Shown: positions 1 to 64,000 of the stretch, piece by piece
Numbering within the stretch: position 1 is the stretch's first letter
Layout: each line of letters begins with the position of its first letter
Assembly (NCBI GenBank): GCA_025617745.1
Contig: CM046866.1
Location: 15,941,725 to 16,005,724, forward strand
DNA length: 64,000 nt
Direction of reading: 5' to 3'
DNA from: Heliocidaris erythrogramma
Lineage: Eukaryota > Echinodermata > Echinoidea > Camarodonta > Echinometridae
Translations under genes and position numbers: made by a program
The notes under the pieces: model-generated
Databases searched by the model: none
The model's input: only the letters and a program-made list of their open reading frames with translations
Told to the model about the DNA's origin: nothing

Positions 1-3000
1 ACCCAACCTGCCCACACCCCCAGCAGTACAAAGGATTAAGGGCTGCTCTCCTTCTCCTAATGGAGGGACTTTTAACAATAAAGGAACAATGGGCGGCTGC
101 CAGAAATCATGACACATCTGCGCGAATGTGAGTAGGGTGTGGGTTTCATTCCAGCAATTACCTACTACAGAGCCGCACCGCTGCTTCGCAAGTTTCCTGC
201 GAACCCTCAGCAAGCTTAAGCAGCAGCTTGGTTCAGTTAGGAGGGATTAACCCGATGACATTGCAAATAACATCAAGATTAGCGCATTGACAAAGCCACT
301 GGACTAAGCCCACCGGATTTAAAGCAGTCCCCCAAGGGTCGCTAATAGGTCCCTTATCCAGATACAGATGTCATTTAAGAATTTGGAGAGGATCTCTGAT
401 AGGCAATCACCCCAAGCTATGATATGATCTCTAGGGTTCACACCTAACTGAGTCAATTCCTATAACCACATTGTGGGGTATTTCAGGAAAATGGGGTAAT
501 CCTCCAAATTTTATTACTCTACGATGGAGGGTAATTCAAAATATTGTCAATACAGACACTTACCAAAAAGGTGAATCATTGAAATAACCATTAAACAATG
601 ATAAACATTATTATGAAACAAGTGACATCCTGAAAAAGTTCTTATTTCATTCAATTGAAGGCTAGGCCCAATCAAAATACAAAATCATACTTTCTAATGC
701 CATTGTTTCGACTACCAGTCTATACTTTGAACAGTCTTTATGTGCATGTAGGTATGACTATATCCTTCACATTATAAATATCTAATTTTTACTGAATCAG
801 AATATGAAGTTCCTTCTGATGGAAGATGTTTTGTTCACCCAAATTTAAAAATGAAATAAAATTTAAATAGCTCTTATAAAGTTTATTTTACGATAATTTG
901 TCTTGAAATCTCAGTTACACATAAAGGTAAAAGGCAATGTGCAGTAACTTGTAAACTTCAAGGGAATAAAAAAATAGATTTTTGTGTGAGCTTGTGGCAG
1001 CACACCTTCTGAAATTCTATAAATAGACCTGTAAGCAACTGAGACCTCTTCTTGCTTACGTTCTGACTACTCCAATCAGTACCCTTAAATGTGGGAGCGC
1101 CAAGTGTTAGACCTCCAAAATTTGGTCTCCCAGACTCCAGAGTCCTTCTAACAACTTCAAGACCTCTAGTGGCAAGTAAAACTTTCAAACTTTACATAAT
1201 TATACAGTATGAAACTTAACCGTATAAAAGCTTAAAAGAGACAAGCTTTTAATAGTCCACAAATAATACATGTGGATTATGACTTTTTCAAAGGGGCCGA
1301 AGAGGGCCGAAGAGGGTCAAAGCTGCTTAAAGTGCCCACTGAAAGGGTTAAAGGGGAAAGGCATTTGTCCGGCTGGACTGAAAACCCCATTCTACATTTT
1401 ATACTCTTCTAGCTATTAAAACAAACTGAAGAAAACTGAATACGGATTTCGTCTTACACCAACTGGAAGAAAAATGCATTTTCCCAAAATCTATAACATT
1501 GACCAACATTACTTTCAAGCATGTATTAACTGTAAGACTGCCATGTGACTTTAATGATTGAATGAAATTATTTGTAAATAAATCCAGACCTGGCTAACAG
1601 ATGAATGATTTGTTAAGGAATGAGCACCTGTGATGTTCTTTAGCTTAGCATGGGGCCATCTTTCATTCATTCACAAAATAATAATAAATCAAAGACCTGA
1701 GAAAGTTTTTGACAGAAAAAAAAATCTATATCTTGTAACTTACTAGCCAATATTCTATGATCTACAATGATATAGAGCAAAGCAACTCACAAACTTATTG
1801 TGAACAAATGTTTTATCTTAAAATGCTCCTCACAAAACACCAATAGAATTAAAACAAAATGTTTGTAATTTTTCTTTCTAATTTCTAAATTTACTGATTT
1901 AAGAAAGAACACTTACCTTTGCTTAAACCTTTTATTATCCCAAGTCACAAATGCACCTTATTTTATACAAGGTATAGCTCCCTAAATCCTTTATGTTAAT
2001 CACAGGGTAAAAGAAAAAAAGTCATCTGCTTTTAGACTTCACACATTCACAGGTCTGGTCAACATTAGCCACCTAGGAAATACCGTTCACCCGAACTTTC
2101 CTGAATTCCTTCTGACTTGTCAACATCACTGAAAGACAATCTTATTCAGTTCCTTCAATTTCATTGCCCATTAGACAACCAATTGATGTCCCTTGTTGAG
2201 GTCATTACAGTACTCCATAGGATCAGATTACGGCAACGACAGAAAAAGTGCATTTAAAAGATCTGTTTATCATATCTAAAAAGGGATGTATCTGTAAACT
2301 CGGGAAATATCACACTTGACCACCCGTAATGATGAAGGAAATGATAAAAGCATTGAAATATTCATCTTTATATTCATCATCATTGTTTACACAATAATAA
2401 GAAATAAAAAGTGAATGGCATCTCCAAATTGCAAATTGAAAGTTACATGTACTTGTGGTTTAATCTGTAGGCTATGCTCAACATGCAAGCAAGGTTAGAA
2501 ATGCAAGTGTTCAGAGAGGCATAACAAGATACACATTACACATCTCAAACTCATCCAGAAAATATATTCAGACCCAGATATTTCAAGAAATTATCTGAAC
2601 AAAGTTGGAAAATATTTTGAAATTGAATCTTATTCCAAGAATGGTACATGAAAACATATTCATACAAGAAAAATACTACTTAGAACCTGAGATCAAACAG
2701 AAGGAATTACATCTTCATAATAGCCATTTGATACTCATACCTTTTTGAATATATCATAAAGATATACCTTTTTATTCATAACACCACAAAATATGTATTA
2801 CATGAGCAATGGAATGGGGGGTTGGAGGGGTAATAACCCCTAACTGTGCGAAAAGGAGAAAACCCCCCCCCCTTATCTCTGTCATATTAATACCCCCCCC
2901 CCCCCCCCAATGGAACAGATCACTTTACGATTCTTGTAAATCTTTCAATCATTAACTCAAGTGCAGGGAATGAATTTCAGCTGGAGAGATTTCATAAGGT

Positions 3001-3070
3001 CATGGACTTCACAGTGACTGTTAAGTGTGGACATGCTCTAGGAAAAGTCTAAAACCATTATCGCATGTAT
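1..3070. other. Non-coding stretch, no gene seen
   Basis: No convincing exon is visible on either strand. The first ~450 bases are less AT-rich and less repetitive than the surroundings, so they could be a conserved non-coding element or UTR, but this is a guess. From about 500 to 2800 the DNA is AT-rich and featureless. Two C-rich runs occur near 2865 and 2893-2910. Short open frames here have no recognisable domain or splice context. Confidence 0.5.
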
Positions 3071-3071
3071 A

Positions 3072-3848
3072 TGTCAACCTCACTTAAGTCGACGTCGAAT
3101 AGTCGCTCAAGTCTATGAAAATAAAAAGTCCCAATTTATCCTCATAGACTTACGTGTGTTAATCCTTTGTACAAGTCGATTTTTGTAGGTCAAATACTCG
3201 CCTATATCGATCAAATTCTCAGAACAATACCATGAAAAAACATTAAATTTACACCGCGCAAGTCGAACTAGACGACGATGTGAAATCAATCGTTGTCGAA
3301 ACTGCCACACGCCGATTTTGTTTACAAAAATGACTTGCTGGCGCACACTCTCACACGCTCTCATGTGAAGAACAAAATTTCATGTGTTAAGTGGTGTTAA
3401 GTCATGTTAGCACGGCCAGCTGGAAGAATGGACGCCGTACCTGCATGCACTGCTTGCAGTTTTATTGCCTTTACGGCTATGTGCATATAAATGGATATAA
3501 GGGAGAATTTAATACTTTGGAATTAATAACTGGACTTGTCTAGTTTATTCTTTTTATTGTCCAACTTGTAACAGGAGTGTGAAGTAATATACTGGGTACA
3601 TGAAAGGTACAGTACATGAATGTTATTTTCTCAATGTCGGCACAATATAAATCATGGTAGATTATGTGATGAGAACTCCCAATCGATCAAACCGCCGGGC
3701 TGCTGGCCACAGTCCGCACTGCGGCATTCCCGTGTTATGTATACACGCATAAGTTGGATTTTCTTTGACTTCCACACAAGTCGAAAATCGCCTTAGTCAA
3801 AGCATTTCACTCAGTCCTGTCATGATCGACTTAGGCGAGATTGACTAC
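3072..3848. mobile_element. TIR DNA transposon remnant (MITE-like)
   Basis: The ends are imperfect inverted repeats: GTCAACCTCACTTAAGTCGA at the left, and the complement of a GTCAATCTCGCCTAAGTCGA-like sequence at the right. Related 'AAGTCGA' words recur inside. No transposase frame is intact; an 83-codon frame inside (minus strand) has no recognisable domain. The ends resemble pogo/Tigger-type termini, but the superfamily is a guess. No clear target-site duplication beyond TA-like flanks was found. Confidence 0.45.
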
Positions 3849-3867
3849 ACATGTATGCATAAGTGAT

Positions 3868-4129
3868 GATAATAACAATAGTAAAATAATAGAGCTTCTT
3901 ATATAGCGCTCATGTCCATCACGTCACGACACTCCTGGCACACCCTGTCATATAGCTGAGTGGCCAAATATGTAGCGCTTTGGCATATCGGGTACCCATT
4001 TACACCTGGGTGGAGAGTGGAAACCATGGATTGATGTCTTGCCAAAAGGCATTAGTGCTGGGCTGGGATTTAAACTGTCAACCCCTTGGTTGAGAGTCAA
4101 TTGAAAGAACCACTGCACCATAACACCTC
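3868..4129 (-). repeat. tRNA-derived SINE, minus strand
   Basis: Read on the minus strand, it begins with a tRNA-like head with an A-box-like TGGTGCAGTGGTT and a decayed B box (AGTTTAAATCC). A central region follows containing GGCAAGACATCAATCC and CACCCAGGTGTAAATGGGTACC. The 3' end is GCGCTATATAAGAAGC followed by an ATT-rich tail. The same central and tail modules recur on the plus strand at 32160-32476, which supports a dispersed SINE family. Confidence 0.75.
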
Positions 4130-6260
4130 AATAAAGCCTAAACAGGGATGGCGAAGTTATCTACAATGTGCTTTTTAGCAAAACAAATTCTATGGAAAGA
4201 AAATCTAATCCATTCATTTGTTTATAATTGCATTACAACTACCCAACATCATGAAACAACTCGTCTGCTGAGAGCGAGAATGGTGTTAACTCATTTCCTT
4301 TTATACTTTTTATAGAGTTAATTAATGCCCTTTTGGCTCTAAGTAGACAATGTACATAGTCTCCAATCAACACAAATATTACATCTCATAATTTAAGTTT
4401 AATTATAATATAACAGGGAAGGGAAAAGAATACTTAATTCCAAATATTGACAAAGGATTGATAGCAATATCAATTATCTCCTCAACGTCTTGTCTCATTT
4501 ACACAGGTACTGGGAATACCACAGATGGTATGGTGTGTGCAGTCATATTTCGCGCTACTTTTTATCTCATAAAGAATAAAGTTCGGACTATACTTGAGAA
4601 TAGGGTATATATGTGAAACCTGTTGTCCCTGTTGAGACTTATCTGCACACTTCAAGGTGCATCTGTTCTAATCCAATGGGCTAGAGAATAGTACACTCAG
4701 CTTTACAGTGTTCAAGTCTAAATCATAAGTTTAGAACTGGAGAAACATCAACCCTTTGAGTACAGAATTCTCTCATTCCAGCTACATGCTTAAGACAACA
4801 ATCCCCCAATAGAGAAAATATTTATTCAAGACTTTAATCATCCAATTTCACATATTTCTAAAACAAAAGAAGTTATTATGTCTCTTTTACTTTGAGCCAG
4901 AAGGGTATTACATCAGCCAATTATTGAAACAGGTTTTTTTAAAGAATCCCCCAAACTTATTTAATAAAACTCTTCTGGCTGTCAGTACAGATGAAATCAT
5001 TGAATCAAACAAGGTAATTAAACAATGAGCAAAAATTCCAATTTTACTTCAGGTACACATGTTCAAAAGCAGTGGAATACAAGAATGAAAAAACGGTGTT
5101 TTCACCATTATTATTATTATAATAATTATTATTATTTTTCATCAATTTCAATATCTAACTCTAACTTCCTACTCAATATCGTCACTTACACACTGAAAAC
5201 CCATTTTCACACCCTCAGAAAATGATTTATGAGGGCTTTGAGAGCTTTCCGAGAGCATTTAGCAAGAAGGTGTTCATTTGTAGCGTTTCCTTATTCTTTG
5301 CCCATGGAAGGAAGTGATCCATTGGAGAGCACATGAAATATCATCTTGCATGTCTCCCTACCCCTGATGACTGAGCATGCCTCCCTGCTCCATCCCGACA
5401 TCACTCCGCAAAGCAAGGGGTGACTAACCCGACTCGTAATTGCACGGCTGGATCTCCTCCGTAACAGGGTTAGCAGGTACCAGTTTATTCAGATTTCCAG
5501 ACACGGCTAGCTCCAGACCCTAGCAAAATTGCATGACTTCTCTATATTTTTTTTATAAATATTTGTCAATATCTATCTTCTTCCTCACAACAGCCATCAT
5601 TATGGCTCATGTTATTAAAAAAAAAACTATCATCAAGAAGCATACACTTTTTCATTTTATTTTCAGTCATTTAATTATTTTATGTACTTAAACTTTTAGC
5701 CTTTTTATGCTGTCAATCTGAGATGATTCGATCATTTTTATGTTTTATCCATATATAATAACGTTACAAAATTCTGCCTTCTTTTGCATTCTGCTCAGCT
5801 GTTGGTAAAAATACATTCAGAAGTAGCCCTCAATAGGCTTACATGATAATACTTCATTAAAAATCATTGAAACTGCTGTAAGTAATGGATTATTGTAGCT
5901 TGTACCCCTTTTCAAATTTCAAATAATGCTTGTCATGTCAAAAAATAAAATTCACTGAGAATCAATATTAATAAAATAGGTCTACTAAAATTCTGAGAGT
6001 ACAATTCAATTGACTTGGCAACATTTGACAATGTCTTTCTTCCATCTGTATAATGATAAGTGTTTAACAAAACAAAGAGAAAATAAAAACCATTAAATGA
6101 TGTACAACTAGCCCCCAAGGTATAAAAAAGTTTACTCCCATGGGTAAAATTGAGTCCAAATATTGATGCAGACCCACAGTAGGCCTACCTGGTACTTATC
6201 AAATTCAGTGAACATTAACAACCTAATATTTCTTCGCTAACTGCTGTCTACACACAGTCA
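4130..6260. other. Intergenic or intronic AT-rich DNA
   Basis: No confident gene apart from the weak exon candidate at 5424-5519. An ATT/AAT-rich microsatellite lies at about 5106-5140. The block 5290-5530 is noticeably less AT-rich than its surroundings and could be exonic, UTR or regulatory. Confidence 0.4.
5424..5519 (-). CDS. Candidate terminal coding exon, unknown protein
   Basis: On the minus strand a possible acceptor (TTTTGCTAG) is followed by 31 codons in frame 0 and a TAG stop. The peptide ends in EEIQPCNYESG and has ordinary, protein-like composition. The polypyrimidine tract is weak and no homologue is recognised. It could be a 3' exon of the minus-strand gene whose signal-peptide exon is at 10780-10876, but the phases (1 versus 0) do not join directly, so at least one more exon would be needed. 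A chance frame is quite possible. Confidence 0.22.
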   Translation of the reverse strand, partial: GLELAVSGNLNKLVPANPVTEEIQPCNYESG

Positions 6261-6521
6261 TTATTTCTTAGAATAAAATTTGTTCACTTTTGTCATGATT
6301 TTTTTTTCTTCATAAAAATATACTAATTCCGTGATGTTATTGTTTGCCTCCATTTTTAAAAAGTGAATTGCTAACATTACAAACAAGTTGTGAAGGTGTA
6401 GAATTTCTACCGCTTCATATATAAATTCTGCTGATTTATTCGCTCTTCTTATTCTCCCGACGACGGCCAGAGCATTCTGACCGAACGTGGAGTTATTCCA
6501 ACTCACATGGTTGTACCCCAA
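6261..6521 (-). pseudogene. Possible LINE reverse-transcriptase C-terminal relic
   Basis: A minus-strand frame of 86 codons contains a pattern like the region downstream of the reverse transcriptase in CR1/L2-type LINEs: a Trp-Asn pair, then 'RIRRANKS', then an 'ILHLHNLFV' core that resembles the conserved 'ILnlhdLy' motif. Nothing on either side extends the similarity clearly. The assignment is weak and rests on motif spacing alone. Confidence 0.3.
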
Positions 6522-6710
6522 ACCTTTTTTTTATGAATTCATAAATAGCTTTGTAAATTTGAGGTCACATTGCCTTGCCTTGAAGAATTCAACTGGCTAT
6601 TAATTTCATAGGTGAAGGAATTGTCAGGGACTAGTTATTCATCTTGTAAGGACTATCTAAGGTCTATACTGTTCTCTCCATCCCAAAGAATCCAGGCATG
6701 GGGGGGGGGG

Positions 6711-6846
6711 GGGGTTTCATCAAGTGTCTTGTTGGTGATTTTTACTGATAAATTTGCTCCCAGCCAATCAGATGCAAGGATTTCAGTAGCTTATAACAGT
6801 TATTGCAACTTGTCATTGATAACAAGTTTTGTGAAACGGGGGGCCC
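6711..6846. repeat. GTTTCAT-family foldback MITE
   Basis: The element opens with GGTTTCATCAAGTGTCTTGT and closes with ACAAGTTTTGTGAAACGGGG, an imperfect inverted repeat. The interior has the shared core CAGCCAATCAGATGCAAG. Related copies are at 14597-14653 (partial), 14969-15124, 52007-52151 and 58904-59045. It is non-coding and is preceded by a G tract. Confidence 0.7.
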
Positions 6847-7449
6847 AGATCCCCTCACCTTCACCCATCAATTCACATTAAGGTATTAGTCTGGTAAGCT
6901 CTGTACATAAAATGTCTTGTCATTCCCCATAGGTGTGAATCATTTACAAGAAAAAGAATGAGCTCTTTGTCCTCTTGATTTAACTACAGATAGTACATTC
7001 CGTTCATTATTTTCTTTTTTTCTTTTGGACTATACCATCAAGAACTGATAAGAGTTCCTTGGTATTATTCACTCATTTAAGATATGTCTCACAATCAGTC
7101 AATTCTAGGCCTAGTTTGTTTTTTAGACTAGTGATAGCATAAAAGAAAAAGAAAATGTTCGTCTTTTTCAATCATTTCTAATTCATGACTAAGAATTATC
7201 CCCATGGCTTTACAAATCCATGTTCATTTGGGGAGAAGTCATTCAGGCAAACATGGAGCTAAAGGCCTAAAAGTCCACGATGTGACTACATGTATGCATA
7301 AATGCACACTTACGATGGCTTTGTGGGCATTGCAGTTAAAGACTGCTAAACAAAAGTTGATCATTAATGGCATTTCCTAACAGGGCAAAATAACAAATTC
7401 TGTCCTACTTACAAACTGCAAGCAGGACATGCATCTGAGACTCTGACCC

Positions 7450-7898
7450 CACTTTCACACAGGAGTAAAACTCAGCTTTTTAAAGCTGATTGGTTTAAAG
7501 AGCTTTAAACTAATCAGCATTAAGGTTTATACGATAACATTCAAACAGAGAAAATTTTGGTGCGATCGTTAAAAGATTCACTGCTGATTTAAATGCACAG
7601 TATGGTCATTGCGCAAAATAATAGCAGGTCATGTCAATCAAAGCGCGAGCCCGGTCTTAGCTCCGCCCAGTTAAAGACGAATATCTGTTTTCACACAAAA
7701 TCTCTTGCCTCTTTTATACGAACTTCGTATCGTAGGCTGCTCTGACTGGTCTTTAGATCGCAAATTCGTATCTGTCCGAACATCGTATAGGTCGATGTTC
7801 ACACAGGGAAAATTTGCCTTAGAGCTAATCACATGTAGTTTTAAACTAATAAGCTTTCCATACGATGAATTTTGAATTTTACACTCGTGTGAAAAGGC
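7450..7898. repeat. TIR MITE of about 450 bp
   Basis: The left end ACTTTCACACAGGAGTAAAAC and the complement of the right end (CCTTTTCACACGAGTGTAAAA) form an imperfect terminal inverted repeat. The interior repeats related words such as TTTTCACACA and TTCACACAGGGAAAATTT and carries no open frame of note. It is probably a non-autonomous DNA transposon; no target-site duplication was established. Confidence 0.5.
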
Positions 7899-8278
7899 TG
7901 TGAGTCCTATCTACATGTATTTGCAAATACAAAATCTAATCACAAGGAAGGGAGCTGCAGTAATTCCATTGAGGTCAGTCATGTACTTGGGAGATCACAT
8001 TTTGACTTTAGAGAAAGAAATGTGGGGTCAGGCACAAAACATTTGTCACAGGTCCTTTGTCACTCATGTCACAGTTGTCTACTAAGGAGAGGAGGTGTTA
8101 ATTGAGCATTTCTCGGCAGCCTCTTAGAATGAGAAAATAGAACCTCGTAAAATCTTGTCAGTTGCTTCTCACATAATCTTCACGTGTCAATGTCACTCAG
8201 ACAGATAATGATAAAGGATCCCAACACAGTGTAATCTGAACTAATGTTTGAGGAGGACCCTGTAATCAAGAGTCTGGC

Positions 8279-8929
8279 TTCTTCTTCTTCTTCTTCCAGT
8301 CTGGTACAATACTCTATTTTGGTCAAAGTTAAAGACTTTTGAGGTATTTTCAGTCACCCAAACATTTTGTAGGCTTCCATGTACTTAATGTGACTTAATG
8401 TTTATTGGTATAGGTATAGGTTCATTTATCGTCTATTTTTTGTATGGAAATTTGTATTTACACGGTAAAGGTTACAAACGTAAACATAAATACATCTAGA
8501 TGCATCTATAAACATAAACATAAAAATAAATACATGTACATGCGTCAATAATATATAGTTATATAACTATACTGAGTGGTGTGTATCTGGAAAATAACTC
8601 GAAGAATATACTAATTCATTTGATAATAGTGACCAATATAATAAATAACATATCAAAAACAAAAATGAGAAAATGACATCGATTATGCAGAAGTTTTTGT
8701 GTCTACTGATAAGAATTATAAGTAAATAAAGAAAGAAAGAAAGAAATAGAAAAGAGCAAGATACAAAGCATAATGGGATATTTATAAAATCAGACTATAG
8801 GCATTATGAAAATATGTTGTCAAAAAATATATCTATATAAAGCCGGGGTAACGATATGATTGCAGGGCCCTCGAGGAGAACAGTATATAATATTGATGAA
8901 TGATGAGGCTACATTGGGTTAACAAGACA

Positions 8930-8965
<36 letters not shown>

Positions 8966-9060
8966 CATCATCATTATTACTATCATTATTATCTATTATA
9001 TTATTCAATAACATTTTGATATGTGAAATAATATACAAGCATGTCTTGAATTAATAATGA
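8279..9060. repeat. AT-rich DNA with CTT and ATT microsatellites
   Basis: A short (CTT)n run lies at 8279-8298. A clean (ATT)n run lies at about 8935-8964 and is followed by ATC/ATT variants to about 9000. Between them is AT-rich DNA with repeated 'CATAAACATAAA'-like words near 8485-8530. No gene is seen. Confidence 0.6.
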
Positions 9061-9061
9061 A

Positions 9062-9442
9062 GGCCTACTTACTCTACATGTTAGCTACTACACCTTCATC
9101 ATGCAGAATTCTAATAGAACTTGGAACAAATGAATTGAGGAGCCTATTTGTGCGGCAACATGATGATCTCAACCTGTTTCCGGACCGCATCACTATATAA
9201 TATTCATTCAAGGGATGCAAGCTATTTCTGAGGACTGATCTTGCTTTTTCTACAATTCTGTTTCCACACATATCTTCAAAGTGTAATTCTTGCCCTAGTA
9301 TCTTTTCAGCCTGTCTTGCAATTCTCTTTAATACATTGAAATCTTCCTTACGACAACTGGGGTACCAAACTACACAATCAAATTCAAAGATGCTTTCGAT
9401 TATTGATTTGTAGAACAGAACCATTATTAGTGCGATCAACAT
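9062..9442 (-). pseudogene. Rex/Babar-like LINE, C-terminal fragment
   Basis: The minus-strand frame reads as the part of a non-LTR retrotransposon ORF that follows the reverse-transcriptase catalytic motifs. It contains FYKSIIESI, then a Trp-containing strand, then LKRIARQAEKILGQEL, then HPLNEYY, SGNRLRSS and TNRLLNSFVPSSIRIL. The order (FY..iies / L.R....a.kilG / HPL / SGRR.R / SFvP.ai..lN) is that of Rex1/Babar-type LINE ends. The 5' part, including the YADD-type motif, is absent, so this is a truncated, inactive copy. The start codon shown by the frame is not meaningful. Confidence 0.65.
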
Positions 9443-9879
9443 AAAACGATTTCAGTTTTCTGAGGAAGACAAAGCATGTTGTTTCATATGATTATGGGCT
9501 ATTGGTTTGGGGAAGCCCAAATCAAAGCTCTGTGATTTTAGTTTTAAACTGAAAGATATATAACGACCCTATATACAGGTCTAAAACATTGCTATTTTTT
9601 TCATTTCCTGAAGTGTATTAGCTTTAAAAAAAAAAATCATAACACTTGGTCAAAACCATGCTTAAAACTACTCCTTTGATGTGAAATATTTAGACAGTGG
9701 ATTCAAGCCAATTGTGATTTCTACTTCAGAAATTTGATTATTGTAACACTTTTTAAACAAAATATTCAAGCATGGCCTTTAATTACAGTCTTGATCAGAG
9801 TAGATTCTTCCAACAGGTGCATGTAATCATGTTCTCCCTGGTACAATCTATTTTAGTCATTTGATTTGTATTCAAATGA

Positions 9880-10085
9880 TGAAGAAGAAGAAAAAGAAGA
9901 AAAAGAAGAATAACAACAACAAAAAAGGAAAAGAAGGAGAAGAAAAGACAAAAAAGAGAAAATTAGAAAAAGAGAGGGAAGTAAAAGTTAAAAGGCAAAG
10001 TTAAAAAGAGGAAAATAAGGAGAAGAAAAATGAAAATAAGGCAAAAAAGAATGAAGGAAACAGAACAAAGAAGAATTAAAACAAA
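9880..10085 (+). repeat. Polypurine tract (GAA/AAG-rich)
   Basis: About 200 bases on the plus strand consist almost entirely of A and G, starting as GAAGAAGAAGAAAAAGAAG. Such tracts can form triplex DNA. It lies within presumed intron or intergenic DNA of the minus-strand gene that starts at 10876. Confidence 0.6.
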
Positions 10086-10779
10086 GACCTCTGCACTGTT
10101 TTTAAGTTCTTAGAATGACAATAATCAATTATTCTTAATAATAGCAAGGAGGGTACATAGTGTCAACTACCTCTTTGAAAATGCAATCTTGTCAAAAGGA
10201 TAATCAGATTACCACATAATTGGTCCCTAGCTGCCACTGCACCATGTGCAGTTTGACAAATTACTTTCAATTGCACCCACTTCCTAAGACCTATGATTAA
10301 CTTTTCAGTTAGAAATATTGCTTTGTTCTTTGATGAATAGTTCATCTGGAAATTCAAGCTCATCCTATTGAAGGCATAGCCAGACAAGCAGTATTCAGCA
10401 TAGTTCAAGTTTATTTGAGAGAGAAGTGCATGAGGAATTTTTTTTTTTAACACAGGTTTGTAAAATATCTCAAAAAGTTACCAATATACAGAGCAAACAA
10501 AAACAAGTAAACAGATCAAACAAAAACAAAATCTATATTACACAGTATAAGTCTTCTTACTTGTATACTAGTAACAGAACACAAAAAGGAGAGGTACATA
10601 TCTGCAAAAAAATCATGGAGCTACAATGTATGAAAGAGAAGAATCCAAAGACAACATAATTATAGCCTGGACAATAACAATTGCATTAACTTTGTTAGAT
10701 GGACAAGACTGAAATGTTACAAAAGTGAAAATAACAAGAGCAGATCTAAGAAATAAGTGGGACTTGATGAGCAGCTTAC

Positions 10780-10876
10780 CTGGGATTTCCTGCAGACATT
10801 TCTCCTCAGAATAGTTCACAAAACAAAGAAACATTCCAATAACGAGTACACTAGTCCTGAAAGTATGTTTGTACAT
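10780..10876 (-). CDS. First coding exon with signal peptide, unknown gene
   Basis: On the minus strand an ATG at 10876 opens 97 coding bases that end at a good donor (CCCAG/GTAAGC), leaving phase 1. The peptide begins MYKHTFRTSVLVIGMFLCFV, a basic start plus a hydrophobic core, and continues NYSEEKCLQEIP. This is a typical cleavable signal peptide followed by the start of a Cys-containing mature chain, so the gene probably encodes a secreted or type I membrane protein. Downstream exons would lie below 10700 on the minus strand, and none could be assigned with confidence. The start was chosen as the only ATG in frame with the hydrophobic core and donor. The product is unknown. Confidence 0.4.
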
Positions 10877-12000
10877 GTTGATTGTTGATGCTCTCCAAAT
10901 GGGACAGAATCAAAAGCAGTCAGTAATGGTACTGTAACAAGTAAATTTAGGACATGTTGAAGACATCAGCAAACTCTAGCTACACGATGACCGTCGCGGT
11001 AATGTAATGTATATGAAGAACAAAGCAAAGGGTCCAGCTGCTAATGACGGGGGCTGAAGGACTTCGACGCAATCCGTCTCAGAGAGGGGCCGAAGGTTCG
11101 GGCAGAGTGTGCTATCAGCTGTCCGTTGCAAATCTACACAGGGTTACACGGAGCGAATTTCCACTTTTGTGCAACAATGACAGAACTTGGCCTTAGTCCC
11201 CTTAGGCTTGTCAGGGTCACGTTGCTTTTCAATAATGAAGGCTCATATTGAAAGAAAATGTGTTCTCTGGAGCACACTGAAACTCTCCCTCTCCGATCCT
11301 GCTATCATTCACAACTGCTTCTATGAGTTCTATAGCATTAGCAAGCATATAGCGAAGAAAATAAAAATTCGACGTGACTTTCTCCCCCTCGTTGAAAAGA
11401 AACGTGGTGAAGTGAAACTCCAGCTCCAGATACCAAGTGTAGCATCCCTTCGGTAATTTAATCGGTTGTACAGGTGCAGTGCACATCTAACAGTAGAACA
11501 TCAGAGGAAAGTAAGCTTCTAGCTGTATTTTATCTCATCATTCGTAGTATAGTAGTGGACTCATCTGATCCCTAAATGCGAATGATCGTCGCTTGCTTTC
11601 CGCTTGTCACTCGGCCAACTTGAAGCGACAGGTGATCGAACTACAATCCTTTTCCAGTCCCTCCTTCGTATTTGTGTGTGACACACCTCGTATATCTCGA
11701 CCATTGACAAGGAGCTGCTATCACACTCAGTATGACATCACTTGTTGTTCGGCTGGCCGCGGTTGGCTGCGGGGCAGAATGTAGGTGGAAACCGTTACAT
11801 TCGTTCGTTGAAAACGAGTCGATAACCAAGCAGACGACAACCAATCGTTCCGATATCATCCCTGAAAAGAAATCAGGGGTTGTAAAGTTTAGAAACAAAA
11901 GGACTCTAAGCTATCATCAGTGAGATATTTAAAACTGAGCGAATTCGTCATCGCACGAGATATTTTTTGTTGCCGGATAAATCATAAACATCACCGATAA
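10877..12000. promoter_or_regulatory. Putative 5' flank of the 10.9-kb minus gene
   Basis: From about 10990 to 11900 the base composition is less AT-rich and contains more CpG than the surrounding DNA, as expected for a promoter or 5' UTR region upstream of the signal-peptide exon. No convincing TATA box or initiator was found. Overlapping frames on both strands in this block have no recognised domain and are treated as chance. Confidence 0.25.
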
Positions 12001-13510
12001 ATATTGTATTTCTCAAAAATGAGCCATTCCAGAGCGTAATTAAAGGTTGCTTTATTCTTGTGTGTTATGTGTATCTGTTATGTGTATTTAAAGGTCAGAC
12101 GATTCTTGAAGTCCTGTTATATTCCTTCGACTTTTAATAGCACCGTGCATTGTGATCCTATATAGTGAAAATAATATTTTGACTACACTGTACTTGTTTT
12201 TTAAATGATCATTTTCACCATCGACATGGCTTTCAAAGAGAGCACTCAAAGCATAGGCAGTTATAGCAGTGAAATAGGCCTGAATAATGAGAAGGAAGGA
12301 GAAGGAGTGGGAAGAAGAAGAAGAAGAGACTTGTGAATATGTGTCCCCTCTTCATTTTCTCCTTTTAATTATTTAATTGTTCTGTTGATGCTTGTTGTTT
12401 TTTCCGTCTGTTTTGTTTCAATATAATTTAGTCGTATTGTAATGATTACGCAATCAGCAGTCTCAAATCATTATTGTGTGTATGTGTGATTTTAATCACG
12501 CTTGCAGCGGAGAAAGCGAATCACCCGCTTGATAATAGATTAGACCATTCATGATTGGTGGATTTAGCGATCACGTTGTTTATCAATTGTTAGTGCGTGT
12601 CGTAAGATACTCCACTGAGGATTTCAAGCGTGTCCATGAAAATGAACCTTGTGGAAGTCACTGTGTGCCAGAATGAATTATTGAAGAACAACATTTTGAT
12701 GGAAATAAGAAGCAATGTTAAGTTTCCTTTTTCAATTTCGCTAAATAAAGGAAACTGTTTGCAGATGAAGACTGTAACAAAAACAGATTTTGCTTCCTCC
12801 TTAACGGGAAAAATGAAGCCCTCAACACTATCTTTTACAACAACATAATAATAATAGTCAACACTATAATGCTGGTTCGAATGCGTCATGTACTTGAGTT
12901 TTATATAAAGTACAGTACGTAACTGCCATGCAAATGACGTACGGACATCAAAGTTTAGACGAAGAATACTCGCCTAAGCCTATTATTACAATTACAACAA
13001 ACACCACGCACAAATTCTTATTCACAAACAACCAATCAGAACGGTGTTATAAGAAAATCCTGCATATTTTGCTTTTTAATTGAACAAATTTTCATGAAAT
13101 ATTTATTGAGTTATACCAGAAAGTGTCAGGGCAACTTACTTTTTTTGGTAGAGTGTATATGATCTAAATGATGGGGAAAAGGGACGGGTCGTTTTATGAG
13201 AATCTAGTATGAAAGGATCACTAGCAACTGCGATCACAATTACCTTCAGAATACTGAAGATGACACTATTCAATCATGAGTAAAATCATTTCATCTCTTA
13301 ATTCTAATCTTTCAATGATTTTAATTACAAAAGCACACCACAGTATACTAGTCCAAAGTCTTGTCTATTGTTTCGAAAAATTTCCCCCAAACACAAAATA
13401 TTCTTATTAACGTGTTTATGCAAATCCATTCTGGAAAGATTTGACAAGGATTTAAATAACGTTTAAGAAAAAAAGGAGACTAGACTGTTCTGTAGGTAGT
13501 GTTTAGATTG
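12001..13510. other. AT-rich non-coding DNA
   Basis: No gene or named repeat was recognised. Paired short frames on opposite strands at 12590-12890 lack domains and splice context. A short GAA-rich run lies at about 12290-12330. Confidence 0.45.
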
Positions 13511-13519
13511 TATCCGACG

Positions 13520-13935
13520 GGGAGAGGGAACTCGTTTTTCCGAAGGTTCATGATTCCAAAATACAGATTTGCCATACAAGAGGTTTCATAAAATTAAATA
13601 GGTTTCTTTATTTTGAAAATCTGTCGCATTATTCCGAAGGTTTATCATTCAAAGATTCCTTATTCCAGAAGTTTGTTCGAAGGGTCATAATACTGAACAT
13701 GACATAGCGTTTATTACTTTGAAGGTTCGAAGTCAGAAAATGACACAGAGTCCTGTTTCATTCTCGGAATTACGAACCTTCGGAATTATGAAACCTATTT
13801 CATATTTGGAATTATGAACCCTATTGCGTTTTCGGAATTATGAATCGTCGGAGTAACGAACTTTAGGAATTACGAACCTTTGGATTTACAAATCTTTCGG
13901 AATTATGGACCTTCCGCAAAACGACATGCAACCAT
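13520..13935. repeat. Degenerate TTCGGAATTATGAACC array
   Basis: About 400 bases are built from diverged copies of a 16-20 base unit such as TTCGGAATTATGAACC. The unit occurs in one orientation in the right half and as its complement (GGTTCATGATTCC-like) in the left half. The whole block is therefore an imperfect, many-armed inverted repeat. No protein-coding potential. Confidence 0.65.
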
Positions 13936-14565
13936 CCGAAAGATGAACAAGATCTCAGTCATTGTACTATTACCCTATGACTTTTGTCATCATTGTCCAT
14001 AACTCTGATCACATGACGTCGTAAGTAATGGAGAAGACCTATGGACAGGGACGTATGCAGATCATCTTGAATGGAGGGGAGGGGTCGGGGTGTCGTATCA
14101 AATTTACCTCCAAAGTAGCTGAAAATGTTCCGATAAGCAAATGATAAATGAATAAATGGGTCGTCATATTTTCAAATTCGCTAACAAGCAGAAAAAACGG
14201 TAATCAGAGTTTCAAGTTTGCCAACAAAATGTTCACATTTTCATTTTTTCCCCAACAAGCAAAAAGAAGAGAGGGGGAAAAGAGCAGTCATCCATTGCTG
14301 AGATTTGACGACAATCTATAAAAAAAAATAGAATTGGGGAGGGGGTGTCACACCCCCACCCTATGAGGCGCTCCTGCTAATGGGCGTTGCCATAAGCGAG
14401 GGATGAACCCTATCGCATCCAATCTTCTTCCACCCAGTCGACACCCTTTGTCCTACCCGTGACTCTACCTGGTGGGATGATTGTTCGACACAAGTCAACA
14501 CGCTGACTTCATCAAAGGATAATCAATGTCGGCTTGTATGTCTGTGCCACCGAAATTCAACTTTG

Positions 14566-15212
14566 ATACCCCAATCACACCAACAAGACCGACACCTGGG
14601 CCCCGTTTCATAAAACTTGTTATCAGTAAGTTACGATAGTTGTTATAAGCTACAAAACACAAAAATAGAGGGGGAGGGTGCGGGAAGGCTATGATCTATA
14701 ATATTCATTCAGTATGATTGAATGTACTATGTACTATATATTTCATTATATTATGTATTTATGTACATCAACTAAAAATGAAGTTGTATGATTTTCATTT
14801 GTACTGAATGAATGCAATAAAGAATGCAAAAAAAAAAATAATAAATTTTTAAAAAAGCTACTGAAATCCTTGTATCTGATTTGCTGAGAGCAAATTCAAC
14901 TTAGATATACCCCAGTCACACCAACAAGACCGATACCTGGGCGGCCCAGGTATCGGTCTTGTTGGCTAGGCCCCGTTTCATAAAACTTGTTATCAATAAC
15001 AAGTTACGATAGTTGTTATTTAACTACTGAAAATTTCAGTCTGAAATCATTGCATCTGATTGGCTAAGAGCAAATTTGTCATAGATATGGCAGTTGTTAC
15101 TGATAACATGTTTTATGAAACACAGAATAAAACATTACATTACCCCCGCATTGCCAAGAAACAGTCGGTGTGGAGTCGGTGTGGAGTCGGCTTGGCGGTG
15201 TGACTGAGGTAT
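14566..15212. mobile_element. Nested MITE cluster with CCCCARTCACACC ends
   Basis: The outer ends ATACCCCAATCACACC (left) and GGTGTGACTGAGGTAT (right) are inverted repeats. Inside lie a second copy of the left end (14906-14940) and two pieces of the GTTTCAT-family foldback MITE (14597-14653, 14969-15124). At 14921-14965 a 21-bp perfect inverted repeat with a 3-base loop joins two copies of the terminal sequence. It looks like insertion of one MITE family into another. Confidence 0.5.
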
Positions 15213-15361
15213 GAGAAGGGAAGATTGGGGTATAGGAGGAGGTTATATGACGTGATACGTCCTTGTAGACTCGGGTGTTTTGTAAATGGTGAAAAAAAAG
15301 TGAAATGGCATTCCCAGTGGTGATGATGTGTTAATGGAATGAGTAATCAGTATGAGGAGGA

Positions 15362-15440
15362 GAATTAGCTCAGTCAGTAGAGCTTCTGCCTGACGAATGA
15401 AAAATCATAGGTGCTTTGAAGCATTCGTTGTGTGACAATG
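15362..15440 (+). repeat. tRNA-like A-box fragment (SINE relic)
   Basis: TTAGCTCAGTCAGTAGAGC matches the D-arm/A-box region of many tRNAs, but no B box or acceptor partner follows at the right spacing. It is probably the decayed head of a tRNA-derived SINE rather than a tRNA gene. Confidence 0.3.
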
Positions 15441-15535
15441 TGCTACTCAACCGTTCCATCACAGCCCGGAGATGCAGACTAGGTTCGGTGGAAAACACTT
15501 CGTCCCTGCGACAGGACGTTGAATATAGCTAACCC

Positions 15536-15900
15536 CACCCCCCCCCCCCCCCCCCTCCCCCCCGTTTAGGAGAGTCACCACCTAGGAAAGTTAATGTTGC
15601 ACTGCACTTTTTTATGAAATGAGTGATATTCTTTCTATTTTTTATACTACCAGACGCCATCGAAGAGATCGATGCCATACGCGAGTCGGTAGCCAGTTTA
15701 ACTGACATCTGACGTAGAGGGCAGAATAACATTGTTGCCAACAACTCATACTTCACAAACCTTCCTTGATAAAATAGCACCACAATGAATCATTTACCTT
15801 GCTTATCACTTCGGAAGCTCATCATGCTAAAATAGTCCAATACGTTGAAAACTGCATGAACGACTTGACCCGTGGGGGGGGGGGGGGGGGGGGGGTGCAG
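15536..15900. repeat. Long C tract and G tract
   Basis: A run of about 25 C with one interruption lies at 15537-15563, and a run of about 23 G lies at 15873-15895. Long homopolymer C/G tracts of this kind occur throughout the window (for example 16983, 36491, 48892, 50240, 57122 and 58452). Frames rich in Pro or Gly that cross them are artefacts. Confidence 0.8.
15654..15712 (+). CDS. Candidate terminal coding exon, unknown protein
   Basis: After a good pyrimidine tract and acceptor (TTTTTTATACTACCAG), 59 bases read without a stop as a helix-forming acidic peptide, AIEEIDAIRESVASLTDI, before TGA. The entering phase implies one base supplied by an earlier exon. The peptide composition looks real, but no upstream exon was identified and no family is recognised. 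Chance cannot be excluded in so short a frame. Confidence 0.22.
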
Positions 15901-16284
15901 GGAATGGTTGCCCCAACTTTTCCCCCAAGTACACATTCTGTGAAAATATGCCCTTTCCAAAAGACAAAATGCCTTTCCGCGATAGATTTATAAACCCTCC
16001 TGAGGCAAAAATGTTCCTTCTTTATCTGATGTGCCCTTAATTTATAGGTCTGATACCCTTTCATTTATGTTCAAATCTGTTTAGTTTCTTTTGTTCTGTC
16101 ATGGCGACCCCCAAGTATAAATCAAAACAAATAAGACTTTTCTGTAATATGCTTGATGCCTATTTCCCCTGAAATCCTCAAATTTCGTTCAGTCCATCAT
16201 CTACATCTGCCATGTCGAACTGCAAAGATAGGGCAGAATGGATATTTTCAATTGCCCCAAAGTGCCCCTATGAGCTCGTCGGGG

Positions 16285-16455
16285 CTGATCTTCACCATCA
16301 TCACATCATCATTATCATCATCATCATCATTTTCGGTTATTCTTCTCCTCTTCCCCTTCTCCTCCTAATCTCCTGCTCCTTCTCCTTTTCTTCTTCTTCT
16401 TCTTCTTCTCCTCCTCTTCCCTTCTCCTCTTCATCCTCCTTTTCACTCCAATAGA
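16285..16455 (+). repeat. ATC and TTC/CTC simple-sequence block
   Basis: An ATC-rich run (about 16290-16332) passes into a pyrimidine-only strand of TTC/CTC units up to about 16450. The Ser-rich and Ile-rich frames across it are products of the repeat. Confidence 0.75.
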
Positions 16456-16854
16456 ATAAAATAGAATAGAATAAATTCAAATTAAACAAAAATCAAACAT
16501 GAATATCCAAAACAAACAAGATATTATTGTACAGTTGTTTTACAATTCTTGGAAGGGGAGACCAGTAGGAGATGGATGAGGAAAAAAGAGAGATAAAGTA
16601 AGAAATGAGAAAGGAAGGAAGAAATAAAACAGGAGGAAAGATAGAAAGGTGGGGGAGGAGAACAAATTTAGTTTAGATACATTCATTTTTTTTTTGTATA
16701 AAAGAAATAATTAGATTAGTATGATATGATTATTATGATAGCGATTCCATAGCAATCATAAGCTGACAGTCACGTGGCATCAAAAGTATTAAATGCATGG
16801 TATTTCTGGAAACCTTGAATTGTAAGAAGAATAAAGTCCAATTTCGGCAATCAG

Positions 16855-17135
16855 TGGCGGATTTAGGGGGCACATCCAGCCCGTGCCCCCTCCCCTTTTT
16901 GGAAGAAATGTATGCATTGTGCCCCCCCCCCCCTTTAGAACGATTTTTTTTTTGCTTGTCAGAGAATTATGGAGGGACCCCCATACCCCCCCCCCCCCCC
17001 TCCCCCACTGAGCGAGTTTTCGAGAGCTGGCGAGACCAAAAAATTACGGGTCTCCCTTTTCCAAAAGTTGACAAACCTGCATTTGTGTGCCCCCCCCCCC
17101 TTATACAAAATCCTGGATCCGCCCCTGTGGGCAAT
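16855..17135 (+). repeat. C-rich dispersed repeat (TGGCGGATTTAGGGGG family)
   Basis: It starts CAGTGGCGGATTTAGGGGGC. It contains TTTGCTTGTCAGAGAATTAT and CACTGAGCGAGTTTT, and ends near AAATCCTGGATCCGCCCCTG. The same modules in the same order occur at 40285-40465, 45058-45275 and, reversed, at 49140-49317. Its beginning and end are near complements of each other (GGCGGAT / ATCCGCC), so it may be a foldback element. Pro/Gly-rich frames here are not genes. Confidence 0.7.
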
Positions 17136-20100
17136 TCCAGCGTTTTGGACATGACAATTTTTCTTAGATGTAGAATAAATCACAGAGAAAATTTTTTTAA
17201 AAGCCAAACCAACTCCTTGCTTGATTATCATTGTTATATGGCAGTGAAACTCAAAATAAAAGCATGAAATCATATCATCAAGTAAAACAGTTATTGGAAT
17301 AAAGTACTCATTAAGTTACGGACATGATAGTATAACAGACATGACTTTATAGTAGCTTTCATCATTGACAAATTTTTGTGAGTTTATCGACTTGGCTGCA
17401 GAGATTCCTGAATTAAATTAGTACAATTGCATGACTTTTTTTCAAATAGGCATGGTCAATCCGTTTAGACTCTCAATTTTTAGTAATGACCAAAATAATG
17501 TGTCACGGACATTTCGTACACTTTTTTAAAAGAAATTTCATGATAACATAATTTCATCGTAACTTATTGGATAACTAATGTAGAGCTCTAATTAATTATA
17601 TTTAGTTTATTCAAAACAAGAAACAAAAATAAAATTATTTCTATTATACTGCTGATAGTGCATTAATGAGACCCATATGAATGACATTTTTAATAACCAA
17701 GACGATTTTTACAATTTTTTTGAATTGTGTTGACGTACTTTAGTCTTATTGTAATACCAATCAAATTAAGGATCCTGTTCAGCTCTTTCGTTTGATACCA
17801 GATTCATTATAATAGCACCTATACTTCAAAAGTTATATTGTGGAACTGTCCATTTGTAAAACTGTACCATGACGATATTACATTTTGTCAGATATTTAAT
17901 ATTTAATTTTGTTATCTCTATGTTGCACTTATCTTCCTTCACTCCTGAATTACACAATTGCTAAGGAGGACAACTTACTCCTCACGTTGACCATAATCTC
18001 TACATATATATCAAAATTCATGGTTCTCGAATTATCTCGAAATCGAGGGAAATTACCATGATTATGCAAACGGGAAAGGAAAAAAGGAAATGTTGCAAAA
18101 TGAGCGATATTTTGGCTTTGGGTACACTTGATGATGTTCGTACAAATTGTTTGAGGATTTGAATTCATAATAATTTGCCAAGTAAACCTCAATTTCAAAA
18201 GACATCTGAACTTTGCAAACACAGAATGAGTTATTTTTTATTCTTTTGTTAATTATTGGATGGAGGGGGGATATCCAACTTTCAAAGTCATCTGAACGCA
18301 ATAACATAACGGGAACACTTTTCTTTCTTGTGTTGATGATTAGATTAGTGGGGTCTCCAAGGACATTCAGAGTGAAGCTCACTCACTCACTAACTCACTA
18401 TACTGGGCATTTAATAAAAGTAATGAAATACAGCAAGGAATTTTTAACCTTGGAGACCCCACTAAGTATGTTATGGTTTGATAGGGAATTATCCAAGTTT
18501 TAAATTGATACTCAATACGACCTATATTGTTCTCATTTTATAGAAATCGATCAAAGTGGAGTTTCCTTACTTTTTGTGCTGGAAATATATTCAACCGTAA
18601 ATTAAAAATTCTGGATATTTGATGCCAAGGGTTTTGATGAAATATCTCGAGGTTATTTTTCCTGGTAGAGTGATCCCTTCAGTATGTGATGCTAATCGAT
18701 TTCATATAGTTATACCATATAGATAAATTATAAATATATGCATGAATATAGCTATTCTCGTTTTTTCGAACAGTCCGTGATTTTGACGCGGCTACGCCAA
18801 CATCGTGTTTAGAGTTTCCGGGAGAAAAGTAAGTTAAATTTACTTTGTTGACGACTTTTTTTTTATTGTTGGTGTAATGACATCTACATCCAGTACCTAA
18901 ATGATACGGCGGCTATCATTCTTTGAATAAGGCTTATTATTATTTGGTGGATTTCTGTATTAGCCATATCCTCTATATATCTTAGTCATTTTCGCGCTCA
19001 CACTTCCCCCTCCATGCATAATGTATTTTGCATCGATATATGTTATATGTTCGTGATAACGTCCTTTGAAATGGAGCCTTTTCATTATTATGTGTAATTG
19101 TTGTTGTTGTTGCTGTTGTTATAAACATCGATCTATTGGCATGAATAACTAGGCCTACATGTATGTTATTAAAATAAACGTCTAATCTATTTTCGTATGA
19201 GTACAACTGCCACACGCTGGAGGTGTGACCCAGCGTCAACTGATAATTCATTACTCTGGGTGACAAAAAGGTGCTCTAGAATTTCTGCTGCAGCACACAA
19301 TGATATTGTTATCTGCTGAAATAATCACTGGTGAACATAGATTTTCTTTACCCTGATTTGTCAGGAAAAAAACTATAATTCAAGCATAACTGTGAGAATG
19401 ATATTTGAGAGAAGGTCATCAAACTTTCTCAAAATGAATTTGACAATATTCAACTTTATAATGTACAAATTTCAGTCAGATACAAGTTTAAACTGTTGAA
19501 TTTTAACAAGCAAAAGTGTCATATTATGTTATTGCGTCACACCTAGTATGTACAGTTTGGGGTCCTATATAATATTAAACAGGAAATATGAAAATTAGAA
19601 TATCTTGATAATCTAAACTAATCAACAATTCTGAGTAGCATATTAATTTCCAAATTAGTTTAGTTTGGGGGTTTGTTGTTCAAGATGCATTTTGGCTGTA
19701 GACCAGTGCTATCAGTGATGTGTATACCAGTAACTATTTTGAAGTGAAATTTGAGATATAACCATGATTATTGAAGTTGTTAGAATACATTTTGAGTACT
19801 CGGTCGCGTTTAATGATTTATGTCCATGACGAAAATAATGTAGTGGCTAGGAGTGTTGATGGGGATCACAGCTTTGGTATTCCGTTAATCTGTTGAATAA
19901 ATTTTGACGCAATCTGAATTTAATTGATTCAAAAGAATTGAATTTGTTTACCACTTTCAGAAAATGGAGTCAAAAGGGGCCTGAGCTTTCGATCCTAGCA
20001 GAATCTTCGTCAGAGGCAAAAAAATATAACAAATAGAAGGGTTCTTACAAAAATGGCAAAGAAAATATCAATCGTAATGTTTCACAGAAAAAAAATCATT

Positions 20101-21590
20101 TTAAAACCTTGGACAGTTCATGGACCGAGGGTTGTACTGGATTATCTAGACGGCTTAGACAAATACATTCAGCAAACCCGGATGACATAAACCATGTCAC
20201 AATTCTCTGCTTAAAAGATAAAGTTGAGTTCTGGTCATGAGATTGAATTGTGAAAGAAACTGTCTCAAAGCGATTAGGAAAGGTTAATTATATAGCACAT
20301 AAGATTTGGTGTATGCTTTAAGGTTTTGGAATCACCAAAATGATAAGAAATTGACTGAATCCTTCTGAGATTCACATGCACTGCACACAGAAGTGAGTAT
20401 ATGGGACTACACACAAATGTTCGGCCCGAACATTTCAGCTATTTTTTGTCATATTTTGAATGTGAGAGCATTTCAAGAGCAAACCTTTTCAGGAGACATA
20501 TCTACTATATAATCTTCCAAACTAACAAAAAGAATGAAAAAGCTCACAAATTATTGTTTTACCTTTCCCAGAACTCAAGCTTCCCTTTAAATATCAAGTA
20601 ATGTGCTAAGGGCTAGTCAGACCTCGTTCCCAAAATCGCTCCGCTCTTTTTCATGTATAAAGACATTGAAAATCGTTGTTGTAAGTCATACCTCAAGGAT
20701 TTATGCTAATGAGCCCCCCTAATCGATTTTATCGTCTCGTTTGGGATCGCTCGGCCATCGATTTTGTTTTGTTAGGAAAGACCTCAAATATAATATGATT
20801 CAATTCCGTTAAAGTGACGTCAGTGGCAGAACAAGGGATAGAGGAAGTGTCCATAGTATCTGATTGACAGAATCAACAATTTAATTGTTTAAAAAAAATC
20901 GGTGAGGCCTAACCATTATTATTATTGGTGAGGTCTGTGACCAAGCCTTTATTGCATACTGCTTTGTTTTTATTGAGTTTAAACAACCCTTCCCTCCCTT
21001 CCTTCTTTTTAGGAGAAGTGCCCATGGGTCAAGAACTTGGGTAAACTACGAAGGAAATATGGTCTACAAATCGCTACACAGTCTATCAATAGCTCCACTG
21101 TACTCTCGCAAGTCCTTTGTGATTATTCGTACTGTTTTGAGATCAGGAACTCTTTGGATAAAGATATTGAATTTCAAACTTGAGATTAAAACATATCTGC
21201 TCAGCCGATACCCTCTGCCAAATGATCAAGTCTTTATAAAAAAAAATACCATCCTTTTTAATGTTTTTTTTTAAATTCATTATTGACACGTGCCTATAAC
21301 GACTCATGTTCCCAATCTTCACGTTCCTGTTTCCTTTCTTTTTCCCGTTTCTTATTCTACAACTCTCTCTCTCTCTCTCTCTTTTACTGTAAACATACGC
21401 ATACCGATATTCGTTTTAGCTTTCGCCATAACATTGATTATTTATCACAAGTGTTATATTTAGGGGGCCTAAACTTATAACGAAGTTTTGTATTGCTACT
21501 AAGTAAATGCACGTTTAGAATGTACATGTCAGCTTTGTTGAAATAATCATTGTTATATTTGTCATGATTATCTTCTCATAACATCTTAAA
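17136..21590. other. Intergenic AT-rich DNA upstream of gene A
   Basis: No exon is recognised. Apart from the small hairpin MITE at 18344-18468, this stretch holds AT-rich unique-looking DNA and a short ATTATTATT run near 20920. A (CT)n run lies at 21364-21381, about 215 bases upstream of the gene A start codon, in what should be its promoter or 5' UTR. No convincing TATA box was found. Confidence 0.4.
18344..18468. repeat. Small TIR hairpin MITE (about 125 bp)
   Basis: TTAGTGGGGTCTCCAAGG at the left is exactly mirrored by CCTTGGAGACCCCACTAA at the right, with about 85 bases between. This is a typical tiny foldback element. The frames around it are chance. Confidence 0.65.
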
Positions 21591-21596
21591 TCAGCC

Positions 21597-21666
21597 ATGA
21601 AGTTCTTTTGGGGATTGTTCATGCTGTTTTGCATCAGAATACTGACAAGTACAACCGCTAACCAGG
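21597..21666 (+). CDS. Gene A exon 1: signal peptide
   Basis: ATG at 21597 opens MKFFWGLFMLFCIRILTSTT, a hydrophobic signal sequence, followed by ANQ and a donor (CAGG/GTGAGT) in phase 1. This start was chosen because the next exon enters in the matching phase to give VEARLKAALF, a classical beginning of a mature Cys-loop subunit. Confidence 0.75.
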
Positions 21667-24600
21667 GTGAGTTTTCGTGGTCTCTTTTTTTAATAATATC
21701 GAAAGAAATTTAACTCCTTGCTGGTTTAATATAATATGATTGCCCATGGAATGCTTGGTCAAGGAGGAAATGAGTCTGTGGTTGACTGTTTAAACATTCA
21801 TCCCTGTCATCGCTGAAGGTATATTTTATCGTTTATAAAGAAAATATTTGCTTTATTTTAATTCGTCGTTTATTTTATTTCAAACAGTTGAAGCTCGTTT
21901 AAAAGCGGCTTTGTTCTCCAACTATGACAAGAGTCTTCTACCAACCCATAGCAAGACTAATGATGTCTATATGAGACTTGGGTTGAGCAACCTGAAAGGA
22001 CTGGTTAGTCAATTCCTTGCAAATCAATTACAATTTGGCGACTATTTTTTTTTTTTTTTTACATTGAAGTGTTTTGTATAGGACTGAGATGGCAAAAAAA
22101 AATCTTTCCTGTACAAATGATAAAGAGACCGGTCGTCTAAAAAGAATGGCATTTTGGACCCTTCCCATTTAAATGTTTTGGACTAATAATTTTTATACAA
22201 AGAAACTGAAATAGCAACCGATCGAGTGTTAGAAATATCAAGCCCCGCTCACACGATGCGTCAATTCGACTGCGTCAGTACCTGGGCTAATCAAGCCTGT
22301 GAAGAAAATTAATTCATACGCCAATTATTCAAAGTATTGTTTGCACATTTTGTTTGTTCATTTTGAAATCGCTTTTAAAACAATATCATGCATCCTTTCA
22401 TGATGCGCAAAAGTCCGTACAATTCACCGACGCCAATCTAACGTCAGCAAAAGACGCCTCGTGTGAACCGGGTTTAGACTTATACTTTTTTAATGCGTTA
22501 CGCGTACAGTACACACAATTTACAATTTCGTGTACCTTCTACGATTGCTCAACACCAAAGTAGGTAACTAGGGGTAAGGTGGGTAAACAAGTTGCAGCAC
22601 AATTTGCTATTATCGGATAGAGTTTATGGCGGGCGAATGTGCTTTTTCGATGTTTATTAGTTTTATATTTTCTTTTCGATCAAACGGCCCTCAAATCACA
22701 AATGGACCTGGCCTCAAGCCAAAATATCGAGCGGCCCATTGGGAAAACTCCCCCCCCCCCCCCCACCAACGCCCCATGGCCAGTCCGCCCCTGATCTTTC
22801 TGCCGCCTTATTTATTTTCCTTTTGCCTCTGCAGGATTTTTTTCAAGGAGCCATTCAAATGAACGTATGGTTAAAGATCGTAAGTACAGTGAATAAGCAG
22901 TTTGACCTCAACAACTTTATCAAAATCACCTAAATCTAATTCTGCTGGTATGATTTGCTCTTAATTTGATATGTTGATATCCAAATATGTTATTGGATGA
23001 CGGAGCATGGATATTTTTTCTTCTAAAGCTTAAGTCTCACTAGGCGAACGACCGGTTGCCGACTTCCGACAACCACCATCCCGAACACTTTCATGAAATC
23101 AACTCAAAGGTAATTTTGGTTGTATTGCCTATTGAAAAATAATTTTGCTTGTAAGAGAGATGATTTCATATATGGACCACATACTTTCCAGCCAATTGTA
23201 GACATGGGAAAGACATATTGGCTGTTTCTCCTTCATGAGCTTCTCCTTCATGAGTGATATATCCAGACATCCTTGAATACATCGTTGCTTTGCACCCATA
23301 CAATTATTTATTATTCATGTTATTCATGTATTCCAATAATTGGTGACCTATTCGTCATAACCTGGCATAAATATATAACTCATTCGGGGTCCGCTCGCTA
23401 TTCATAGAAAAACCGCTATTCATTTAACACGCGTTATGAATAGCGGTCCTTATGAATGGAGGTCCTAATGAATAGCGAGGTAATTTGTCTATGGTTTGCT
23501 TGCTATTCATAAGGACAACTATTCATAGAAAACCGCTATTCATTTAATCACGCGTTATGGATAGCGGTCCTTATGAATAGGTTGTCCTTATGAAAAGCAG
23601 TCCTTATGACTATCGAGGTTACCTAATTCATACAGCTTTGCACCGGGGATTCATAGCCTTCCCGTTAATTGCCGACTGCCGTAAGAACATCGGCCATCAG
23701 CTCGTCTACGATCGGTTGTTTATAATCGCCGAATTGATGACCGTTCCTACCAGCGGTGGTCAATCAGTTTTTGATGATCGGCGATGGGCCTACAACCGAT
23801 TGGCGACTATCCTACAATCGATCGGTAACTAATAGCGGACAGATGTTTTTTGCAGATTATTTTTTTGTTGGTTGTCAGAAGTCCGAAAGCGGTTGTAAGG
23901 CCAGTGAGACTAATGGCTTAAAACATGTCACAACTTTTAGGGTTGAATAGCTTTTCGAACTTTCTAAATGTTCATTATTATTGTCTCTATTTTGCTTATA
24001 GGAAGTAATCGGACTATTCTTTTTCAATAGTCAGAATTCAAATTGCATGTATTACGCTTTTTTAGGTTGGAAATCTTTTGGGCTTGTCCGACTTAGTATG
24101 TGACTATTGGAATACAATGACTTGTAACAGGTGGATACAATAGTTCATTACTAGGAGTTTTACGAAGAGGTAAACATTTTTTGATGCATTACGAAAATGG
24201 CCCATTTACACAGAATATATGAAATCATGAACCTTTTCAGTCGTGGGTGGACTCGCGTTTGGTGTGGGATTTGGCAGAATATGGAAATATCAGTATCTTC
24301 CGCGTCCCTTCCTCGGAAGTCTGGGTTCCTGACATCACTCTGTACAACAGGTAGGCATAATATTAATAGTCATAAGCATCGATTTGGGAAAATGGAAAAT
24401 ATTAAGTGGTAGTTAAACAATAAATCAAAGGTTAGTCAATGACAAATCGATGGTAAGTTAATGGTAAGATTTGGGGCATTAAAGTTCATCTGTGGTACGT
24501 CAATGACGGTCACTGTTTTAGGGTTAATTATAGATTCATGGTACATTAGTGATGGGTCAATCGTCGGTTGAACTTGTAGGTAAATATGAAAGAAATTAGA

Positions 24601-27600
24601 CGGTCTATTTGTCAGGGTAATAATACTCCTTTGTAGGCGCCTTGAGCATCCTCTGGGATGGATACGCGCGCAATATAAATATAGCTATTATTACTATTAT
24701 TTCGAGGGTTCTGAACAAGATATTAATCAAATATACCTTGCACTGAGAGGCTCCAGTTGAAATTATGGATTCTCTGAGGTGACTGGTATAGGCCTAGCAC
24801 TATTTTCTGAGGGGCGCAGCCCCGAAGAAAATAGTAGCTATGCCAGTCACCGAAGAATCCATAATTCAACTGGTGCCTCGAAAAGCGTGCATGGTATATT
24901 TGATTTATATCCTACCAGAGTAAGCTTAGACAGATAAACTCTGCTAAACAATAATAAAACTAAAGAATCTAGACCTAGTCCTAGACCTAGTCTAGACTCT
25001 ATATGAAATGTATACAACTCACCATATTTGCCCAAAGTCACAAAAGATGCCTGGCCATTGGCATGGCTTGTAAGTATTGTCTATAGTCTATTATATCCTA
25101 CATCATAAAATTCTCATGCAAAGATTGGCCAGGAATGTCTCACGTGACACAAAATACTTTCACCATGAAGAAAAAATGGATATCGCGTGACGTCAGACCT
25201 CCGTATATTTTTCGATATAAAAATATTATGACGTCACTTTTTTGTTTTTCTGGATATTTCGAAGCTATCGTTATCGCGACAATATATCGTGATAATGTTT
25301 CTGCGTTAGCGCTGAGAGCCCGGGGGGGGTACTCACGTATATTGGGTATACGGGGACGTGCCGCTGGGAAGGGTGACTTTTTGAAGAAAGATCCTTAGAC
25401 ATGGGTCCCCTTTTCATTAAAAATCCTTAGACATGGGTCCCATTTCCCCAAAAAAAATCCTTAGACATGGGTCCCATTTCCCCAAAAAAATGTTGTCCCT
25501 ACCCCCCCCCCCCTATTTTCTTCGGGGCTGCGCCCCTCAGAAAATAGTGCTATACCAGTCACCTCAGAGAATCCATAATTTCAACTGGAGCCTCTCAGTG
25601 CAAGGTATATTTGATTACTGTAGATCTAGATCTACATGGTACAAATCACACGATGAAACCATTTAAACAATGTAAACTTGAAACCTGAACTTTTCCCCAA
25701 GTCAAAAGTCTGAAAGAGAGGCTAATAGACCCCTTCTCGTAAGCCTGTGTTGTAGATTTACATGGCACTCAAAATCCAACGCTAGCGCTGGTACGTGGTC
25801 GACTCGAGCGGAGATGAACGTGCATGTAGGGCCTAGGGTCATCTGCACTTCACTACGCGCATGTACACACATACGTACATTGAGTATGAGCTAGCGGCTC
25901 TCTCAGCCAGCTCTCAGCGCTAACGCAGAAACATTATCGCGATATATTGTCGCGATAACGATATAGCTTCGAAATATGCAGAAAAACAAAAAAGTGACGT
26001 CATAATACTTTTATATCGAAAAATATACGGAGGTCTGACGTCACGCGATATCCATTTTGTCTTCATGGTGAAAGTATTTTGTGTCACGTGAGACATTCCT
26101 GGCCAATCTTTGCATGAGAATTTTATGATGTAGGATATAAATCTATTTAGTAATCATCAAGTTACTATATTTCAAAATTAATGTATCAACACTTGGTTAA
26201 CATCTTAAACATTCATTCAAAAGGATAAGAATTTAAAAAAAAACACGAGCTTCCCTACAAAAGTCAAGCTCGGTTAAGAGGTTTTTGGTTTTGGAAGTTT
26301 TAGTGTCTCTCACAAGACACCAGGATAAATATGGCGTCTAATATTTATCACATGTTTTGTTTCATACCCCTAGCCATTCGCCAAGTGAAACATTGGCCGA
26401 TGTTTCACTTTTGCTGTACAACGATGGCACCATCTTCTATCTTCTACCCATGTCGATTGAAGCAATCTGTACGCTTGACCTGAGAGATTACCCCTATGAC
26501 AGCCAAGTAAGAACTGGAAAACAGTTCAAATCATGTAACCAATTAAGGAAAATACATTTTAGCCTTTGGAGACAAGTTCCACTGTGATATTTAAGGAGAA
26601 GTCCACCCTGGCATCAAGCTGATTTGGGTAAATGCGAGAAAAATGAGAGAAACAGATTAGTTAAAGTTCGAGTACAATCCATTTCGAACAGGCTTCTTAA
26701 TGTAGACGAAAAGTTGATCAGTTGTCTCACGATGTGTAAACGAGGAAAGCTACGACGTTTCGACCGCTACTGCTAGTCTTCGTCAGGCAATGAGTATAGA
26801 CAAAGCATAGACTTCGCTGCGCGCGCGTTATATAGCAGCGGCGGGGGTCCGGGGCATAGGTCCGGGGAGCCCGGGGGAGCCCGGGTGCGTGCTATTGTTT
26901 GTCTCTACTCGGGCGCTGTGATTGGTCTGTGCCGCTGACCAATCAAATAAATAAGACAAAAAGTGTCTCCTAAATACACCGTACATTGGTGTATATATTA
27001 TGTGCGTGTGTGTGTGTGTGTGTGTCTGTGTGTGTGTAGGCCTAAATAACATATACAGCAGCTTTGGCAACTCTTGTGGAAATAATATAATTTTGAGAAA
27101 TGAAAATGAGAGAATTATGGCTTAAATCAAAGTTCCCCCGAAAAGTCCAACAAAAAATATCGGAATCAATTCAAGTTCCGCCGAGAAAAGTCCAACAAAA
27201 AATATCGGAATCAATTCAAGCTAACGAACATATAATAGGGGTTTTCTGAGACTTGTCTAAGGCATTCGATTCTATGGATCACTCAATTCTTCTATTTAAA
27301 CTGTATCAATATGGAATAAGAGGGATTGCATCAGATTGGATTAGGGACTATCTTTCAAACATAATTCAACTTACGTTTGTTCACAGTACATTATCTTCTT
27401 CCTTAAATGTCTCTATTGGGGTACCTCAAGGAACAATACTGGGTACCTTGCTCTTTCTTATGTACATAAATGACCTTTCTAAATCATCTAGTTTATTAAA
27501 CTTCTATCAAATTGCTGACGACACTAGTGTATTTTTTTCGTCTAAAAAAATTGATTAATACTGTCCATGTTTTAAATAGTGAGCTTGAGAATATATCTGA

Positions 27601-30600
27601 CTATTATGATATCAAACATAGCTAACACTAGTGGTCCCTTAATTAATACTGATTATATTTCCATTTATATTGATAATAAACTTATTCCATTCAGTAACTC
27701 TCTTAACTTTTTGGGTGTCACATTGGATTATTTCTTGGGAATTTAAAGACTATATCATAAATGTTTTACGCAAGTTTTACACAGTAGAAATACTGGTTTA
27801 ATAAATAAGCTGAAATATAGTTTGTTACCGGAAAATTTAATAACATTATATCATTCCATTATCTTTCCTTATTTGAAATACTCTCTTGGATTGGATGGGA
27901 TACAAATGCAACTCAAACTGAATTAGACACATTATTTTAAAATTCAAAAGAAATGTTTAAGAATAGTTACTAATTTTGTCTATTTAGCGCCATCTGCTCC
28001 TATTTTAAAGAAATTATCATTATTGCATATATCTGATATAAGTAAGCAAGAAATTGCAACGGTCATGTATAAATATAAAGATAGGTTATTACCTACCCCC
28101 CTTTTAGACATCTTTCAATATAAAAGTCAAGATCATAATTATAATACTAGATCTTTAAACAAATTTCATTTATGGTCCATTAAATCAAGTCATGAAGCTA
28201 AGTCAATGAGTTACATAGGTCCTAAAAATTGGAATATTATTCCCCATGACATAACAAAATCACAATTTGTATCTTCCTTTAGAAATCCCTTTAGGAAACA
28301 ATATAAAATATTATTAGTAAATAATTAATTATCACAGTTAATTATGATGTTATATTCCAATTTCCTTACATTTTTTTTCTTCTTCTTCCCCTTTTTATTG
28401 TTTGTTTTGTTTTTTATTCTTTGTTGTTGTTGTGTGTGTTTAGGTTCATTATATTGTTTTTGTGCCTAAAATAATTTTGTTCTGTTTTTCTATTGTCTAA
28501 TGGGCGATCCAAATTCTACAGGTTTTCTAACCTTCATGGAAAGCCCCGCATGATTTTGTATATGTATTTTAATCTATTGTTACCGTGCATATTGATTTTA
28601 TCTTGCGAAATAAAATTGAATTGCATTGAATTGAATTGAATCGAACCCGGGTCGTTGGCATAGTACGCCAATGCCTTAACCACTAGACCACGGAGACGGG
28701 CCAGTGGTTTTCGGCGACATCAGATTCAATTGACCGACAGATTGACAAATCTTCAACCTCATTTATTAATTCCTTTATCGGGGGCATTTCTCACAACCTT
28801 GATATTTCTTCGTACAGAACATAATATTCTTCATCAGATTTCTACAAACTGTCTCTCTCTATTTCTACTTTTATCCCCCCAAAATGATATCACAATGGAC
28901 TTCCCCTTTAAAGCACAATAAAATATCCACTAAAATGGGCACACAAATTATGCAGCGGGTACACGAAGCATAGGAGATTTTTGGTAGGGGACAGGTGCCC
29001 CGTATGCCCCCTCCTGGATTCGGACTGTACATAATTGAATATACCAGATACTTACCAAGTACATTCCTAGATGTTTGTTTTTATCATTGGAGGAGGCACA
29101 TCTTAAGCAGTGTTAATGATATACAGTAAACAAAGAAAAAAATAAGTACATATGTATATGCATAATGCATAGAATAAAAGGAAGAGCTGATTATAGAACA
29201 ATACGTGGATGGTGAGAAAAGGAAGGGAAAGATTACTAAACGGCCATGCCCCTTGTGTCTACATAGCGTGTGTTTGAGGCGCGGATAATTCAATAATACT
29301 ATTCACCCTATTTGAACATAGGACTGCCGCCTGAAAATGGGCTCATGGACGTTTGACAACTTCAAAATAACCCTCAACCCATCGGCAGATAAGATTGATT
29401 TGGAGGATTTCCATCAGCACCCTGTGTGGGAACTCGTCAGCACATCAGCTGTGAAGAGGGCTGTCGCCTACAGATGTTGCGCAGATGCATACGAGAATAT
29501 AACATTCCACCTTACTGTCCGCCGAAGAGAGAGTCATGGTCAAATCGCCTCCTCCGTGATCGCGATATGGCTGATCCTAATCGTCTTCCTGATCGGGCCG
29601 TCGTCGGCGGGAGAACGGATCATCTTCGCAAGTTTCGTCTTTGTCGCCTTGGTGGTGTTGTCTGCAGCGCTCAGTGAAGAGGTCCCCGCCCTCTCGGTGA
29701 CAAGACTTGGTCGGTTCCTGATCGGAGGGATGCTGATTACCGCTGTCGTGATCGTCGTCAACGGCCTCATCTACCGCTTCTACTCCAAGGACCAGCCAGG
29801 ACACTTGAAGGTGAGGGGATGTACCCATCATATTGCATGCCTCTCCTCTTCTTCCTGTAGTTGACTGCTACCTTTTACCACTTGTTTTTGCGGGGGGGGG
29901 GGGGATGGGGGAATGTTTCCAGATTTTCACTGAAAAAAAAAGAATACCCCCCCCCCCAAAAAAAAAAGAGAAGGTTTTAATGGCAGATCACATCATCTGC
30001 CTACTGTTCTCTGCACTGAGTGCAATGAATTCTTTAAAGGAAAATTAACCTCAAAAAATAAAGACAATAGTGTTCAAAGGTGTTATTTATTCCTACTTGT
30101 AAGACTATATGGCTTCGCGTCAAAATATACGAGATCGATACGAATCAAGATTTTCTGAGCAAAATTTATCATCTGCTAGTAATATGTATCGTCTGCTAGC
30201 AGTACATGGGGGCTGCCATTTTTTTATGTGTACATGAAAATTTTCTTAATCCAAATGTCCAATAGGGCGGTTTACGTAGTGATTCAAATTTATGGATGTT
30301 TCTTTCCTGGGGACCTAGTAACGAGGTATTCCATTAACCTGTTATTAATGAATGAACTACAATACTTGGAATCCAGTTTGCATACATTACTTGTTGCTAT
30401 GTCGGGCAAGCCTCGGGCAAGCTTTCAGGTTGTCAAGAACAACCTTTGTTTCAAAAGTATGCATAAAATTTGAATCACTACGTAAACCGCCCTATTGCCT
30501 TTTTCAAAATTAAAAACCCATTTGAGATTAAAAATATAGAATAGATATGTCAATTTATTTTTAAACTGAAGATTTCCTTATATATTTCTGTTGAAAATCG

Positions 30601-31433
30601 ATATTCACTTAATAGAAATCTATTTTCTCGATACTGTGACGTATGGGACGGAGCAAATTAATTCAAATTTTAGGGATGCTTCTTCCCTGAGCATCTATAG
30701 CGGCAAAATATGCATTCACCTGCTTTCGGATAATGGACTTGAAAAGTCAGCATGCATGCTGCATATATTATGTTCTGCTCTGTTTGGCAAACCCAAGAAA
30801 ATAGATTTTTGTTAAGCAAAACCAGACAATTTAAAAATATCATTATAAAGATATACAACACCCACTTTATATTTTTCGTCACATATGGGATTTTAGGTAA
30901 TGAAGAAAAGCAATTTAGGTCTTGGATTCAAAATATCTTCTTGACTGGAATATTTCTCAATGGTTCATGTACAACTCCAAATCAGCAAGAAAATGGCAGC
31001 CCCCATGTAAATGAGCAGGAGACGATACCGGGTGTTGGAATATCTTTATTTATACCCTTTTCTGATATCTTATTAGAAAATGATTTAGGCCAATAAGTAG
31101 GAATATATTACACCTTCCAATATAAGTAAATTTGTAATTAGGGGTTAATTCTCCTTTAAGTAGCTTGTTTGGGTGACGTGAGCCAAAAACATGCCTTACG
31201 TCACGTGCATTTTGCACTGTGCGTGCATTCTAAAGATGCTCCACAGATTCCAATGTGACTGAACTCTGACGTATGGCATAAGGCGACTTTGTAAAAAGAC
31301 GAATCGCCCACTTTCGCGATGTTACAAGACATGTATACAGTACAGCGCTAGCCCACCTTTCGCCTGTTTGTTTTTCATCTTCTTCTTTTCGTTCTCTTTT
31401 TTCCATGTCTTCCATTTTTTAAAATTCTCTCTC

Positions 31434-31472
<39 letters not shown>

Positions 31473-31552
31473 TGTTCCTGTTCATCGACATCGGAGCGTT
31501 TCTGGTTACCGTCATCATCCTCGCGATATCAACGGGCAACCTTTTGGCCTGA
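21597..31552 (+). CDS. Gene A: nAChR-like Cys-loop channel subunit (7 exons)
   Basis: A pentameric ligand-gated ion channel subunit of the nicotinic acetylcholine receptor type, in the plasma membrane. Exons: 21597-21666, 21888-22003, 22835-22879, 24241-24350, 26374-26506, 29322-29810 and 31472-31552, all with GT-AG introns and consistent phases; 347 residues. A signal peptide covers about residues 1-22. Binding loops: W74 (loop D), WVPD at 105-108 (loop A), GSW at 165-167 (loop B), Y208, vicinal C210-C211 and Y215 (loop C). The Cys-loop runs from C146 to C160 with 13 residues between. M1 about 233-249, M2 258-275, M3 288-308, M4 322-343. The family average is about 450-550 residues; the shortfall is the M3-M4 loop, here about 10-14 residues. 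E256 at -1' predicts cation selectivity, but the pore lining is hydrophobic. M1 lacks the usual Pro-Cys. Ligand and partners are unknown. Gene B is its inverted paralogue. Confidence 0.88.
21888..22003 (+). CDS. Gene A exon 2: N-terminal helix and beta-1
   Basis: Acceptor CAAACAG, donor GTTAGT, 116 nt. It encodes VEARLKAALFSNYDKSLLPT, then a short variable segment, then RLGLSNLKGL. This matches the 'L...LF..Y+k..RP' start of nAChR ectodomains. Gene B exon 2 (58750-58865) has the same length and phase. Confidence 0.85.
22736..22830 (+). repeat. C tract and C-rich piece in gene A intron 2
   Basis: A run of about 14 C begins at 22750 and is followed by pyrimidine-rich DNA that leads straight into the branch/polypyrimidine region of exon 3. 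Pro-rich frames across it are artefacts. Confidence 0.5.
22835..22879 (+). CDS. Gene A exon 3: loop D
   Basis: Exactly 45 nt between CTGCAG and GTAAGT, encoding [16 protein letters not shown] 45-nt exon at this position is characteristic of nAChR genes. W74 in 'NVWL' is the complementary-face (loop D) aromatic residue. Confidence 0.88.
23386..23623. repeat. CTATTCATAAGGACCGC-family element, copy 1 (gene A intron 3)
   Basis: It begins GGGGTCCGCTCGCTATTCAT and ends ATCGAGGTTACC. It is packed with inverted copies of ACCGCTATTCAT and ATGAATAGCGGT around a GCGTTA/TAACGC core. Other copies lie at 36990-37203, 52814-53044 and 58616-58715. It is a non-coding DNA-transposon-like family. Confidence 0.75.
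24241..24350 (+). CDS. Gene A exon 4: loops D and A
   Basis: 110 nt, the standard nAChR exon 4 size, between TTTTCAG and GTAGGC; leaves phase 2. It encodes SWVDSRLVWDLAEYGNISIF followed by [16 protein letters not shown]. It carries the 'W.D.rL.Wd...Y' strand and the loop A 'WvPDi.LYN' signature. Confidence 0.9.
24351..24570 (+). repeat. Degenerate minisatellite after exon 4 of gene A
   Basis: Directly after the donor, the intron contains diverged units around CAAATCGATGGTAAGTTAAT. A similar degenerate array follows exon 4 of gene B (53045-53245, minus strand). The first bases of both introns also match (GTAGGCAT), so this stretch predates the duplication. Confidence 0.5.
24632..24703 (+). 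repeat. SINE 3'-end fragment
   Basis: TTTGTAGGCGCCTTGAGCAT, a further 'GCGCAATATAAAT' and a final ATTATT-rich tail match the tail module of the SINE family at 32160-32476. It is heavily 5'-truncated and sits in intron 4 of gene A. Confidence 0.5.
24725..24906. repeat. Foldback MITE in gene A intron 4 (unit a)
   Basis: Two arms of about 75 bases containing GACTGGTATAGG / CTATGCCAGTC and the matching 'tccataatt' words face each other across a small inner hairpin, GGGGCGCAGCCCC. A half copy, complementary to the left side, is at 25513-25617. Confidence 0.6.
25091..26140. repeat. Inverted repeat with about 230-bp arms, gene A intron 4 (unit b)
   Basis: The left arm (25091-25322) and right arm (25910-26140) are close reverse complements. 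They share GTGACGTCAGACCTCCGTAT, TATCGCGACAATATATCG and GCGTTAGCGCTGAGAG. The interior holds the half copy of unit a (25513-25617). Three tandem copies of about 39 bases, each with ATCCTTAGACATGGGTCCC, lie at 25390-25495. It is non-coding and probably a palindromic DNA transposon relic. Confidence 0.7.
26374..26506 (+). CDS. Gene A exon 5: loop E and first half of Cys-loop
   Basis: 133 nt between CCCCTAG and GTAAGA. It encodes SHSPSETLADVSLLLYNDGT, then strands ending SIEAICTLDLRDYPYDSQ. C146 is the first cysteine of the Cys-loop; the second, C160, is the second codon of exon 6. The 'D.R.YP.D.Q.C' pattern matches the family ('DvryFPFDeQ.C'). Confidence 0.9.
26700..27060. repeat. TTCGTCAG-type repeat fragment and (GT)n
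   Basis: 26745-26795 holds the words GACGTTTCGACCGC and TAGTCTTCGTCAGGC. A similar 'CTTTCGATCCTAGCAGAATC...TTCGTCAGAGG' stretch lies at 19968-20015. A (GT)n microsatellite lies at 27001-27036. Intron 5 of gene A. Confidence 0.5.
27140..28619 (+). pseudogene. CR1/L2-type LINE, 5'-truncated and broken
   Basis: A non-LTR retrotransposon fragment in the sense direction of gene A intron 5. It shows DLSKAFDSMDHSIL (RT motif A), GVPQGTILGTLLFLMYINDL (motif B region) and ADDTSVFF (motif C; the usual YADD/FADD reads IADD). A stop codon interrupts the frame just before motif A, and a frameshift in an A run (near 27543) ends it after 'SSKKID'. The C-terminal part resumes at 28023-28328 with 'NYNTRSLNKFH' and 'IGPKNWNIIPHDI', the standard CR1-like tail. 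A (TTGAA)n-like 3' end closes the element near 28619. It cannot encode active enzyme. Confidence 0.8.
28620..28705 (-). repeat. tRNA-like sequence (Pol III A and B boxes)
   Basis: Read on the minus strand: TCTCCGTGGTCTAGTGGTTA (A-box region), a TTGGC/GCCAA anticodon-type stem with a 7-base loop, then CCCGGGTTCGATTC (B box). The 3' acceptor strand is missing because the sequence runs directly into the tail of the LINE that ends at 28619. It is a truncated tRNA-derived SINE head or a tRNA pseudogene, not a functional tRNA. Confidence 0.55.
29322..29810 (+). CDS. Gene A exon 6: Cys-loop end, loops B/F/C, M1-M3
   Basis: 489 nt (163 codons) between AACATAG and GTGAGG, phase 0 at the end. It opens DCRLKMGSWTFDN (Cys-loop end and loop B). 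Then come the loop F region, AYRCCADAY (loop C with vicinal cysteines), VRRR at the M1 boundary, M1, GPSSAGERI (the M1-M2 linker with E at -1'), M2, and M3 ending IYRF. The cytoplasmic KDQPGHLK closes the exon. The transmembrane half is more GC-rich than the rest of the gene and nearly identical to gene B. Confidence 0.92.
29811..30030. other. Gene A intron 6, proximal part
   Basis: Intronic DNA with a G tract near 29890-29904 and a C tract near 29946-29957. No further feature was seen. Confidence 0.5.
30033..31158. mobile_element. TIR element in gene A intron 6
   Basis: The ends CTTTAAAGGAAAATTAACC and GGTTAATTCTCCTTTAA are inverted. Further in, ACATGGGGGCTGCCATTTT (30206-30225) is mirrored by AAAATGGCAGCCCCCATGT (about 30991-31009). 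The arms are diverged over roughly 190 bases. Two related small MITEs sit inside (30264-30493 and a diverged one near 30655-30800). No transposase frame. Confidence 0.55.
30264..30493 (+). repeat. AGGGCGGTTTACG-ended MITE, copy 1
   Basis: Ends AGGGCGGTTTACGTAGTGAT and its complement form a TIR of nearly 30 bases. The core has TTTCCTGGGGACCTAGTAAC and GGTTGTCAAGAACAACC. A close copy with altered ends is at 48418-48649 in intron 6 of gene B, and a 3' fragment is at about 59048-59095. Confidence 0.8.
31437..31471 (+). repeat. (CT)n acting as polypyrimidine tract of exon 7
   Basis: About 34 bases of CT repeats run directly into the AG acceptor of gene A exon 7. In gene B the same acceptor is not repetitive and the exon starts 27 bases earlier relative to the M4 codons. 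The repeat has therefore probably expanded over the original exon start. Confidence 0.7.
31472..31552 (+). CDS. Gene A exon 7: M4 and stop
   Basis: 81 nt in frame: LFLFIDIGAFLVTVIILAIS, then TGNLLA and TGA. This is the M4 helix. Gene B exon 7 encodes a longer start with a hydrophilic [10 protein letters not shown] before the same M4. Confidence 0.85.
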
Positions 31553-31709
31553 GCAGGGAATCCCAGTCCGGGTTTTAACCTTTTTGAGAAAATGGACCAC
31601 ATTTTTTGGTTTGGCTCAATAACTTTTGATGATTCAAAGTCCTGAAAAATTATACGAGATACATTTTCGTTGCGTGACCATACTGAGAGGTTAAATCATT
31701 GTGTTTTAA

Positions 31710-31715
31710 AATAAA
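31710..31715 (+). terminator. Candidate poly(A) signal of gene A
   Basis: AATAAA occurs 158 bases after the stop codon, in an AT-rich 3' UTR-like stretch. It is the first canonical hexamer downstream. Confidence 0.4.
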
Positions 31716-32159
31716 AATTGGCATTTAAAAAAAAACTTTTCGTCAAATTTCTTAACAGTACTATGTATGTTGTTTTCTAAGACATTTTATTAGAACTATG
31801 TAGCATTAAAAGAAAATTATCATTGTTGCTATCATTTTAAGAACAAAATGTGATCTATTATTTAGTCCTTAAATAATTCATGTCATGAAAGGGTAGTGTT
31901 AACAACTTATTCACATAGAAAATTAACACCTGCAGATCTCCTTGCACTTTAGTTTGTATATCCTTTCTTGTCTTGTCAAGTACCCGTGCGTCCCCGATCT
32001 TGCGACAATCTTTGTCTTCGTTCTGTACTGTTTCCCTTTTCCTGTTCAGTTCTTCCTTTCATATAGCTTACTTTCCCCTTCTATCTTTAATCCCTCTTTC
32101 CTCCCTTCTACATATCTACTATCATTTTCTTCTGCCTGTCTGTAAGTTATTTATTAACC
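31716..32159. other. Downstream flank of gene A
   Basis: AT-rich DNA followed by pyrimidine-rich DNA (about 32015-32140). Open frames here are Ser/Phe-rich products of the pyrimidine bias. No gene was seen. Confidence 0.45.
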
Positions 32160-32476
32160 AGGGCCTATCCATAACAAGTCCCGCCGCGGCACTAATGTCC
32201 TTTGGCAAGACATTAATCTACATTTGCCACTCTCCACCCAGGTGTTAAATGGGTACCCGGTAGGATGCGAATGTCACTGTGACTGGAATAGTATTATGTG
32301 CGCCTGTAAAATGGCAGCCAGACTGGAATGTTCCCTTGTGGAGTGGAGAATGTGCACTATAAGTGCAGAATCGTAATATGATCTAATAACCGGGGTAATA
32401 ATACACTGTAAAGCGCTTTGAGCAGTTACTAACTGGAAGAGGCGCCATATAAATGCAGATTATTGTTATTATTATG
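32160..32476 (+). repeat. SINE, plus strand
   Basis: It contains GGCAAGACATTAATC, CACTCTCCACCCAGGTG and AAATGGGTACCCGGTAGG, then the AAGCGCTTTGAGCAG tail module, CATATAAATGCAGATTATTG and an ATT-rich end. It shares these modules with the minus-strand SINE at 3868-4129. The tRNA head is missing or unrecognisable (5'-truncated). Confidence 0.75.
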
Positions 32477-32538
32477 AATGTAAATCTTTGAATTACTCCC
32501 TTTATTTTCTTATTCTTTCATTATTGTGATATACCTGT

Positions 32539-32682
32539 GCCCCGTCTTATAAAGACGCTGCTCTTGACTCGAATCAATCGCAACTTGAAATCAATTGCAA
32601 CTCCTATCTCTTATACAGTTGCAATTAATTTTAAGTTGCGATCGATTCGAATCAATTGCAACTCTTTATAAGACGGGGGCCC
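32539..32682. repeat. Full-length foldback MITE (about 144 bp)
   Basis: GCCCCGTCTTATAAAG at the left is mirrored by CTTTATAAGACGGGGGC at the right. The inner parts (GAATCAATCGCAACTTG and CAAGT-type complement AAGTTGCGATCGATTC) also pair, so the whole element is one hairpin. Confidence 0.75.
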
Positions 32683-32699
32683 AGTTCTTTTTTTGTTTT

Positions 32700-33395
32700 G
32701 TTTTTAAGATATTTTTTATTGTTTTCTCTCAAATCAAATACAGAAAATACAATTTTCATTAAACAATTTGTACAAATTATTTGAACAAATATGTTAACAA
32801 AATACAATTATACATCAACCATTGAAAGAAATCTTAAAATAATGAAGAAAATATTACTTATATCTCATACATAAATATTGAAATAACATAATGTCTTAAA
32901 GGAAAAGAGAGAAAACCGAAAAGACAAAATCACCTCCCCACCTCACCCCCTCCCCGGTAAAGCACCCTTCATTAGTGTTTTTATTGTTCTCTCTCAAATC
33001 TAATGCATACATAGCAAATCTCATTAAACAAATTGTACATATTATTTGAGTATCTTAACATAATTATATAATTATACATCATTGAAGAAATTTTAACATG
33101 ATATAGAAGAAAAAATATGACTTGTATTATACAAATTGAAATAACGTAATGTGTTAAAGGATAAGAGAGAAAAACAAATAAAACAAAAACAAAAACAGGT
33201 GCTGTGAGTCTACCCTCCCATCCCCTGCCCCCCCCCCCCCCTTCCCGGTGAGAGCACGCTTCCTAATTTTGCCTCCTACACATGGAAGGGATATAATTTC
33301 CTATTTCTTTATACCGTCTCTGTAAGGAAAAAGAGAGAAAAAAGAATATATTTGGCTCTTGCTCAACCTTTACCTCTACCTCGCTCTCCCTACTA
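32700..33395 (-). repeat. LINE 3' UTR region with about 266-bp tandem duplication
   Basis: TTTTATTGTTTTCTCTCAAA with its downstream sequence (32710-32935) is repeated with divergence at 32977-33180 (TTTTATTGTTCTCTCTCAAA). Both include ATTAAACAA..TTGTACA..TTATTTGA and a 'TTAAAGGA-AAGAGAGAAAA' end. They lie on the 3' side of the minus-strand L1/Tx1-like ORF, so they are probably its duplicated 3' UTR or two nested 3' ends. A C tract of about 14 lies near 33228. Confidence 0.5.
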
Positions 33396-33399
33396 TTTA

Positions 33400-35215
33400 T
33401 TCAATTTAGATTTTCCCATTTCCTTAAATGGAGAGAAATTTTGCCTCTCTCCACTGCCAGCTTTTTTTCTGTCCATTCTTCTTCTTTAAAATTTCTTTTA
33501 ATTTCATCTATAGTTATTGGCGAACCCCTTTCTCTTCTTTAAAGATTGAAAATTTTACAAAGATTACAAAATGATTAACCAACCGTTCCTTTCCCTAATC
33601 TTCTAATTCTATTGCGCCAAATATTTCTTCCCAGCTTAAATTACCAATAGATAAAAAGTCAAACATCTCGTTGCAATTATTCCAAACCAAAGAAGCATGT
33701 TTACATTCAAAAAATAAATGACGATATGTTTCTTCTTCTTTTTTGCAATAACAGCAAAGATTATTTTGCAAGATTTTAAAGCGGAACAAATGGTGATTTG
33801 GCAATCCCATGCAACATTTTAAATTGAAAAAAACTCCCTTAATCGGCTGTTCAGAGTACACTGCCTTGGTCTCATAAAATGTTTTCAATCTTTTTATACG
33901 AAAAACTATATTTCTCCTTTAGCCTTTATAAAATATGTGGTACTGCCAAGTTGCTATTCATAAAATTAGCATATATTTTTTTAGATACAATATCATTTAT
34001 CGATATAACTCTTTTTCCAGATATAAACGATATTTCTTCTCGAAGAGAAGTATCATTATTATTCATATTCATGTTTCGTTTCGAGCTTACTGGAATCGTT
34101 TTATAAATTGTCTCTATCAATTGAAAATCTTTAAAATTTAACCCTGTCTTTGGAAGTATGAAAACGATCTTAAGTTTCCATCACAATCCATGATATGTTT
34201 CAATCTATAAATATTTTTTTCATATAATTTGTGGTCAAATATGCGTTTTCCTTCAACTCGAATTTATTTATTTTTCAAAAATATCTCGTTCCCTTTAAAT
34301 GTTTCTGATTTAAATCGAAAATCATTTGTATCTATCCACACTTCTAATAAATTCATATAAAATTGCGGCAATGATACCTTAAACAATCCAAGCAAGTAAT
34401 CGCATGAAAATATAAATTCTCCCCCAGATGTTTTGTAGAATATTTGAAATATTGTTTCCATTTCATTGCATTATTTTCTTTTAGTCTTTTAATCCACATA
34501 ACCCTCTGTGCCTTTATCAACCATTGAATGTTCATCATTTTCAAGCCACCAAGGTGGTAATCTAAATACATAGTACTTTTGTTAATTTTTTTTCTCCCAC
34601 CCCACAAAAATGCAAAAACCCATCCTGGGATTGGTGTGAGAGATGCCACATATATAAATTTTGAAAAAATAAACTGCTTTAATAACTGTATTTTTCCCAT
34701 TAATGTTAAATCTCTTTGCCTCTACCCGTTCAACAATTTCTTTACTTTACTTAATATTTCTTTATTTTACTTAATATTTCTTTATAGTTTAACCTTTCCT
34801 TTACTTTCACATCTAAAGAAAAAAATACACCGAGAATCTTCGCAAAATCTACTTTTTGACCAAAAGAAATATCATATGATTTTCTTTGAGAGGAACCTAA
34901 TAATAACACCTTCGTCTTCTCGTTATTAACTCTAAGTCCTGATACTTTTCTGAAATTTCTAAATTTGTATTACATTTTTGACGAGTTCACATCTCGAACA
35001 AAAATAGTCATATCGTCGGCATACATAACCTGCTTTACTTCTTCCTTTCCCAAGGAAATTCTTTTAATGCCGTTGTTATATCTTATATTATGCGCAAATA
35101 CTTCTATACATAAAATAAAAAGATAGGGCGAAAGGGGATCCCCTTGTCTTACTCCTCTTTCTATTTTAAAATAACTTGTCGAATCCCTTCCATTAAAATG
35201 CATTATGTAATCGAT
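33400..35215 (-). pseudogene. L1/Tx1-like LINE ORF2 fragment, minus strand
   Basis: Three blocks in order on the minus strand belong to one degraded L1-clade ORF2. (1) 35203-34970: IERGVRQGDPLSPYLFILCI (RT motif B region) and VMYADDMTIFV (catalytic YADD motif). (2) 34700-34353: the connection region, with 'FLWGGRKKINKSTMYLDYHLGGLKMMNI', typical of L1/Tx1 elements. (3) 33888-33595: a zinc-knuckle-like reverse-transcriptase C-terminal domain with CCYCKKEEETYRHLFFEC (C-x2-C...H...C). Frameshifts and stops separate the blocks, and the endonuclease and first RT motifs are absent (5' truncation near 35210). Inactive. Confidence 0.8.
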
Positions 35216-35375
35216 TTATTATTTACCCAGAATATATAATTTGTATTTTGATTGATTTATGGAAATAAAACTAAACTGAAATTTTTAATTTGTAAACAAA
35301 TCTTTCGGCATATTACTCCCAGTGTTAAAGATCGTATGCTCGATCTGTAATGAAAAACACAAGTCAGAAAAAATT

Positions 35376-35448
35376 GGAACCAGCGGGATTCGAACCTGTC
35401 ATCTACTGCTTGCCGGGCAGCGACTTAACCACCAGGCTATTCTGGTTC
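35376..35448 (-). tRNA. tRNA-like sequence or pseudogene (left arm)
   Basis: 73 bases with acceptor arms GAACCAG / CTGGTTC, an A-box region GCCTGGTGGTTAAGTCG and an exact B box GGTTCGAATCC. The anticodon stem GCTGC/GCAGT encloses CCGGCAA, giving a GGC (Ala-type) triplet. Position 33 is C instead of the invariant U, and the T-stem has mismatches, so it is more likely a SINE head or pseudogene than a working tRNA. Confidence 0.4.
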
Positions 35449-35633
35449 ACGGCCAAGTCACGACGAACTAGAATCAAATACCCCAAGATCCTCTTCTTTC
35501 TGACTCATTAATATTCAAACGGTCCGCCGTGGACAATGGTTAGTAAACGAAGAAGCTTGACTGTTTGAATATTAATGAGTCAGAAAGAAGAGGATCTTGG
35601 GTATTTGATTCTAGTTCGTCGTGACTTGGCCGT

Positions 35634-35706
35634 GAACCAGAATAGCCTGGTGGTTAAGTCGCTGCCCGGCAAGCAGTAGATGACAGGTTCGAATCCCGCT
35701 GGTTCC
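35634..35706 (+). tRNA. tRNA-like sequence or pseudogene (right arm)
   Basis: Mirror copy of the minus-strand unit at 35376-35448 with the same bases, including the C at position 33. Both Pol III boxes are intact in each copy, so divergent Pol III transcription is conceivable. Confidence 0.4.
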
Positions 35707-35841
35707 AATTTTTTCTGACTTGTGTTTTTCATTACAGATCGAGCATACGATCTTTAACACTGGGAGTAATATGCCGAAAGATTTGTTTACAAATTAAAAA
35801 TTCCTCCCCAGTCAAGCTTCTTCGTTTACTAAACTGAAATT

Positions 35842-36985
35842 GAAACTAAATTCTAAATAGTAGTACTATTTCATGGTATGTTGATTACCCTCTGGACAAC
35901 CCCTTCGGACAACTAGCCTTGAACAACCTAGCGTGTAGTTTCCATGAGATGCTATTTATTCGGGTGGTCATGCCCTCAGGGGTACTCGTCTAATCTAGTC
36001 TAGTCCAGAGGAAGTTGTCCGGCCGGTAAATGTCATAGCGGTAAGTTTTCTGAGTATGGTACTTTTTATATTTTATTATTTCTTCAGGTTTATGTTAAAT
36101 AATGACTTCTTTCAAATAATACTAATGAAACGCTCTGAAAATGATGAACGAAGTTTTATCTGATTTTTTTCCAATTGATGATATTTTGAATTTGTACTCC
36201 TGTTCATGTCTGAGAAATCAATTTTGGGATAATATCTACGTGTTTTCCGAGTACAGTATTTTCTATTGATGTACATGTATTTTTAAGCATTAAATTTACA
36301 ATTTCATTGTCGGCAATGATTATATGAATATGTTGAAGTTTGTTTTAATTTTCAATTCAACACATGATTCAAATTAATTTTTGACAATTTATAAACGCCT
36401 TCAATGAGTGAATTTCATTCAAAATGGCTACTTGGTAGGTGATATTAATAGTAAACGAAGAACTTCAATTGCTCTTAGCTCTTAGTGCATGGGGGGGGGG
36501 GGGGGGGTCCTACTCACTAGTTAACTTTAAAATTGGCCCTCGAAAAGGCTTCGGCTTATTCTCAAGTTACCGACTGTGGGTTAGCTACGAGGGGCACGAT
36601 CATGGTAAAATCCCGAATTCGAATGGCGAAAAGAGAGAGACAGACAGAGAGAGAGAGGTGAGAAATGGAATACGGGGAAAGAGACGTTAAGGAAGGTGAT
36701 ATAACTCCCTTCCAAAGCCCCCACCCCAATTTAATAGCCTAGGTTAAACAATTCGCATTCCATTCACAAAGATCCCTGGCTTACGACCGCGATAATAGCG
36801 ACGATGAACGGCGACAAATGAGCATCAGTGATTGCGAGACCAACTTATCACGACGACTATGCTGCCAGCACGGAGTTGATGCACAACGTCGGCAAACCGG
36901 ACGATTACCAATATCACACGACTGCTTCTTCTTCTGGTTTGCGTATCCTTCCTCCTTCACAGATAAACTTCAGTGAGGATAACTT
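35842..36985. other. Intergenic DNA
   Basis: Contains 'GGACAAC' words near 35893-35925 and a complementary AAGTTGTCCGG near 36011, a G tract (about 17) near 36490, and a GAGAGACAGACAGAGAGAGAG run near 36633-36660. No gene was seen. Confidence 0.45.
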
Positions 36986-36989
36986 TATA

Positions 36990-37203
36990 GGGTCTGCTCG
37001 CTATTCATAAGGACCGCTATTCATAGAAAACCGCTATTCATTTTAACACGCGTTATGAACAGCGGTCCTTATGAATAGCGAGGTAATTTGTCTATGGTTT
37101 GCTCACTATTTAGAAGGACCGCTATTCATAAAAAACGCTATTCATTTAGTCACGTGTTATGGATAGCGGTCCTTATGAATAGCGTGACTAGCGAGGTTAC
37201 CCC
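36990..37203. repeat. CTATTCATAAGGACCGC-family element, copy 2, with 8-bp TSD
   Basis: The best-preserved copy. It starts GGGTCTGCTCGCTATTCATA, ends CTAGCGAGGTTACCCC, and is flanked on both sides by ACTTTATA (36982-36989 and 37204-37211). The outermost bases, GGG..CTCGCTA / TAGCGAGG..CCC, are inverted. An 8-bp target duplication is typical of the hAT and P superfamilies. Confidence 0.8.
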
Positions 37204-37211
37204 ACTTTATA

Positions 37212-38079
37212 ATGAGAACTGGAATTCAATAGTGTTATCATTATGACTATATTTCTTGATAAAATTTAGTTAAATTCAGCGATAAACGCAAGGCAAAACA
37301 ATAATGACAAGGCGAACAGAAAAAAAGATATATCCTCTCCGCCGGCCGGAACCAACAGGTCAACTCTCTTCTCAAAATACACGTGTTTTTTTCAGCATGT
37401 AGCAGTATTTTGAAATTTCCTTTCATCGCGTTCATTTGCACTGTCATTTAAAACATTTAATTGTCACCTGGAGTCCTGGACTGTCGCATTAAATGTAGGT
37501 TACGTTGGCGATATCAATACAATGTTGAACAATAAGAATACGGAAAACTTTTTTTAGACTTGAAGGACTAGTGAATGGCTAAATCATTCTCAATATCGTA
37601 ACAATGCACCTGAAAGAGTTAGGAACAATATGAGAAACATTTTGCCAACATTTTATTTTTTGTGAGACACAAGTACCAGAACTTCATCTTATATAATACA
37701 AATTGGTAATGTACCCGATAAATGGTTCCTAACTTTAAAAAAGTCACATCATTCTTGGCTATTTTGATATTTCTTGAAAGAGGTCACCGTTGATATGTGC
37801 AGGAAACAGAATATTGACATATAAAGTACCCTATCCGGACAACTACCCATCAGACTACATCCCGCCAGGACAAATGCCGCGGAACCTGGGCTGCAGCCCC
37901 CCCCCCCCCCCCAATTTTTTGAGCAGACACGTTAAAAGCTCGGATAAAGGCTCGAAAATTGTGATCAAAAACGCTCCTGTAGATAACTATCCCTAGGACA
38001 ATGGCCACCCAGACAAGTGCCCCTCATAAAAAAAAGTAAACACACAGCAATTAATTAGTAAGTTTACACTACCCTTCCA
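37212..38079. other. Intergenic DNA
   Basis: No gene. A stretch near 37832-38010 contains GGACAACTACCC, GGACAAATGCC and GGACAATGGCC words and a C tract near 37899. It is probably a relative of the array at 60430-60905. Confidence 0.45.
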
Positions 38080-38238
38080 GAGACTTATTTATTTATTTAT
38101 TTTTTCTAATTTTTTTAAAACTTATTTTTTAAAACTTATTATTTTTATTTTTTTTATTTATTTATTTATTTATTTAATTTATTTATTTATTTATTTATTT
38201 TATTATTTATTTTTTTTATTTTTTTTTTTTTGGGGGGG
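38080..38238 (+). repeat. (TTTA)n-rich low-complexity block
   Basis: ATTTATTTATT-type repeats and long T runs, ending in a T tract and seven to eight G. Confidence 0.85.
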
Positions 38239-40284
38239 TGCTGTTTTCCTAGGTCTTCATTATCATATGGGTAAGCGTCCGGGTTACAGTCGAATAGTAG
38301 CTGTCCTAGAATATAAAAATAATGATATCTATATGAATTATGTAAACATTTACAGGGATAAATCATGCACAAAGTTTGGTACAAAGTTACCAAATCACTT
38401 TAAAGTGATTTGGTAACTTTGTAGAGGCTTGATAAAATCTGAGCTACCTGGCCTTACAATGCTATCAGTGTATGTAATCTGGTATAAAAATGAAGCCCAG
38501 GGCAAAGAGCACTTCAAAATCATCATGTGCTTCACACAAGTAAACATATGCGAGTGACTGGAAATGCCAGACTCATTTTCCCCCATAGACTCAGTGTTAG
38601 ACTAAAGGCGGATTCACACCAAACACGACAAACGACAAACGACACGACAGCACGACATGAACGACTTTCTGAAAAATCGCTCTAATGCAAACCCTATGGC
38701 ACCGTGCACACTGCCACGACGTTTTCCGAAACGTCGTGCACGACGTTTTTAGGGGTTTTTAGTCGTTTCAGAAAATCGCTCAGCGAGCGATTTTCCCAGC
38801 ACGACAAAACGACATTTTGGCCACCAACCAATTAGCGTGGAGGATTTGCAGTGACGTCATATTTATCCAAGGCTGCTAATTGATGGCAGAAACTTTTCAT
38901 TTCTCCAGCTCATATCTCTATGGGATTTTACGTGTAAATTATTTTATCGCACCGCACAAAAAGTACCATAGAGCTATGCACAAAAACACAGCACTCGTTA
39001 TGTTTTCGTCGAGTCCAACCAAAAGGAGATTTCCAAGTTACATAGGCCTACTTGTCTGATTGATCCTTTGGTTGAAAGGTTGCTGAAAATTTATCTTCGG
39101 TAAGTAAAATTAAGCCTAATTTGATGAGAGGTCTATATATTAAATGTTTGACCAACTTATCAAAGGCTAATAATATATATGTTTGACCAACTTGACAAAG
39201 ACCAAAACCAACGTTAACAATAACATACAGTATAGGCCTAGATCTAACTATAAATGGTGGCTAAACCAAACTTTACTTAGCCCTAGCCTAGGCTAGGTTA
39301 GGCCCTACTGAGCAAATTCAATGAGATCTAGATCTAGATCCCTGGCTCCAGATTTAACTTAGAATAGATCCAGCTGTCTAACTTGTTAGATATAATTCCT
39401 AGCATTAACATATAAACTAAACTAAACTAAAGTAAAGCTAAACTCAAGTCAAGCCCGGTCCCAGGACCATTCCAGGTCCAGGTCTGGAGTCCAGGCAGTG
39501 TATCTGGCCTGACAAGCGGAGGGGGCATGGTATGGACTATGGCTTGGCATGGTATGGCCATCAATCCGTTTAAAGTCAGAGCTACTATGGTCTGGATCCG
39601 GGGTCTGGATATGACTATCATGGTCTAATGTCTGTGTAAAATCTACAGAGAGAGAGAGAGGCCCCTCCCCCTAAACAAACAAACAAACAAACAAAAAACA
39701 ACCCAAAACCCCAAAACAAACGAAACAAAAGTAAAACAAAAACACCGGCTGCAAATTTCGAACCTGTCACTGACTTTAAACGTTACTAGACCATCAAATT
39801 GACATAGTCACACTAGACCTATTGTTAGTTCTTAATTTGTTATGAAGAGCCTAGGCTAGGACTACTTTGGCTAACTTTATGTGGATCTAACTTAGATCTA
39901 ATTCAGAGAGCCTTTTTTCTTATTTGTTGGTCTAGATATAGGCCTAGTGTTTCCTTTTCTTTGTCATTGTTGAGTATAAAAAGAATGATGTGTACAGTGT
40001 AGAGTCTAGAGTTTGACTTCATTTTTTAGGCTTCATTTTTTAGTCTAAAATGTTAGACTCGTCCATATCTTTTTGTTTTGTTAGTTTTTGTTTTAGATAG
40101 TTTTGTTTCTTTTTGTTTTAATCAAAGCATTTTCAGTAGATCTAGAAGCAGTATAAGTTACAGGCCAATAACAATAAAAAGGAGGAAAATAATCAGATCA
40201 ATTTTACATAATTAAGGCAATAAAACTAAAATTTTCAGAGATTTTTTTAGTAGGGCTACAAATCTGCAATAGGGATGTCAAAGA

Positions 40285-40465
40285 TCTAGCAGTGGCAGAG
40301 TTATGGGGGCATATCTTTTTGCTTGTCAGAGAATTTGAAGGGAAACTGGATCAAAAAAATCTGACCTTTTTTTTCTTCTTTGCTTGTCAGAAAGTTTTTT
40401 GAGATATTCCCCCCCCCCCCCCCCCTTTGACAAAATCCTGATTCCTGGATCCACCCCTGGATCTA
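40285..40465 (+). repeat. C-rich dispersed repeat, diverged copy
   Basis: Contains two TTTGCTTGTCAGA modules, a C tract near 40410 and an end AAAATCCTGATTCCTGGATCC, as in the copy at 16855-17135. It sits inside the THAP transposon, so it inserted later. Confidence 0.6.
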
Positions 40466-41333
40466 GAGTTGATGTAGATCTGCAATGTATATATGCATTA
40501 TGTACATTCTACTTGCTGTTTATAAGTTACCCGTAAGTCTACATTGAGAAAAAGGGACGAATCCCATCACTTGTTTGAGTGGGAGCATAGCAAGTTATGA
40601 ATCAAATTATATATCACTAGTGTCTTTATTATGATTTATCTTATGCCATATCACTAAATAAACTTATGATAGATTGAAATAGGTTAAATTTTATGTTTCA
40701 CTTTTTTTTCAAGTTGAATAATTACATAAATTTACATCACAAGACCACCCATTCTATATGAGACTACATGTGGATTTCTAAGATGAAATAAACCTTACAT
40801 ATTTATTTGTAGTCTTATTTTTTGCTATTTTCTTCCTCTATTTTTTGCAGCATAAAAGAATGGGCCATGATGAACTTCTGGAAACCCAGGCAAATCGCTG
40901 TACAAAGATGAGGATATTAAAGGCAAGACACATTTGCTGAAATATTGCCAGCAAGCTTGAAAGATCTGGTAATTATTTTGTTTCATTCAATTATAAAATG
41001 AAGTTAAAGGGTCACTAAAATAAAAAAAATAATTGCCCATTTTTCGTAGGAAGGTGTCATCAGGAGCCAAAAAAGTACATTTTTGCTGATTTACACAGTC
41101 ATAAGCCCCGCCCCTAAAAAAACCCATCGAAGCGACATCGTGATCACGTGATCTGTGACGCATGAAAAGTAAGGGAAAATATTCCACTAACCTATACCGT
41201 GCGCGCCCGGAGGCCCCCGCAGGCCCAGCCCGGTGCCGAGCATGATATTCACCGTATCGACCATTTGCATTGCGTATTTTCGTGTATTTAATTCCTCACA
41301 ATAAATTTGATTTTGGGACACAGTTTCATCAAT

Positions 41334-41717
41334 AATGCCTAATCGGTGTATAGTTGCGGGCTGTAGCAAGACCCCTAAAGATGGTGTAAGCCTACATCAT
41401 TTTCCTAAAGATGAAAATCTACGGAAATTGTGGGTCGCAAATGTAAAGCTCACGCGGGAAGAGTGGCAAGGGCCGGCCAAGTGAGTGGAGTACAATCTGC
41501 AGCGATCACTTTGCCGAAAATGATTTTGAGGATTCTGGCCTGTATTCCGAATTTGGCATGAAGAGAAGGATAAGGCTGGCTAAAATAAAAGATTCAGCTA
41601 TTCCAAAGATCAGACCGGGGATCAGACTTGGAGTCAAGTCTTCCAATCTGTTTTTCAACGACAGCAGCTGCAGCAGCTTCACCCGTAGACCGAAAATTCT
41701 GTCTCTCGTTCGTTAGC
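41334..41717 (+). pseudogene. THAP-domain DNA-binding protein, frameshifted
   Basis: From ATG at 41334 the frame begins MPNRCIVAGCSKTPKDGVSL, then HHFPKDE and a Trp-containing helix, up to a TGA at about 41482. One base out of frame, the domain continues at once as STICSDHFAENDFEDSGLYS. Together these show the THAP zinc-binding pattern C-x4-C ... C-x2-H, with the conserved HFP and the later Trp. THAP domains bind DNA in P-element-type, Kolobok and ISL2EU/IS4EU-type transposases. The shift, a later 71-bp hairpin insertion and the absence of a recognisable catalytic domain mean the gene is dead. Confidence 0.75.
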
Positions 41718-41758
41718 TAAGACGACCTAACGAACGAGAGACAGCATTTTTCGGTCTA
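41688..41758. mobile_element. 71-bp hairpin insertion with 11-bp target duplication
   Basis: GACCGAAAATTCTGTCTCTC and its near-perfect mirror ending CTTTTTCGGTC-type bases enclose a 10-base loop. CTTCACCCGTA is duplicated on each side (41677-41687 and 41759-41769). The insertion interrupts the THAP gene's second frame and creates its stop. Confidence 0.75.
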
Positions 41759-44700
41759 CTTCACCCGTAACCCACGGCCCTTCACCGTATTCTGCGAGGG
41801 GTTCAGACATATAATATGGTCGAATTTCCCCTTACCACTCGAGCTGCTTTGCCTTCGGGGTCTGATGATAAATCATCTGATAAATCAGAGTTCGTATCTG
41901 CATGGCTCAGAAAAGTCCTCCAAATCGGAATCGCGGGCACTTTTCCTCTCTCTCTATAAGTTATTCGAATTCAGCCAAAATCAGCCAAAAGTCAGTACTA
42001 ACGTACTTTGTAAAGCGAAGTAAAAAAAAAAAAAAAAAAAGCCGTAAGTGAAATAAACAAAAAAAAAAAAGCGTTCACCAGTCGCTATGTACGAGGGGAA
42101 CATAGTCACTGCCGTACTTTGTGTAGGACATAGTACATAAAGACGCATAAAACGGCTGTGCACGCGTTTATGACCAATGCAAAATTTTCGTTCTTCAAGC
42201 TCAGATGGATGAGAACATTGTTCAAAAGAAAAGCTAAAAAACAAAACAAGAGCTGTATATTTGGGCAAAAGCGTTTTCTGATCTTGTAGAAAATATATTG
42301 CTAATGATTATTCACTCCTAAGATTATATTGATTAATTTCCTTTTTTCAGAAATTGTCCGTTGAACAGAGGGGTCAAATACCGCATTCTGTGTACAATAT
42401 TATATGCTTCAGCCTGCAGATCTTGTGCCTCTTACTTTTCATACGTCACTTGGGGGTTAGCCAATCAGCTCACGAGTTTTAAGGAACGGTCCCAAAACCT
42501 CTACTTTTCCCCCTTTTTCGCCAAAACGAGACAAAATTTGGACAATCGATTGGCAGATTCGTGATTAGAAGGCCAAACTACATGGAAAGAGCACCCATTT
42601 TCTCTCTAATTTAGTCAACCTTTAAAGATTCGTTTGGAGATGGAAACTAAGTCGTTTTTATATCTAGATACTTTACATACAGTGCATCCCCCATCAATTA
42701 TGTTCTTATAAATAAAACATAAAGCACGTCGGAATTCACCTGTCAAATGATTTCTTTACTGTTTTATTTTTTTAAATCATTATTATTGTCAGCATTGTTA
42801 TTTTGTCTTTTACAGAAAATTATTATTTTCATTTTGCTTTGTTATTTCTTATCCTGGCAATTAAAAATACAATAATGATATAATTTCCTTTCTCACTAAA
42901 TTTACAGGAGAAAGTACTGAATGTAGTTTGGTCAACATACACGTACAGGCTTGTTTCATGCAGTACAAGAACATGGGCAAGAACGAAGGAAGAGAAGTGG
43001 AACTGGTGCATCATCATTTCAGGTCATCACACTCCCGTTTCCCGTCATCAAGGGAAAACACCTACTAACGTACATGTACTAGTATTTTTGATTGCACATC
43101 CTTACCTAGAGAGTAAGTACAATTTCATTTATAAATAGTACAATACATGTAACAATCCAATTGTTTCCCAATGCACGAATTCATGGAAATTGGGGATGGG
43201 TGTTCATTCAAAGTCGTGTCAAATAGTTGATCTGCTTCGTTTAAATAGGGAAATAATTTATACCCTGATCTTCTATTTACTAACATAAGCTTTGTCATGG
43301 TCCTACACAACCATAACATTTAATATATAAACACTGATCATGCATACTTGTGTTATAGTCCCTTGCTATGTTAAGTGCTGTTTTCTCATCTTATTATAGT
43401 TCTGTTCATTCAAGTAAATGTTTAGTTACTTTGATGTATGTGTTTTGTGAAAAAAAATGTTATACAATTGTACTAGTCACTTGGTAGCTATGATGTAATG
43501 ATGTTAGGAAGGCTATATCATTGTTTAATTCCTTTTTCATTTTGTAGGGCACACATCTACAAGAGATCGTACCTGGTAGCTGATGCAAAAGGATGCTCTC
43601 AAGGACAAGAGGGGGTCGAAGGGAATGAACTTGAAGCCATTCATCATTCTCAAATAGCAGTGTCTCCCCCAGTCCATCGGCTGCTAATATTTGATACTCC
43701 CTGTGTCACCACACCCTTCCTTGTATTTCCTATAGTACCCCAGTACCCCCTGCCCCCCCCCCCGATCTCAATCCTCAAATGATCTCACAATGTGTGCAAG
43801 GACACACCAAAGGCATAACAAAATGAAGTTGACAGAATCCATTCATTTCCGTATTCTGAATAACAGTCCTACTCCCATGAAGAATTTTATTTTACAGCCC
43901 CTATAACTACATGTATGTTACTTCTCTTCCTTAATTTGCTACATGTTATGCATTACAACTGGTTAGATTGTTATTAGTCTGCAATAAGTAATTTCTTTTA
44001 GTGGGGACATTTAAACTTTTACCAAATCTCTATTTTCAAAATCTAACTGTGGTTAATAATGTTGAATATCAAGTTACGTCCGCCCCCTTACATAACCATT
44101 AGGCCATTGCAGATTTAATTTCGGGACTGAGGTGCATTTTACAGCACGTCCAAAGTATTTTAGAATGGGGGTGTCCGAGCCAATTGTATTTGCTTACTAC
44201 ATCATACATTCTTGGGGGATGAATTTAATTTGCACTCTAATGGAGCTTGAACTTTTTTTACATACCTTACAATACCATAATATTATTGATAAGATATTAA
44301 GATATTTAGTTTATTTGGTTTCATATTTGCATGATTTTTTTTAATGTACTATTTTAAGGAAAATCCATATTGGTCTATTTGTTAAAGGTGCTAGTAGGAA
44401 TCCCATTAAAGATTTGAATTACAGTATTAAATTCTTTTTTTTTTTTGTCTTTTAAATATTGGTTTTTGTATCGTTTGTATTGTCCAATTAGCCTAGAGTT
44501 TTTTCAGCTCTCAAACAGAATACAACAGGCACTGAACTTGTTACAAAAATTTTGAAAGAGAGAGGGAAGGGGCATGGAGAGAGAGAGACGGGGTGGGTGT
44601 AGAGAGAAAGAGAGAGAGGGAGAAGAAATGGGGAATTACATTGAATAGTATGTTGTGTTTTTTTCAATGAAACTCTGAAAATTGGTTCTTTTTGGGTCAT

Positions 44701-45057
44701 TTTAAGATGCACCGTAATATGGGGTAAAGAATTGCTTTTACTTTGTTGACAAAATATCAGCAGATTTTTTTTTATCAACCATGAGTTTGTGTTGAGATAA
44801 ATTATATAGAAATAGAAAACAAAAATTTCTGTTAGTCCACCAAGAGATTCAAGTACTTTCCTGTCTGGAGGTACCCAAAATCCATATAAAATATATAAGC
44901 CTGCACAACTATTTTCAATTAAGGAAATATATTTTTCTGGTCGTTTTAATTGTCTATAAAATATGGTAAAGAGTGAGTGTATAAGACAAAATTGCCCCCC
45001 TCCCCATATAGTGTACGGTGGGTGTGTGCCGCAAAATTTATGTTCCAAATGTTCCGG

Positions 45058-45275
45058 ATTTAGTAGGAGGGGCACATTCGGCCCGTCCCCCCCCCCCCCT
45101 TTGGAAGAAAAATATGTATTGTGCCCCCCCCCCCCCATTTTAGAACGAAAACCTTTTTTTTTTTTGCTTGTCAGAGAATTATGGAGGGAACTGGACCCCC
45201 CCCTTGACCCCCCCCCCCCCTTCTCCGCCCCCCACTGAGCGAATTTTGGAGGTCTGTCAAATTTTTGTTTCCCCC
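45058..45275 (+). repeat. C-rich dispersed repeat, copy
   Basis: GATTTAGTAGGAGGGGCACA, several C tracts, TTTTGCTTGTCAGAGAATTA and CACTGAGCGAATTTTGGAGG match the family at 16855-17135. Glycine- or proline-rich frames through this copy (44488-45375 on the minus strand, 44963-45356 on the plus strand) are not genes. Confidence 0.7.
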
Positions 45276-45932
45276 CCCCCCCCCGGAAAACTGCTTGAAT
45301 TATTCCGAATAGACAACAAAGATCATCAATTTTATGTAGGCCTATTTCTTCAATAATATACTCACACGACCACAATAATGAAGAAAGAAAACCTAGCTGT
45401 GATTATTCTGAACAGCAAATATCACTTTTGTAATTCTTCAATATAGTCACATGACCAATTTAACAACTTTCAGAAAATCCAAATAAAGAATAAACGATTT
45501 CAAGATTAAAAAATAGAAACTTCCGTCTTATCTTTACAATTATTTTGATGACTATAATGATGAATTTGAAAAGAATTCTATAACGACATTCTCATCATCG
45601 AAGACGACATCACCCTCTCTCCAGCACGACGTTTTAGCGAATGTCGTGAGCGGTGTGCACTGTTTTTTTGCCGTTTATCGTGTAGCATGTCGTGCTGTCG
45701 TGTCGTTTGTCGTTTGTCGTGTTTGGTGTGAATCCGCCTTAAAGCGTATGGTCATACGCTGTCGTAAATGGGAGCATTCAGTCATAGATATCTTAATAAT
45801 AGCATTATATATTTGAAAACCTTTTTATGCCTGGCTATTTGTTTATCATTCTGAACATCATTATACAAGACAGATATCAAAACTCAACAATTTATTAAAT
45901 CAAGCCTCCACAAAGTTACCGAATCCCTTTAA

Positions 45933-47670
45933 AACAACATTCCAAACGCATACAATTATGAATATACAGCATCCGAAACGTATATGTATTTAACAGAATC
46001 TTCGAATAGTGTCGCTATAATTATGTTTAAAAAAACAATTGCCATAAAGATAACCTATTTGTGAAAATGCTTTCCTGAAAGTTATACGGCCTGAAACCAA
46101 TCATTGAAAATTTTTATTTATGATGGCAAACAACTACAATAATATTGTAAGTGCATACAATCTTGAATAAATAAAGCTATGATAATAAGAATGAAACACA
46201 TTTCTTCCCAGTTTTAAAGTAGCTTTCAAAGTCAATCGCATTGTTTAGCATATTATACACTCTAAAATTGCTACAATGATTGATTTTATTAAACATGCTA
46301 AAGTAGACAAATTAATTTATTATACCAGGATAAAACATAAAATATAGAGAGTGATCGGAAAGCATGATAAACCACTTTTAAGATAAGAAAATACTTCCTT
46401 CCCGCTAATAATTCATTATCATAAAACAAGTGTATCAAAGTAAAAAAAAAGAGGTTCTCTCGTACTCTTTCCAACAACTGGCCTAATTTGGAGTGAATCA
46501 AATCTTCTGTGGAGAGAGAGAGCTTGTAACATAATTTCATTTTAATCTGACGTTGAGAAAATTTTGACCCCGGGTTTTTGGATCATAAAAAACGTGATGA
46601 TAATAATAGGTATGAGAATGTTTGTACAAATTATGTTTGAGTGCCAGCTTCATTCATAGCACTTTCTTGCTATCATTCCATTTACAATGTACACTCAACA
46701 ATAAAAAAGTAAGTTTCACTTTAATAACACTTTCAATAATTATGACTCAAGAAATATTTTATAAAATTTGTTTATTCAAAAAGCAAAATTTGCACAATTT
46801 TCTTACCCAAATTTTGGTTGGTTATTTCTGAAAAAAGAATTTTCATGATGAAATTCTGCTTTTTATTGCAGTCGGCACTAGACAAAAATTTCATTTTGTG
46901 TTTCATAATGTTTCATAAAAGGGTGTACACGTGTATACTCTTGTTCTTTTGTTCGTGTGTACAGGCGCGTAACTTGCAATTCGAATTCATGAAAAATAGT
47001 GATTTACAATGCAGTTTCATGAATTTGAATTAAAAAAAAACTATGCGCCATTATACATAAACAAACAATGAAAAAGAATTGAAAAGAGAGTTCAAATATA
47101 AAACTTGCATTGCATAATGGAACCCAAAATAAACTTTTTTTTCTAGAATGACCCAATCTTGATTAAGTTACCTAAGTTTCTGGACATGTAATGTACCAGC
47201 TTGCTTTTGAAATGTCCAATTGTTTAAATAGATATCACTTAGGTCATAATTTGTGCATCATAATTTTTAATTACTGACATTTAATTATGTACTCAAAAAT
47301 ATGAAAAAATATCATTGTTATCATTGTTTTTATTGTATTCATTTTATGTTATGGACTACAGTATGATTGAAAATGGTGAATTAAGAAATCTGAATCTGAA
47401 TAAGAATATTAAAACTACATGTTTTGTATTCTTGAGGCTTACGTAATGAAAAATCAATACATAACATATCCGAAATGATTCGGAAAGCATGAAATTGCTC
47501 GTACTGTCTCCACTTGACCAACAGCTCATAAGAAAATCCCGTGGAACAGGAGTAGCAAGAAATAACAAATCAAACGGAATATACTGCCGGCTATAGATCA
47601 AACTTGATAAATAATGATAATACCACTATCAAATCTACATTTTAGTCACTGCCCAGAGTAGAGAATTCCT
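45933..47670. other. Intergenic AT-rich DNA downstream of gene B
   Basis: No gene is seen on either strand. The part closest to 47675 should be the 3' UTR of gene B; TTTATT at 47329-47334 is a possible minus-strand poly(A) signal. Confidence 0.4.
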
Positions 47671-47674
47671 TCCT

Positions 47675-47782
47675 TTAGGCGAAGAGGGCGCCCGTTGATA
47701 TCGCGAGGATAGTGACGGTAACCAGGAACGCAAGGATGTCGATGCCCAGGTACACCCGGGACTTTGAGCTGCCGTCTCCCTC
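47675..47782 (-). CDS. Gene B exon 7: post-M3 loop, M4, stop
   Basis: 108 nt after acceptor ATATACAG. It encodes [20 protein letters not shown], then [15 protein letters not shown] and TAA. The hydrophilic start is absent from gene A. Confidence 0.88.
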   Translation of the reverse strand, partial: EGDGSSKSRVYLGIDILAFLVTVTILAISTGALFA

Positions 47783-50700
47783 CTGTATATGATTAAGAAG
47801 AGAATGAGAATAATTATACAAAATTATGAAAATATCCTTCTTTAGATATGAAAGGAAATACTTTATTTCATGAAGGTGCATAAATGAAATTACCAGTACA
47901 CCAATATAGTCTGCGCAAAGGCTTAAAAAAGTCAATTTCTTGACAGAGTTGCCAATTATTTGTCTCATTCAGAGTGTTTTTCACACAATAACTTTTCAAA
48001 TGTCCGAATTTTCCTCAATATATATATATTTTGGTCTTATCCTCTCTAAAAATTTATTTGCTGTATAATCATCTGACATCTGACTAATCATAGTCATTCA
48101 GGAGTTCCTCTGTGTAATGCTTCAGAGTTCGCTCACATTGAACTCTGTTGCATTTTTAATTAATTCTTGTACATTATCTCACACACAGCAAAATGTTAAA
48201 GGACATTCAATGAGATACCATTGCTAGCCTATTAAGGCATCATCTACCTGACGAAAGAATTTTGATTTGATTTAATTTGATTTTGATTTATTGTTTTCTG
48301 CATCATCTATTGAACATACAATTTTCAGGCATGGTGCAGATCTCATACATAATGCATAATCATATTTATTTGTTAAATACATGCTGAATACATAATTATG
48401 CATAATAATGTACTAAATAGACCTGTTTACTAAGTAATTCAAATTTATGGATGTTTCTTTCCTGGGGACCTAGTAACAGGTATTCCATTAACCTGTTATT
48501 AATGAATGAACTACAATATTTGGGATCCAGTTTGCATACATTACTTGTTGCTATGTCTGACACGCCTCTGGCAAGCTTTCAGGTTGTCAAGAACAACCTT
48601 TGTTTCAAAAGTATGCATAAAATTTGAATCATTTAGTAAGCAGGTCTATTAAATAAATACATTGAATACATTATGAACATCAATATTAGACACAGAAGGG
48701 ATACATTACAGCATAAGCAGGAAGCTTGACGTGCCTGTTGCCCTCAGCTACAATTACAATAATTAAAATACAAAATTAAGAGGGTGACTTGCGAAGAAAG
48801 GAAGCGAAGAAAAAAGGAAGAGCGTTGGTTATATTATCAACATAATAATGATAGCTGCAGGGGTGTCGCTCAAAAAAAAAACGAAGTTACACCCCCCCCC
48901 CCCCCCCCCCCCCCCCCACCCCCCGTGTGCCTAAACTTATCTATGTTAACGAGGGAGCAAAGCGACTGAGCGGCAAATTGTTCAATATTTAACCCTAGAA
49001 AACGCACTTTCTTGTGCATTTTACCCAGAAAATTTTGCAATTGACCACCGCAATTGAGCGGTATATAGAGAAGCTCGAATTTTATACATTGATAAACGGT
49101 TTTCTATTCACTCACTTCTACAATCGGGAACAACACTAACGACAAAAAAAAATCGCCAGCCCTCCAAAAGTCGCTCAGTGCGGTGGAGGGGGTTATAGAG
49201 TCCATTTGCCCTCCACAATTCTCTGACAAGTAAAAAAAATATAAAAATAAAATAAGTTTTCCGTTCTAAAAGGGGGGCACGGACCAGGATTGTCCCCCCT
49301 AAATCCGCCACTGGTCATTGTAACGATGTCATCCTCACACAGCGTGTTAAAGACCGCACCATCAGTCGCTGACACAATCCTACGTCAGGCAGGAAAATGA
49401 CGTCTCCTGTACACCGGGCCTAAAACCTGGATAACGCACTGACTGAGAGTGTGCACAAAGATACTATGGTGCAGCAAATGTTAAGTTTGCAATCATGAAC
49501 TGCTTACTAGGAGAAAATACAAAGATGATAAATCCACTCACCTTTAGGTGTCCTGGCTGGTCCTTGGGGTGAAAGCGGTAGATGAGGCCGTTGACGACGA
49601 TCACGACAGCAGTGATCAGCATCCCTCCGATCAGGAACCGACCAAGTCTTGTCACCGAGTAGGCGGGGACCTCTGCACTCAGCGCTGCAGACAACACCAC
49701 CAAGGCGACGAAGACGAAACCTGCGAAGATGATCCGTTCTCCCGCCGACGACGGCCCGATGAGGAAGACGATCAAGATCAGCCATGTCGCGATTACGGAG
49801 GACGCGATTCGGCCGTGACTCTCTCTTCGGCGGACGGTCAGATAGAATGTTATGTCGTCGTATACCTCTGCGCAACATGGGTAGGTGATAGAATTCTTCG
49901 CGGCTACTGTCTTGACGAGTTCCCACACAGGGTGCTGCCAGTAATCCTCGAGATCAATTTTATCGGACGATGGTTCGAGGGTTATTCTGGAGGCGTCAAA
50001 CGTCCATGAGCCCAGTTTTAGGCGGCAGTCCTGTATTAATCAGATATTGTTCAGATAATGTTCACAATGGATGAATACTTGGTATCATTACATTGTCTGT
50101 GTCTAACCCACGGGGCATGGTCATTTAGTAGATCTTTTCCTTTTCCCGGCCATTCATGTGTCTACTAATAGTGTTTCATTATCATTGCTTATAATTTGTC
50201 TCTTCCAAGTTTTAAGCGATCATGTAGAAATGTGAAATATGGGGGGGGGGGGGGGGGGGGGGGGCTCTTGTTCCCCACGAAAATGTCTTAATACATTTGG
50301 ATGATTTGTGTCCCCGCGGCCGAGTTTGTGTGCCCATTTTAGTAGGCATCTTATTATGCTGCAAAAGGTGAACTCCATTGTGATATAAAATTTGATAATA
50401 AAAGTAGAAAATTAGAGAGAGAGAATTGAAATTTTGGGAAAACCGATAAAGAATATGAATGAATTTTACAATCATCCAAGACACAGTGTCACCGAGAGTG
50501 GCAGCCTATGCATGAAAGAAGAGGACACTTCAAAGTCAACATGCTGTACCGCATCCTAGTTTCTACATGGACCCATCGCTATACCATCGGAACCACCCAT
50601 CTAGAAGAAGACAAGGCCATAATCCAACAATAACACCGCAGAATATCAAGCTTCAAAACCTCCTTCTTCCAAAGTGCCACCTTCCTAAGAAACCAGCTTC

Positions 50701-53700
50701 CTGTCATAGTGACACTGGAACCGTTCAGGAGATTGCTGGTAGGAGCAAAGATGGAGGCAGAATTAGAAGAGGGGGTTTTCTGCTCGCACACAAACACTTC
50801 ACACTTCCCTGGTTTAAATGACCCAGATTGTGGCTTTCACATGCAGTAAAGCACTCTACGAAGAGGACTGTACTTTAAAGACCTCAGCCTGACCCAAAAC
50901 AACCATATATTGACGTAAAGCTTAGTAAACAAAGAATATAATTACCCTGGGTATTCATAAATTTTCGTCTCCGTTTATCCATAAAAAATAAAAAAAGATA
51001 ATTTTTTTTGGTCCGCCCCCTCCCTATGGCGTAACAACAGAGGAAACTGGAGGGGGTCGCTAGACGTGTGACGACATGTCATGTATACAGCTCCGAGTGC
51101 GTCTACACGATATGTCGTCATCAAATTTTCACCCCCCGCAAAGTAGCGTTCCTCAGAGACGGGGCCCTCGTCAGAAAAACCACCGGGACTCAACATTCGG
51201 GACGCTGTTACTCATTCCACAGGAAACGGAATCTCATGAAGTTGGTTTCAATTTGTTCAGAAAATATATAGCTCCCCGTGGATGAATAAAGGGTATATTT
51301 CAAAATTCGGTCAGGCTGAGGTCTTTAACCGAATGAAGAAGAAGGCGATGAATAAAAGAAAAGAAGAAGAAGAAGAAAGAAAGAAAAAGGAAGAAGGAGG
51401 AACAAAAAAATTTCCATGCACCTCTCCTTATGTTTTATACGAAAGACTTATCAAAAATATCCCAACATATTTCCGTATTTTGTACAATGATGAAGAAACG
51501 TGCTTGAAAACGTCGATACGTATTTCTATTATGCTCACAAGAGAACTATTGGATTGTCCTTGAACTTTAACTGCATGATCTGTTTCTCCCAGTTTTTTTC
51601 TCGCATTTACCAAAAATTAACTTAATGCCAGAGTGGAAATCTCCTGAAATATTAAGGCACCATAGTGGAACCTTTCTATAAAACTTAAAATGTAATTTCC
51701 CAGCCTACATCATTTGAAGTGTTCTTACATGGCTGTCGTAGGGGTAATCTTTGAGGTCAAGGCTACAGACTGCTTCAATCGACATGGGTGGAAGATAGTA
51801 GACGGTGCCATCGCTGTACAGAAGGGCTAAAACATCGGCAAGTGATTCACTCGGCGAATGACTAGGAGTACGAAACAAACATGCGATAAAAAAATTAGCC
51901 GATGCCAGTAACTCAAATTAATATTTGCACTGTTCATTCACTTTTTTTTGCATGGCATCACTTTCATATTGTGCCTGAAGCAGTCCTACGACAGGAAAAG
52001 GACACCCCGGGGGCGTTTCATCAAGTGTCTTGTCAGTGATTTTAACCCACAAATTTGCTCTCAGCCAATTAGATGCAAGTATTTCAGTAGCTTATAACAG
52101 TTACATGTATTGCAACTTGTCATTGATGACAGGTTTGATGAAGCAGGCCCCTTATGTGCAACGGGCATTAGAGGAATACTGACTTATTATGTAATGTGCA
52201 GAATCGCAACTGAATCCAGTGACTGGGGTAATAATGCTGTAAGCGCTTTGGTCGGTTACATCAAGGAGTTACACCTTGGTTACACTGTACCTGGTAAGAC
52301 GCTACATAAAAACAGCTATTATTATTATTATTATTATTATTATCATCATCATCATTACGCTCCCCGAGTCTCTAATAGTACTGACTAACAATGGACCTAC
52401 TACTGACCCACCACTGACCTCCTTCTGACCATACCCTAAGCATTGGATTACTGTTGAACTATAGCAATGTATTGAGAAAAAGCAGAACAATTACTACTCC
52501 CGCTATAAAATATCATTTATTTCACATTCTCTCCTATATGTAGCCTGTACAATGTGGTTCGACTCGATACCGTCAATAGCAGTTTTAGTTCTTGCAATGA
52601 AGAAAAGACCCCACTAAATGATAACATTTCAAAAAATGGCTCTTTAGTCATTTTTTTGAGTTGGAAAAAATGGCGGAGTTGTCTGCCGATACATCACAGT
52701 GACATTACTCATCCACAATTTCGAAATTCCAGTTCGTATAGCGATTTAACTTTTAGAAATATTAACTTTTTAATCATTCAGATCTTCGTTCAAATCGGAG
52801 TATCTGATTTTGGGGGGTCCGCTCGCGATTCATAAGGATCGCTATTCATAGAAAACCGCTATTCATTTAACACGTGTTATGAATATCGGTCCTTATGAAT
52901 AGTAATGAACAGTGGTCCTTATGAATGGAGGTCCTTATGAATAGCGAGGTAATTTGTCTATGGTTTGCTCGCTATTCATAAGGACGGCTATTCATTTAGT
53001 CACACATTATGGATAGGGGTCCTTATGAATAAGTGGTCGTTACCATCGATTTATCATCGACCTACCATCGACATACCAAGGAGCTAACATTGACTACAAA
53101 CGATTTACCTTTAATTTACCATGAGTTAACAGTGACTTACCATCGATTTACAAATGAGTTACAACTGAGTTCACATTAATTTACCTTTACACTACCACTT
53201 ACGTGCCATTTACCCCAAACCAATGATCAGGATTATCATGCCTACCTGTTGTACAGAGTGATATCAGGAACCCAGACTTCCGAGGAAGGGACGCGCAAGA
53301 GACTGATGTTTTCATATTCTGCCGGATCCCACACCAAACGTGAGTCCTGCCACAGCTGAAAAAAAGTTATGACTACTGATAAAAACGAATTCTATTCTTT
53401 GAAAATCCAGTTAGATGAACATGAATTAAGCTAATAATTTTGAAAAAGTAGACATTTTAAAATGAATTCAACCATAATTGTTGGGGAAGGATGAATTTGA
53501 CAAAATTACCAAAAGATCAAAGCTCCGTCATCCAATATCGTATTTGGATATTTACATGTCATATTAAAGGAAAAATTTTGAGCTATCATACCCACAAAAT
53601 AGATTTAGGTGGTTATTTGGTAATTGGTTTGAGATAATGTGTGTGTGTATGTGTGGGTGTGTGCGTTTGTTTAGCATTATGTCCGAGGACATTTTCGGAC

Positions 53701-56700
53701 AGAGAACAAAAAAAAAATCATGACAACAATGGTCCTCGGAAGCCGGACAATAGTCCTCGAACGTCGAACAATGAATTTGTGCTTTATTCCGTCGACTGTC
53801 CGAGGACGAGTAACAATAGAGGAACAATAGTTGTCCTCGGAAGTAAAGCCATGTAAACGTGTGTGTGTGTGTGTGTGTTGGGGTAATTATATGTTTCCTT
53901 TTTATTGACTCAAACTGTATATTCACTTTACTTACAAGTTTTAGCCATACGTTCATTTGAATAGTCCCTTCAAAGAAATCCTGCAGAGACAAAAGAAATA
54001 AAAAGTTAATGAAGCAGTAAGATGAAAATATATTAATATTTGTATGTATGTGCTACCAGTCCGACGATGGCATGAATAAGCCAGTTCGTAATTACAATTT
54101 GCGCAGGTGCAGATAAAGGTCATTTGTACCGAGTACATTAATTTTGATCTCTATACGCTGTCATTGTAGTGTATAATGATGTTTCTTCAAATTTCCTACC
54201 AATCCAATGCGGTGTTCCACAAGGGTCAATACTAGGCCCTTTACTCTTTCTATTATATATTAATGATTTAACAAATACAACGCCTCTTTTATCTTTCATA
54301 TTATTTGCAGATGACACAAACATTTTCTGTTCACATAATTTAAATACCCTTGTAAATACACTTAATAATGAGTTACCAAAATTATCTTTGTGGTTCAAAT
54401 GCAATAAATTGTCCCTTAATTTAGATAAAACCAATTTCATGTATTTTAAGCACGTAAAGTCTCAAGTCATTGATTTTCCTTACGACATACTTATAGATAA
54501 TGTACCTCTTGAAAGAAAGATACAAACAAAATTTTGGGCGTCATTATCGATGAAAATTTATATTGGAACGAACATATACGTCATATAACTGCTTCTATTT
54601 CTAGGAATGTTGGTATACTTTACAAAGTAAAGAGATTTGTCATTATGATTTATAATTCATTGATATTACCATATATAACATAATTGCAATTTAGTATGGG
54701 CCACCACCAACAAAACAAAAATCAACTCTATTTACTTATTACAAAAGAAAGCCCTTCGCATATGTACTGGTTCACCATATTTATCTCACACTAGACCAAT
54801 ATTTTACCAACTGAAAACTCTAACAGTATTCGACATCAATTCACTACAAAGTTTACTGTTTATATTTAAGTATCCAAATAACTTGCTCCCTCTTTCATTT
54901 CAAAACTGTTATAATTTAAATAACACTATTCACTCCTACCCTACTCGCAATTCCTCCAATTTTCATCTTTTCAACCCAGAATTACTAATTGCCCATAGAT
55001 CAATAAGACACCATGGTCCAGACATATGGAACTCTCTCCCAGAATTCATTAAATCCTGTTGTTCCCTTTATTTAAAGCCAAAGTTAAAACGATGTTACTA
55101 TCTGAATATACAACGTAAGTTTCTGTGTAAACTCTTCATCATCATCATCATCATCACCGTTATCATCATCATCATCATCATCATCACCATTTTATCATCA
55201 ATATGCTCTTAACTTAGGATTTCAATTATTTATCCATTCTGCTTATTTGAACATGTTTTAGCTATTTCACAATATTTGTCTGGGCTGCCATATTCTCAAG
55301 CAAACTGCTTATAATGGCAGTCCTTCTTCCGCTAATGATTTTATATGTTATGAATTTGACAATTTATCATTTCGTGTTTTTTTTTTGAAAAAAGATTGTT
55401 ACATATACATGTACTTGTTTATGATTCAATGTCAAAAAGTACTCTTGTATTTTATTTTATATACATTACCGAAAAATGTTGTACTAATATGAATGCAGAA
55501 GAAAATAAATCAAATCAAATTATGTGCGTACCATAATGTGCGCGCTATTAAGATTTTACATGATAAACAAGCAGCGTGTCCACAAAAACAGATGCGGGTG
55601 CGCGTACAAATTTTGGTCAAATGAGGTCATTTTTCTACCATGACTTATAAATTACGAACTAGCTTATTGAAACATTTCGAAAATATTAAAAATCCATGCG
55701 GGACCCGTAAAAAAAAGAAGAATTCGTAATCGGTTGATATTTGATCAATTTTCCGGAAAATCCATTTTCGTAATGCATTCATGGACAATGATTACCTTTT
55801 TGTCAAACTCCTAGCAATAAACTATTACATCCACCTGTTACAAGTCATTGTATTTCAATAGAATGCAGATTGCATGTACATTAGGTGTTGCTAGGTTGGG
55901 AAAGCCAAAATGTTTGTCCAACCTAAAAACGCCTAATACATGCAATTCACATTCTGATTATTGAAAACAAGAATAGGTTTTTAATGTAATAGTAGGGTAT
56001 CTAAGAGGGGTATCCGTGCACCCCCCCCCCCCCAGGACTAAACGAAACCAATTTTTTTAACTTCTTCATAATACGCTTAAAAACATTCAAGATGTTAACA
56101 AGAAAAAAAAGTGGCCCCGAATAGGAAAATCAAGGGGGCGTCAAGGTGGTCAAAAAATGCCCTTTTCAAATTTTGTTGAGAGGTCCTTTTGTACTATCGT
56201 CACATTTTGACCTGTAACATTCTCTATGGTGATCAGATTGGTATGAAAATTGTAGCGTTATTGCCAGTACTGTTCTACACATTTTGATATAAAAAATATA
56301 TCCATATCAAATGTATGTTGCCATGACAACAGTTATCATGAATGAAAATCTAACTAGAACAGAAGAATTTCATATTTTTTTCAAAGAAAATTGCTTAGAC
56401 ATGAAAACAATCACTTCAGTATGAGTTTGATGCAATATTCATGGTGTTTAATGACATTTCCTATCACTTTGAAACATATATTGATAAAAGGAACTCAATT
56501 GCATTTTCGCATAGTAATATTTTATGCGTATTACAAACCTATTGTTTTCGCGTATTTTTCAAGATTTCGCAGTCTTTATGCATTAAGAATACGGACAGCT
56601 TCATTTTAACCTGCAACCCTGTTTTGTGATAATCTGATTATAATAAAGCTTGATGTTGATGTGTGTACCCATATGTCACTCATTTTGACACAGGTTATAT

Positions 56701-58865
56701 CTGTTGTCATGACAACCATTGTTATAACTGGTAAACTCACTGCCCCCCCCCCTTTTTTGCGTTTAGAATTACCAAGAAGGACGTATTACGGTATCTAAGA
56801 GAGGTATCCGTGCACCCCCATACTAAACGAAACCGACTGTTTTAACTTCTTCATAGTATGCTTAAAACATCAAAATGTTAACAAGAAAAAAAAGGTGGCC
56901 CCTCTTAAAAGAGTTGGTTTCGTTTAGTCCTGGGGGGGGGGGGTGCACGTATACCCCTCTTAGATACCCTACTATAATAGTTTGTCATGGGACAAACGTG
57001 CATACCTTTGAATACATTACGAAAATGCCCATTATAATTGACAATTGATCGTCTTTTTATGACATCTCGAATGGACGCGTTCCCAGCGAGAAGTCCAATG
57101 AACGCGCCACTTCGAGACAACCGGGGGGGGGGGGGGGGGGGCTTTCCTCGAATGGGTGTGTTGAGTAGACTTTTGTAACAGACGTTTTAGAGATTTTTGA
57201 AAAATGTACTCTTGCTGGTTTTTTCGTTTTTCTTTTGTCTAAGATGTAGAAAATATAATAAAACAGTATCTAAAAAAAGCTTTTGACAAGGAAATCATTA
57301 TTTGTGCAAAATAAATAGGAGAATTGAATAATTATGCATTAAAACACACAGGGACGAACGGGCAAGTGGCGTTGCTAGGATTTTTAATTTATTTATTTTT
57401 ATTTTTTTGGCGTGACCTGTTAAATATTATGAAATTGTGTTACAGACATGTGCTGACATAAGCCAAGGTGTGTTTATCATCTTTCCAAAGTTAGAAACAC
57501 CTTTTAATGCCATCATTCTATCAATAACCACTATCAAAAGTCAAAATGCATATCAAAAGGTCGTTTGTACCCGGCCCCCAACTCCCCATACAAGGGGTAG
57601 GCCTATGCTCGTACCTCCTTTTCAAAAATGACCCCCTATCCCGGAGAAGTTGGAATTTGTTTTACCCCCCTATCCCGGGGAATTTTCTGAGATATTGGAC
57701 CCCCTATCCAGGCAATTTAGGAAATTAACCCCCCCCCCTCCTGTCCCCGGGAAGGAAACCACCAGAGTCTGCGAAAATTGACCCCTATTTACATTTTCCC
57801 GGGAATATGTTTTCATCTTCCTCATTCATCTTCCTCACTCATCTTCCTATTTTTTACTCACCCACCAATAAGGGGTGGGCATGGCAATCTTGTGCCCCCC
57901 TGTAAATAAACGGAGGTACTTACCTCATTTTTCATGCTTTCAGCGATACCAGCGGGGAAATGTGGAATTGCCATAGTCTCAAGACAAGTCGTTACGTGTT
58001 ATTTAAATTCATTGCAAAAATTAATAACGATCGATCGCTGTGAATCAAGCTCTAATAGCGTTTGATTGAAGGGAGGCTTTGTGTTACGGATTTTAGCGAT
58101 TGATTGCCATTAGCGCTTGATCGGAGTTTAGCGATTAATCGCTAAACACTCTTTATGTTACGGGGCCCAGGTCACGCCAAACAAAAATAATAATAAATAA
58201 ATAAATACAAAAATCCTAGCTACGCCACTTGCCCTTTCGTCCCCGTGTGTTTTAATGCATAATTATTCAATTCTCCTATTTATTTTGCACAAATAATAAT
58301 TTCCTTGTCAAAAGCTTTTTTTAGATGCTGTTTTATTATATTTTCTACATCTTAGACAAAAGAAAAACGAAAAAACCAGCAAGAGTACATTTTTCAAAAA
58401 TTTCTAAAACGTCTGTTACAAAAGTCTACTCAACACACCTATTCGAGGAAAGCCCCCCCCCCCCCCCCCGGTTGTCTCGAAGTGGCGCGTTCATTGAAAT
58501 TCTCGCTGGGAACGCGTCCATTCGAGATAACCGGGGGGGGGGGGGGCTTGTCTCGAAAGTGTGTGCCCGTTCCCGCTCCCATCCCGCTCCCGCAACCCAC
58601 CCATTCGAGACAAGCCCCGCTCGCATAAGGACCGCTATTCAGTTAACACGCGTTATGGATAGCGGTCCTTATGGTCTTTAGGAATAGCGGTCCTTATGAC
58701 TAGCGAGGTTACCCCGAAATTATAAGTGATTGAAAAGAATTTGACTAACCAGTTCTTTCAGGTTGCTCAATGTCATTCTCATTAAGACAGTGAAATTCTC
58801 GTTACGGGTGGGTAGAAGACGCTTGTCATAGTTTGAGAACAAATCCGCTTTCAAACGAGCTTCAA
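47675..58865 (-). CDS. Gene B: nAChR-like Cys-loop channel subunit (6 exons found)
   Basis: Paralogue of gene A in the opposite orientation. Exons, in transcript order: 58865-58750, 53980-53936, 53355-53246, 51861-51729, 50030-49542 and 47782-47675, with GT-AG introns and the same phases as gene A. The signal-peptide exon expected upstream of 58865 was not found. Conserved features: loop D 'NVWLKL', loop A '[11 protein letters not shown]', Cys-loop from '[14 protein letters not shown]' to 'DC', loop B 'GSW', loop C 'YPCCAEVY', and E at -1' in 'GERI'. M2 is hydrophobic as in gene A. The M3-M4 loop is about 20 residues, longer than in A. Substitutions cluster in the extracellular domain (for example W/Q and L/P changes in exon 4, and loops F and C), which suggests different ligand preference. 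Exon 6 gives a full 163 codons; no disabling change was seen, so the gene is probably functional. Confidence 0.85.
48240..48335 (-). repeat. LINE 3'-end fragment
   Basis: On the minus strand: AACAATAAATCAAAATCAAA followed by TTAAATCAAATCAAA. This resembles the (ATCAA)n-type LINE tails near 32710 and 55505. Gene B intron 6. Confidence 0.35.
48418..48649 (+). repeat. AGGGCGGTTTACG-family MITE, copy 2
   Basis: Ends TAGACCTGTTTACTAAGTAA and its complement. The core is almost identical to 30264-30493 (TTTCCTGGGGACCTAGTAAC, GGTTGTCAAGAACAACC). It is in intron 6 of gene B, but reversed relative to the gene compared with the copy in gene A, so it probably inserted independently. Confidence 0.8.
48650..49139. 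other. Gene B intron 6
   Basis: AT-rich intron DNA with a C tract of about 27 (with one A) around 48890-48920. No further feature. Confidence 0.5.
49140..49317 (-). repeat. C-rich dispersed repeat, reversed copy
   Basis: On the minus strand: CCAGTGGCGGATTTAGGGGG, then TTACTTGTCAGAGAATTGTG, then GCACTGAGCGACTTTTGGAG. Same module order as 16855-17135. Confidence 0.75.
49542..50030 (-). CDS. Gene B exon 6: Cys-loop end, loops B/F/C, M1-M3
   Basis: 489 nt, the same length as gene A exon 6. It begins [20 protein letters not shown], carries [10 protein letters not shown] in loop C, VRRR before M1, GPSSAGERI before M2 and ends KDQPGHLK. Relative to gene A, the first 66 codons differ at about 21 positions and the last 97 at only about 7. 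Confidence 0.92.
50031..50500. other. Gene B intron 5, proximal part
   Basis: AT-rich with a G tract of about 24 at 50240-50264. No gene is seen. Confidence 0.5.
50505..50790 (+). pseudogene. LINE ORF C-terminal relic
   Basis: In the plus strand one frame reads '[11 protein letters not shown]' and, after a stop, '[20 protein letters not shown]' followed by '[17 protein letters not shown]'. The pattern 'yK.SFFP.ti..WN.LP..v...ple.Fr..L' is the usual end of several non-LTR retrotransposon ORFs. It lies antisense within gene B intron 5. Confidence 0.45.
50791..51728. other. Gene B intron 5, distal part
   Basis: No exon apart from gene B exon 5 at its end. A GAAGAAGAAGAAGAAAGAAA purine run lies at about 51361-51400. 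Confidence 0.5.
51729..51861 (-). CDS. Gene B exon 5: loop E and first Cys of Cys-loop
   Basis: 133 nt between ACTCCTAG and GTAAGA. It encodes [20 protein letters not shown] and later [20 protein letters not shown]. Same boundaries as gene A exon 5. Confidence 0.9.
52007..52151. repeat. GTTTCAT-family foldback MITE
   Basis: GGGGGCGTTTCATCAAGTGT opens it and a complement ending GTTTGATGAAGCAGGCCCC closes it. The core GCCAATTAGATGCAAG is shared. Gene B intron 4. Confidence 0.75.
52196..52357 (+). repeat. SINE 3' half with ATT tail
   Basis: GGGGTAATAATGCTGTAAGC, then GCTTTGGTCGGTTAC, then ATAAAAACAGCTATTATT with a long (ATT)n/(ATC)n tail. It matches the SINE at 32160-32476. Confidence 0.65.
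52814..53044. repeat. CTATTCATAAGGACCGC-family element, copy 3
   Basis: GGGGTCCGCTCGCGATTCAT at the start, with multiple TTATGAATAGCG / CGCTATTCATAA modules; the right end is truncated or diverged (GTGGTCGTTACC). Gene B intron 4. Confidence 0.7.
53045..53245 (-). repeat. Degenerate minisatellite after exon 4 of gene B
   Basis: On the minus strand, diverged units such as TAAATCGATGGTAAGTCACT and TCGATGGTAGGTCGATGA repeat about eight times immediately after the exon 4 donor. Counterpart of 24351-24570 in gene A. Confidence 0.6.
53246..53355 (-). CDS. Gene B exon 4: loop D strand and loop A
   Basis: 110 nt between TTTTTTCAG and GTAGGC. It encodes [20 protein letters not shown] followed by [16 protein letters not shown]. 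The 'WDP..Y' here is closer to canonical nAChRs than gene A's 'WDL..Y'. Confidence 0.9.
53663..53861. repeat. CCGAGGAC MITE, copy 1, within GT repeats
   Basis: CGTTTGTTTAGCATTATGTC to GCCATGTAAACG, with imperfect inverted ends (CGTTT..GC.TTA..TCCGAGGAC) and several CCGAGGAC/GTCCTCGG words inside. It is bordered on both sides by GT-rich simple sequence. A nearly identical copy is at 62468-62666. Gene B intron 3; absent from the matching intron of gene A. Confidence 0.8.
53936..53980 (-). CDS. Gene B exon 3: loop D
   Basis: 45 nt between CTGCAG and GTAAGT, encoding [15 protein letters not shown]. Confidence 0.9.
54150..55520 (+). pseudogene. CR1-type LINE, 5'-truncated and broken
   Basis: Antisense inside gene B intron 2. 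It shows [20 protein letters not shown] (RT motif B region), FADDTNIF (motif C) and '[13 protein letters not shown]'. A frameshift in an A run (near 54530) shifts the '[15 protein letters not shown]' block to another frame, and stops follow. The last part (54883-55115) has '[11 protein letters not shown]' and '[16 protein letters not shown]', the normal CR1 tail. It ends in an (ATC)n run (55135-55200), an AT-rich 3' UTR and a final AATCAAATCAAAT. Confidence 0.85.
55700..55975 (-). other. Intron block shared with gene A
   Basis: On the minus strand this stretch matches the DNA just upstream of gene A exon 4 (about 24030-24210). Shared words include ATACAATGACTTGTAACAGG, TAGGAGTTT.AC.AA.AGGTAA and GCATTACGAAAATGG. 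In gene B it lies in intron 2, not in intron 3 as in gene A. Confidence 0.6.
55992..56972. mobile_element. TIR element with GTAGGGTATCTAAGAGGGG ends
   Basis: The left end GTAGGGTATCTAAGAGGGGT, followed by a C tract and ACTAAACGAAACC, is mirrored at 56923-56972. A second, direct copy of the left end (56788-56905) lies inside. Both direct copies continue with ATGTTAACAAGAAAAAAAAG. No transposase. Gene B intron 2. Confidence 0.65.
57065..58528. repeat. Inverted repeat with about 355-bp arms
   Basis: Arms 57065-57419 and 58168-58528 are reverse complements. They share TGGACGCGTTCCCAGCGAGA, a G/C tract, AGTAGACTTTTGTAACAGAC and CACACAGGGACGAACGGGCA-like words. The roughly 750-base spacer contains repeated 'CCCCCTATCCCGG'-type units (57620-57780). 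Non-coding; gene B intron 2. Confidence 0.8.
58616..58715. repeat. CTATTCATAAGGACCGC-family element, copy 4 (short)
   Basis: CCCCGCTCGCATAAGGACCG to CTAGCGAGGTTACCCC, internally deleted to about 100 bases. Its right end lies only 35 bases from the exon 2 donor side of gene B. Confidence 0.7.
58750..58865 (-). CDS. Gene B exon 2: N-terminal helix and beta-1
   Basis: 116 nt between TTTCAAGCAG and GTTAGT. It encodes [20 protein letters not shown] and ends LSNLKEL. The split first Val codon needs a G from an upstream exon, exactly as in gene A. Confidence 0.88.
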
Positions 58866-58903
58866 CTGCTTGAAATAAAATGAGAAACCAGCAAACAATA
58901 GAC

Positions 58904-59095
58904 CAAGGGAGCGTTTCATCAAACGTTTTGTCAGTGATTTTACCGACAACTGATATAAGCTACTGAAATCCGTGCATCTGATTGTCTGAGAGCAAATTTG
59001 CCAGTAAAAATCACTAACAAAAACGCTTGAGGAAACGCTCCCTTGTTCACAAATATATTCAAATTTTATGCATACTTTTAAAACAAAGGTTATTC
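58904..59095. repeat. GTTTCAT-family foldback MITE plus MITE fragment
   Basis: CAAGGGAGCGTTTCATCAAA is mirrored by a segment ending GAAACGCTCCCTTG (58904-59045). Directly after it, ATTCAAATTTTATGCATACT with AAACAAAGGTT (59051-59090) is a 3' fragment of the AGGGCGGTTTACG MITE. Confidence 0.8.
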
Positions 59096-59690
59096 TATTG
59101 CATATCGTCGGTGGGAGGATAAAGCCTCGTAATTTCTACCTTTATATAGAGAGTAGCGACATGGACGTCTGACTTTTCTGGAAAATAAATGGCGTTCGAA
59201 TTCTTTCTATTGAGAACACCCAGGTGCTCATCGAAATTGAATAGAAATGTTGCATATCAGTGGAAACAAAATGGCGTTCAAATCATGAGTTGTCGCTATA
59301 CTCTCTGATAGAGTTACTCTAGTTTAAATGGAGGGTAAACGCCACCTATCTATGTTATAGTTGTAATCATCCAGGTGACTGCATGCACAAGTTTTTTCTT
59401 TGTAAAGAAGTTACTATGTTTTGGAAAGAGGTTGAAAAGAATATACAAAGATAATTTACATCTAGTTTCATGTATTGTATTGTAACGACTTTGGGTCAAA
59501 GAAGAAAAAGAATGTTGATATAATTTTGAATTATGCACTTTTTGCTATGTCCACTAAGGTTTTGTTGAAAAGGTACCCAAAAAGAAAATACAAAAAAAGA
59601 GACCTATGAATATATATTATTTGGTAAATTACCGTCTAGAAATAGAAAAGAATTCAACTAGAAAACCGAGTAAAACTATAAAAAAGTGGA
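59096..59690. other. Region upstream of gene B exon 2
   Basis: This should be intron 1 of gene B or its promoter. No signal-peptide exon with a phase-1 GGTGAGT-like donor was found on the minus strand between 58870 and 61300. AT-rich, otherwise featureless. Confidence 0.4.
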
Positions 59691-59696
59691 AACAAA

Positions 59697-59868
59697 TGAC
59701 TGGACTGGGCGTTGTGGCGTGCGCCTGTAATCCAGCTACCAGTGGAAGTTATAAACTGATTCAGCGGACCCAGGTTCGAGACTGAGTCACGTCTTTCGGA
59801 TGGTGACGTTAAAGGTCGGTCCCAGACGTAAATAATCATATCTGATTGATACACGTCTGTAAAAACCC
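59697..59868 (+). repeat. SINE with 7SL RNA-like head
   Basis: GGGCGTTGTGGCGTGCGCCT followed by GTAATCCAGCTACC matches the 5' (Alu) domain of 7SL/SRP RNA at nearly every base. Downstream, GGTTCGAGACTGAGTC occupies the B-box position. It is followed by a SINE-type middle, CTTTCGGATGGTGACGTTAA and AGGTCGGTCCCAGACG, then a (CA)n tail at 59875-59894. The rest of the Alu fold is not preserved, so it is a retroposon, not a 7SL RNA gene. Confidence 0.55.
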
Positions 59869-59939
59869 AATTACACACACACACACACACACACTGGAAC
59901 GTAAAAATGGAAAAGGGAATTGAAGAAACAAAGCAATAA

Positions 59940-60020
59940 AGAAAACCGGAAAATAATGGTTATTTTACCCCCCCCCAAAAAAAAAAAAAAGAAAAAAAAA
60001 AAAAGAAAGAAAAAAAAAAA
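59940..60020 (+). repeat. C and A tracts
   Basis: A short C run near 59969 is followed by about 50 bases of A with scattered G. Low complexity. Confidence 0.8.
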
Positions 60021-60429
60021 GAATTTAAATATCAAGGAGAGCAAATAAACACCACGACTACCATATAGTAAGTGCATTGACGACCTCCCTTTTACAGATC
60101 GCTTTTGGCATCATTTTTTCCTTCTTCAGATAAGCACTATACATGTGTTTTATCAGAATATCAGTCCTTAGCTACAGAATTATCTTTTTAAAAAATCGAC
60201 AGAAAATGAGTTATCGAGTTTTACCACCCCACTGACGATATGTAAAAACAAGCAAAAGATACGACTGCTTCTTCAATATGCCTCCGCCTGTATTCAGATA
60301 ATTCCTGATCACCTACAAGTATAATATAGTTGATGCGCATTTATCAAATGGTTATTGCGAAATTGTGATTTAAAACACTAAAATCCTATATTACTAATTG
60401 ACCTCTGACTATAAAGCAATATGGTTCTA

Positions 60430-60905
60430 GGACAATTACCCCCTGGGCAATCACCCCCGGAAAATTACCACCCGGAAAACTACCCTTATAAAAAAATACC
60501 ATGGTAAAACTATGTATTTCATGGTATTACCGCCATAATACCACGAAAACATGGTAAATCCGTGGTACACATCGTATTGCCACAGTATTACTACGAAAAA
60601 CATTGTATATTTATAGTATTTGCATCGTGTACCATGAAAAGCATGGTACATTCATAGTACTTTCATCTTGACAATGGGTAACGTGGTGAATTCATGGTAC
60701 TTTCACAGTAATACCGTCCCAATTTACCACGGTATTACCATGGTATTACCATGGTACTTTTTTGTAAGGGTACCCCCCAAGGACAATTACCCCCTGTAAA
60801 ATTACCCCCCGGAAAATAACCCCCCGGAAAATAACCCCCCAAGGACAATCACCCCCCCCCCCCCACGAGGACAATTACCCCCTGGAAAATTACCCCCACG
60901 GACAA
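60430..60905 (+). repeat. GGACAATTACCCCC / GGAAAATTACC array
   Basis: Diverged units GGACAATTACCCCC, GGAAAATTACCACCC and GGAAAATAACCCCCC repeat at both ends. The middle (60490-60770) is made of CCATGGTA / TACCATGG / TTTCATGGTATT words that can pair with each other. It has no coding potential. Confidence 0.7.
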
Positions 60906-60914
60906 CTACAGTCT

Positions 60915-61239
60915 TAGAACAGGTGGTAAAATAACATGTGGTTAAACAGTTGTGGTAAGAATATGTGTCAAAATGTACACATATCTGTGTAGAAGCATGA
61001 AACAAGGGTACACAGCATGCAAGTTAGACGTTTACACATGCACCGCGGTAAAAAAAGAAACCCGATTCTGGTCAAACTTCGTCCACATGTCCAAATGTTA
61101 CACCATTTGTGGTAATCATCAACACACTTGAACACGATGACAACACTCTTAAAAAAAGTTACCCCATTGGTGTTAAAAAATAACACCAAAATGTGTTAAA
61201 AGGGAACATGGTCGTCTGTGGTGTAAACCACCTGTTCTA
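60915..61239. repeat. TIR MITE (about 325 bp) with AGAACAGGTGGT ends
   Basis: AGAACAGGTGGT at the left is mirrored by ACCACCTGTTCT at the right, with TA at both edges. Inner words such as GTGTTAAAAAATAACACC form further hairpins. Probably a Tc1/mariner-like MITE. Confidence 0.55.
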
Positions 61240-61993
61240 CATTTTTTTACATAATAGCAATGAAGGGATGTTCTTTGTCTACCAGAACCAGTGTGGAAGG
61301 TACAATGAGGAGCTGTATTTTGTCCGCTTCTTTGTTTGCCATGTTCATAGTTCTAGTGTGTGTATATAGGCGCGAAACGCGGCCGGGTACGATCACATGC
61401 AGTGCAGTGGTGAAGCTACACTACAGTTCATCGTCATCATGGAGTCGTTGCTGAGATCGTGGGGGATGCCAGCCGATGTCATCTCTTCATTTAATTTTAA
61501 AACATTCACATTTTCATTATATTAATATTATTATTGCATCAGAAGCTATGTTATAGACCCAGAGCACATTTCAGAGTTGATTGCACATTGGAAGTGGATG
61601 TTTGATGTTGCGTTCCGCCGCGAAGGCCGGCGGAGGAGCCCCGGTCGGAACTTCCCGATTTACACGTGTGCACCAATACTTTCATAGCCAGCCAAAAATA
61701 CCATGCAGTTAGCTCAGTTTTTTGTCCAGATTTATTCCTAAATATCTATAATGTGACGCCACCATTATAATATAGTTATGTCTAAATTATATGTAAATCA
61801 TTTTTCATGTGAAAATCAACCTTTCAGATCATGTTATATAGTTGGAAAGTCTGTTGTAACATTGTTTTGCAGTTTGTTTTGTTTTCCATTATTGAGATGC
61901 AAGTTTTAAGAGGAAATGCATTTGTCAAAACTATATTAAAATGTTTGAAGTTAGTGTTTTTTAAATTCACAAAACAAGAAACATACATCCAGT

Positions 61994-62659
61994 GGGTGAC
62001 ATTGCAAGAAAACAGAACAGAAAATGTAGCTATTATGATGTTCAAGATAATGACTGGCCAAGCACCATTATACCTAAATGACCGATTTTCATTCTACAAC
62101 CATCCATATAATACACGATCAGGTCCCTTAAGCTTAACTATCCCTCAAGCAAAAACCGAATCTGCTAAGAAATCTTTTATGTTCAGGGGGCTTCTTGCTG
62201 GAACTCACTCCCAATTCAACATCAACAATGTAATACTGTTACCAGTTTCAAAAGGCATTAGTAAATAACAGGAAATGAATGGAGGGGGGGGGGGATTCGT
62301 CTCAATTTTGCAATTTCTCATTTATATCTTATGTTTTCTGCATTGTTACTTTACTTGAATTTACTGCCTGCTTGTGTGTGGTATGTACAGATCTGTATGG
62401 CATGATATGGGGTGGGTTGATAAATGTGTGATGAAGATGGGTGCTTCGGATCTCTGTGTGTACAGGTGCGTTTGTTTAGCATTATGTCCGAGGACATTTT
62501 CGGACAGAGAACCCAAAAAAAATCATGACAACAATGGTCCTCGGAAGCCGGACAATAGTCCTCGAACGTCGAACAATGAATTTATGCCTTATTCCGTCGA
62601 CTGTCCGAGGACGAGTAACAATAGAGGAACAATAGTTGTCCTCGGAAGTAAAGCCATGT

Positions 62660-62698
<39 letters not shown>

Positions 62699-63104
62699 TG
62701 TGTGTTTGCGTAGAGTTTGTTGAACTGATAGTATGTATTAAGAGACGTGTTAAATTGTTCATTATATATTCTGGTCTTTATATGTACTACCAGTATTTGC
62801 GTTTTATAATTATATATGTTTTATTACACGTATTTAGTAATTATAAGAATGTATAAGAAATAAAGAATTTCTTTAACTATGCGTATGCTTGTATTAATTT
62901 TAATTATTTTGTATACATTTGACCCAGTTTTATTTGTTATCTTGAGTCGTATAATATGTTTCCGATGTGATTTATGTATTAAATTTTGGGTGCATTTAGT
63001 TTGTATATTAGTTTATGGCACGGCCCCAATGTAAATCAGACTTTGTATCTGTTTGGGTTTTTTACCGTGTGAAAATAAAATTTATCTATCTATCTTTCTA
63101 TCTA
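61994..63104 (+). pseudogene. CR1-like LINE 3' end
   Basis: The frame to 62268 reads 'ENVAIMMFKIMTGQAPLYLN', then 'YNTRSGPLSL' and 'AKTESAKKSFMFRGLLAGTH', the C-terminal signature of CR1-type ORF2 (Kil.g.aP.Yl ... Y.TRs ... kkSF.yrga). A 3' UTR follows. It ends in AATAAAATTTATCTATCTAT, the short microsatellite usual at CR1 3' ends. The RT domain is missing. A CCGAGGAC MITE (62468-62666) sits inside the UTR. Confidence 0.75.
62468..62666. repeat. CCGAGGAC MITE, copy 2
   Basis: Nearly identical to 53663-53861, again followed directly by a (GT)n run (62665-62706) and preceded by TGTGTGTACAGGTG. Confidence 0.85.
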
Positions 63105-63213
63105 GGTTTTCGCCCTCTTTTGGAAAATTGACCAAATTGTAAAAAAAAAGAAGCTTGTATATTGTTACTTTTATTGTGATTTATTGTGATTCCAAAAGAA
63201 AAGGGCGATAACC
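63105..63213. repeat. Small hairpin MITE
   Basis: GGTTTTCGCCCTCTTTTGGA is mirrored by TTCCAAAAGAAAAGGGCGAT with AACC. It lies between the LINE 3' end and the right arm of the large inverted repeat. Confidence 0.6.
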
Positions 63214-63784
63214 TGGATGTATGTTTCTTGTTTTGTGAATTTGTTGGAAAAAAACACTAGCTTCAAACATTTTGATATAGTTTTGACAAACGCATTTCCT
63301 CTTAAAACTTGCATCTCAATAATGGAAAACAAAACAAACTACAAAACAATGTTACAACAGACTTTCCAACTATATAACATGATCTGAAAGGTTGATTTTC
63401 ACATAACAAATGATTTACATATAATTTAGACATAATTATATTATAATGGTGGCGTCACACTATAGATACTTAGGAATAAATCTGGACAAAAATTGAGCTA
63501 ACTGCATGGCATTTTTGGCTGGCTCTGAAAGTATCGGTGCACACGTGTAAATCGGGAAGTTCGCCCGGGGCTCCTCCACCGGCCTTCGCGGCGGAACGCA
63601 ACATCAAACATCCACTTCCAAAAGCTTCTGATGCAATAATAAAATTAATATAATGAAAATGTGAATGTTTTACAATTAAATGAAGAGATGACATCGGCTG
63701 GCATCCCCCACGATCTCAGCAACGACTCCATGATGACGATGAACTGTAGTGTAGCTTCACCACTGCACTGCATGTGATCGTACC

Positions 63785-64000
63785 CTTTTTGTTGGTTTAG
63801 AGGTGTTTTATGGTGCCTTAACCATCTTAGGGTTTTCTGCACCAGTCTGTAGAGGTAAAAAGCTTCCATATCAGTATTCAATGCCATTAGTTGTATATAT
63901 ATAACCGATTTATTGTTAATAGTTTTCACATTCATTTTTACGTATATAGTAATAGTTTCCTGAAACTGGTATTATTTGACATAAACATTGCTACATCAAT
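63785..64000. other. Window end, nothing recognised
   Basis: AT-rich DNA. A minus-strand frame (63935 to 63645) crosses into the inverted-repeat arm; it has no recognised domain. Confidence 0.5.

Follow-up and report, generated by a model that had tools for sequence, protein, structure and literature searches.

Nicotinic-type genes of Heliocidaris erythrogramma with a hydrophobic M2: a possible ligand-capturing branch

Whether a nicotinic-type subunit with a hydrophobic pore lining can still act as an ordinary channel is the question raised by two facing genes with acetylcholine-receptor-like products, here called A and B, in a window of 64,000 nucleotides (the whole stretch of DNA analysed) from Heliocidaris erythrogramma. 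Current understanding of pentameric ligand-gated channels is built on a pore that is filled with water and bears polar rings. From sequence comparison, we give a probability of about 0.45 to A and B being part of a seven-gene nicotinic branch that captures ligand and would not conduct in the classical way. Among the matches listed in the open-licence literature, none dealt with a nicotinic branch combining a hydrophobic pore and a short linker, or with an acetylcholine-binding protein from an echinoderm.

Structure of genes A and B

Both genes, A on the + strand (21597-31552) and B on the - strand (47675-58865), are of the nicotinic type with canonical splice sites. The first exon of B, a signal-type exon, lies 15.6 kb beyond exon 2, outside the window.

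21597..21666, + strand, gene A exon 1: signal-type peptide MKFFWGLFMLFCIRILTSTTANQ plus one base (phase 1), donor gtgagt
21888..22003, + strand, gene A exon 2: N-terminal part of the ligand domain
22835..22879, + strand, gene A exon 3: 45 nt, holds loop D Trp55
24241..24350, + strand, gene A exon 4: loop A (WVPDITLYN)
26374..26506, + strand, gene A exon 5: loop E and most of the Cys-loop (CTLDLRDYPYDSQ)
29322..29810, + strand, gene A exon 6: second Cys of the Cys-loop, loops B and C (YRCC), pre-M1 RRR, M1-M3 and start of the short linker
29544-29594, + strand, gene A M1, in exon 6
29610-29687, + strand, gene A M2 (-2' to 23', 26 residues), in exon 6
29613-29615, 29622-29624 and 29634-29636, + strand, gene A M2 codons Glu -1', Ile 2' and Phe 6'
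29643-29645 and 29655-29657, + strand, gene A M2 codons Val 9' and Val 13'
29703-29780, + strand, gene A M3, in exon 6
31472..31552, + strand, gene A exon 7: M4 (LFLFIDIGAFLVTVIILAISTGNLLA) and stop
58750..58865, - strand, gene B exon 2
53936..53980, - strand, gene B exon 3: 45 nt, Trp55
53246..53355, - strand, gene B exon 4: loop A
51729..51861, - strand, gene B exon 5: loop E and Cys-loop
49542..50030, - strand, gene B exon 6: loops B and C, M1, M2 and M3
49758-49808, - strand, gene B M1, in exon 6
49665-49742, - strand, gene B M2, in exon 6: Glu -1', Ile 2', Phe 6', Val 9' and Val 13', as in gene A
49572-49649, - strand, gene B M3, in exon 6
47675..47782, - strand, gene B exon 7: remaining short linker, M4 and stop

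Exon 1 of gene A came from a script search for hydrophobic start exons, its signal character being judged by resemblance; it is similar to the first exons of B and of two further family members, C and F. Exon 2 is 82% identical to that of gene B. An exon 3 of 45 nt is usual in nicotinic genes, and A and B each have one. The four membrane segments of both proteins derive from exon 6 (M1-M3) and exon 7 (M4), and in gene A these exons join in phase 0, so that M3 and M4 are separated by a linker of ~14 residues. An AlphaFold model of exon 6 (two sequences) gave three helices for M1-M3; it was weak (mean pLDDT 51, pTM 0.31), and the three-helix layout alone was used.

A family of seven members

Whole-genome searches identified seven members, A, B, C, D, E1, E2 and F. 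A hydrophobic M2, an M1 without Pro-Cys and a short M3-M4 linker are common to all except F, so that the M2 pattern, for which a wider search had been proposed, recurs in six genes of the same genome. A search with the second membrane exon of E2 (M1 end to M3) recovered these six and nothing else at E<=0.01 (nine candidates scored). A genome scan with Neur_chan_memb gave 79 places at E<=0.01 (121 candidates scored), and the six were absent from them; the whole proteins A and B score 20.8 and 22.5 bits, below the curated cut-off of 28.1, and exon 6 of gene A alone 23.7 bits. An alignment of A, B, C and D found no relatives in viral contigs or in those of prokaryote genomes. The modelled exons of all seven genes have open frames and canonical junctions, exons 1-2 of E1 and E2 not being joined.

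Gene F, ~8 kb from C, has a signal-type exon similar to the first exons of C and A, and an open frame. Its product matches Neur_chan_LBD (9.5e-41) and no membrane model, a stop occurring 17 residues past RRR and before M1, and its best PDB matches are the nicotinic alpha-2 extracellular domain and soluble acetylcholine receptors. YPY, the hydrophobic tip of its Cys-loop, is deleted, which leaves a loop of 10 residues versus 13. F is thus probably a secreted relative without a pore, as judged from these features. In the tree, from which four of 17 ordinary loci (L019, L024, L025 and L026) were excluded for a reading frame without the Cys-loop part, C is the sister of F (94/90), and both lie within the odd branch (97/99). 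Nine ordinary receptor loci fall on the same side as the branch, with weak support (57/93).

These nine loci could be partners if the branch encoded auxiliary or dominant-negative subunits that join heteropentamers with ordinary nicotinic subunits and tune or silence them, a pattern known from CHRFAM7A with alpha-7; the agonist site, both faces of which are kept in A and B, would also suit such a role. We consider this improbable, as the subunits are without an intracellular domain for shared trafficking partners, one kind of pore in six genes suggests assembly with one another, and the divergence of the membrane domain is great enough for all six to escape the standard model.

Pore and membrane domain

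The initial annotation had placed Ile at 2', Phe at 6' and Val at 9' in both paralogues, and this holds codon by codon in A and B, as does Val at 13'. The interval that it marked, 29559-29634, reaches the start of M2, but begins inside M1 and stops at the first base of the 6' codon. Its alignment on GE was sound: M2 is gap-free from GE to P23' in every printed alignment to solved nicotinic subunits (3+2+5). Between 1' and 14', M2 contains one polar residue in A and none in B, and 0-1 in all six members, Ser being the sole type, compared with 2-5 in every one of the 15 M2s taken from ordinary receptors in this genome (17 loci were fetched; L017 and L020 were dropped as their reading frame leaves before or within M2). 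On any single helix face there is at most one polar residue in the members and at least two in the ordinary M2s. It had been foreseen that a better alignment might place polar residues in the pore; with so few of them over 1'-14' the register is irrelevant, and a register shift was rejected as the cause of the hydrophobic lining.

Across the six members, the lumen positions are occupied by Ile, Val or Phe (2'), Phe (6'), Val (9') and Val or Ile (13'). All 15 ordinary M2s combine a polar 6' with Leu 9', and 12 have a polar 2'; none of the six members has a polar 2' or 6' or Leu 9'. The hydropathy sum over 2', 6', 9' and 13' ranges from -1.30 to -2.12 in the members and from +0.40 to -0.85 in the ordinary receptors except L014 (-2.15), which carries Trp 13', so the plain sum separates the groups incompletely. 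Glu -1', correctly reported as kept in A and B, is present in five of six members (Gln in C) and 11/15 ordinary M2s, while R0' and P23' are kept in all six. Residues at 4', 5', 15', 16', 17', 19' and 20' are mostly small in the member M2s; 16' is Ala in 6/6, and 17' is Ala in A-D and Trp in E1 and E2, where ordinary receptors mostly have Leu or larger at both positions.

The reported absence of the M1 Pro-Cys from A and B extends to all six membrane members, in each of which the M1 proline is missing. M1 of the branch is three residues shorter, with one extra residue ahead of the M1-M2 Pro, and the M2-M3 linker is two residues shorter. An extract of a survey of 561 pLGICs describes the M1 proline as a kink that moves in gating and as 77% conserved.

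A near-absent intracellular domain is a feature additional to those of the initial annotation: all six membrane members have an M3-M4 linker of ~14-31 residues in its place. To look for a hidden intracellular-domain exon, the intron between exons 6 and 7 was scanned in A, B, C, D and E2 for in-phase open segments of at least 20 codons running from AG to a consensus donor. The 455-nt intron of C and the 613-nt intron of E2 contain none; there are four such segments in A, four in B and one in D, with no similar peptide between genes.

The small residues of the outer pore bear on a rival reading in which the subunits form a working channel with a moved gate. Here the hydrophobic 2'-9' neck would widen on agonist binding, as proposed for bestrophin, and the small 16', 17' and 20' would form a wide outer mouth, bulk having shifted from the outer to the inner pore half; the Ala at 16' and, in A-D, at 17' is consistent with this. 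The usual lumen positions, however, are without a polar ring, the gating proline is gone, the M2-M3 linker is shortened and the -1' charge is lost in C. According to an extract of PMC5555266, five bestrophin subunits form a neck with rings of Ile76, Phe80 and Phe84 that acts as a hydrophobic gate in a chloride channel, which favours a moved gate; the same extract annotates the wild-type neck as closed, with a chloride barrier of ~100 kJ/mol, which counts against it. Overall we regard the moved gate as somewhat unlikely.

Ligand domain and agonist site

The whole proteins match Neur_chan_LBD with E-values of 1e-51 (A) and 2.1e-55 (B), and for full-length A nicotinic alpha subunits come first among the PDB matches, alpha-6 with E 6.2e-47. 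The claim that the agonist-site residues are all kept is correct for A and B, in which all seven positions (W55, Y93, W149, Y188, C190, C191 and Y195) are conserved, but not across the family: C and F are without W55, Trp replaces Y93 in D, and Phe replaces Y195 in F. The aromatic box (Y93, W149, Y188, Y195 and W55) and the vicinal Cys pair are thus complete in A and B and kept in nearly all members. The Cys-loop of gene A, CTLDLRDYPYDSQDC, has 13 residues, as has that of gene B. Its (F/Y)PxD proline is present in 6/6 membrane members. (F/Y)PYD, the coupling element between ligand and membrane domains at the tip of the Pro-loop, persists in the same six and is missing solely from F. The pre-M1 Arg is kept in the membrane members.

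Selection and constraint

Between A and B, dN/dS is 0.19 in M1-M3 and 0.55 in the ligand domain (Fisher p 0.007), and about 1 in M4, so that M1-M3 is more constrained than either. M2 is likewise more identical between members (69-92%) than the ligand-domain part (44-70%), in 10/10 pairs compared. Since M1-M3 is the more constrained part, the odd pore is not the result of decay. Pseudogene status was rejected for A-E from their open frames, canonical junctions and conserved odd M2. The reading that M2 drifted hydrophobic in decaying gene copies is largely refuted and scarcely tenable: it can draw on the M4 value and on a weak selection signal in F, and is opposed by the intact exons of the seven genes and by an odd M2 common to six genes over deep divergence. 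For F, a codon-position test gave p = 0.04, 0.25 or 0.37 depending on the outgroup; the same test with C as control gave 0.42, 0.16 and 0.068, which indicates low test power. The chance of a stop-free frame under neutrality is ~0.03-0.04 for F, and we consider it unlikely to be a pseudogene.

The fast evolution of the ligand domain between A and B would suit sensory receptors for a ligand other than acetylcholine, comparable to the cephalopod chemotactile receptors, which derive from nicotinic receptors, and the weak PDB hits to the membrane part include squid CRB1 (E 0.76). Against it, ordinary receptors give stronger hits than CRB1, and the aromatic box and vicinal Cys pair are conserved in nearly all members; a sensory role appears very improbable.

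The strong constraint on M1-M3, the kept Pro-loop, the pre-M1 Arg and P23' all speak for the moved gate. Together, the Pro-loop and the constraint keep in play the 'very different gate' of the initial annotation.

Proposed mode of action

Under the preferred reading of a ligand-capturing branch, a nicotinic receptor would have been rebuilt from the membrane domain inwards. Branch subunits would form pentamers in which 2'-9' is a long, dry hydrophobic plug, and ligand binding would therefore give no ordinary cation current. An extract of PMC6628796 describes hydrophobic pore regions with radii up to ~0.4 nm as a possible barrier by de-wetting. The products of the branch would serve mainly to retain acetylcholine (or a related quaternary or choline-ester ligand), those of A-E on the surface of the cell and that of F outside it, acting as membrane-bound and secreted acetylcholine-binding proteins. 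The constraint on M1-M3 would stem from tight helix packing, using the small residues, and from the need for a shut pore.

Some features argue against a plug. A merely shut pore would not need to keep so exact an M2 sequence; the coupling Pro-loop, R0' and P23' are kept in 6/6 members and E-1' in 5/6; and bestrophin shows that a pentamer with an Ile-Phe-Phe neck can be a real channel. The proposal that ligand binding may persist without normal conduction is a fair lead, in view of the hydrophobic pore, the loss of the M1 Pro-Cys and the kept site family-wide, and of F without a membrane domain, but M1-M3 constraint and the kept Pro-loop oppose a simple dead pore. Possible, although doubtful, is the more specific reading of a conserved family in which a nicotinic receptor came to trap ligand at the surface or to work as a non-ionic allosteric receptor, with the pore plug kept shut by selection, the intracellular domain dropped and one member now a secreted acetylcholine-binding protein.

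Comparison with known systems

The neuronal nicotinic alpha subunits alpha-6, alpha-4 and alpha-7, the best PDB matches of A, share with it the order of elements, a Cys-loop of 13, the alpha-type YxCC..Y box, a gap-free M2, R0' and P23'. The branch differs from them by its hydrophobic 2' and 6', Val 9' and Ala 16'/17' (A-D), and by an M1 without Pro-Cys and three residues shorter, an M2-M3 linker two residues shorter and the absence of the intracellular domain. A short M3-M4 linker without an intracellular domain is also found in the prokaryotic pLGICs GLIC and ELIC, which unlike the branch have polar residues in the lower pore and, as given in a source extract, are without the Cys-loop cysteines. 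In our genes the intracellular domain was apparently lost within a nicotinic branch, leaving the linker short. Bestrophin-1 has a narrow pore with Ile and Phe rings and a hydrophobic gate, as would the branch if its assumed pentamer forms, but is an unrelated protein, a calcium-activated chloride channel, and the analogy is one of pore lining alone.

The acetylcholine-binding proteins (AChBPs) of molluscs, one annelid and a spider resemble F in having a signal-type exon, the ligand-binding domain alone and an altered, hydrophilic Cys-loop. F differs from them in being nested in the odd nicotinic branch beside its membrane-bound sister C, and in having no W55, Phe at 195 and a Cys-loop shortened from 13 to 10. 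A-E keep the membrane domain that AChBPs are without, and the likeness proposed for them is confined to the working principle. Variable Cys-loops in molluscan and spider AChBPs are described in an extract of PMC4569296.

A conserved branch with a hydrophobic inner half-pore, and without the M1 proline or an intracellular domain, tests what machinery a membrane-bound ligand receptor needs. AChBPs are much used in pharmacology; for the question of how they arose from channels, C and F, as membrane-bound and membrane-less sisters, offer a natural before-and-after pair. If the surface-trap reading were true, the steps from channel to binding protein would be visible within one genome. As the Pfam membrane-domain model misses the six membrane members, similar branches may sit unannotated elsewhere.

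Two facing genes and their pore lining

The window holds two nicotinic-type genes that face each other, A (21597-31552, + strand) and B (47675-58865, - strand). Window-vs-window blastn gave exon-by-exon inverted matches between 21.9-31.6 kb on the + strand and 58.9-47.7 kb on the - strand, and exons 2-7 of both genes were modelled from the mutually matching stretches together with splice signals; all internal junctions are AG...GT with compatible phases. A script search placed a putative signal-type peptide in exon 1 of A, 291 nt upstream of exon 2, and a putative peptide resembling it is found in exon 1 of B, 15.6 kb upstream of exon 2 and past the window end. With exon 1 included, A has 347 and B 356 residues, whereas alpha-7 chains in PDB are longer (e.g. 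502 and 512 residues). Together with C, D, E1 and E2 from elsewhere in the genome, A and B make up six membrane members; F is a membrane-less relative.

M2 segments (A and B by alignment to solved nicotinic subunits)
29610-29687, + strand: M2 of A
49665-49742, - strand: M2 of B
E1 and E2: M2 GERIVFAGFVFVSLVIISAWLSA

M2 of A and B aligns with solved nicotinic subunits without gaps from GE(R/K) through P23', with Ile, Phe, Val, Val, Ala and Ala at 2', 6', 9', 13', 16' and 17', where alpha-7 (row 9qto) has Ser, Thr, Leu, Val, Leu and Leu. Polar residues were counted over 1'-14' so that the result does not depend on register: A has one and B none, compared with two to five in 15 M2s of ordinary Cys-loop receptors, i.e. 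those outside the hydrophobic-pore branch, from the same genome. The hydrophobic lining proposed in the initial annotation is thus confirmed by a register-free measure; the interval given for it there, 29559-29634, takes in M1 and the start of M2, and the rest of M2 lies outside. The ordinary set derives from 17 fetched loci, two of which (L017 and L020) were excluded as their frame is lost before or within M2, and all 15 remaining M2s have a polar 6' and Leu 9'. The hydropathy sum over 2', 6', 9' and 13' is a poorer separator than the polar count, since members range from -1.30 to -2.12 and ordinary receptors from +0.40 to -0.85 except L014, with Trp 13', at -2.15. Another ordinary receptor, L022 (C3:55075691-55079041), has an odd M2 with Phe 2', Glu 6' and Ala -1', and its tree position is outside the hydrophobic-pore branch.

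Missing and shortened parts

The absence of the family Pro-Cys from M1, noted earlier for A and B, extends to the other membrane members, whose M1 is also three residues shorter, with one extra residue ahead of the M1-M2 Pro. Two residues are likewise missing from the M2-M3 linker. A passage of a survey of 561 pLGICs (PMC4795631) gives conservation of 77% for the M1 Pro and 75% for Leu 9'. In all six gene models, exon 6 (6b in E) joins the M4 exon in phase, and the M3-M4 linker, aligned from M3 end to M4 start, is about 14 (A), 23 (B) and 31 (E) residues long. A scan of the exon 6-7 intron for a hidden linker exon (in-phase open segment of at least 20 codons, AG to consensus donor) found none in C (455 nt) or E2 (613 nt), and four such segments in A, four in B and one in D, with no peptide alike between genes. 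By sequence, A to E2 are homologous to nicotinic receptors, and tests for features of ordinary cation-conducting receptors showed the members to lack polar 2' and 6' residues, Leu 9', the M1 Pro and the intracellular domain. The literature matches listed include no report of such a hydrophobic-pore nicotinic branch.

The branch across the genome

Searches covered 1.06 Gb in 26 contigs, and place counts are lower bounds. Exon 6 of A found at least 26 places; after A and B, the next were on contigs C13 (64% identity) and C19 (59%), and the hits to E and F had 45-50% identity and ranked amid ordinary receptors. Members C-F were defined by fetching search places and comparing them exon by exon.

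Relatives of A and B (spans of C, D and F without first exon)
C13:15179769-15187984, - strand: C
C19:21108866-21113251, - strand: D
C14:44.32 Mb, - strand: E1, one extra intron in M1
C14:44.64 Mb, + strand: E2, one extra intron in M1
C13:15165459-15171342, - strand: F (loci L027 and L028)

For C, D and F the first exon, and for E1 and E2 exons 1 and 2, come from script searches only; those of E1 and E2 were left unjoined. E1 and E2 are inverted copies ~320 kb apart with 9 base differences over 302 codons, a near-identity that identifies them as a recent duplication. Of 9 candidates scored in the genome with the second membrane exon of E2, the six membrane members and no others came within an E limit of 0.01. 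A genome scan with Pfam Neur_chan_memb, which scored 121 candidates, gave at least 79 places under the same limit, none of the six among them. In a ligand-domain tree of the seven members and 13 of the 17 ordinary loci, the members form one side of a branch with support 97/99, and C and F are paired (94/90).

Ligand site and the membrane-less member

The earlier statement that agonist-site residues are kept holds for A and B, and also for E1 and E2, in which W55, Y93, W149, Y188, C190, C191 and Y195 (in the usual nicotinic numbering) are all present; C lacks W55, D has Trp at Y93, and F lacks W55 and has Phe at Y195. L119 is present in A and B only, among the members. A role as sensory receptors for another ligand appears improbable.

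F lies ~8 kb from the membrane-bound C, whose first exon its own resembles, and its frame is open across all modelled exons. Its domain search gives an LBD match (9.5e-41) and no membrane domain match, and its stop codon lies 17 residues past the pre-M1 RRR (TDGGTEDSTTTTSAVST). The Cys-loop has lost its hydrophobic YPY tip, with 10 residues between the cysteines. The last exon of F as query found at least 16 places, seven members and nine ordinary receptors. In simulations of a neutral copy with about the same number of changes the frame stays open in about 3-4%, but a codon-position test gave a weak signal, with p of 0.04, 0.25 and 0.37 for outgroups B, A and D; applied to C, it likewise yielded no significant value (0.42, 0.16 and 0.068). 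Overall, the evidence for a functional F is moderate. In the PDB, F matches best a nicotinic alpha-2 extracellular domain and a large number of soluble acetylcholine receptors, and F is a candidate acetylcholine-binding protein that arose inside the hydrophobic-pore branch. The literature matches listed include no echinoderm acetylcholine-binding protein; according to a passage in a 2015 spider AChBP paper (PMC4569296), AChBPs had until then been reported from molluscs and one annelid only.

Constraint and possible mode of action

For M1-M3, the A-B dN/dS (Nei-Gojobori, own script) is 0.19, compared with 0.55 for the ligand domain and about 1 for M4; the counts differ between ligand domain and M1-M3 (p = 0.007). 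As M2-M3 also has a smaller dS (0.12-0.16, against 0.31 for the ligand domain), some gene conversion is possible. Nine other member pairs (E1 left out) show 50-87% identity in M1-M3 and 44-52% in the ligand-domain part. With A-B included, M1-M3 is the better conserved part in all 10 member pairs; among 10 control pairs of five ordinary receptors it is more conserved in six, equal in one and less conserved in three. The Pro-loop tip, kept by the six membrane members and lost by F, follows the pattern expected if the ligand domain of the former still acts on the membrane domain. Gene decay is very improbable.

A pentamer with rings of Ile, Val or Phe at 2', Phe at 6' and Val at 9' would have a dry pore, as proposed from these rings and from the barrier that de-wetting can form where a hydrophobic stretch of a pore has a radius of up to about 0.4 nm (PMC6628796). 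The hydrophobic rings, the missing intracellular domain and M1 proline, the shortened M2-M3 linker and the membrane-less sister make ligand capture at the cell surface or in the extracellular space the most economical reading, at a probability of roughly 0.45. A channel with a hydrophobic neck is a less likely reading, favoured by the M1-M3 constraint, which argues for a working membrane domain, and by a possible analogy with bestrophin, a pentameric chloride channel with Ile-Phe-Phe rings (PMC5555266), although that paper annotates its wild-type neck as closed. A role as auxiliary subunit is unlikely.

Other features of the window

Exon 6 of B carries two further long open frames (49507-50009), one of 148 aa in a different frame and one of 153 aa on the opposite strand; they may be explained by high exon GC, which is 54-56% in exon 6 compared with 31-42% in 2-kb bins of the window. 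An RVT_1 reverse-transcriptase fragment (3.7e-12) lies at 27250-27555 (+ strand) within the exon 5-6 intron of A, and another reverse-transcriptase fragment, recognized by eye, at 54148-54588 (+ strand) within the exon 2-3 intron of B; a further RVT_1 match is at 34973-35215 (- strand). Between the genes, a THAP domain is split over two frames at 41311-41713 (+ strand; 1.3e-8, the second piece, at 0.004, being below cut-off) and probably belongs to a broken mobile element. In addition, the two arms of an inverted repeat at about 35250-35840 code for an identical peptide (IGTSGIRTCHLLLAGQRLNHQAI...), one on each strand.
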